From Chitinophagaceae bacterium (GTDB lineage Bacteria; Bacteroidota; Bacteroidia; Chitinophagales; Chitinophagaceae), in assembly GCA_947476485.1 (NCBI GenBank), contig CANJQU010000038.1:1-34447 (forward strand): a stretch of DNA of 34,447 nucleotides. Reading direction: 5' to 3'. A program made the position numbers and the translations under genes. The notes under the pieces were generated by a model. That model was not told the origin of the DNA. It searched no databases and saw nothing but the letters and a program-made list of their open reading frames with translations. This document shows, piece by piece, positions 1 to 34,447 of this stretch. Each line of letters begins with the position of its first letter. The stretch's first letter is position 1.

Positions 1-1
1 A

Positions 2-463
2 AAGATACTTGATGAAAGTGGCAGCTCCCTCTCCATGATGATACCCCGTCAGGCCGACTTCGAAATAAAAGATGGTAAGCAGACCAACTGCGATGGCAAC
101 CTACAGTTGTCCTTTATCAAGGCGCTCAACGAAGAAATATCCATTACAATACTCGGCAATACAGAGACTACCTCCAGTAGCTACAGTACAGGCTATGCGC
201 AAAGTAAAATACATCTCGAGCAGCAATACGAGATCACCCGCAGCGACCTCATTTATACCGTCGCTATGCTCAATAGTCGAAAATTTATTTCAGTACTCCG
301 CAGCTACGGTTATCCGGTAACCAATGGTCGCTTCACCTTCTCAAAAAACACGGACATTGACTACCTCAAAACAAGAATAGCCATTGACAAAGAAATAGCA
401 CAGCAGGTACCACTGCCCGAAGACTACTGGTACAATACCTACGGCATCCCAAACAGCAAGTGA
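2..463 (+). CDS. Mu-like phage portal protein (DUF935/gp29-like), C-terminal part
   Basis: The frame is open to the left window edge, so the gene is 5'-truncated here and the first in-window ATG at 35 is not its start. The visible 153 residues resemble the C-terminal part of DUF935, the portal family of Mu-like phages: an ISITILGNTETT stretch, then a Ser/Tyr/Gly-rich SSSYSTGYAQSKIH segment and a helix ending in FISVLRSYGYPV. Portals form the dodecameric head vertex through which DNA is packaged. The next gene, 81 bases downstream on the same strand, is also phage-like. The family call rests on pattern memory of this C-terminal region; the diagnostic N-terminal part lies outside the window. 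Confidence 0.6.
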   Translation, partial: KILDESGSSLSMMIPRQADFEIKDGKQTNCDGNLQLSFIKALNEEISITILGNTETTSSSYSTGYAQSKIHLEQQYEITRSDLIYTVAMLNSRKFISVLRSYGYPVTNGRFTFSKNTDIDYLKTRIAIDKEIAQQVPLPEDYWYNTYGIPNSK

Positions 464-544
464 TTACTCATTCTTCCCGATCTATGTTTGCCTTTGCGGT
501 TAAAATCGCCATATGCACTACTTATCACTTTTTAACTTATCAAC

Positions 545-1051
545 ATGATTTCTCCGTTCGCTAATATATTTCTAGCGTTGCGTCAGCGCATTCAGGCCGA
601 GGTATCTGCCATCAAATACATCGATCAGGATCTCGGCCAGCTAAAACCAGCTACCAGGCCTCCTGTTTCTTGGCCTTGTGTGCTCATAGATTTCGAAGAC
701 TTCAGTTTCGACAACATGGCAGATAATGTTCAGACCGCAAAAGGTGTCGTTATCATCCGTCTGGGTTTTGCGCCATTAAGCAACACGGGCACTGCTACGC
801 CTGGTCTCTACCTTCAGCAGGCGTTGGGCTACTATGATCTCGAGTGGTCATTGCACCTCGCCCTGCAAGGCTGGTCTCCCCACGATGACTATGGTCGTTT
901 CATTCGCACCAGCGCCGTCACGCAGCGCCGCCCTGATAACTATCGCGTCCGCGAGCTCCGCTATTCCATAGCGTTCGAAGACTACAGCACAAAACCACAG
1001 CAGCAATACGCTCCTGCCACACTTATTGTGGATGATCAGATATTGCTGTAA
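545..1051 (+). CDS. phage-associated hypothetical protein, possible tail-completion (Gp37-like) protein
   Basis: A 168-residue soluble protein with no signal peptide or membrane segment, starting at the first ATG after the portal gene. It begins MISPFANIFLALRQR and has a mixed alpha/beta make-up; a central PCVLIDFEDF stretch and a late ELRYSIAFEDY strand resemble small neck or tail-completion proteins that follow head genes in Mu-like phages. I do not recognise a specific family with certainty. Its place directly behind the portal fragment and before an oppositely oriented phage regulator supports a virion-assembly role, but this is inference. A strong hairpin sits immediately after its stop. 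Confidence 0.5.
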   Translation: MISPFANIFLALRQRIQAEVSAIKYIDQDLGQLKPATRPPVSWPCVLIDFEDFSFDNMADNVQTAKGVVIIRLGFAPLSNTGTATPGLYLQQALGYYDLEWSLHLALQGWSPHDDYGRFIRTSAVTQRRPDNYRVRELRYSIAFEDYSTKPQQQYAPATLIVDDQILL

Positions 1052-1059
1052 CATCACTC

Positions 1060-1097
1060 GGTGTGCCACACTGTAAAAGTGCGGCACACCTTAAAAT
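1060..1097. terminator. bidirectional hairpin between convergent phage genes
   Basis: Arms 1060-1071 and 1079-1090 pair over 12 positions with a single A/C mismatch around a 7-base loop, followed by TTAAAATTT. The hairpin starts nine bases after the stop of the plus-strand gene and ends 20 bases before the stop of the minus-strand gene, so it can terminate both. Confidence 0.7.
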
Positions 1098-1110
1098 TTC
1101 TGAAGTAAGG

Positions 1111-1419
1111 TTACCACTTCAAATGTGGCCATCTGTTCTGGAAATAATAGAGCACAGGTGCCCTTTGTTTCAGCGCATGTAGTTCATCAGAATGTTGCTG
1201 CACAACCATTGCTATCGTAGCCGGCGACAGGAAGAACTCCGACATGATATGTCGCAAAATATCCTCATAGCATTTGTTTTTCAAAGTAGCATAGTAGTAG
1301 TAGCGTGCTATCAGACAGTCGTTACGTTTAGATATAAGTGAGTTATTACGCCATCTCCGCAACGATCTTGATATCCCGCTGTCCTTGATAATTTCATTGA
1401 ATGTCTTCTGTCCCCGCAT
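1111..1419 (-). CDS. small phage-associated DNA-binding-like protein (often annotated transposase-like)
   Basis: A 102-residue basic protein. After an N-terminal Arg/Lys-rich part it carries KRNDCLIARYYYYATLKNK followed by SEFFLSPATIAMVVQQH. The pattern 'KR-(E/D)-x-x-x-ARYYY-W/Y ... LS-EFF-(L/I)S-x-x-x-I' recurs in short Bacteroidota proteins found in Mu-like prophages and loosely annotated as transposases or regulators. The second half may form a helix-turn-helix (EDILRHI ... LSPATIAMVV). It faces the virion genes and has a promoter-like box with a 10-bp direct repeat just upstream, which would fit an autoregulated phage control protein. The function is inferred; the family resemblance is moderate. 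Confidence 0.5.
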   Translation of the reverse strand: MRGQKTFNEIIKDSGISRSLRRWRNNSLISKRNDCLIARYYYYATLKNKCYEDILRHIMSEFFLSPATIAMVVQQHSDELHALKQRAPVLYYFQNRWPHLKW

Positions 1420-1437
1420 AAAATAGAGTTTTCACCA

Positions 1438-1460
1438 CAAAAGTAAAATGTAGTAAAATG
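1438..1460 (-). promoter_or_regulatory. promoter -7 box with overlapping 9-bp direct repeat
   Basis: On the minus strand 1445-1438 reads TACTTTTG, a full match to the Bacteroidota -7 consensus TAnnTTTG, 18 bases upstream of the ATG of the phage regulator. The plus strand shows AGTAAAATG twice, at 1442-1450 and 1452-1460, a period of 10 bp (one helical turn) overlapping the box. A TTTG at 1474-1471 could be the -33 element but the spacer is a few bases long. The repeats are candidate operator half-sites. Confidence 0.45.
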
Positions 1461-1691
1461 CCGGCCATTGCAAAATTCCAACAAAAGCATGTGGGTAAGT
1501 CAGCTCAAACACAATACAGCCGCTGGTTTCACCCTCCAAAAACAATGTGGGAATTTTGTTACCGACATTCAATCACTGATCCCGGAGAATCAAATGCGTA
1601 TAGCGATAAACAGCAAAACTAACACGATGCCGAAGGCATCGCACTTTCAGAAGCTAATAGAAATACCATGACAATAACACGGGGGCTCGTG
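1461..1691. other. intergenic stretch with a small perfect hairpin
   Basis: No convincing gene. A frame opening at a TTG at 1468 gives 67 residues but has no family likeness or ribosome site. The notable structure is a perfect 7-bp hairpin with a 3-base loop at 1625-1641 (CGATGCC/GGCATCG). A weak inverted pair, GCAAAATTCC near 1470 and GGAATTTTG near 1550, is also visible. The segment separates phage-like DNA from the housekeeping gene dcd and may contain the element boundary. Confidence 0.35.
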
Positions 1692-1720
1692 ATGGGAATT
1701 CCCCATTCAGCGGGGCTAGG
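1692..1720 (-). terminator. weak hairpin downstream of dcd
   Basis: GGGAATTCCC (1694-1703) and the overlapping CCCC...GGGG pair (1701-1715) give alternative short stems just past the dcd stop. No T-run follows in the minus direction, so termination here is uncertain. Confidence 0.3.
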
Positions 1721-1723
1721 GGC

Positions 1724-2260
1724 TTAAAACTTATTCTTCCACATCATGCTTTCCACAGGCTTGTTTGTGCGGCCGGTGTACTTCGCATTCTCTTTTTTAT
1801 TGTACTTGTTGATCACCTCACCTTCGCAGGGGAAATAGATAAGCTGTCCTATCGGCATCCCGGCATAAACCCTCACTGGTTGCACACACGATATTTCCAG
1901 CGTCCATGCATTACAGAAACCTACATCTCCTTTTCCCGCCGTAGCATGTATATCGATACCTAGTCTGCCCGTAGATGATTTTCCCTCAAGGAACGGCACA
2001 TGAGCATGGGTCTCGGTATATTCCTCGGTTACACCCAGGTACAGGTTGCCCGGTTGCAGTACGTAACCCTCCTCAGGAATTTCAAAGTGCGATATTGTAT
2101 TATGTTTACGGGCATCAAGCATAGTATCGTTATACATAGCAAGATACTTGCCCAGGTGCACATCATAAGAATTGGAGCCCAGGTTTTTGCGGTCATATGG
2201 CTCTATTACTATCGTACCTTTTTCTATTTCTTCAAGTATGCGTGAGTCAGAAAGGATCAT
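1724..2260 (-). CDS. dcd: dCTP deaminase
   Basis: Deaminates dCTP to dUTP, feeding dTMP synthesis in the cytosol. The 178-residue length and the N-terminus MILSDSRILEEIEKG are typical of Bacteroidota Dcd. The core motif runs from residue 92: EGKSSTGRLGIDIHATAGKG, then DVGF, followed by WTLEIS, whose Glu122 corresponds to the catalytic glutamate of the trimeric dCTP deaminase/dUTPase fold. The C-terminal tail that closes over the nucleotide (YTGRTNKPVES) is present. Nothing shows the second, dUTPase activity of bifunctional forms. The start is supported by conservation of the first residues. The gene is monocistronic between a phage remnant and a divergent gene. Confidence 0.93.
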   Translation of the reverse strand: MILSDSRILEEIEKGTIVIEPYDRKNLGSNSYDVHLGKYLAMYNDTMLDARKHNTISHFEIPEEGYVLQPGNLYLGVTEEYTETHAHVPFLEGKSSTGRLGIDIHATAGKGDVGFCNAWTLEISCVQPVRVYAGMPIGQLIYFPCEGEVINKYNKKENAKYTGRTNKPVESMMWKNKF

Positions 2261-2264
2261 ACGG

Positions 2265-2272
2265 CAAATATA
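2265..2272 (-). promoter_or_regulatory. -7 promoter box for dcd, very close to the start codon
   Basis: The minus strand reads TATATTTG, a full TAnnTTTG match, only four bases before the dcd ATG. If used, transcription would start at or beside the ATG. No clear -33 TTTG is seen at the usual distance. Confidence 0.35.
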
Positions 2273-2387
2273 ATAATCTTCCCTCTCTTGCCCAGAAATG
2301 AGAATATTATTTCCGGTAAAAAATGATTGATGGATAATCTTATTAGCTTTTAATTTGTTAACAAGGTAACCTTTTAACTTTTTAACC

Positions 2388-2395
2388 TATTTTTG
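2388..2395 (+). promoter_or_regulatory. -7 promoter box for the DUF5606 gene
   Basis: TATTTTTG fits TAnnTTTG and lies 19 bases before the ATG at 2415. A TTTG at 2354-2357 is too far for the usual spacer, so the -33 element is weak or absent. Confidence 0.4.
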
Positions 2396-2414
2396 CTCCC
2401 CTTTAATACAGATT

Positions 2415-3050
2415 ATGGAATATAGAGAAATAGTAGCGGTTACAGGCCTCGGCGGACTTTACCAATTACTCACTACAAAGAGCGATGGCGCCATAGTGCG
2501 CAATGTGGCAGATAAAACAACAAAATTTATCTCTGCACGTCAGCACAATGTAACACCGCTCGAAAGCATCGAAGTGTACACAACAGGTGATAACGTGCGC
2601 CTGCATAATGTATTTCAGAAAATGCTGGAACATGAAGCCGCAGTGCCGCCTGCAGATGCTAAAAGCACAGATAACAACGCAATCAAGACTTATTTTACTT
2701 CCATTTTTCCGGAATTCGACCAGGAGCGCGTGTACGTAAGCGACATGAAGAAGATGCTCAAGTGGTACGAAATTCTCAAAGCCAATGATCTGCTTCGCTT
2801 TGAAGAAGAAGTGGAGGCTCCGGCGGAAGATGCAACTGCCGAAGCCGCGCCCACTGCTGAAACAGTAGAGGAAGAAAAGCCAGCCAAAAAGGCGAAGGCA
2901 AAAAAGGCCGATGATATGGATGCTGCCGCCAGCGAGGAAAAGCCAAAGAAAGTAGCCAAAAAGAAAAAGGCGGAAGGAGAAGAATCAGCAGAAGGTGAAG
3001 AAAAGCCTGCAAAGAAATCAGCTCCAAAGAAAAAGAAAACAGAAGAGTAG
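2415..3050 (+). CDS. DUF5606 domain protein with Lys/Ala/Glu-rich tail
   Basis: Two parts are visible. Residues 1 to about 135 form a conserved globular domain (MEYREIVAVTGLGGLYQLL; VYTTGDNVRLHNVF; YVSDMKKMLKWYEIL) that I recognise as DUF5606, a family of unknown function confined to Bacteroidota. Residues from about 136 to 211 are low-complexity, dense in Lys, Ala, Glu and Pro (repeats such as EEKPAKKAK, EEKPKKVAKKKK), probably disordered and resembling histone-H1-like tails. There is no signal peptide, so it is cytosolic. It starts at an ATG behind a plausible promoter box and ends at a strong terminator, so it looks monocistronic. Nucleic-acid contact through the tail is speculation. Confidence 0.8.
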   Translation: MEYREIVAVTGLGGLYQLLTTKSDGAIVRNVADKTTKFISARQHNVTPLESIEVYTTGDNVRLHNVFQKMLEHEAAVPPADAKSTDNNAIKTYFTSIFPEFDQERVYVSDMKKMLKWYEILKANDLLRFEEEVEAPAEDATAEAAPTAETVEEEKPAKKAKAKKADDMDAAASEEKPKKVAKKKKAEGEESAEGEEKPAKKSAPKKKKTEE

Positions 3051-3065
3051 TAGCTCCTCAATAGA

Positions 3066-3101
3066 ACAAGGGTTGGTTTTCGCAACCAACCCTTGTTTAT
3101 T
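3066..3101. terminator. strong rho-independent terminator
   Basis: A perfect 13-bp stem (3066-3078 with 3084-3096) around TTCGC, followed by TTTATTTATT. It lies 15 bases after the DUF5606 stop and between convergent genes, so it may also stop transcription of the minus-strand M16 gene. Confidence 0.85.
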
Positions 3102-3150
3102 TATTCCTGTTTTTACACAGTCTTAGCGTTCTTACGCAATTGCTGTTTTC

Positions 3151-4434
3151 TTAAACTACAACCAGCTCATAGAAATCATTCTTGCCAAAATATTTCTGCG
3201 CCAGCAGTTGTAACTCTTTTGCGGTTACTGTTTTGTAGATATTTATGTTGTTGTTAAAATAATCTTCGGTAAATCCATTCAATATCAGTGTGCGCCACCG
3301 CTGCAATATGGAAAAAGGTCCGTCCAGGTCGCCAAGCAGGCCACCAAGAAGGTAGTTCTTTACAAGCAATAACTCTTCTTCCTCTGCCGGTTCGTTACAG
3401 AGTCTTTCCATTTCATGATACACTTCTTTTATTGCATCTTCCACTACAGCCCTGCCGGTCTCTGTGTGAATAATAAAGGAGCCGCCATTAATGTCCGGCG
3501 ACAATGAACTGTAAATACCGTAAGTATAGCCCTTCTCTTCCCTTATATTACTCATCAGTCGCGACCCGAAGTAGCCGCCAAATAAAGTATTGAGCACAAC
3601 CATCGGCGAATAGTCGGGATGATGCCTGTTCGGGAAATGTCTGGCTATTCGGATTGCTCCCTGCACGCCGTTAGGATCGTTCGTTACCCGCAGTATCTTT
3701 TCTGTCGATGATTGTATTGCAAAAACATCTTTCTGCGTTTCAGACCATACAATAGGAACTTTACCGAAGATCTCGTTGATGCACTTTACTTCGGTTGCGC
3801 CTACTTTGCCCGCCATGAACATGCGCGCATGAGCAAGGTTGTAATGGGTTTGATAGAAGTTGACCAGATCTTCGCGATGTATAGCTTCTATATATTCTTT
3901 CCTGGAATAGCGGCCATATGGATGGTCTGCGCCATAAAGCAGGGCATCTATTTGCTGGTTAGCAACAAATTCACACTGCCGCAGGTTTACAAGCAGTTTT
4001 TGAATGGCGTTATGCTTGTGTATCTCTACTTCATGTTCCGGAAAGGTAGCATCGGTAATTATTTCGCGCACCATTGGCAGTAGATCCGGAAGATGTTTCG
4101 TAAGTGCATACAACGTAATTGTTGCATAGTCATTGCCCGCATTTATCTTTAATTGGGCACCATAAAACTCCAGCGCTTCGTGTATCTGCTCTGCGGTATG
4201 TTTGGAGGTGCCATTTTTCAACAGGCCCGCCGTAGCCTGCGCCACAGAAGGCTTCTGCTCATACCACAGACCTGCCGGAAAAACCCAGTCTATCTGCGCC
4301 ACATCCTGCACACCTGCATCCAGCCAGTATAGTGGCAGGCCGTTTTCCAGCTTTTCTGTTGTTAAAGGCGGCAGCTTATATTCAAACTCAACTGCGTCAT
4401 GTGTTTCCGGTGGTGTTTGTCTGTCTAATACCAT
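3151..4434 (-). CDS. M16-family peptidase-like protein lacking the zinc-binding motif
   Basis: At 427 residues it has the length of bacterial two-domain M16 (pitrilysin/processing-peptidase) subunits. The N-terminal domain begins TEKLENGLPLYWLDAG, but where active members have HxxEH this one reads TAGLLKNGTS (about residues 68-77), so neither zinc histidine nor the catalytic glutamate is present. The C-terminal half keeps the partner-subunit signature GSRLMSNIREEKGYTYG. In Bacteroidota such inactive subunits usually pair with an active M16 encoded next door; here the neighbours are unrelated. No signal peptide is seen, suggesting a cytosolic location. An AGCAGG sequence lies just upstream of the ATG. 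The likely role is the substrate-binding partner of a heterodimeric peptidase. Confidence 0.85.
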   Translation of the reverse strand: MVLDRQTPPETHDAVEFEYKLPPLTTEKLENGLPLYWLDAGVQDVAQIDWVFPAGLWYEQKPSVAQATAGLLKNGTSKHTAEQIHEALEFYGAQLKINAGNDYATITLYALTKHLPDLLPMVREIITDATFPEHEVEIHKHNAIQKLLVNLRQCEFVANQQIDALLYGADHPYGRYSRKEYIEAIHREDLVNFYQTHYNLAHARMFMAGKVGATEVKCINEIFGKVPIVWSETQKDVFAIQSSTEKILRVTNDPNGVQGAIRIARHFPNRHHPDYSPMVVLNTLFGGYFGSRLMSNIREEKGYTYGIYSSLSPDINGGSFIIHTETGRAVVEDAIKEVYHEMERLCNEPAEEEELLLVKNYLLGGLLGDLDGPFSILQRWRTLILNGFTEDYFNNNINIYKTVTAKELQLLAQKYFGKNDFYELVVV

Positions 4435-4563
4435 TACCTGCTCTTTGCTGATTTATTTGTAAACGTACGAACTTACTGATTATCTCAGGCTACTGCTCAC
4501 AAAAAAAGAGATGAGCAGGAATAGGTAGTCCCGGTTATAAAAGGAAAAGATCGTGCGTTTTGA

Positions 4564-4932
4564 TCAGTTCGATTCATACTTCTTGCTGCCGAAGCTAAAA
4601 CCATACGCTGTGTCGATCGTTAACGTGGTTTTAGATCCTGTAGTTACGAGCTCAGCCCTGGCCACCGCCACCGAAGAGTTTAAAATAAATATAGATTCCG
4701 AAAGTGCGCTTGTATTCGCATAGGTAAGATATACACCGCTATAAGACAACTCCTTCTGCGCTGCATCACTGCCGATAAAAATATAATCTGCAGGTTTTCC
4801 GCTGTTGCCATATAGCGTTATTGCCGGTTTACCATTCACGGTACCGGATACGGTTTCCACCCTGGCCTTCTTCGAGCAGGTGACAAGAAAAAACGATAAA
4901 ATAAAAAGTGTAGCAGCTAAAACCGGTCTCAT
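4564..4932 (-). CDS. small putative lipoprotein
   Basis: A 122-residue protein with a lipoprotein signal peptide: MRPVLAATLFILSFFLVTCSKK, a hydrophobic core followed by LVTC, with Cys19 as the probable lipidated residue. The mature part (about 100 residues) is rich in Ser, Thr, Gly and Tyr and predicted to be mostly beta; no known domain was recognised. It is probably anchored in the inner or outer membrane facing the periplasm. It lies upstream of the M16 gene on the same strand, separated by 129 bases with no obvious terminator, so co-transcription is possible. A full-match -7 promoter box precedes it. Confidence 0.7.
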   Translation of the reverse strand: MRPVLAATLFILSFFLVTCSKKARVETVSGTVNGKPAITLYGNSGKPADYIFIGSDAAQKELSYSGVYLTYANTSALSESIFILNSSVAVARAELVTTGSKTTLTIDTAYGFSFGSKKYESN

Positions 4933-4939
4933 CGTACTG

Positions 4940-4947
4940 CAAACGTA
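4940..4947 (-). promoter_or_regulatory. -7 promoter box for the lipoprotein gene
   Basis: The minus strand reads TACGTTTG, a full TAnnTTTG match, seven bases before the ATG at 4932. A TTG at 4974-4972 may be a distant -33 element. Confidence 0.4.
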
Positions 4948-4986
4948 AACAATGTTGCCTTTCGTATGCTACAATGCTTTCAATTA

Positions 4987-5130
4987 CTACTGGGCCGTGT
5001 TCAATAACACTATTGCTTGTACAATGAATGCTACTCCCAATGCCATTAATCCAAAGAACAGAATTGTTCTGATAACGGTATAAGTATTTGTAAGGAGCTG
5101 GTTCGTTTTTTCGTAGTGTACGTTTTCCAT
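4987..5130 (-). CDS. 47-residue single-pass membrane peptide
   Basis: A short reading frame from an ATG at 5130 to a double stop (TAG TAA). The product begins MENVHYEKTNQLLTNTYT, followed by a hydrophobic helix from about residue 20 to 43 (RTILFFGLMALGVAFIV and onward) and a short polar end. The charged N-terminus followed by one long transmembrane helix, the tandem stops and the position in an otherwise empty gap upstream of the lipoprotein gene make a real gene plausible. No family was recognised. It may be a small membrane-associated regulator, but nothing in the sequence assigns a role. Confidence 0.5.
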   Translation of the reverse strand: MENVHYEKTNQLLTNTYTVIRTILFFGLMALGVAFIVQAIVLLNTAQ

Positions 5131-5549
5131 GAGAGAATTATTGTTAGTGAGTTCGGGGTAAAGATACTGCGATAAACTATAAATTATATGGGAAAAACAC
5201 CCTTTTTTTCGTTAATGTGTCATTAATAAATTGTTAGTAGAATGAAAATGTTGTATGCTTCTTTCAAAATGCAACTTAAGGGTAATGGCGAAACATATTA
5301 CATAAAAACACTCATTTGAATCAATTTTGTTAATGATGGCTATAACGCACTATTTAAGCCCATGTATAAAATGCAGATGTTAAGCACCTAAGGAATTTTG
5401 TGTAATTAACTCGTTAATAGTGGTATAGTATGACTTAACTGAATAGAAAAGAAAGATATTTACTTTGGAAACTATTAGAAAACCCGTAACTACCCCCTTC
5501 ACTGATTGATTATTTAATTGAAACTTGCTATTACTGATGTTTCAGTTTC
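5131..5549. other. AT-rich intergenic region upstream of the sensor kinase
   Basis: About 420 bases without a gene. It is AT-rich and probably holds divergent promoters. TACTTTGG near 5461-5468 resembles a -7 box with one base missing, about 100 bases before the kinase ATG. On the minus strand TATCTTTA near 5160 could serve the small membrane peptide. No hairpin or repeat stands out. Confidence 0.3.
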
Positions 5550-5558
5550 AAGGAGGTG
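5550..5558 (+). promoter_or_regulatory. strong Shine-Dalgarno site deciding the kinase start
   Basis: AAGGAGGTG lies nine bases before the ATG at 5566. Such a complete Shine-Dalgarno sequence is uncommon in Bacteroidota and favours this ATG over a TTG 48 bases upstream in the same frame. Confidence 0.7.
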
Positions 5559-5565
5559 TTATATC

Positions 5566-7650
5566 ATGTCAATAAACAATAAAAATTTATTACACCAACT
5601 CAAAGAACATTTTGGAAATTCAATTCCAATAGAGTTGCTGCCTTTTCTCGGGTCGGTAAATGAAGTCTACAACAATACCGAGCGCCACCCGGTTTTGGTA
5701 AATGACGGCCTTGTAAAAGTAAAGAACAAAGCAAAAAGCAAGGAAGATTGCGGGCGCCTCAAGGAACACCACGCACTGATACAACAAACTGCGAAAACGG
5801 GCTCATGGGAATTTAATTTTCCAGAACACACCACCTCGGAGCATAAAAGAAGCGGAGATTCCCATGTCTATTATTTTTCTGATGAAGTATACAGGATCCT
5901 CGGCCTTGAGCCCGGTTCATTCGAACTAAGTAAAGATTTTTTCTTTCCACAGCTCGATCCATACGATCTGAGCATAATATTGGAAAGTGCATCGGGAGAA
6001 GGAGCAGATAACAAAAGATACGAAGAGGAACATACCCTTCATCTTAAGGATGGTTCCCGGCGTATAGTGCTGAAAAAATCGGATATCTATTTCGATAAGG
6101 ACAGCTTGTCCCCTTCACGGATCATAGGCACACTAAAGGATGTTACGGAAATGAAGGTGCTGGAGAACGATCTTCAAAAGCTTAAGAAGGAAAAGGAGAA
6201 CCTCCTTCAGAACCTGTTCAATGCTTATCTGTCTTACGACGTAGTTAACAATAAGGTGCTGTTCTCCAACCTCGCATTTCAGAAAATATTCGTAGATACT
6301 CCGTTGGAAGGTAAAACCAGTGAAGCATCGTTTCTCTCTCTTATCTCTGAAGAAGATAAAACAGGTGAGTACGCCTTGTTACGCAAGCTGATCAAGGGTA
6401 TTACGGTTACACACAACTTCAGGATACAGCTCAATGATGGTGGTTTCCGGTGGCTTGAGTCCCGAATGGTGCCTGCATTGGGGCGCGACGGCAGGCTGGT
6501 ACGTATAGAGCTGATCGCTAATGATGTTACCGCTTATCGCAAAGCGGACAGCAGCGTGAATGAAGTAAAAACAGTGCTGCAAAAGCAGTTGTTCAGTGTA
6601 GGTGAAGTAGTGCTGTTGTTAAATCAGGAGTTGGTAGTTACCTATGCTTCTGACAACGTAAATCGCCTGCTTGGGTTTATGTCAGAAGAAATGACCGGCA
6701 AAAAATTGAGCGATATTGTTTACCCCGATGACCATGAAAAAGTAGCTGCGTTTTACAAGAGTGTTTTGAAAGGTGATAACAGTGCAGACCGGCTTGCTTT
6801 CAGGCTTAGTAATAAAGCTGGTGTTGAGGTATGGTGCGACTGCCTGGTGAATGATATGACTGATAACGGTCTGGTAGGCGGTATCATCACACGTATAAAG
6901 GATGCAACGCTTTTCAAAGAACAGGAGACGGAACTTGTTTCGGCTGTTGACGACCTGAAAAAGATAAATGCAAGTCTCGAAGACTTTGTATCGGTGGTGT
7001 CACATGATCTTCGGGCGCCGCTGTTGTCCATGCGGGGCATAATGGATCTTATAGAGATGAAGGAAGAGAGCAGTGAGCTGACCAGTGAGCTGGAATATCT
7101 GCGGGGCAGTGTAGACAAGCTGGATAGCTTCATTATAGATTTGCTCGATTACTCAAGGTGCACAAAAAGCGAATTGAAGCCGCAAAGCGTATGCCTCGAA
7201 GAGATACTTGACGATACTACTAATTATCTCAAGTTTATGAACGCGCAGCAAACACCTGTAGAGTTCAAAAAAAATGTAAAGAACGGAGTGTTGTTTTATT
7301 CCGACCCTAAGATGCTCAACATTATCCTTAACAATTTAATTTCCAACGCTATCAGGTATAGCAGCCCGGCAACCAGCAATCCGTATGTGGAAGTGTGCAT
7401 TAACGCCACCACTGAGAACGCGCGGATAGAGGTTATTGACAATGGAATAGGTATTGCAGAAGAAGATCAGGAAAAAGTGTTTGATATGTTTTACAGGGTA
7501 TCAGGCGACAGCAATGGCACAGGTATTGGCCTGCATTTGGTGAAACTGGCGGTAGAAAAACTATCGGGTGAAATGACGATCGAGTCAGAATTTAATGTAG
7601 GCACTAAATTTTCTATACTCATTCCAAACATGCTCAATAATCACAACTAA
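5566..7650 (+). CDS. cytosolic three-PAS sensor histidine kinase
   Basis: A 694-residue HisKA/HATPase_c kinase with no transmembrane helix. Three PAS-type regions follow one another: about 72-200 (TGSWEFNF ... FSDEVYRILGLEPG), 215-330 (AYLSYDVVNNKVLFSN ... RWLESRMVPALGRDG) and 345-455 (VTYASDNVNRLLGF ... VYPDDHEKV). The H-box is FVSVVSHDLRAP with phospho-accepting His480; the ATPase domain has the N-box NIILNNLISNAIRYS, G1 box DNGIGI, F-box MFYRV and G2 box GTGIGLHLV, so it should be active. The ATG behind AAGGAGG was chosen. It ends four bases before the first receiver gene, which implies one operon and phosphotransfer to the receiver proteins. The signal sensed by the PAS domains is unknown. 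Confidence 0.92.
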   Translation: MSINNKNLLHQLKEHFGNSIPIELLPFLGSVNEVYNNTERHPVLVNDGLVKVKNKAKSKEDCGRLKEHHALIQQTAKTGSWEFNFPEHTTSEHKRSGDSHVYYFSDEVYRILGLEPGSFELSKDFFFPQLDPYDLSIILESASGEGADNKRYEEEHTLHLKDGSRRIVLKKSDIYFDKDSLSPSRIIGTLKDVTEMKVLENDLQKLKKEKENLLQNLFNAYLSYDVVNNKVLFSNLAFQKIFVDTPLEGKTSEASFLSLISEEDKTGEYALLRKLIKGITVTHNFRIQLNDGGFRWLESRMVPALGRDGRLVRIELIANDVTAYRKADSSVNEVKTVLQKQLFSVGEVVLLLNQELVVTYASDNVNRLLGFMSEEMTGKKLSDIVYPDDHEKVAAFYKSVLKGDNSADRLAFRLSNKAGVEVWCDCLVNDMTDNGLVGGIITRIKDATLFKEQETELVSAVDDLKKINASLEDFVSVVSHDLRAPLLSMRGIMDLIEMKEESSELTSELEYLRGSVDKLDSFIIDLLDYSRCTKSELKPQSVCLEEILDDTTNYLKFMNAQQTPVEFKKNVKNGVLFYSDPKMLNIILNNLISNAIRYSSPATSNPYVEVCINATTENARIEVIDNGIGIAEEDQEKVFDMFYRVSGDSNGTGIGLHLVKLAVEKLSGEMTIESEFNVGTKFSILIPNMLNNHN

Positions 7651-7654
7651 CCAG

Positions 7655-8074
7655 ATGAACACAGCAGCTAGTAAATTTTCATTTAAGAAAGTGATGGCGA
7701 TCGAGGATACTAAGATCGATCAGTACATTATTCAGAGCACAATGAAGAAATGTAACTTTAGCGAAGAACTGATCCTGTACGGCTCGGCGGGTGATGCGCT
7801 GTCTCATTTCGATGTTGTAGACGAAACAATGGCTGACCTGCCTGACCTCATATTCCTTGACATCCATATGCCGAAGATGAATGGTTTTGAATTCCTGGCG
7901 GCGCTCAATGAAAAACATGACTGTCTGAAAAACAAGGTAAATATCGTTTTACTGACTTCCTCACTGGATCCGATAGACAAAAAGCTGTCGAGCGAGTTCC
8001 CAAATATCAAGCTATTCTTAAATAAACCGTTGAATACCGAGAAACTGGAAAAAATAAGCGCACTTATGTGTTAA
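7655..8074 (+). CDS. single-domain response regulator (receiver 1)
   Basis: A 139-residue CheY/Rcp1-type receiver with no output domain. Key residues are in place: acidic pair Glu17-Asp18 (MAIEDTK), phospho-acceptor Asp69 (LIFLDIHMP), Thr101-Ser102 (LLTSS) and Lys124 (LNKPL). It starts four bases after the kinase stop, so it is almost certainly translated from the same mRNA and phosphorylated by that kinase. With no DNA-binding domain it probably acts by protein contact or as a phosphate sink. It shares 87 of 139 aligned residues with the next gene and, like it, ends in cysteine (SALMC). Confidence 0.9.
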   Translation: MNTAASKFSFKKVMAIEDTKIDQYIIQSTMKKCNFSEELILYGSAGDALSHFDVVDETMADLPDLIFLDIHMPKMNGFEFLAALNEKHDCLKNKVNIVLLTSSLDPIDKKLSSEFPNIKLFLNKPLNTEKLEKISALMC

Positions 8075-8103
8075 ATGTTTTCGTAACTTAGTGTAACACA
8101 TTA

Positions 8104-8131
8104 TTGCTTCTCTCTTAGGGGCAAGAAGCAA
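8104..8131. other. intercistronic hairpin between the two receiver genes
   Basis: TTGCTTCT (8104-8111) pairs with AGAAGCAA (8124-8131) around a 12-base loop that contains TTAGGGG. It lies 12 bases before the ATG of the second receiver. There is no T-run, so it may be an mRNA-processing or attenuating structure rather than a terminator. Confidence 0.45.
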
Positions 8132-8142
8132 AATCAAGGCCT

Positions 8143-8562
8143 ATGGCACAAACAACAGGCAAGTTCTCCTTTAAAAAGGTAGTGTCGATCGAAGACTCAA
8201 AGCTCGATCAGTTCATTATTGAACATACGCTACAGCGGTGCAAGTTCAGCGAAGAGTTGCTTATGTTCAGTTCCGCTGGAGACGCACTCTCTCATTTTGC
8301 ACAGGTCGAAGAAAAAATGGCCGAGCTGCCAGACCTGATATTCCTTGACATACAGATGCCATTAATGAATGGTTTTGAGTTTCTGACGATGTTCAACGAA
8401 AAATATGCTGATTTCAAAGACAATGTTTCGGTTGTCCTGTTAACCTCCTCTCTGGACCCGGTAGATATGAGACGCTGCCACGAGTTCCCAAATATAAAAC
8501 TCTACCTAAACAAACCGCTTCGGGAAGAAATGCTGAATGAAGTAAGCGCGATGATGTGCTGA
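8143..8562 (+). CDS. single-domain response regulator (receiver 2)
   Basis: A 139-residue stand-alone receiver that aligns without gaps to the preceding one at about 63% identity, pointing to a tandem duplication. It keeps Glu17-Asp18 (SIEDSK), Asp69 (LIFLDIQMP), Thr101-Ser102 and Lys124 (LNKPL), so it should be phosphorylatable. Differences cluster at 81-94 and 109-113, beside the alpha4-beta5 surface where receivers usually contact partners, suggesting different partners. It also ends in cysteine (SAMMC). A hairpin in the 68-base gap may tune its expression relative to the first copy. The start ATG matches that of the paralogue. Confidence 0.9.
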   Translation: MAQTTGKFSFKKVVSIEDSKLDQFIIEHTLQRCKFSEELLMFSSAGDALSHFAQVEEKMAELPDLIFLDIQMPLMNGFEFLTMFNEKYADFKDNVSVVLLTSSLDPVDMRRCHEFPNIKLYLNKPLREEMLNEVSAMMC

Positions 8563-8842
8563 TCATTTTTTTATGCCCCGAAATGCCGCAATTCACTTTC
8601 TGGCGATGTAACGTTTTTCCAGGATTAAATACGACAGGTTTTAAAAGTCAATGTACACCAGTATCTGCTGGGTGCAGCACCTCATTTCCAATTTGCATTT
8701 TTGCTGATCCATGGATAACTGCGGATGAATTCGGTTATGGAGACCAATTCCGCATGGCCTGTTGCTAATTGCATGATCCTTTCTTCAATAATATTTCTCC
8801 TCCTTACTAACATTTTCACCTGAAATGACGCCTATATTTATA
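8563..8842. other. intergenic region upstream of the sigma factor gene
   Basis: About 280 bases without a supportable gene. A 70-codon frame here lacks family likeness and overlaps the receiver gene. No clear terminator follows the receiver. TATATTTA at 8833-8840 resembles a -7 box but has no matching -33 element. Confidence 0.3.
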
Positions 8843-8873
8843 GCAGGCAAATAATAGCGTATTATAAACCTGC
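8843..8873 (+). promoter_or_regulatory. imperfect 14-bp palindrome upstream of the ECF sigma gene
   Basis: Arms 8843-8856 and 8860-8873 pair at 11 of 14 positions: an outer GCAGG/CCTGC and an inner AT-rich run, around a 3-base centre. It ends 13 bases before the TTG start of the sigma gene, so it may be an operator for autoregulation or a leader stem that hides the ribosome site. Confidence 0.4.
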
Positions 8874-8886
8874 AAATATTACCGGG

Positions 8887-9486
8887 TTGGTCAAAGATTT
8901 AGTTAATATAAATAGTGAATTTCTGATATCAGATAACAATAGTTTGTCGGGGCAAGATGAGCTTAAAGCACTGATAGGAGATTGTATTGCGCATTCCCGG
9001 AGCGCACAAAAGAAGCTGTATGACCTGTATGCGCCTGATGCTTACGGAACAATACGGCGCATGATATATAACGATGAGGCGAAGGCCAAAGAGGTGTTGA
9101 ACGAAGCTTTCTTTAAAATATTCAGGGATCTTGGCAAGTATGCATTCCAGGGCGCTTTTGAAGGCTGGATACGGAAGATAGTAGTACATACAGTTGCCGA
9201 CCACCTGAGGAAAAAAGTAAAAGCGGAGCCACACCGCGAGGTGCAGCCTGAAGATGCGTATATAGACAGCGAACCGCTTGAAAATATGTCGCATAAAGAG
9301 CTGTTAAAGATAATAGCCACATTGCCGGACGCACAGCGTGAGGTTTTCAACCTGTTTGTATTTGAAAACTACTCGCATAAGGAGATAGCAGAAATGCTGA
9401 ACATAAATCAAAATAACTGCCGATGGCACCTTAACGATGCCCGCAGAAGATTAAAAGAAAAAATTAATGCACTTATCAATAAATAG
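8887..9486 (+). CDS. ECF-type RNA polymerase sigma factor
   Basis: A 199-residue sigma-70 family ECF factor. Region 2 spans about residues 45-105 (LYAPDAYGTIRRMIYND, then EVLNEAFFKIFRDLGKY and GWIRKIVVHTVADHLRKK). Region 4 spans about 135-195 with the helix-turn-helix YSHKEIAEMLNINQNNCRWH, followed by LNDARRRLKEKI. The frame contains no ATG before region 2; the best start is the TTG at 8887, since an in-frame stop lies at 8821 and no ATG or GTG comes between. The stop is three bases before the next gene, an anti-sigma fusion, so the two are translationally coupled. It would direct polymerase to a specific promoter set, possibly including this operon. Confidence 0.9.
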   Translation: MVKDLVNINSEFLISDNNSLSGQDELKALIGDCIAHSRSAQKKLYDLYAPDAYGTIRRMIYNDEAKAKEVLNEAFFKIFRDLGKYAFQGAFEGWIRKIVVHTVADHLRKKVKAEPHREVQPEDAYIDSEPLENMSHKELLKIIATLPDAQREVFNLFVFENYSHKEIAEMLNINQNNCRWHLNDARRRLKEKINALINK

Positions 9487-9489
9487 CCT

Positions 9490-11043
9490 GTGAAAAACTA
9501 TTTGAAGCATATCGATGATTTTTTCAGGGAAAAATTGGGCAGGTACCGTGAGACGCCCCCTCCTGATGTTTGGGAGGCCCTGGATAAACAATTGGATGGA
9601 CTAATACCTTCTGCTACCGCGCCGCGGCATTCGCTCAGATGGCTGGGCCATGTGGCGATGGTAGCCATAGTGGCTGCGATCAGTGTTCCACTAGTGAAGA
9701 AAATAGCCGGCGCCAGGCATGAGGTTGTGAAAACTGAGGCAATAGCCATATCGCCGGAAGTTAAAGCCGAAACGAGTATGGAAGGAACCTTGCCAAACAC
9801 GATTGACCCCAGCAGTGCCAACAATGCAGAGAAAAAGGTCGTTTCGGGACCTGCGCAAAATGAGCGGCAGACAACAGCAGAAAGGGGCAGTGTTGCAAAC
9901 ACTGGCGTGACCTCCAATGGCCCAGGCACAGGCAGCAAACATAAGGAAGAACACGGGACCACCAGATCAGTTACACAAAGTGCGACCGCAAAAGCCACGA
10001 AGAGCCACTACAGGAAAGTGAAAAATCGCAGACACGGTGACGCGGTGAGCGATAAGAGTACCGTAGCCGGCAATGAAGGGAAAGCTAAAAGTAGTGAAAC
10101 CAGCGCAGCAACGAATAACTACAATAGCAGTGCAGGCAATGATGCGGTGGTAACAAATGAAGCGGAAAAGCATGCAGCGCAGCCATCCGAAAAGGCTCAG
10201 CCCGTCGCAAAAACAGGAAAGAAAGAAAGCATTAGAAAGGTTGCGAAGAAAGAACAGGCACCAGTTGTGTCTCCGTTCGGCAGGCTGGAAGCGGGCCTGA
10301 AGATAGGTTATGAGCGCGGGTTTAATAATGATGCTGCACAGAAATATGTAGTAGCGCCCTACCTGCAGTATAACCTTTCACCAAAGATTGCTTTAATGAC
10401 GCAGCCCGCTGTAAAGTATGCACAGTTGCGCACAAGAAATATTGGTCAGCGTGAAACTTATTATAAGTTAAATCATGATGGAAGGACTGTGCAGGATGGA
10501 GAACCGCAGCAGACGGGAACTATAGGCGGCACGGGTGTCTATACAACAAAATATACCTATAGCGAGACCCATGACCTGATAACAAAATCTTACACGGCTG
10601 GTGGTAATTATTTAGAGCTGGAACTGCCGTTGTTGCTGAAGTTTAAGATCGGTAAGAAGGCTTCAGTATACGGTGGTGCGAACGTTGTTTACCATAAGTT
10701 TGGAGTTACGGAACATACCGCGATACAACATGGAGTTGTACGTTCTGCGGACTTTACTACAGTAACTGTGGGGTTGCCAACTTCAATACCAACCGGTGGT
10801 GGGCTGGATTATGACGGTAATTCATTCAGCAACTATAAAGGGCCGGAATACGGATCGCCACGCGACAAGGTGAACATAGGCTACATGCTGGGGCTAAGTT
10901 ATGAATGCTGCAACAGGTGGCTATTGGATGCGTTGGTAGAACAAACGCCTTCAAACCGGAATATGGCGGATGGTTACAACTTAAACGCGCCGGTGTCTGC
11001 ACCTTATATCCGGCTGTCAGCGGGATATAAATTTGTAAAATAG
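9490..11043 (+). CDS. anti-sigma/outer-membrane beta-barrel fusion (dual membrane-spanning)
   Basis: A 517-residue protein with a GTG start three bases after the sigma gene. Residues 1-50 form a small acidic/basic cytosolic segment (DDFFREKLGRY, PPPDVWEAL) of the kind that binds ECF sigma factors in Bacteroidota. Residues 51-69 are one transmembrane helix (WLGHVAMVAIVAAISVPLV). Residues 75-260 are a Ser/Thr/Lys/Ala-rich disordered linker of about 185 residues, long enough to cross the periplasm. Residues 262-517 alternate in the manner of an outer-membrane barrel (LEAGLKIGYERG; VAPYLQYNLSPKI; LELELPLLLKFKIG; IRLSAGYKFVK). The layout matches the dual membrane-spanning anti-sigma (Dma) proteins reported in Bacteroides. 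Barrel state could relay envelope stress to the sigma factor; this is inference. Confidence 0.8.
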   Translation: MKNYLKHIDDFFREKLGRYRETPPPDVWEALDKQLDGLIPSATAPRHSLRWLGHVAMVAIVAAISVPLVKKIAGARHEVVKTEAIAISPEVKAETSMEGTLPNTIDPSSANNAEKKVVSGPAQNERQTTAERGSVANTGVTSNGPGTGSKHKEEHGTTRSVTQSATAKATKSHYRKVKNRRHGDAVSDKSTVAGNEGKAKSSETSAATNNYNSSAGNDAVVTNEAEKHAAQPSEKAQPVAKTGKKESIRKVAKKEQAPVVSPFGRLEAGLKIGYERGFNNDAAQKYVVAPYLQYNLSPKIALMTQPAVKYAQLRTRNIGQRETYYKLNHDGRTVQDGEPQQTGTIGGTGVYTTKYTYSETHDLITKSYTAGGNYLELELPLLLKFKIGKKASVYGGANVVYHKFGVTEHTAIQHGVVRSADFTTVTVGLPTSIPTGGGLDYDGNSFSNYKGPEYGSPRDKVNIGYMLGLSYECCNRWLLDALVEQTPSNRNMADGYNLNAPVSAPYIRLSAGYKFVK

Positions 11044-11077
11044 GCTGCACCGTTTTAACAAACCAATTTGTTTCCGC

Positions 11078-13753
11078 ATGACACTACCAGGCAGTGCCCT
11101 ATTTGCTTTATACAAGTCAAACACAACGGATCGTTGCTTGCGACGATCACACCCTTCTAAACACAGGCAGGGTGGTGCCGCACAGCTTGAAGTACGGAGT
11201 ATAAGTAAGCGCCAATATTCTTTTACAAGGTTGTGTATCCTTTTTTGCCAGCTCATTTTTGTGTCGCAATACGCACATGCACAGGTGATCAAAACGGTTG
11301 CCGGGATAGGTGTTGTGGGCTATTACGGAGATAACGGGCCTGCAACAGCCGCTGCGCTGGACTCACCGGGATGCGTGGTGACAGATGGCTGGGGCAATAT
11401 CTATATCAGCGATCAACTGAACAATTGTATAAGAAAGGTAAACTCATCGGGTATCATCACTACGATCGCCGGCACGGGTATTCCGGGGTATAATGGCGAT
11501 GGAATAGCTGCTACGGGCGCTCAACTGAACTCGAACTGGGGCATAGCGGTGGATCTTTCGGGGAATGTATATATAGCAGACCAGAACAACCACCGTATAC
11601 GGAAAGTCAGCCCCGCAGGTATCATCACAACTATTGCCGGAACAGGTGTTGCCGGGTTTTACGGTGACAATGGCGCGGCAACAAACGCACAGATAAGCCA
11701 CCCCATAGGTGTGGCCGTAGACGGATACGGCAATGTATACCTGGGAGATGCGGACAACTACCGTGTGCGAAAAATAGACACTTCAGGGATTATCAGCACC
11801 ATTGCAGGTATCGGTAGTGGCGGCTACAGCGGCGACGGCGGTCCTGCCACGGCAGCGCATATTGGCTATATGTGGGGACTGGCAACAGATGCCGCGGGTT
11901 ATGTGTACATCTGTGATGCATGGAACAACCGTATCCGCAGGGCAGACCCTGCACCGGGAGGGCTTATCATAACAGTAGCAGGAAACGGCTATGCCGGTGA
12001 AACGGGCGATGGTGGCGCTGCCACTGCGGCGAAGCTGAACCTGCCTACCGGTGTGTATGTAAGCAGCAGCGGAGAAATGTTGATAGCAGATTGTAAGAAC
12101 AACAAGATACGGAAAGTGAGCGCGGATGGTATTATCAGTACTGTTGCCGGAACGGGCATAGCAGGCTTTGCAGGAGATAACGGGCTTGCGACTGCTGCAC
12201 AGCTTTACCGGCCATTGTCGGTATGCGGTGATGGTAACAACAATATATATATCGCGGACCTGGACAATGTGAGGATCAGGGAGATCGGTATAGTAAGCCT
12301 ACTGTTCTTTGCAGGTGGTCAAAACCAGTCAATAATGGCGTGTCAGAACGAGCATCATTGTTCTATCGATTCGGCAATGGCGGTTATAGATTATACCCCT
12401 GGCAGCGTGGATGAATGGAGTGTAGCCGCTGCGCCGCTGCACGGTACGCTTGAAGTGGATTATGATACCACAACACCCGGCGGCACAGTAGTGCCCAGGG
12501 GACTTTCTTATACACCTGAGGCTGGTTACTCGGGCAATGATGTGTTTAAAGTGCGCGTAACCAATGGAACACTATCAGATACTACTGTAGTGAACGTAAC
12601 CGTAACGCCACTGATAATAACCGCCGGTGCAATCACCGGCCCATCGGTATTGTGCACAGGTTTCGCAGTTGCACTTACGGACAGTCTCGGAGGTGGCACA
12701 TGGGGATGCAGCAACAACAACATACACATCACGGCGACTGACGATATAGCCGTGATAACAGGCGTAACCGAAGGACTCGACACCATATTCTACATCGTAT
12801 CCAATGCATGCAATGCGGATACCGCAAAGAAAACAATAGCCGTACTTCCGGCGCCGGACGCAGGTGATATCACCGGGCCTGTTTCGGTATGTGTGGGTGA
12901 AACGATCATACTGGCAGATCTCGCACCGGGCGGCAACTGGAGCAGTGCAGATACCCTGACCACAGTATCGGCAGGTGTAGTAACCGGGCTGCATCCGGGA
13001 CCGGCGCTGATCATATACAGGGTGTCAAATGCAGCATGTGCTGCTACTGCGACCTATATACTGCACGTCGAAAGCGATCCGTTCGTGCCTGTTATTGAAG
13101 GGCAGGGAAGTATATGTACGGGCGCACAGGTGGCCCTTGACGGCGGATCGGGACGGGGTACCTGGAGCTCAGGCAATGAGACCATAGCAACGGTGAATAC
13201 ACAGACGGGCCTGGTGATGGGCACTGCCGCCGGTACTGCCACCATCAGTTATGTGGTTACCAATTCATGCGGCGCATCGGGCGGAGTGAAGATAATGACT
13301 GTCAATGCATTGCCAGAAATACCCGTGATCACGCGAAGGGGAAATATACTCTTTGCCCCGACTGGGTTTGCGGTTTATGAGTGGAGTGTTGATGGCGTGA
13401 CAATAGCAGGGGAGATCACAGACACATGTAGAGCAATATCGGGCGGGGTTTATGGCGTGGCCGTAGCCACGGCAGTGGGTTGCAGCCGCGGCTCACAACC
13501 ATACATATACCCGGGCTGCGGAGCCGATGACCTGGAAATATATCCGAACCCGGTGCAGCGCATCGCCAGCATACTATGGTGCGACAAAACAACGGTAAGG
13601 GTGGCCACAGCGGATGGGAAAGTGATATTGACCGCGGAGGATACTAACAGCATAGATATGAGTGGTCTGCCGGATGCCGTGTATATGTTCACAGTTTATG
13701 ACAGAAGCGGAAAGAAAGTAAAAACAAAAAGAATAACAAAAGCAGCGAAGTAA
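11078..13753 (+). CDS. T9SS-secreted NHL-propeller protein with Ig-like repeats
   Basis: An 891-residue secreted protein. A signal-type segment (RLCILFCQLIFVSQYAHAQ, about 51-69) follows an unusually long N-terminus, so the true start may lie downstream of this ATG. Residues 71-410 hold six NHL blades, each with a Gly-rich TIAGTGxxGYxGDxGxAT loop and a YIADxxNxRIRK strand, forming one six-blade propeller. About 411-510 is cadherin-like (GLSYTPEAGYSGNDVFKV). Three Ig-like units follow (about 512-750; GGTWGCSN, GGNWSSAD, RGTWSSGN), each with a Cys near both ends. Residues 820-891 are a type-A T9SS sorting domain (LEIYPNPVQ ... SGLPDAVYMFTV). It starts 34 bases after the anti-sigma fusion on the same strand, so co-transcription is likely. 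It is probably a surface adhesin or binding protein. Confidence 0.88.
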   Translation: MTLPGSALFALYKSNTTDRCLRRSHPSKHRQGGAAQLEVRSISKRQYSFTRLCILFCQLIFVSQYAHAQVIKTVAGIGVVGYYGDNGPATAAALDSPGCVVTDGWGNIYISDQLNNCIRKVNSSGIITTIAGTGIPGYNGDGIAATGAQLNSNWGIAVDLSGNVYIADQNNHRIRKVSPAGIITTIAGTGVAGFYGDNGAATNAQISHPIGVAVDGYGNVYLGDADNYRVRKIDTSGIISTIAGIGSGGYSGDGGPATAAHIGYMWGLATDAAGYVYICDAWNNRIRRADPAPGGLIITVAGNGYAGETGDGGAATAAKLNLPTGVYVSSSGEMLIADCKNNKIRKVSADGIISTVAGTGIAGFAGDNGLATAAQLYRPLSVCGDGNNNIYIADLDNVRIREIGIVSLLFFAGGQNQSIMACQNEHHCSIDSAMAVIDYTPGSVDEWSVAAAPLHGTLEVDYDTTTPGGTVVPRGLSYTPEAGYSGNDVFKVRVTNGTLSDTTVVNVTVTPLIITAGAITGPSVLCTGFAVALTDSLGGGTWGCSNNNIHITATDDIAVITGVTEGLDTIFYIVSNACNADTAKKTIAVLPAPDAGDITGPVSVCVGETIILADLAPGGNWSSADTLTTVSAGVVTGLHPGPALIIYRVSNAACAATATYILHVESDPFVPVIEGQGSICTGAQVALDGGSGRGTWSSGNETIATVNTQTGLVMGTAAGTATISYVVTNSCGASGGVKIMTVNALPEIPVITRRGNILFAPTGFAVYEWSVDGVTIAGEITDTCRAISGGVYGVAVATAVGCSRGSQPYIYPGCGADDLEIYPNPVQRIASILWCDKTTVRVATADGKVILTAEDTNSIDMSGLPDAVYMFTVYDRSGKKVKTKRITKAAK
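11284..12290 (+). repeat. six tandem NHL blades
   Basis: Six units of about 55 codons, each recognisable by a TVAG/TIAG-Gly-rich-GD loop and a YI(A/S)D strand, within the NHL cargo gene. They diverge at DNA level, so this is an old protein repeat rather than a recent DNA duplication. Confidence 0.85.
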
Positions 13754-13791
13754 AAAAAACAGGGTTCGTGTGTATGTAGCGTTGATAGTAT

Positions 13792-13835
13792 GTAGCGTTG
13801 GTGTTACCAAGAGACGGAAGACATTCCGTCGCTAC
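13792..13835. repeat. structured palindromic element (three-way-junction fold)
   Basis: An outer stem GTAGC/GCTAC (13792-13796 with 13831-13835) encloses two perfect hairpins: TTGGT-GTT-ACCAA (13798-13810) and GACGGAA-GACA-TTCCGTC (13813-13830). A partial copy of the left end, TATGTAGCGTTG, stands about 20 bases upstream. It follows the NHL gene stop by about 40 bases. There is no T-run, so it is more like a REP-type element than a standard terminator. Confidence 0.6.
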
Positions 13836-13992
13836 TGCACGAAAGGCCATAGACACTAACCAGGAAATGAAAAATGAATAAAAAATAAAGCGCCGGTACT
13901 AACATTCAAGCTCTGCCATACGCCTTATAAGTAATGCTAAAACTAACCGTATGAAATGCCCTATTCAAGTGCCTATACTAAAATGTAATTTT

Positions 13993-16900
13993 ATGAAGAA
14001 GCGAGTTTTATTAACTATACTCATTGGCCTCACGAAGCAGCGTCATGTCTGCCTTGTCTCTGTTTTGACACTGTGCTTTGCCATCAGTGCAGTAGCTCAG
14101 CCTGCCATCAGCTCTGTAAGCCCGCTTAGCGGTATGCCCGGAAGCACCGTGACCATTACCGGCACGGGTTTTAATACCACACCGGCAAACGATGTGGTTT
14201 ATTTTGGCGCAACGCGGGCAGTTGTGACCAGCGCCAGCAGCACCTCATTGAGTGTGACCGTACCTAGCGGCGCTACTTATGCGCCGGTAACGGTGGAGAA
14301 TTTGGCGACATCGCTTACCGCCTTTTCACGCCTGTCATTCCTGCCTACTTACGATCATAGTGCCTATCCGGCGGGAGCAATTGGGTTTGATCGTAAGGTA
14401 AATTTTGCGGCAAGTGGCCCCAAACCTATACAAACGCTGATAGAAGACGTGGACGGTGACGGCAAGCCAGACATGGTAGTGCTCGACAGTTTGAATATTT
14501 CGGTTTATCGCAACACGGGTACTAGTGGCAGCATTAGTAGTGGTTCGTTTGCTCCCATGGTATCTTTCGCGCTGCCTACCCACCTGCATACTTATTCTTT
14601 TTATGATGGAGGCTATTTTAACAGCCGCATACTTATGGCAGCGGGAGATATAGATGGTGATGGCAAAAAGGATATTGTATATTCCACAGGCAACGACAGC
14701 ATTTGTGTGATCAGGAATACCTCAACCACTGGCAGCGTAAACTTCTCTGCTCCTGTCTTTTTCATGTCTGACAATACACTGCCAACCAACCAGGTAAATG
14801 GTGTAGCTATAGGTGACCTGGACGGTGACGGAAAAGCAGACATTGTAAGCACAAATCAAAACTACAGCATATCCGTTTTTCATAATACCGCGAGTCCGGG
14901 ATCAATCACTACCGGCTCGCTTTCCACTCCGATGATGATAACGATCCCTGGCAGCATTTACTATTTTTTGCCTGTCGGTGTGGCAATTGGCGATATTGAC
15001 GGTGATGGGAAGCCGGAATTGGCAGTAACGACCAACACTTCGGAAATTGATATTTTTCCTAACATCAGTACCCCCGGTACCATCAGTTTGGGAGCAGCGG
15101 TCACCATTGTATCAAACGGTGGTTATGTTCTCATCCCCTATCCCTACATGGGAGACACATTATTTAGCCGGTCTGCCGGAGTCTGCTTTAATGATATAGA
15201 TGGCGATGGCAAACTGGACCTTGTCGTTGCCAATAATTATGTCAACTCAATTTCTGTGCTTCGGAACACTGCCACCCCTGGAACGATCAATGCAGGTTCG
15301 TTTGCAGCTGGCGTAGCCTTTCCTTCAGCTTATGATGCCGCGGCCATAGCTGCAGGCGATTTTGACGGAGACGGAAAGACGGACCTGGCAGTAACTGGCG
15401 GTTATGCTTCTTCCATCTTCGGTTTTGTCTATGATATGTCCGTCTACATCTATAGAAATACGTCTTCGCCGGGCGTTATTAACGGAAGTTCTTTTGTTGT
15501 AACAACTACTCCTGTTGGAGGGAATGATATGCGCGGCATAGCAGTAGGCGACCTCGATGGCGATGGCAAACCAGACCTGGTTACATCAATCATGCTCGAC
15601 AATAATGTATCTGTGCTGAGGAATGCCCCTGTAGCGCCTGTCGTGATCACTTCGGTTAATCCTATTATTGCAGCACCGGGTACAACAGCGACAATAACCG
15701 GTAACAATTTCGGAACAACCGCAGCTGATAACATCGTTTACTTTGGAGCCACACGCGCCACCGTAGCCGCGGCAAGCGCCACATCGCTTAGTGTGACTGT
15801 GCCCCTGGGCGCCACCTATGAGCGGGTGTCGGCAATTAATGCTACAAATGGTCTTGGTGCATATTCAGACGGAACCTTTTTGCCAACTTTCAACGATCCA
15901 TTATGTGTACCCGGTACGGTTATCTTTGAATCTCCTGTTATGTTCCCTTCCTCCGACATCACTATGCCTCGCAGGGTGCGGATTTCAGATATAGACGGAG
16001 ACGGCAAAGCCGATGCGATTGTGAATATGGACTCTGGTTTTGTCTATTACAGAAATACCAGCGCGAGTGGTACAATAGACAGCAGTTCTTTTGCTGCACC
16101 GGTTCGTTTCGGCAGTGTGCCGTATTCTTTTGGTATTACCGTTGGCGACGTAGATGGGGATGGAAAACCGGATGTAGTAACTGGCACCTGGCTTGGCTTC
16201 GTGATCTACAGGAATACCTCTGCACCCGGAAGCGCCAGTTTTGCCCCGCCTGTATTTTTTCCGGATGGAGTTGGCGGAGGTCTTGTATCTTTCGCTATTG
16301 CCGATATGAATGGCGATGGAAAAGCGGATATTGTCGCAGGAAGTGGGAGTGTGGGCGCGTCAATATTTTGGAATACGGGCACTGCCGGTGTTATTGATTC
16401 AAGCTCTATGACGCCGGCAGCGGATTATACGCTATCTGATGGAGCCTGGAGCGAGAGTATTGCGGTCGGTGATATAGACGGAGATGGCAGGCCGGATATT
16501 GCTGTGACAAATACTGTGAACAAAGTATTTGTTTATCGTAATTCGCTCCAAGGGTTCGATTTTTACCCCACTGCTTTAACGTTGGGTACCCCGTCTGCTT
16601 ATATTAACGACATCGTAATCGCCGACGTAGACGGAGATGGCAAGCCGGATATAGCAGTTACGAATGGCCAGGACAGCAATATAATTGTATTGCGAAATAC
16701 GGCAACCATCGGCGTGATCGATACTTTTTCATTTGCAGCGCCGGTCTCTTTCAGAACGCCGCCCGAACCGCTTCACCTGGCTGTTGGCGATTTTAACGGG
16801 GACAATAAGCCCGATCTGCTGGTAAGTGGTGTGGCAGACTACACTAACCAGGTAGTCTCTGTATTTCTTAATACTGCAACTGCCGGTGTAATAAACAGCA

Positions 16901-19900
16901 GTTCGTTTGCCGCAAGGGTTGATTCGCCAGTGGTATACTCAGTATGGGCAACTGCAGGTGATATAGACAACGATGGCAAATCGGATATAGTCACCTGTGT
17001 CTACGCAAACCCTCCTGCTACTATACATGGCTCCATAGCCGTATTAAGGAATAACCCACATGTGCCAGCCATTACAGGCAATGCACCTATATGTGTGGGT
17101 GCGATGATACAACTACATAATGCACTCGGCGGAGGGAACTGGAGCAGTAGTGAGTTTACAGTTAGTGTTGGCTCTGCCGGGCTGATAACCGGTGTCTCCG
17201 CGGGCACAGCTTCAATTACTTACACCTATTTGCCGGGGTTCATTGCCACTACCATTGTAACTGTCAATCCGGGTGGCTTACCGCATATTACATCAGTGAG
17301 CCCGATGAAGGGCAATGTGGCGTCATCGGTTACTATTACCGGAACAAACTTCAGTACGACCACTTCAGAAGACGTAACTTATTTTGGCGCAACAAAGGCA
17401 AATGTGGTTTCCGCAAGCAGTACAGTATTGAATGTAACTGTGCCCAGCGGTGCGACATATATGCCGGTAACGGTTACCAATCCAACATGTGGCCTCACGG
17501 GTTATGCCGGCCAATCGTTTTTGCAGACATACGATAACAGCCCTTACCTATCCGGTACGGTGCACTTAGATACCAAAGTAGACTTAGTCACGGGTCCTTG
17601 GGCTTATGTGCTGGCACTCAGCGATCTTGATGGAGATGGGAAGGCGGATATGGTAGCTACAAGTGCTACAAGCAATACAGTATGGGTGTACCTCAATACA
17701 TCTTCCAGTGGTTCTATAACAGGCAGCTCATTTGCCGCGCCTGTTGTCATTCCAGTTGGTAACACACCTACTGGCATAACTACCGCAGACATAGACGGAG
17801 ATGGTAAGCCTGACCTGGCCGTAGTAACTGCAGGAGATGCTACAGTTTCTGTGCTCCGCAACACGTCTTCACCAGGTTCCGTGTCATTTGATGCCCCTGT
17901 GGTATCCGCCACTGGTGGTGGTGGCGCAATGGTAGCTGTCAGTGACATTGATGGTGATGGCATACCAGATATGGCAGTAGCCAATTCCGCTGATCATACG
18001 GTTTCCATTTTTCACGGTGTCTCTGCTCCGGGTGTCATTTCCTTTAGGCCTCAGGTGGTTTTAAGTGCAGGGAGTACTCCCCATGATGTATTAATAAGGG
18101 ATATAGATGGTGACGGTAAGCCTGACCTTACAGTATCAAACATAGACGGCGCTTCGATTTTCATGTGGAGAAATTTGTCTTCGCCTGGTTCGATAACATC
18201 CGGGTCCTTTGCTTCCCCATTGACTTTTGTCACCGGAGGTTCTCCTACTGGATTATCAATAGGGGATATAGATGGAGATGGCAAGCCGGATATGGTTATT
18301 GCTGATGAAAATGATAATGACGTTTCTGTGTTTCGCAATACATCTTCCACAGGGGTTATTTCTTTTGCCACGCGTGTAACCTTTGCCACCGGCAGCGTGC
18401 CTATGGGCACAATTATGAGCGACATAGACGGAGATGGCAAGCCCGACCTTTCGGTCGCTAACAACGATGGCGGTACGGTTTCTGTTTTAAGAAACATTGC
18501 ATCCATAGGCAGTATTTCGTATGCTGCGGGGGAAACCTACTCATCAGGTGGCGGCCCGTATAGCGTAGTTTCTGGTGATATTGACGGAGACGGAAAACCG
18601 GATCTTGCAATTCTCAATAACGGAAGCAGCACAATATCAGTTTTGCGGAACAACCCGGTACCCGTATCCGGCATACTGGGCACTCCAACTGTATGTGTGG
18701 GCAGCACTACAACATTGAGTTATTATTCAGGTGGTGGCGAGTGGGCATCATCGCCCACAGGCGTTGCTGTGGTGGGTAGTTCTACGGGTGTTGTTACCGG
18801 TATATCGGCGGGTACCGCTACAATTACTTACTATGGGCCTTTTGGTTTTTCGACAATGCAGCAAGTAACAGTGAATGCGTCACCTGCCTCTATATCAGGC
18901 GCCTCGAGCATTGATGTTGGAACCTCTGTTACCCTCTCAGATGCTACTGTGGGGGGAAGCTGGAGCAGCAACCCAATTTCCATTGCAACAATAGACCCGA
19001 CCGGTACCGTCACCGGCATAGCTGCAGGCAGCGCAATTATCAGCTACACATTGCCTGAAGGTTGCGTAGCAACGCAAACACTCAATGTTAATCCTGCAGT
19101 ACTGCTGCCGGGCAGTATCCGGAGTGGTATTGTTTCCACATACGCACCATTTTTAGCGGAATATGGAAGCTGGGGGTTGGTAGTTGATTCCAGTAATAAT
19201 ATTTATGTGGCAGATGCGGTAACTTCTACCGTAAAAAAAATAAGCCGGTCCGGTATTGTAACTGTTGTTGCAGGTAATGGAACGGCCGGTTACAGTGGGG
19301 ACGGCGGGCCGGCAATTGCAGCGCAATTGTCTAATCCTGCAGGCATGGCCCTGGACGCATCAGGTAACTTGTACATTGCAGACTTTATCAGCAGTGTTGT
19401 CAGGAAAGTAAATACATCCGGAATTATTACAACGGTGGCCGGCAGCACGTGGGGCTATAGCTCCGGTGATGGCGGGCCGGCAACAGCAGCTACGCTTGCG
19501 GGACCTTACTATATAGCCGTGGATAGCAAAGGCAATCTTTATATCACCGATGACTATAACGCTAATGTGCGCAAAGTGGATACTTCAGGTATTATTACCA
19601 CTATTGCCGGCTTCCCGGGTGCACTTGGGGGGCCTATAACGGGCTTTAGCGGCGATGGCGGACCGGCCACAAACGCATTGTTGAACTTTCCGGGGCAAAT
19701 AACCGTTGACGCGCACCAAAATGTATATGTCAACGACATAAATAATAACAGGGTCAGGAAAATTGATAGCGCCGGCATAATCACAACGATCGCGGGAAAT
19801 GGCACCTACGGAGATAGTGGCGATTGGGGGCCTGCCGACCTGGCATCAATAACCAGGTGTAATGGATTAAAAACGGATATCGCCGGAAATATTTATTTGA

Positions 19901-22900
19901 CCGGAGGTGTCACAGGCGAGCACATTCGCAAAATAAACCCTGCCGGCATTATTACTACGATAGCAGGAACCACCCCGGGATATAGTGGTGATGGTGGTCC
20001 AGCCAGCCTGGGTAGTTTCAATATAACGGGACCGTTCGACTTTGACCGGTATGGCAATATGTTTCTTGCGGATTTAGGCAATCATGTGATACGCGAGATA
20101 AAGTATCATGCAGATGTATTTGCAGACAGTTTTTCTGTTTTCATCGATAATCATTGCGGAGCGCTGAATTTCTCTACTGAAACTAACCCGACTGCTGCAA
20201 CAACATTGACTACTGATTTCGGGGATGGTACAAGTACTACTACGCCACTTAGTCCCGGTGATCCTGGTACGATGTATGCCAGTGTACCCCACGTTTATTC
20301 GGCGCCGGGCACATATTCTGTAAAAGAAGTATTGTGGGATGGAGCGACTGCCGTCGATTCAATTCTGTTCTCTCACCAATACCTCCTGTGCAATAACTTC
20401 GCCGTGCAGTTCTACTACGATAACAATGGTAACTGCGCGAAGGATGGCGATGAAACATGGAGTTTTCCACCAGTCACTGTTGAAGTTGATTCAAACGGAA
20501 TAGCTGTGGACACGCAGACAGCGACGAGCGGCATCTATTATACTGCTTTTGGTAACCCGGGAGATATCTATTCCTTCAAAGTGATATCCGCGCCAGCTGG
20601 CCTTGTTCCAACATGTTCGGGAAGTGGAATAGTATACGATACGCTGCAGTCGATAATCTATCATGTAACCAACAACTATATTGGATTTACCTGTTCCAGT
20701 ACTCCTGGTTTTGATCTTACTGAGCATATGAGCTCAATTGCGGGCCGCCATACTGCTACCGGTACTGTTGTAGTGAACAATAATTATTGCACGCCGCAGG
20801 CAGGGGTCGTTACGCTGAATATAAATCCAAAGTTTTCTTTTAGCGCTTCTGTTCCATCGCCCAGCAGTGTCTCCGGTAATGTCGTAACATGGAACATGAC
20901 TGGTTTATCATCGATGTTAGCGCCACATACTATTAACTATACTCTTGAAAGAACAGGTACATGGCTTACTCCCGGCGACACTATCCTGTCGGTCGTTAGA
21001 ATAACGCCCGTGACCGGAGATGCCGACACAACAAACAATACTATTGCACGTATAGATACTGTAAAATCTTCCTTTGACCCTAATGAAATATCAGTAATAC
21101 CAGGCGGTTATATATTGCCCGGCACCTATCTGCAGTACACGATCAACTTTGAGAATACAGGTAATGATACTGCGCATAATATTGCCGTGATGGATACATT
21201 GCCGGACAACCTGGATGTGAACACGCTACGTATAGATGCAGCAACTGCTGTAATGAATACCGCTATCTACAAAGCAGACGGCCACAACATTATTAAATTC
21301 GATTTCCCGCACATTAATCTTTTAGACAGCACCCATCATAACGAATGCACCGGCATGGTGATATTCCATATAAAGACAAAAAGCGGGCTCGGTGATGGCG
21401 CAACAATGTTCAATCAGGCAGGTATCTTCTTTGATGACAATCCTGTAGTGATTACGAATACCGTGGAGAACATCATCAGCCTCATACACGGCCCCGATCA
21501 CGTATGCGTAGGTGCTCACTTCAATTTTTCTGAAGTTCCTGCCGATGGTGTATGGGTGGCCAGCAACGTCACCGCATCTATCTCGCGCGATACAGTGACG
21601 GGCGTTACGGCAGGCATTGATACGTTCACTTATACCACCACCACAAAGTATGGGTCTGCGTCTGTTACAAAAATTGTAACAGTGAACGCTTCTCCGGCTC
21701 CTATCACCGGGCCATCATCTGGTTGCGAAGGCACCTCAATTGTTCTGTCTGACGCGACACCGGGGGGCACCTGGAGTGTCGACAATGTTGCAGTGGCTAC
21801 CATAGGTTCTACAGGCATAGTAACCGGAATATCTGCGGGTACTGTTAACATTACATGCGGCATATCTACAGGCTGTATTGCAACAAAGGTGGTAACTTTC
21901 AATCCGCTCCCTATGCCGGTTTCCGGAACGGCAACTGCGTGCGCAGGCAGCAGCATCACACTATCTGATGCCACAATTGGGGGTATATGGAGCAGCAGTA
22001 ATCCTGCCGTTGGTACAGTTGGCAGCGAGGGCACGGTAGCCGGCCTGTCAGCAGGCACTACAAGAATCTCTTATACCCTGGCAACCGGCTGTTCTTCAAA
22101 TGTTGTTGTAACTATAAGCCCAATGCCATCCGTTATAAGCGGCATTACTGCGGTTTGTACGGGATCATCTTCTCCTCTTTCGGACGCTGTAGGCGGCGGC
22201 ACGTGGGGCAGCAGTAATACAGCCGTTGCGACCATTGGCGCCACCACAGGAGTGGTAACCGGTGTAACGGCAGGTACCACCAATATCTCTTATAAAATGT
22301 CACCCGGTTGCTTTGTAAGTACGGTTGTAACGGTCAATTCTACACCGGCTGCAATAACCGCAAATCATCCTGTGTGTGCTGGGAGTTTGTTAGCACTCAC
22401 TGACGCCACCACAGGCGGCACATGGAGCAGCAGTAACCCAGGAGTGGCGTCTGTGGGTAGCGGCACGCCTATGGTCAGCGGCAACTCTGGCGGTACTGCA
22501 AGTATTTCTTATATACTACCGTCGGGATGCTTTACCACTACGGTGGTGACTATTAATCCATTGCCGGGTTCCATTGGCGGCATATTTAGTGCATGTACCG
22601 GCGCTACATTCGTTTTGACCGATGCGAGCCCCGGAGGCATCTGGAGCAGTTCATCTTCGAAAGTATCCGTTGGAACAGGCAGCATTACCGGCGTAACGGC
22701 AGGTACTGCGCTAATTACCTATACACTGCCAACAGGCTGTAAGACGACTGTACTAGTAACAGTTAACGGATCTCCTGCGCCAATAACAGGTGTTGCATCG
22801 GTATGTGCCGGTCTTGCTACCGCCCTCACTGATGCTACAGCAGGCGGTGCATGGAGCAGCAGTAATGTTGCGGCCGGGACGGTTAGTGTGACAGGTGTGG

Positions 22901-25900
22901 TAACAGGGATAGCAACGGGCAGCACCATAATAAGCTATATACTCACTAACGGGTGTACGGCCACCGCCACCTTTACTGTGAATGCTATGCCTACACCGAT
23001 CGGGGGCACTCCTTATATGTGCAATGGTTCCGCCACATTGCTTACTGATGCGCTGACAGGCGGCACCTGGAGCAGCAGCAGTCCTGTAGTCGCCAGTGTC
23101 AGTTCAGGTGGTTTAGTATCGGGAGCCGATGTTGGTACAGCAGTTATTACTTATTCTGCGGCAGGTTGTATAGCCACGCGGGAGGTTACTGTGAATACTA
23201 CGCCCACATCTATATCCGGTGTTACTATTTTATGTGCGGGCGACAATACTGCGCTTAGCAATGGTGTGGCTGGTGGCACATGGAGCTCTGCGGCACCTGC
23301 AATTGCTACTATTGGTTCGACAGGTGTGGTAACGGCGGTTTCTGCCGGCACATCAGTTATTACGTATGCGCTAAGTACGGGTTGCAAAGCGACGACCAGG
23401 GTTACTGTTAATCCAACACCTACACCGATCGGGGGTACTCCTTATATGTGCAATGGTTCCTCCACATTGCTTACTGATGCGCTGATAGGCGGCACCTGGA
23501 GCAGCAGCAGTCCTGTAGTCGCCAGTGTCAGTTCAGGTGGTTTAGTATCGGGAGCCGATGTTGGTACAGCAGTTATCACTTATTCTGCGGCAGGTTGTAT
23601 AGCCACGCGGGAGGTTACTGTGAATACAACGCCCACACCTATATCCGGTGTTACTATTTTATGTGCGGGCGACAATACTGCCCTTAGCGATGCTATGGCT
23701 GGCGGTACATGGAGCTCTGCGGCACCTGCAATTGCTACTATTGGTTCGACAGGTGTGGTAACGGCGGTTTCTGCCGGCACAGCAGTTATTACGTATGCGC
23801 TAGGTACGGGTTGCAAAGCGACGACCAGGGTTACTGTAAATCCAACACCTGCGTCGATCTCCGGTATTACGTATCTGTGTAATGGTTCCACCACATTGCT
23901 TACTGATGCGCTGGCGGGTGGCACCTGGAGCAGCAGTGATGTTATTATTGCCGCGATCAGTTCAGGTGGCTTAGTCTCTGGATCTGGTGTTGGTACGGCT
24001 ACGATTACTTATTCTTCTGCCACAGGTTGTATAGCCACACAAGCGGTTACCGTGAATTCAACGCCCACACCTATTTCCGGTGTTACTATTTTATGTGCTG
24101 GCGACAATGCAGTGCTTAGCGATACTATAGCTGGTGGTACATGGAGCTCTGCGGCATCTGCAATTGCTACTATTGGTGCGACAGGAGTGGTAACGGCGGT
24201 TTCCGCCGGCACAGCAGTTATTACGTATGCGCTAAGTACGGGTTGCAACGCGACGACCAGGGTTACGGTAAATCCAACTCCTGCGCCGATCTCAGGTATT
24301 GCGTATCTGTGTAATGGTTCCACCACATTGCTTACTGATGCGCTGGCAGGCGGCACCTGGAGCAGTAGTGATGTTATTGCCGCGATCAGTTCAGGTGGCT
24401 TAGTGTCTGGATCTGGTGTTGGTACAGCTACGATTACTTATTCTTCTGCCGCAGGTTGTATAGCCACGCAGGTGGTTACCGTTAATGAGGTACCAGCAGC
24501 CATATCGGGGCTTACTTTATTATGTGCCGGCGATAGTGCCACGCTTAGCGATACGGTTGCCGGTGGTGCATGGAGCTCTGCAACGCCAGCGATTGCCACA
24601 ATAAGTGCAGCAGGGGTTTTAACGGCGGTATCTTCCGGAACAGCAGTCATTACGTATACGTTAGGCAGTGGTTGCAGCGCTGTAACCATAGTTACGGTAA
24701 ACCTTACACCGCCTGCAATAGCTGGTACGACTATTGAATGCATCGGCATGACAACAGCGCTGAGTGATGTTGAGCCCGGCGGAGCCTGGAGCTCGTCATC
24801 TTCAGCCATAGCTTCTGTCAGCACTTCGGGCATAGTTACAGGCGTGTCTGCCGGAACGGTCAATATATCTTATGCATTTCCCTCGGGCTGTTATACCTTT
24901 GTTATCAATACTGTAAATCCGTTGCCATCGGCTATAATGGGCGCATCGGGTGTTTGTGTCGGTTCAGCAACACCACTTACCGTTTCGCCTGCCGGTGGCA
25001 ACTGGATGAGCAGCAGCCCATCGATAGCGACAGTAAACGCCACCGGTATTGTTTCTGGTGTTTCGGGTGGTACTGCGATGATAACCTATACGCTTCCTTC
25101 AGGTTGTTATACTACGCTTATTGTAACCGTGAGCACATCTCCTGGTCTTATATCGGGAGTTACCGCCCTTTGCGCCGGCAGTACAACCGATCTTAGTGAT
25201 GTAACTCCCGGAGGGACATGGAGCAGCAGTACGCCGGGTATTGCAACTGTCGCCACCATTGGCGCTTCCACCGGCATTGTGATCGGCATTTCAGCGGGAG
25301 TGGATACCATCAGTTATATTGTTTCTGCGGGTTGTGTAGCTACGGTTTTAGTTACAGTTTATGCGACACCAGTAGTTACAATGGTTGCTTCATCCGCTGC
25401 ATGCGGCGGCGCATATGATCTTGTTGCGGCCGGTGCGGTATCTTATTACTGGTCTCCTGGTGTCGGAATTGCCTGTAACACCTGCGCTTCAAATACGGTT
25501 CGTCCGATGACCGCAACTGTATACACGGTTACCGGGACTGGTGCTAACGGGTGCATGACAACAGAAAGCATAACTGTGAATCCGAACAAGGTTGCAGGAC
25601 ATATAGCAGCCGGTGGTTTGGCTACAGATGCAATGAAAGTGTGGCTCATACAGTTTAATCCTGCCGACAGCTCACTGATCACCCAGGACTCCATGTTCAC
25701 ATGTATGGATGGCGGCATGCCATATTACGAGTTCGATTCGGTGGTTCCCGGCAATTACCTGGTAAGGGCAAAGCTGATTAGCAGTGTTCCTGGTGTAACA
25801 GGTTATGCACCCACGTATGGTGCGTTCAGTGCTCATTGGAATGCAGCTAACGCAATTGTTCACACCAGCGCTACAGATACGCAGCACATCAATATGGTCT

Positions 25901-26508
25901 ATGGGGTTGTGCCTCCCGGTGTGGGTTCCATTGAAGGTTTCATCATGTCCGGAGCCGGAAGAGGCACCAGCGGGGAGATAGCTGTTGTTGGCATGCTGGT
26001 TTACCTGCTTAATGGTAGCGGGCAGGTGGTTACTTATACGTATACAGATGCCGTGGGAGCCTATTCGTTCACCGGGCTTGGTGGCGGTATATATACTGTT
26101 TACCCTGAAGACTATAAGTATTATACAACGGAATCAACGCTTATCAGCTTGTCCGGATTCGGCGAAATGGTAACCAACGTTAATTTCAAACAACATACTT
26201 TATACGGGACCATAACGCCATACAGTAATGTTTTAGTTTCCGCGTACAAAACTGACAATGGAATAGGTATATATCCAAACCCAGCGACGGCAGGTTATGT
26301 AAACCTGGAATGGTCACAGCAAACGGCCGGCAATGCGGTCGTATCCATAACCGATATGGCAGGGCGCGAGGTATACAATTCCGCTATTGAATTCAATACA
26401 ACTTCCGGTCAGGCGCAAATAAACGTTTCGACTTTCGCTGCGGGAGTGTATATTATTGCTATAAAATCAGCTGATACATATTTCAAATGTAAACTGGTAA
26501 TAGAATAA
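13993..26508 (+). CDS. giant multidomain T9SS surface protein (about 4,170 residues)
   Basis: An exported adhesin-like protein. The ATG at 13993 gives a signal peptide ending AISAVA-Q; an in-frame ATG at 13951 would add 14 residues. Domains in order: three modules of one TIG/IPT domain plus seven FG-GAP/VCBS repeats (residues about 37-548, 550-1022, 1096-1552), a single Ig-like unit between modules two and three, two Ig-like units (1556-1704), a six-blade NHL propeller (1707-2040), a PKD domain (DFGDGTSTTT), a region with a DUF11-like part (FDPNEISVIPGG; YTINFENTGND), 18 tandem Ig-like units (about 2497-3792), one divergent Cys-rich unit, a carboxypeptidase-regulatory-like part (GSIEGFIMSGAG; GAYSFTGLGGG) and a type-A T9SS tail (GIYPNPATAG). 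FG-GAP loops DxDGDGKxD should bind calcium. No enzyme domain was found. Likely role: adhesion, gliding or cell-cell contact. Confidence 0.9.
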   Translation: MKKRVLLTILIGLTKQRHVCLVSVLTLCFAISAVAQPAISSVSPLSGMPGSTVTITGTGFNTTPANDVVYFGATRAVVTSASSTSLSVTVPSGATYAPVTVENLATSLTAFSRLSFLPTYDHSAYPAGAIGFDRKVNFAASGPKPIQTLIEDVDGDGKPDMVVLDSLNISVYRNTGTSGSISSGSFAPMVSFALPTHLHTYSFYDGGYFNSRILMAAGDIDGDGKKDIVYSTGNDSICVIRNTSTTGSVNFSAPVFFMSDNTLPTNQVNGVAIGDLDGDGKADIVSTNQNYSISVFHNTASPGSITTGSLSTPMMITIPGSIYYFLPVGVAIGDIDGDGKPELAVTTNTSEIDIFPNISTPGTISLGAAVTIVSNGGYVLIPYPYMGDTLFSRSAGVCFNDIDGDGKLDLVVANNYVNSISVLRNTATPGTINAGSFAAGVAFPSAYDAAAIAAGDFDGDGKTDLAVTGGYASSIFGFVYDMSVYIYRNTSSPGVINGSSFVVTTTPVGGNDMRGIAVGDLDGDGKPDLVTSIMLDNNVSVLRNAPVAPVVITSVNPIIAAPGTTATITGNNFGTTAADNIVYFGATRATVAAASATSLSVTVPLGATYERVSAINATNGLGAYSDGTFLPTFNDPLCVPGTVIFESPVMFPSSDITMPRRVRISDIDGDGKADAIVNMDSGFVYYRNTSASGTIDSSSFAAPVRFGSVPYSFGITVGDVDGDGKPDVVTGTWLGFVIYRNTSAPGSASFAPPVFFPDGVGGGLVSFAIADMNGDGKADIVAGSGSVGASIFWNTGTAGVIDSSSMTPAADYTLSDGAWSESIAVGDIDGDGRPDIAVTNTVNKVFVYRNSLQGFDFYPTALTLGTPSAYINDIVIADVDGDGKPDIAVTNGQDSNIIVLRNTATIGVIDTFSFAAPVSFRTPPEPLHLAVGDFNGDNKPDLLVSGVADYTNQVVSVFLNTATAGVINSSSFAARVDSPVVYSVWATAGDIDNDGKSDIVTCVYANPPATIHGSIAVLRNNPHVPAITGNAPICVGAMIQLHNALGGGNWSSSEFTVSVGSAGLITGVSAGTASITYTYLPGFIATTIVTVNPGGLPHITSVSPMKGNVASSVTITGTNFSTTTSEDVTYFGATKANVVSASSTVLNVTVPSGATYMPVTVTNPTCGLTGYAGQSFLQTYDNSPYLSGTVHLDTKVDLVTGPWAYVLALSDLDGDGKADMVATSATSNTVWVYLNTSSSGSITGSSFAAPVVIPVGNTPTGITTADIDGDGKPDLAVVTAGDATVSVLRNTSSPGSVSFDAPVVSATGGGGAMVAVSDIDGDGIPDMAVANSADHTVSIFHGVSAPGVISFRPQVVLSAGSTPHDVLIRDIDGDGKPDLTVSNIDGASIFMWRNLSSPGSITSGSFASPLTFVTGGSPTGLSIGDIDGDGKPDMVIADENDNDVSVFRNTSSTGVISFATRVTFATGSVPMGTIMSDIDGDGKPDLSVANNDGGTVSVLRNIASIGSISYAAGETYSSGGGPYSVVSGDIDGDGKPDLAILNNGSSTISVLRNNPVPVSGILGTPTVCVGSTTTLSYYSGGGEWASSPTGVAVVGSSTGVVTGISAGTATITYYGPFGFSTMQQVTVNASPASISGASSIDVGTSVTLSDATVGGSWSSNPISIATIDPTGTVTGIAAGSAIISYTLPEGCVATQTLNVNPAVLLPGSIRSGIVSTYAPFLAEYGSWGLVVDSSNNIYVADAVTSTVKKISRSGIVTVVAGNGTAGYSGDGGPAIAAQLSNPAGMALDASGNLYIADFISSVVRKVNTSGIITTVAGSTWGYSSGDGGPATAATLAGPYYIAVDSKGNLYITDDYNANVRKVDTSGIITTIAGFPGALGGPITGFSGDGGPATNALLNFPGQITVDAHQNVYVNDINNNRVRKIDSAGIITTIAGNGTYGDSGDWGPADLASITRCNGLKTDIAGNIYLTGGVTGEHIRKINPAGIITTIAGTTPGYSGDGGPASLGSFNITGPFDFDRYGNMFLADLGNHVIREIKYHADVFADSFSVFIDNHCGALNFSTETNPTAATTLTTDFGDGTSTTTPLSPGDPGTMYASVPHVYSAPGTYSVKEVLWDGATAVDSILFSHQYLLCNNFAVQFYYDNNGNCAKDGDETWSFPPVTVEVDSNGIAVDTQTATSGIYYTAFGNPGDIYSFKVISAPAGLVPTCSGSGIVYDTLQSIIYHVTNNYIGFTCSSTPGFDLTEHMSSIAGRHTATGTVVVNNNYCTPQAGVVTLNINPKFSFSASVPSPSSVSGNVVTWNMTGLSSMLAPHTINYTLERTGTWLTPGDTILSVVRITPVTGDADTTNNTIARIDTVKSSFDPNEISVIPGGYILPGTYLQYTINFENTGNDTAHNIAVMDTLPDNLDVNTLRIDAATAVMNTAIYKADGHNIIKFDFPHINLLDSTHHNECTGMVIFHIKTKSGLGDGATMFNQAGIFFDDNPVVITNTVENIISLIHGPDHVCVGAHFNFSEVPADGVWVASNVTASISRDTVTGVTAGIDTFTYTTTTKYGSASVTKIVTVNASPAPITGPSSGCEGTSIVLSDATPGGTWSVDNVAVATIGSTGIVTGISAGTVNITCGISTGCIATKVVTFNPLPMPVSGTATACAGSSITLSDATIGGIWSSSNPAVGTVGSEGTVAGLSAGTTRISYTLATGCSSNVVVTISPMPSVISGITAVCTGSSSPLSDAVGGGTWGSSNTAVATIGATTGVVTGVTAGTTNISYKMSPGCFVSTVVTVNSTPAAITANHPVCAGSLLALTDATTGGTWSSSNPGVASVGSGTPMVSGNSGGTASISYILPSGCFTTTVVTINPLPGSIGGIFSACTGATFVLTDASPGGIWSSSSSKVSVGTGSITGVTAGTALITYTLPTGCKTTVLVTVNGSPAPITGVASVCAGLATALTDATAGGAWSSSNVAAGTVSVTGVVTGIATGSTIISYILTNGCTATATFTVNAMPTPIGGTPYMCNGSATLLTDALTGGTWSSSSPVVASVSSGGLVSGADVGTAVITYSAAGCIATREVTVNTTPTSISGVTILCAGDNTALSNGVAGGTWSSAAPAIATIGSTGVVTAVSAGTSVITYALSTGCKATTRVTVNPTPTPIGGTPYMCNGSSTLLTDALIGGTWSSSSPVVASVSSGGLVSGADVGTAVITYSAAGCIATREVTVNTTPTPISGVTILCAGDNTALSDAMAGGTWSSAAPAIATIGSTGVVTAVSAGTAVITYALGTGCKATTRVTVNPTPASISGITYLCNGSTTLLTDALAGGTWSSSDVIIAAISSGGLVSGSGVGTATITYSSATGCIATQAVTVNSTPTPISGVTILCAGDNAVLSDTIAGGTWSSAASAIATIGATGVVTAVSAGTAVITYALSTGCNATTRVTVNPTPAPISGIAYLCNGSTTLLTDALAGGTWSSSDVIAAISSGGLVSGSGVGTATITYSSAAGCIATQVVTVNEVPAAISGLTLLCAGDSATLSDTVAGGAWSSATPAIATISAAGVLTAVSSGTAVITYTLGSGCSAVTIVTVNLTPPAIAGTTIECIGMTTALSDVEPGGAWSSSSSAIASVSTSGIVTGVSAGTVNISYAFPSGCYTFVINTVNPLPSAIMGASGVCVGSATPLTVSPAGGNWMSSSPSIATVNATGIVSGVSGGTAMITYTLPSGCYTTLIVTVSTSPGLISGVTALCAGSTTDLSDVTPGGTWSSSTPGIATVATIGASTGIVIGISAGVDTISYIVSAGCVATVLVTVYATPVVTMVASSAACGGAYDLVAAGAVSYYWSPGVGIACNTCASNTVRPMTATVYTVTGTGANGCMTTESITVNPNKVAGHIAAGGLATDAMKVWLIQFNPADSSLITQDSMFTCMDGGMPYYEFDSVVPGNYLVRAKLISSVPGVTGYAPTYGAFSAHWNAANAIVHTSATDTQHINMVYGVVPPGVGSIEGFIMSGAGRGTSGEIAVVGMLVYLLNGSGQVVTYTYTDAVGAYSFTGLGGGIYTVYPEDYKYYTTESTLISLSGFGEMVTNVNFKQHTLYGTITPYSNVLVSAYKTDNGIGIYPNPATAGYVNLEWSQQTAGNAVVSITDMAGREVYNSAIEFNTTSGQAQINVSTFAAGVYIIAIKSADTYFKCKLVIE
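14386..15633 (+). repeat. FG-GAP propeller 1 (seven blades)
   Basis: Seven DxDGDGKxD loops (DVDGDGKPD, DIDGDGKKD, DLDGDGKAD, DIDGDGKPE, DIDGDGKLD, DFDGDGKTD, DLDGDGKPD), each followed by a hydrophobic strand and an xRNT turn. Seven blades would close one integrin-alpha-like propeller. It is preceded by a TIG domain at about 14101-14350. Confidence 0.85.
15919..17058 (+). repeat. FG-GAP propeller 2 (seven blades)
   Basis: Seven loops again, with more decay than in propeller 1: DMNGDGKAD, DFNGDNKPD and DIDNDGKSD replace the consensus in blades 3, 6 and 7 but keep acidic ligands. It is preceded by a second TIG domain (about 15637-15895). Confidence 0.85.
17559..18657 (+). repeat. FG-GAP propeller 3 (seven blades)
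   Basis: Seven loops, the most uniform of the three sets (five read DIDGDGKPD). It is preceded by a third TIG domain at about 17278-17535 and joined to propeller 2 by a single Ig-like unit. Confidence 0.85.
19123..20112 (+). repeat. six-blade NHL propeller inside the giant protein
   Basis: Six units with TTIAG/TVVAG Gly-rich loops and blade strands YVADA, YIADF, YITDD, YVNDI, YLTGG and FLADL. The same blade type and number occur in the neighbouring NHL cargo gene. Confidence 0.8.
21480..25368 (+). repeat. array of 18 Ig-like (BIG2-type) repeats
   Basis: Eighteen head-to-tail units of 70-76 codons. The consensus has an ISG start, then (L/V)CAG, LSDAxxGGTWSSS, VTGVSAGT, ITY and GCxAT ending in VTVN. 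Seventeen of the 18 carry a cysteine near each end. The units probably form a stiff extended stalk at the cell surface. Confidence 0.85.
22984..24702 (+). repeat. higher-order dimer repeat within the Ig-like array (four copies)
   Basis: Two alternating unit types (LCNG...SSGGLVSG and LCAGD...GVVTAVSAGT) form dimers at 22984-23412, 23413-23841, 23842-24273 and 24274-24702, that is 429, 429, 432 and 429 bp. The first two dimers differ at only 10 of 143 residues. Confidence 0.85.
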
Positions 26509-26527
26509 CCTTATTGATATTTACACA

Positions 26528-26566
26528 AACAGGTGGGTCTGGCATTAGCCGGCCCATCTGTTTTTT
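26528..26566 (+). terminator. rho-independent terminator of the giant gene
   Basis: Arms 26528-26543 and 26548-26562 pair over 15 positions, with one bulged T and two G/T pairs, around ATTA, and run into TTTTTT. It lies 19 bases after the stop. Confidence 0.85.
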
Positions 26567-26595
26567 GGATTTATAAAAATAAATCGTTATTTTTG
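26564..26595 (+). promoter_or_regulatory. promoter overlapping the terminator tail
   Basis: TTTG at 26564-26567, a 20-base spacer and TATTTTTG at 26588-26595 match the Bacteroidota -33/-7 pattern. It lies about 270 bases before the next ATG, upstream of a second promoter, and the first initiator frame after it stops after six codons. Confidence 0.5.
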
Positions 26596-26772
26596 CTCCT
26601 GTTTAACGAATGCATGCTAACTTGATGTAGAAACGCTGTATGTGTTGCTGATAAAGGGTTTGAGCGTGTTTAGTAAGTATTTTTCCGGTAGGTCGGTAGA
26701 GGTAGGGGTTAGTTGTTACACGAATAAAAACAGGCAATTTTAAAAAATAAATAAAAGTTTTTTTAAAAAAGC
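26596..26772 (+). other. intergenic stretch, possible leader or small RNA
   Basis: About 180 bases without a coding frame between two promoter-like sites. It is GT-rich in the middle and A/T-homopolymer-rich at the end (runs of A and T near 26740-26770). No strong hairpin was found. Confidence 0.3.
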
Positions 26773-26802
26773 TTTGTTTTTAGGAAATTGTTTCTAATTT
26801 TG
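26773..26802 (+). promoter_or_regulatory. consensus promoter of the choice-of-anchor-A gene
   Basis: TTTG at 26773-26776, an 18-base spacer and TAATTTTG at 26795-26802 form the best Bacteroidota-type promoter in the window. It leaves an untranslated leader of roughly 55-60 bases before the ATG at 26866. Confidence 0.65.
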
Positions 26803-26865
26803 TGTATATGTTAATGAATTACAACTTTTAAGTTAACGATTTGCAAACCATTTAAAACTTAGATT

Positions 26866-29800
26866 ATGAGAAGAACATTACCCCTAAGTTGTTTCCTTAT
26901 TTTGCTGTTTTCAGCCACACGCCTTTCGGCGCAAAGTAGCCCCACGGCTCCTGCGCTTGGCTTCAATGTGTTTGTGCAAGGAGATGCTAACCTGATAGAC
27001 AATTTAACGCAAGGCCCGGTTGCAATGGGTGGCGATCTCACCATTGGTGGCAACTATGATGTATCAACAACGTCGGACGGTGCATTTACTGTGGCTGGTA
27101 TACCCACAACGCTGGTCATCGGCGGTAAAATAAATTTTGGCAGCGGCATTCTGAACGTTGGGCACCACGGTTATGTAAAAACAGGCGACTGCTCCGGCGC
27201 AACTGTATGGTATTCGGATATGACCGGTGCATCATCACCAATGCGTATCACGGGTTGCTCTGACTATAATGGTACGCCACGTATCAATATGCAGATGTCT
27301 GCCTACTCCATCGGTGTGAGCCCCACGTCTAATCCTGTTTGCCAGTCAACAGGTATAGACTTTGTATCTGCATTCCTGCAGATGAAGACAAGTGCGACCA
27401 ACATGTCGGCGCTGTCTGACAATTCAAATCTTTTTGACGGTGATAACAACGCTTTGGCGAGCCATACCGGTCTTCCCTCAATAGTGAAGATCACGCTTCA
27501 TTCAGGCACCAACGTACTGAATGTTACAGGTGCGGACCTCAATGCGATATCTTCTTTCAGATTCAATCATGCTCCTGATGCGGCGCACCTGTTCGTTGTA
27601 AATGTTAATGCGCCGGGTACATTTACATGGAATGTTTTCACATCAGCAGGTATCGATATGACCGATTGTCCTTATGTGCTGTACAATTTCTACAATACTG
27701 CATCCCTGACTATCGGCGGTTCGGCTGAAGTAGAGGGTACGGTATTTGCTCCATATGCAAACATTTATAAGAATACAAATCATGCAGCTATTAATGGCCA
27801 GATCATCGGCCAGTCTTACCGTCATGCTGCCGGGGACGATCACTACTTTGTGTTCGGTTCAGGATTTACAGGTTGCGGCGGCGATATAAGTGTCAATGCG
27901 TCGTATGACGTTAATATCGGTAACCAATGTCTTGCTGACAATGTGTTTATTTTTGAAGGCAGTGCAACAGGCGTTGGGCCATTCACATATCGCTGGGACT
28001 TTGGCGATGGCACCCACGGATATACACGCGACTTTGTTAAGCACTACACAACTACTGGTACTTTTCATGTGAAATTTGTGGTAACAGGAGCCGGTGGCGC
28101 TGCAGACAGTGTGACGCACACCATTATTGTGTCTCCGACCCCGGTATCCGGTTTCACCGTTAATGATTCTATACACGCGCTTACCGGTAACAGCTTTGCT
28201 TTCAGTGCACTGTCAGGTGCGGGTTGCACAATAACATGGGATTTTGGCGACGGCACTTCGGGAACAGGCACTTCACCCGTAAAGACATATAGCGACCTTG
28301 GAAGCTACCTTGTTAAAGAAACGGTTACAAGCCCTGCCGGTTGCGTAATGTATAGCTATATGAAAGTCTATGTGATCTGCGACAGCGTGTCGTGCGGTTG
28401 CGATGGCGGACTTGAAAGTGTAAGCCTTGGCGACCTCGTAAGCCGCCGGGCCATCAACAATATCAAAAACAGTGTGAATACCCGGCCTGACTATAATACA
28501 ATGCCTGCCTACCATAAAGCCGCGAACAACGCAGCCGCAAGAGGCACTGGTGCAGGAAGCTCAATACAGCGCTTTGCACCTGCAGGCCTTGTCAACACTA
28601 CGGCTAAGATCAGTACACCGACTGATATCACTTCACTCACTTCGGCTGTAGATGCCTTCTCTGTAGACTATGTAAGTAACAATGCAGCAAAAGCTGCTGT
28701 GCTGGCTATTACCACGCGCAATGGCGCATACAATCATACCAAGTCGATATGTGATCGTTTCCGCGGTGCTGTATTATCAGACGCTGAGTCTATTACCATA
28801 CAGGGTATGAAGTTCATACAGTTCAAGCTGAAGCAGCAAAACGGCTCTATTGAATATTGTATCGCATTCTCTGCCGGTAAATCAGCGGGAAGCACGCATT
28901 TCAACCTACAGAGCAAATGGCTGATATCCGAGTACAGCGCTGATGATTCTGTTTTCAACTTCCAGGTATGGGCAGCATCTCCGCTGAATACACAGATACT
29001 TGCAAGCGACATTCTCACTAACCTTTCTCATGTAATGCCGCTTCAGCAGCTGGACGCGAACCTTCCTGCTCCAACAACCTACATTGCAGCGGGTAAGAGG
29101 GACAAGGGCTTCCTTAACCTTTCTATCAACAGCGCAATTAATTCTACCAACTGCAAGATCATTTTTATAGAAAAGAAAAATGAATTCTCAGGTACTGATA
29201 CGCTTATGATACCATTTACGCTTATCGGCGGCCAGGTGAATAACTTCGCGTTGCCTATATACGATGGATATGAGTATGAAGGCCATCTTTACCTGAACGA
29301 TACGCTGGTGGACGACGTTTATATGGCTGATGGAAACTGGAGCTGGGATTATGATCCGGCTTACTCTTCGATCGAATTTAAGCCAAACAATAATATTGAC
29401 CGCGTATATACAGACGGAGAGTACCCGCTCTACAGGAATATCACGGTAACAGGCACCAGCAACGACTATTTATCAATTTACAAATTCGTTACTTCTGGTG
29501 AAGACAAGGTAGACCTGAGTGACTATCATTCTTACAAATTCACTGCAAAAGGTGGCGGCAAAGTGCAGATAAAACTGATCAAAAATGGTATCGTTAACTT
29601 CAAGGACCAGTACTACACAACCCTGACCCTTGATACTGGCATGAAGAGTTACCAGGTAAGTTTCAATGATTTCGTATCTGATAACCTTGGCGCTGATTTC
29701 AATGCAAGCGATATAACAGCAGTTGTTTACACGTTCCAGTATGGTGGCAAATCTACCAGCGTTAATTTCTTCGCAGACGAACAGTCGTTTTCCACAACTG

Positions 29801-30087
29801 AGGTACCAACAACCCGGGCATACCTGTCTAAGAAGCTTACGATTATGCCAAACCCTGCGAACGGGCCGTTCCAGTGCAAGTTTGCAGCGCAGCAGGACGC
29901 AGACCTGACACTTGAGCTTACAGATGTATCAGGACGCCTCGTTTACACCCAGGCCGTACACGCAGTTGCCGGTATGAACACAGTTACCGTAAATGCAACT
30001 GCCGGTGCCGGTGAAGGAATGTACTTCGTGAAACTGGTTAACGGTTCTGTGAAATACGATGTGACTAAAATAACTATCGTACGCTAA
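26866..30087 (+). CDS. T9SS-secreted choice-of-anchor-A/PKD protein
   Basis: A 1,073-residue exported protein. The signal peptide is MRRTLPLSCFLILLFSATRL ending in SAQ. Residues 28 to about 345 match the choice-of-anchor A domain (LGFNVFVQGDANL; GPVAMGGDLTIGGNY; EVEGTVFAPYANI), a beta-helix-like adhesin domain found with varied surface anchors. Two PKD domains follow (YRWDFGDGTHG; ITWDFGDGTSG, about 350-505). The middle, about 510-990, has no recognised domain except a probable jelly-roll part late on (YHSYKFTAKGGGKVQIKLI). Residues from about 995 to 1073 are a type-A T9SS tail (LTIMPNPANGPF ... EGMYFVKLVNG). It has its own promoter and terminator, so it is monocistronic. It is probably a surface or matrix protein. 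Confidence 0.85.
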   Translation: MRRTLPLSCFLILLFSATRLSAQSSPTAPALGFNVFVQGDANLIDNLTQGPVAMGGDLTIGGNYDVSTTSDGAFTVAGIPTTLVIGGKINFGSGILNVGHHGYVKTGDCSGATVWYSDMTGASSPMRITGCSDYNGTPRINMQMSAYSIGVSPTSNPVCQSTGIDFVSAFLQMKTSATNMSALSDNSNLFDGDNNALASHTGLPSIVKITLHSGTNVLNVTGADLNAISSFRFNHAPDAAHLFVVNVNAPGTFTWNVFTSAGIDMTDCPYVLYNFYNTASLTIGGSAEVEGTVFAPYANIYKNTNHAAINGQIIGQSYRHAAGDDHYFVFGSGFTGCGGDISVNASYDVNIGNQCLADNVFIFEGSATGVGPFTYRWDFGDGTHGYTRDFVKHYTTTGTFHVKFVVTGAGGAADSVTHTIIVSPTPVSGFTVNDSIHALTGNSFAFSALSGAGCTITWDFGDGTSGTGTSPVKTYSDLGSYLVKETVTSPAGCVMYSYMKVYVICDSVSCGCDGGLESVSLGDLVSRRAINNIKNSVNTRPDYNTMPAYHKAANNAAARGTGAGSSIQRFAPAGLVNTTAKISTPTDITSLTSAVDAFSVDYVSNNAAKAAVLAITTRNGAYNHTKSICDRFRGAVLSDAESITIQGMKFIQFKLKQQNGSIEYCIAFSAGKSAGSTHFNLQSKWLISEYSADDSVFNFQVWAASPLNTQILASDILTNLSHVMPLQQLDANLPAPTTYIAAGKRDKGFLNLSINSAINSTNCKIIFIEKKNEFSGTDTLMIPFTLIGGQVNNFALPIYDGYEYEGHLYLNDTLVDDVYMADGNWSWDYDPAYSSIEFKPNNNIDRVYTDGEYPLYRNITVTGTSNDYLSIYKFVTSGEDKVDLSDYHSYKFTAKGGGKVQIKLIKNGIVNFKDQYYTTLTLDTGMKSYQVSFNDFVSDNLGADFNASDITAVVYTFQYGGKSTSVNFFADEQSFSTTEVPTTRAYLSKKLTIMPNPANGPFQCKFAAQQDADLTLELTDVSGRLVYTQAVHAVAGMNTVTVNATAGAGEGMYFVKLVNGSVKYDVTKITIVR

Positions 30088-30107
30088 GAGATCTATAAAA
30101 AATATAC

Positions 30108-30138
30108 AAAACGCGGCTCCGGAAAGGGCCGCGTTTTT
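30108..30138 (+). terminator. rho-independent terminator
   Basis: A perfect 10-bp stem AAAACGCGGC/GCCGCGTTTT (30108-30117 with 30128-30137) with a 10-base loop and TTTTT at the 3' side, 20 bases after the stop of the choice-of-anchor-A gene. Confidence 0.85.
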
Positions 30139-30183
30139 GTTGATTATAACTATAGCGGTCGAAATTATTTTTGATTGCTATGA

Positions 30184-30212
30184 TTGAACTATTTTCAACA
30201 ATCTTTACCTTG
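30184..30212 (+). promoter_or_regulatory. promoter-like site of the sulfotransferase-like gene
   Basis: TTG at 30184-30186, a 19-base spacer and TACCTTG at 30206-30212 approximate the -33/-7 pattern, 32 bases before the ATG. Confidence 0.4.
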
Positions 30213-30244
30213 TCCTGATTTTTAGCGCACAACAATTACGGCAG

Positions 30245-31927
30245 ATGAACAGGATATTTTACTCAATTGGCTTTCTCTTTCTTGCATTTTTCTATGCAAA
30301 AACCCTCGAAGCACAGCAGACGGTTGGTTTATTTACTCATACCACTGGCAGTGAAGATGATGGTTATGTTTTGTTTGCACCCGTAAGGGCGTGCGATACT
30401 ACCTATCTTATAGATAAATGCGGACGTGTGGTGCATCAGTGGCGTTCGGACCGGGCACCGGGGCTTGATGTATACCTGTTACCTGATGGCACATTGCTCA
30501 GGTCGGGCGACTATCCTAACCCGGTGTTCAACGTGCTGGGAAGTGCAGGAGGCGTGATACAGCGCTATGACTGGAACAGCAACCTGGTGTGGCAATATGT
30601 GCTCTCAGACTCGCTGCAAACCCAGAACCATGATATCTGTTATATGCCCAACGGAAATATCCTGGCAGTAGTGTGGGAGGTTATTTCGGATTCCGAGGCG
30701 ATCGCAAACGGAAGAAAACCTTCATTACTGGGAACCAGCCTTTGGAGTGCCAAAGTGATGGAGATCAGGCCGGTAGGTACCGATTCTGCTGATATAGTAT
30801 GGACATGGCGGTTGTGGGACCATATGGTACAGGATTTTGACTCGACTAAACTGAATTATGGTGTAGTTGCAGACCACCCGGAACTGATGAATCTGAACTA
30901 CGTGAATACTGCTGCAACTACGGCAACAAACCCGGACTGGCTTCATTTTAATGCAGTGACCTATAATGAAGCGCTGGACCAGGTAATGCTAAGCTTCCAT
31001 AATACCAATGAAATATATATTGTTGATCATGCCACTGATTCCGCTACAGCGGCAACCCACAGCGGCGGGGCCCATGGTAAGGGTGGTGATTTCCTGTACC
31101 GGTGGGGTAATCCACTCGCCTATAACCGGGGCACAATCTTTACCATGAAACTGTTTCAGCAGCATAACCCCGAGTGGATCAAGACCGGAAAATATGCCAA
31201 CCAGATCATGATATTTAACAATGGGAACGGCAGGCCGGGCACCGATTACTCCTCGGTAGATATTATCGACCCGCCAATCGACTCGTCCGGGAACTACACG
31301 ATCGGCGCCGGTGTGGCATTTGGGCCGGATACGCTATCGTGGACCTACTTTTATAACGTGCCGCCAAACAGGTTCTTTACCCCATTCATGGGTGGGTCGC
31401 AGGCGCTGCCTGGCGGAGGGACATTAATTTGTGAGGCCCAGAGTGGTCGCCTGTTTGAAATAGATTCTGCTAAAAATGTCGTTTGGGATTATATAAACCC
31501 GGTAGACAACGGTGTTGCAGTGGCGCAGGAATCCACCGTGGCACAGAACGCGGTGTATCGCTGCTTGTTCTACCAGTCTACCTATTCCGGATTTGCCGGC
31601 CATACCCTGGCGCCCGGCGCCCGGATAGAGATAAACCCGCTTCCGGATGTCTGCGGGCTTGTCACCACGCAACTCTCATTCATCAATGCACCTGCAACAC
31701 GGGTATACCCTAATCCGGCGAAAGGTGAGGTGATGGCGGCCACCGAAGACCGGTCGGAGTTTTCAATGAGCATAACCGATATGCTGGGACGAATTATTGC
31801 AACAGGCCAGAGCGCAAGTGGTATGGCAACGATAAGCACAGCCAGCATACCCTCGGGTTTATATATCGTGAAACTAACGAGCGCCAATGGTGGCGAGCTT
31901 GCAACCAAGCTGGCGGTACAACACTAG
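30245..31927 (+). CDS. T9SS-secreted arylsulfotransferase-like protein
   Basis: A 560-residue exported protein with a signal peptide (MNRIFYSIGFLFLAFFYAKT ending LEAQ). The body resembles the arylsulfotransferase (ASST) propeller family: GGVIQRYDWNSNLVWQY, QNHDICYMPNGNIL, DWLHFNAVTYNEALDQVMLS, GGDFLYRWGNP and QHNPEW. Histidines 129, 234, 252 and 307 sit in these conserved stretches; ASST enzymes use an active-site histidine to pass sulfate between phenols. Residues 480-560 are a type-A T9SS tail (RVYPNPAKGE ... IPSGLYIVKL). Secretion by T9SS points to a surface enzyme or, if the activity is lost, a binding propeller. Catalytic competence cannot be settled by eye. It is flanked by its own promoter-like site and a strong terminator. 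Confidence 0.8.
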   Translation: MNRIFYSIGFLFLAFFYAKTLEAQQTVGLFTHTTGSEDDGYVLFAPVRACDTTYLIDKCGRVVHQWRSDRAPGLDVYLLPDGTLLRSGDYPNPVFNVLGSAGGVIQRYDWNSNLVWQYVLSDSLQTQNHDICYMPNGNILAVVWEVISDSEAIANGRKPSLLGTSLWSAKVMEIRPVGTDSADIVWTWRLWDHMVQDFDSTKLNYGVVADHPELMNLNYVNTAATTATNPDWLHFNAVTYNEALDQVMLSFHNTNEIYIVDHATDSATAATHSGGAHGKGGDFLYRWGNPLAYNRGTIFTMKLFQQHNPEWIKTGKYANQIMIFNNGNGRPGTDYSSVDIIDPPIDSSGNYTIGAGVAFGPDTLSWTYFYNVPPNRFFTPFMGGSQALPGGGTLICEAQSGRLFEIDSAKNVVWDYINPVDNGVAVAQESTVAQNAVYRCLFYQSTYSGFAGHTLAPGARIEINPLPDVCGLVTTQLSFINAPATRVYPNPAKGEVMAATEDRSEFSMSITDMLGRIIATGQSASGMATISTASIPSGLYIVKLTSANGGELATKLAVQH

Positions 31928-31947
31928 CGCTACATCAACAGATACAA

Positions 31948-31976
31948 AAAGGGAGCGTACGCTCCCTTTGCTGTTT
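31948..31976. terminator. bidirectional terminator, perfect palindrome
   Basis: A perfect 22-base palindrome with arms AAAGGGAGCGT/ACGCTCCCTTT (31948-31969), with T-rich flanks on both strands. It sits between the convergent sulfotransferase-like and transketolase genes. Confidence 0.85.
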
Positions 31977-31993
31977 TTATGAATTGGCAGATC

Positions 31994-32953
31994 TTATTTT
32001 TTTCTGCTGATGGCTTTTTCTGCCGCCGCTACAATGTGTGCCGATGTGAGACCATACTTATCCAGCAATTGCTTTGGTGTGCCGCTTTCTCCAAAGGTGT
32101 CCATTACCGCAACATACTCATGCGGTGCAGGGCATTCACGGGAAGCTACGTTGGCAATGCTGTCGCCAAGGCCACCGTTGATCTGGTGTTCTTCCGCAGT
32201 GACAATGCAGCCGGTTTTCTTTATAGACGCGATAACAGCGGCCTCATCCAGTGGTTTTATCGTGTGCATATTGATCACTTCTGCAGAGATGCCTTTGGTA
32301 GCGAGTACTTTCGCAGCCTCTACAGCCAGCCATACCATGTGGCCGCATGCGAAGAGCGAAACATCATTACCTTCAGCAAGCACCTGCGCCTTACCGATCT
32401 CGAACTTCTGATCTTCTGCTGTGAAGTTGGGCCACTTGGGACGGCCAAAGCGAAGGTATACAGGGCCTACATGCTCTGCAATAGCTAGAGTTGCCGCCTT
32501 GGTCTGGTTGAAGTCGCAAGGCACGATGACCGTCATACCCGGCAGCATTTTCATCATGCCTATGTCTTCCAGCACCTGGTGTGTAGCGCCATCTTCGCCC
32601 AGCGTAAGGCCGGCATGCGATGCGCATATCTTCACGTTCTTATCGCTGTAGGCCACCGACTGGCGCACCTGATCGTATACGCGGGAAGTTGAGAAGTTGG
32701 CGAATGTAGTTGTATAAGGGATCTTGCCACCTATGGTGAGGCCTGCGGCCACGCCTATCATGTTGGCTTCAGCAATACCGCACTGTATAAAGCGGTCGGG
32801 GAATTCCTTCATAAAGGCATTCAGCTTCAGTGATCCGGCGAGGTCGGCAGTGAGGGCAACTACGTTAGGGTTGCGGCGCCCTGCTTCCAGGATTCCTTCA
32901 CCAAAACCGCCGCGGGTTTCTTTTTCGTTGAGTATTACTATATCGTTAAGCAT
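31994..32953 (-). CDS. transketolase, C-terminal subunit (split form)
   Basis: A 319-residue protein equal to the pyrimidine-binding and C-terminal domains of transketolase, which moves two-carbon units between sugar phosphates with thiamine diphosphate in the pentose phosphate pathway. Visible motifs: FIQCGIAEANMIGVAAGL with catalytic Glu62, TFANFSTSRVYDQVRQ, SHAGLTLGEDGATHQ, PVYLRFGRPKWP and EEHQINGGLGD. The length is normal for the split form, so it is not a truncation; the diphosphate-binding N-terminal subunit must be supplied by another gene, absent from the window. The ATG at 32953 gives the expected N-terminus. The gene upstream on the same strand is a toxin 22 bases away. Confidence 0.92.
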   Translation of the reverse strand: MLNDIVILNEKETRGGFGEGILEAGRRNPNVVALTADLAGSLKLNAFMKEFPDRFIQCGIAEANMIGVAAGLTIGGKIPYTTTFANFSTSRVYDQVRQSVAYSDKNVKICASHAGLTLGEDGATHQVLEDIGMMKMLPGMTVIVPCDFNQTKAATLAIAEHVGPVYLRFGRPKWPNFTAEDQKFEIGKAQVLAEGNDVSLFACGHMVWLAVEAAKVLATKGISAEVINMHTIKPLDEAAVIASIKKTGCIVTAEEHQINGGLGDSIANVASRECPAPHEYVAVMDTFGESGTPKQLLDKYGLTSAHIVAAAEKAISRKK

Positions 32954-32975
32954 AATGTTTTTATATCAAATGCGT

Positions 32976-33263
32976 TTAGGGTTTTTTGTAGCAATTATGA
33001 ACCGTATATACAATTACTTCCGTTTCGGTAAAATCATAAACTACCAGGAATGGAAAGTGTTTTATTTTTACTCTGCGCAATGTTTTTTCCTTATCCTCGT
33101 GCAAATAACTATAATGTTGTGGATTTTCGGTAATTAGTTGATAACGTAAGGTGAGTTCTTTCAAAAACCTCTCGCCCAGTCCAGCTAACCGATCTTCATA
33201 ATACAAATAAGCTTCCAACGCATCATCCTGTGCTTCTTCATTTACGACAAGCGTGTAAGCCAT
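32976..33263 (-). CDS. ParE/RelE-superfamily toxin
   Basis: A 95-residue basic protein with the ParE/RelE layout: an N-terminal strand and helix (YTLVVNEEAQDDALEAYLYY), a helix (GLGERFLKELTLRYQLI), the NPQHYSYL turn, and C-terminal strands RRVKIKHFPFLVVYDF and EVIVYTVHNCYKKP. Members poison gyrase (ParE) or cut mRNA on the ribosome (RelE); the sequence does not decide, though the ERF and NPQHY features look more ParE-like. Its ATG overlaps the stop of the antitoxin gene by one base (TAATG), implying coupled translation. Confidence 0.85.
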   Translation of the reverse strand: MAYTLVVNEEAQDDALEAYLYYEDRLAGLGERFLKELTLRYQLITENPQHYSYLHEDKEKTLRRVKIKHFPFLVVYDFTETEVIVYTVHNCYKKP

Positions 33264-33502
33264 TATGCTTTTTTATGTTGCCTGATAAAATTCATGCTTT
33301 CTTCAACCGTGTAGGATTTTGAGATACCTTTCCTGTGATTTTCCCTTCTTTGATAAATCATGTTCATTGTAGCTTCATCAAAGATATCCGCACTATTTGA
33401 GGGAATATCATCTTCTACCAATAAATATATTGCTGAAAGGTGTTGCTCATCAGCGTTATTAATATACTCATGCAGTTTTTCACGCAGTTCTGCTACTTCC
33501 AT
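33263..33502 (-). CDS. antitoxin partner of the ParE/RelE-type toxin
   Basis: A 79-residue acidic protein from the ATG at 33502 (MEVAELREKLHEYINNADEQ ...). A TTG 30 bases further upstream would add ten residues, but a -7 promoter box overlaps that segment, so the ATG is preferred. The N-terminal helix with ADEQHLSAIYLLVEDD and the late helix YTVEESMNFIRQH are of a type common in Bacteroidota antitoxins encoded before ParE-like toxins. It has no clear DNA-binding motif. Identification rests mostly on gene order and the one-base overlap with the toxin. Confidence 0.75.
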   Translation of the reverse strand: MEVAELREKLHEYINNADEQHLSAIYLLVEDDIPSNSADIFDEATMNMIYQRRENHRKGISKSYTVEESMNFIRQHKKA

Positions 33503-33519
33503 TAAAGTTAATTTTACAG

Positions 33520-33527
33520 CAAATTTA
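33520..33527 (-). promoter_or_regulatory. -7 promoter box for the toxin-antitoxin pair
   Basis: The minus strand reads TAAATTTG, a full TAnnTTTG match, 17 bases before the antitoxin ATG. No -33 element is evident. Its position argues against the upstream TTG start. Confidence 0.4.
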
Positions 33528-33566
33528 AGCAATTCGCACTATATCATGGAGTCCATACCATGAAAA

Positions 33567-33905
33567 CTATTTGGTTAAAATATATCCCCAATCCTTCAGC
33601 CATGCAATAATTTTTTCTTTATAGTCTCCCTGTATGATGATAAAACCATCTTTTACGCTGCCGCCTGTGCCGCACTTGGTTTTCAGTTGCTTGGCAAGGG
33701 CTTCCATATCTTCATTTGTGCCCACAAAGAAATCTACCAGCGTGACTACTTTGCCTGCCCTCTGCTTCGTGTCCAGCTTCACGCGGAGCTTCTGTTTTTC
33801 TTTAGGGAGCGTTTCGCCCGGTTCCTCGGCCGGGAAATCGTTGAAAAAATCCTTGTTAGTGGAATAGGCGAGGCCATCGGGGCGGGCGGTGTTCTTTTTT
33901 GACAT
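33567..33905 (-). CDS. yciH: SUI1/eIF1-like translation factor (YciH family)
   Basis: A 112-residue protein: about 38 variable residues, then a SUI1 domain (residues 40-108) with KLRVKLDTKQRAGKVVTLV, KCGTGGSVKDGFIIIQGD and IAWLKDWGY. These are the hallmark segments of the bacterial eIF1 homologue YciH, a ribosome-binding protein thought to affect initiation fidelity. The length is normal. The ATG at 33905 fits family N-termini (MSKKN). It is the first gene of the minus-strand cluster; 64 bases separate it from the antitoxin start, and a short inverted repeat (TCATGG/CCATGA near 33544-33562) without a T-run lies in that gap. Confidence 0.9.
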   Translation of the reverse strand: MSKKNTARPDGLAYSTNKDFFNDFPAEEPGETLPKEKQKLRVKLDTKQRAGKVVTLVDFFVGTNEDMEALAKQLKTKCGTGGSVKDGFIIIQGDYKEKIIAWLKDWGYILTK

Positions 33906-33925
33906 AATTCAAATTCTAAAGTAAA

Positions 33926-33949
33926 AACCTGCCTGCCGGCAGGCAGGTT
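33926..33949. repeat. perfect 24-bp GC-rich palindrome
   Basis: AACCTGCCTGCC followed by its exact complement GGCAGGCAGGTT, 20 bases upstream of the yciH ATG. Similar CCTGCC/GGCAGG palindromes are widespread between Bacteroidota genes. It may be a REP-like element or an RNA stem in the leader. Confidence 0.7.
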
Positions 33950-33989
33950 CAAAAGTAAATGTCTTTTATCAAAGTTGATCTCAGACCCG

Positions 33990-34005
33990 CCTACCGGCCG
34001 GCAGG
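33990..34005. repeat. related near-perfect 16-bp palindrome
   Basis: CCTACCGGCCGGCAGG pairs at all but one position and shares its GGCAGGTTAAC-like edge with the palindrome 40 bases before it. The two look like copies of one element family. Confidence 0.55.
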
Positions 34006-34017
34006 TTAACCGAGATT

Positions 34018-34447
34018 AACTGATTAACTGAAGGATGGTTTTTTTATGCAATGTCCCATTTTTACTGAAAAATAGATTTCACAAGTGGGGCATTGACAAC
34101 TTGCGAAACCCTTGTCTGTGAATGATATTAATGTTTTACTGCATTTCCCATTATACCCCACTCAGTTCGCAGTTGGCAGTTTTCAGTCGGCAAGCAAGCT
34201 AACTGGTTAACTGAAATATTGTTTTTAAGTAATGTCCCATTTTTACGGAAAAATAAATTCGCAAATGGGGCATGGACATCTGATGAAATCCTTTGCTGTT
34301 GCTGATATTAATGTTTTAGTACATTTCCCATTATACCCAACTCTGTTCGCAGTTGGCAGTTTTCAGTCGGCAAGCAAGCTAACTGGTTAACTGAAATATG
34401 GTTTTTATGCAATGTCCAATTTTTACGGAAAAATAAATTCGCAAATG
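34018..34447. repeat. tandem 180-bp non-coding repeat, running off the window
   Basis: Copies begin at 34018 (183 bp), 34201 (180 bp) and 34381 (cut by the window end). All open with AACTG(A/G)TTAACTGAA and close with a TTCGCAGTTGGCAGTTTTCA segment. The second and third differ at four of the 67 bases visible; the first is more diverged, mainly in its middle. Stops occur in the frames examined on both strands, so it is not coding. Each unit carries an imperfect inverted pair, ATGTCCCATTTTT and AAATGGGGCAT. This stretch holds no gene. Confidence 0.85.

What the first reader, a model, noticed from the sequence alone, without database searches (positions are those of the whole stretch)
8887..11043. 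ECF sigma factor coupled to a protein that seems to span both membranes
Seen: the sigma gene is followed three bases later by one polypeptide with a cytosolic anti-sigma-like N-terminus, a single transmembrane helix (51-69), a disordered linker of about 185 residues and a C-terminal region of amphipathic strands ending in a barrel-like LSAGYKF. Known: dual membrane-spanning anti-sigma (Dma) proteins were recently reported in Bacteroides and linked to vesiculation. Inference: this is a one-protein route for outer-membrane state to reach the cytosol, and this member is a distant version outside Bacteroides.
Basis: partly seen in the sequence, partly recalled or inferred. Interest (0 to 1): 0.7.

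Follow-up and report, generated by a model that had tools for sequence, protein, structure and literature searches.

The report
Two-membrane anti-sigma controlling surface proteins
One bacterial protein appears to reach from inside the cell to the outer surface and to restrain a gene switch, and sequence evidence suggests that this switch turns on very large proteins displayed on the cell surface.

Summary
An ECF sigma gene (8887-9486) is followed three bases later by a 517-aa protein with a conserved N-terminal module, one TM helix, a disordered linker and a C-terminal outer-membrane beta-barrel (AlphaFold2 pLDDT 93.5). This architecture is already published as Dma/Reo; the window pair belongs to a clade from Chitinophagaceae and relatives (sigma tree 100/99).

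New is a probable output. A promoter-like motif, CTAAC-N17-CG[T/C]C, precedes the sigma gene in 25 of 27 clade regions, one as TTAAC. In two genomes of this genus spacing 17 is 2.8-5.4 times commoner than 16 or 18. Of 87 such sites 13 lie just before genes with a type IX secretion (T9SS) sorting domain; 0 of 47 spacing-shifted sites do. In the window it precedes the sigma gene and a 4185-aa T9SS-type protein. T9SS cargo genes flank clade pairs more often than other pairs. Many single sites must be chance.

Best reading: a Dma-type pair whose sigma drives T9SS surface cargo. The signal, sigma binding and double-membrane insertion are untested; vesiculation was not testable.

The parts
8807..8832 (+). 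Predicted autoregulatory ECF promoter CTAAC-N17-CGCC, 54 bp before the sigma start
   Evidence: Motif found by a search of all bipartite words in upstream regions (CTAAC-N17-CGTC in 22 of 27, shuffle maximum 4-5; 25 of 27 with [CT]TAAC and CG[TC]C); window sites
8887..9486 (+). ECF sigma factor gene, 199 aa
   Evidence: Pfam; NCBIfam TIGR02937 83.5 bits over cut-off 42.9
9490..11043 (+). Dma-type anti-sigma factor gene, 517 aa
9490..9639 (+). Residues 1-50: N-terminal cytosolic module, presumed sigma-binding, consensus IDDLFRExLGxYxExPPPxVWxxLxxxL
   Evidence: D9, W28 and L35 invariant in 19 and 27 rows; AlphaFold helices 8-15 and 25-37 at low confidence
9640..9696 (+). Residues 51-69: single transmembrane helix
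   Evidence: hydropathy; AlphaFold helix 48-73; one such helix in 26 of 27 clade members
9697..10260 (+). Residues 70-257: disordered periplasmic tether
   Evidence: pLDDT below 50; tether length 165-670 residues in 27 members
10273..11040 (+). Residues 262-517: outer-membrane beta-barrel, read as 8 transmembrane strands with long extracellular hairpins
   Evidence: AlphaFold mean pLDDT 93.5; the 50 Foldseek PDB rows shown are outer-membrane barrel entries
11017..11034 (+). Residues 510-515 SAGYKF: C-terminal beta-signal-like motif
   Evidence: A loose pattern xxG[YFW]x[FLIVM] (first position limited) occurs in the last 26 residues of 27 of 28 clade members; beta-signal consensus recalled
11078..13753 (+). 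NHL/Big_2 repeat protein with T9SS sorting domain, 891 aa, 34 bp after the anti-sigma gene, probably the same operon
   Evidence: PF18962 27.9 bits over cut-off 27 (marginal), TEN_NHL 1.1e-36
13899..13924 (+). Second copy of the promoter motif, CTAAC-N17-CGCC, 26 bp before the giant ORF
13951..26508 (+). Giant FG-GAP/NHL/Big_2 surface protein with T9SS sorting domain, 4185 aa; predicted regulon member
   Evidence: PF18962 2.2e-13; promoter site

Best explanation
This is a Dma-type sigma/anti-sigma pair of Chitinophagaceae and relatives. The N-terminal part of the anti-sigma holds the ECF sigma at the inner membrane; the same chain crosses the inner membrane once, spans the periplasm with a disordered tether of about 190 residues and ends in a barrel placed in the outer membrane by BAM, with long extracellular hairpins. 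A change at the barrel, or failure to seat it, releases the sigma (mechanically or by proteolysis of the tether). The sigma then transcribes its own operon from CTAAC-N17-CG[TC]C and switches on genes for large T9SS-delivered surface proteins, here the operon's NHL protein and the 4185-aa protein. Shown by computation: gene order, predicted fold, conservation, motif, its spacing and its placement before T9SS cargo genes. Inferred: sigma binding, insertion in both membranes, that this sigma reads the motif, the signal and the release step.
For: Architecture. Conservation and pairing. Sigma tree: the 28 clade sigmas lie on one side of a branch, support 100/99. Motif: CTAAC-N17-CGTC in 22 of 27 clade regions against a shuffle maximum of 4-5; spacing 17 gives 44 and 43 sites in G000 and G097, spacing 16 gives 16 and 12, spacing 18 gives 11 and 8. 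T9SS sorting-domain frame starting near the site: 5 of 44 (G000) and 8 of 43 (G097) at spacing 17; 0 of 28 at spacing 16 and 0 of 19 at spacing 18. Around the pairs: motif before 13 of 36 sorting-domain genes and 3 of 83 other genes, p 8e-6. Neighbourhood: sorting domain in the gene after the pair 14 of 28 against 3 of 66, in the gene before the sigma 14 of 24 against 5 of 68.
Against: No wet test. No Pfam or NCBIfam family hits the window anti-sigma convincingly. Within the window alone, matches with up to one mismatch are no more than chance (6 found, 5.29 expected, 41 of 100 shuffles as high). The tool's reversed-pattern control gives as many hits as the true motif (56 against 44 in G000, 43 against 43 in G097), so many single sites are chance; 29 of the 44 G000 sites lie inside ORFs or have no ORF start within 300 bases. 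One of 36 sorting-domain genes has the motif at spacing 16. Each of the two genomes has two same-clade pairs, so targets cannot be given to one sigma with certainty. The CGYC wobble was chosen after seeing the window site. Cargo genes at 26866 and 30245 have no such site. Rows in the neighbour tests are related by descent.
Confidence: 0.7

Rival explanations
1. General outer-membrane stress sensor, as proposed for EcfO-Reo: envelope damage or failed barrel assembly frees the sigma; T9SS cargo genes are only one of several surface outputs and are not themselves sensed.
For: The anti-sigma of like architecture in Phocaeicola vulgatus is proposed to sense outer-membrane stress, and its sigma gene is induced by an antibacterial toxin (PMC9308784 and PMC13114119 passages); the conserved beta-signal-like end suggests dependence on BAM.
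Against: Seven of the 13 non-sigma intergenic sites in the own genome precede T9SS cargo; by reading, no stress gene stood out among the rest. NigD relatives were not sought.
Confidence: 0.4
2. T9SS cargo-display sensor: the barrel binds or counts T9SS surface proteins (or a ligand they bring) and closes a feedback loop on their own transcription.
For: The cargo proteins beside clade pairs fall into nine sequence clusters; two family members (L122, L145) carry a PorP/SprF barrel and L145 is followed by a CHU_C cargo gene; PorP-like barrels bind type B cargo (PMC9143113 abstract).
Against: No binding evidence. The PorP variant is rare: no clear case in 395 phylum genomes (only 3 candidates scored per genome). 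The cargo beside the window's clade carries Por_Secre_tail, not CHU_C.
Confidence: 0.25
3. The two halves work apart: the tether is cut after export so that the barrel and the anti-sigma are separate proteins, and the fusion only couples their synthesis.
For: Tether length varies from 165 to 670 residues and its sequence is poorly conserved, so no set length seems needed.
Against: The fusion is kept in the 27 clade members held with both ends; L075, whose sigma lies inside the clade, ends before the barrel. Published Dma2 and Reo are described as one chain spanning the envelope.
Confidence: 0.15
4. The T9SS link is hitchhiking: sorting-domain genes are so common in these genomes that they land beside the pair by chance.
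For: At least 150 sorting-domain genes in each of the two genomes. With the second gene downstream and the third upstream counted too, the contrast narrows to 24 of 29 against 21 of 70.
Against: Immediate neighbours of other pairs, many from the same order, are seldom cargo genes (3 of 66 and 5 of 68), and 0 of 47 spacing-shifted sites precede such genes.
Confidence: 0.07

Closest known systems
Dma1/Dma2 with Das1/Das2 of Bacteroides thetaiotaomicron (PMC13088901; founding PNAS 2024 paper not held)
   Same: ECF sigma gene beside an anti-sigma with N-terminal binding domain, one TM helix, long disordered tether and C-terminal barrel; Bacteroidota
   Different: Another lineage; predicted output is T9SS cargo, whereas published effects are on nigD1, PULs and vesicles; its own promoter motif; no sequence comparison with Bt Dma was made
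EcfO-Reo of Bacteroides fragilis and Phocaeicola vulgatus (PMC9308784, PMC13114119, passages)
   Same: Anti-sigma described as spanning cytoplasm to outer surface with a C-terminal barrel; sigma gene beside it
   Different: Published regulon includes NigD proteins and an LPS glycosyltransferase; induced by toxins and in the gut; here the predicted output is T9SS cargo
SigP/PorXY of Porphyromonas gingivalis (PMC7712824 abstract) and the SM6 ECF promoter of Flavobacterium psychrophilum (PMC9723704 passages)
   Same: ECF sigma control of T9SS-related genes; SM6 has a CGT box at -10 and includes a sigma/anti-sigma pair
   Different: Those promoters serve T9SS component genes; SigP is activated by PorXY; whether the SM6 pair is Dma-type was not tested
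FecI/FecR/FecA cell-surface signalling (recalled)
   Same: Outer-membrane state relayed to an ECF sigma
   Different: Three proteins with a TonB-dependent receptor; here one chain, no FecR or receptor domain found

Membership tests
Dma anti-sigma family | Encoded directly beside an ECF sigma gene | tested here: met
   3-bp gap in the window; sigma ORF directly upstream in 24 of 26 candidate loci, one of these (L056) with a partner of other make-up
Dma anti-sigma family | The sigma belongs to class ECF21 | not testable with these tools
   No ECF class models in the libraries; of the 25 NCBIfam rows shown only the general TIGR02937 passes its cut-off
Dma anti-sigma family | N-terminal anti-sigma domain | tested here: inconclusive
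   Strong conserved motif but no named domain and low-confidence helices; no co-folding with the sigma
Dma anti-sigma family | Single transmembrane helix | tested here: met
Dma anti-sigma family | Long disordered tether | tested here: met
   pLDDT below 50 over residues 70-257
Dma anti-sigma family | C-terminal outer-membrane beta-barrel | tested here: met
   Prediction only; Foldseek rows shown are outer-membrane barrel entries with low to moderate TM-scores, OmpA 0.54 by target length; OMP_b-brl_2 in 10 of 27 clade members, not in the window protein
Dma anti-sigma family | Sequence homology to Bt Dma1-3 | not tested
   No Bacteroides thetaiotaomicron sequence was fetched
Dma anti-sigma family | Loss frees the sigma and raises vesiculation | not testable with these tools
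   Needs mutants
FecR-type cell-surface signalling | FecR domain and an adjacent TonB-dependent receptor gene | tested here: not met
   No Pfam family in the anti-sigma; the scanned neighbours are two response regulators, a kinase and T9SS cargo
T9SS cargo (genes at 11078 and 13951) | C-terminal Por_Secre_tail domain over cut-off | tested here: met
   27.9 bits against 27 (marginal) and 50.7 bits

The most novel reading that the evidence does not exclude
In Bacteroidota with a type IX secretion system, Dma-type anti-sigmas are cargo-display gauges: a barrel in the outer membrane reads the state of T9SS surface proteins and, through one continuous chain, sets transcription of those same proteins. 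PorP/SprF-barrel anti-sigmas, one of them beside a CHU_C cargo gene, would be the most explicit form.
Probability: 0.25. Interest if true: 0.85.

Novelty: new variant of a known kind. Interest (0 to 1): 0.6.

Why it matters
What envelope-spanning anti-sigmas sense and control is an open question; the papers I saw treat gut Bacteroides and Phocaeicola. Here a defined promoter and a short list of target genes make the regulon testable in cultured relatives, and they tie this sensor class to type IX secretion. Searches that combined these subjects (open-licence library only, judged from listings and passages of some of the papers) showed no paper joining Dma-type anti-sigmas with T9SS cargo; PMC9723704 comes nearest, with an unclassified sigma/anti-sigma pair.

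Tried and rejected
Alignment-based scans with the barrel domain failed for lack of conserved stretches; the sigma alignment was used instead.

Four PF13568-bearing ORFs of 606-659 aa (one cut at 631) in the own genome looked like further Dma proteins but, by reading, begin with signal-peptide-like stretches and resemble OmpA-type proteins: rejected. L054 (probably a false hit) and L056 (repeated W-motif modules, no barrel) were left out before the 99-pair counts.

A second motif, CCAAC-N18-GTCT, belongs to another clade of pairs (35 of 68 non-clade upstream regions). Genome counts of 40 and 31 against reversed controls of 27 and 36 showed no clear excess; not pursued.

The PorP-barrel variant was sought in 395 phylum genomes; 55 matched, nearly all through PorP-type frames of about 300-400 aa and none a clear fusion. 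Two longer frames (G300:C45, 562 aa, matching residues 6-300; G150:C37, 493 aa) were not followed up.

VIA-align was unavailable.

Full report
WHAT IS THERE. The window is one whole contig (C38) of a 4.58-Mb genome; named relatives of the clade are Chitinophagaceae, Taibaiella, Flavipsychrobacter, Edaphocola and unnamed Bacteroidetes MAGs. The window anti-sigma hits no Pfam family at E up to 1 and no PDB sequence. Relatives hit OMP_b-brl_2 (PF13568) or OMP_b-brl (PF13505): PF13568 in 10 and PF13505 in 3 of 27 clade members, 27 and 16 of 56 other pairs (named loci over 300 aa, 56 of the 70 others), at E up to 0.01.

FOLD. AlphaFold2 on residues 261-517 with 32 sequences: mean pLDDT 93.5, pTM 0.79, mostly strand. 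From the strands of the full-length model I read eight transmembrane strands (266-277, 284-295, 300-317, the end of 348-386, 391-404, 458-473, 477-485, 506-516) plus extracellular hairpins; the count comes from DSSP, not from coordinates, and ten is possible. An even number puts both barrel ends in the periplasm, as a tether needs. Foldseek against the PDB: 75 matches at E up to 0.001; the 50 rows shown are outer-membrane barrel entries (FapF, OmpA, Ail, OmpX and others). TM-scores are low to moderate (OmpA 0.54 by target, 0.38 by query length) and rmsd values large, so this supports the class, not a close relative. The full-length model (13 sequences, mean pLDDT 62.8) shows helices 8-15 and 25-37, TM helix 48-73, pLDDT below 50 at 1-7, 35-51 and 70-257, and the barrel.

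RELATIVES. 21 of 117 same-family genomes, the own one included, matched the protein. The own genome has two further pairs with a long tether, in C20 (999 aa) and C19 (790 aa). Of its 12 sigma matches I looked at 11; apart from these three pairs none showed, by reading, a long-tether partner, C62 being cut off; C173 was not fetched. Of the 80, 77 had a next gene to read. Clade members keep D9, W28 and L35 (27 rows), one TM helix (26 of 27), a beta-signal-like end by a loose pattern (27 of 28) and a tether of 165-670 residues, median 288 (27 rows). Four of the other sigma genes have partners of 160-182 aa with no barrel, and L075 ends before the barrel.

TREE. In a 98-row sigma tree the 28 clade sigmas lie on one side of a branch (100/99). 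Two ungrouped rows fall inside, L075 and L048, and both have the clade's motif.

PROMOTER. I listed bipartite words in about 260 bases upstream of the sigma start. CTAAC-N17-CGTC occurs in 22 of 27 clade regions (window included); the commonest word of that shape reached 4-5 in five sets of Markov shuffles. With [CT]TAAC and CG[TC]C it is 25 of 27, 27-66 bases before the approximate start. The window's own site reads CGCC, so I used CGYC from then on, for controls too.

REGULON. CTAAC-N17-CGYC occurs 44 times in G000 and 43 in the same-genus genome G097. One base less gives 16 and 12; one base more 11 and 8. The tool's reversed-pattern control gives 56 and 43, as many as the true pattern; the spacing controls keep the boxes and are the better comparison, but many single sites must be chance. 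In the window alone, matches with up to one mismatch are no more than chance (6 against 5.29 expected); the weight there lies in their position. Against the 150 PF18962 (Por_Secre_tail) matches scored in each genome (of 226 and 230 candidates), a sorting-domain frame starts within -200 to +300 bases of 5 of 44 and 8 of 43 sites; for the N16 and N18 sites together 0 of 27 in G000 and 0 of 20 in G097. By my arithmetic about 0.4 per genome is expected. Reading the ORFs in G000: 15 of 44 sites are intergenic with an ORF start within 300 bases, 10 lie inside an ORF of the same strand with a start further on, and 19 have no ORF start within 300. Of the 15, two precede the sigma genes; seven of the other 13 precede sorting-domain ORFs, and one (L191) is cut by the contig end and looks similar. 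Targets include the window's 4185-aa ORF and the divergent 305-aa cargo gene beside the C20 pair. In the 29 clade loci the motif precedes 20 of 23 sigma genes, 13 of 36 sorting-domain genes and 3 of 83 others (p 8e-6); two of those three look like partial or cut cargo genes (L071, L033). Thirteen of the 29 loci hold such a cargo gene. Spacings 15, 16, 18 and 19 give 0, 1, 0 and 0 of 36.

NEIGHBOURS. The gene after the pair has a sorting domain in 14 of 28 clade pairs and 3 of 66 others; the gene before the sigma in 14 of 24 and 5 of 68 (Fisher p about 9e-7 each, rows related by descent). With the second gene downstream and the third upstream counted too it is 24 of 29 against 21 of 70; ten of those 21 loci are Flavobacterium or Flavobacteriaceae records with a cargo gene two genes away. 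The test used a local profile seeded from the window's four cargo proteins; Pfam confirmed all four clade neighbours sent to it. Those cargo proteins fall into nine clusters once the tail is removed, by loose linkage. In the window four consecutive genes after the pair (11078, 13951, 26866, 30245) carry Por_Secre_tail over cut-off; the last two lack the motif.

LITERATURE. PMC13088901 (abstract, introduction, discussion and passages) gives the same four parts for Dma, beside ECF21 sigma genes, found solely among Bacteroidota. PMC9308784 and PMC13114119 (passages) describe an anti-sigma, named Reo in the second, that spans the envelope with a barrel (first paper) and probably senses outer-membrane stress. 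So the architecture is known. PMC9723704 (passages) reports an ECF motif with a CGT -10 box before T9SS component genes and one sigma/anti-sigma pair in Flavobacterium psychrophilum. Abstracts only: PMC9143113, PMC7712824. PMC12045153 cites the Dma paper in its references. The founding PNAS paper is not held.

HOW IT LIKELY WORKS. Shown by sequence and prediction: pairing, fold, motif, spacing, probable targets. Inferred: the N-terminal module holds the sigma; the chain really sits in both membranes; this sigma reads the motif; the barrel reports outer-membrane or surface state; release is mechanical or proteolytic. The stress reading and the cargo-display reading are not separated by these data.

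VERDICT. A new variant of a known kind, with a specific, testable output.

Noticed in passing
L145:5563-7284 and L122:5533-7068: Sigma-coupled anti-sigma proteins whose C-terminal barrel is PorP/SprF (3.6e-27 and 1.2e-17); the gene after L145 has a CHU_C T9SS domain. No clear further case in 395 phylum genomes.
   Followed up: partly
L042:2372-4387 (-) and L078:5554-7620: The N-terminal W-motif module looks duplicated before the TM helix in L042; L078 has its TM helix late, at 119-137, which suggests the same. L056 has several such modules and no barrel.
   Followed up: no
upstream of sigma genes in L085-L112 and relatives: A different clade of pairs carries CCAAC-N18-GTCT (35 of 68 non-clade regions); its targets are unknown.
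   Followed up: partly
window 26866-30087 and 30245-31927: Two more T9SS-type proteins in a row: an ice-binding-like/PKD protein and an arylsulfotransferase-like protein, without the CTAAC motif.
   Followed up: partly
window 5518-8562: A PAS-domain histidine kinase followed by two tandem, similar single-domain response regulators, before the sigma gene on the same strand.
   Followed up: no
G000 and G097 motif sites: Sites split into CGCC (window pair, its G097 counterpart and several cargo genes) and CGTC (C20 pair and others), possibly separate targets of the two paralogous sigmas.
   Followed up: no
L075:5551-6660: An anti-sigma whose sigma lies inside the clade ends at 369 aa in the tether with no barrel; frameshift, assembly error or real truncation.
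   Followed up: no
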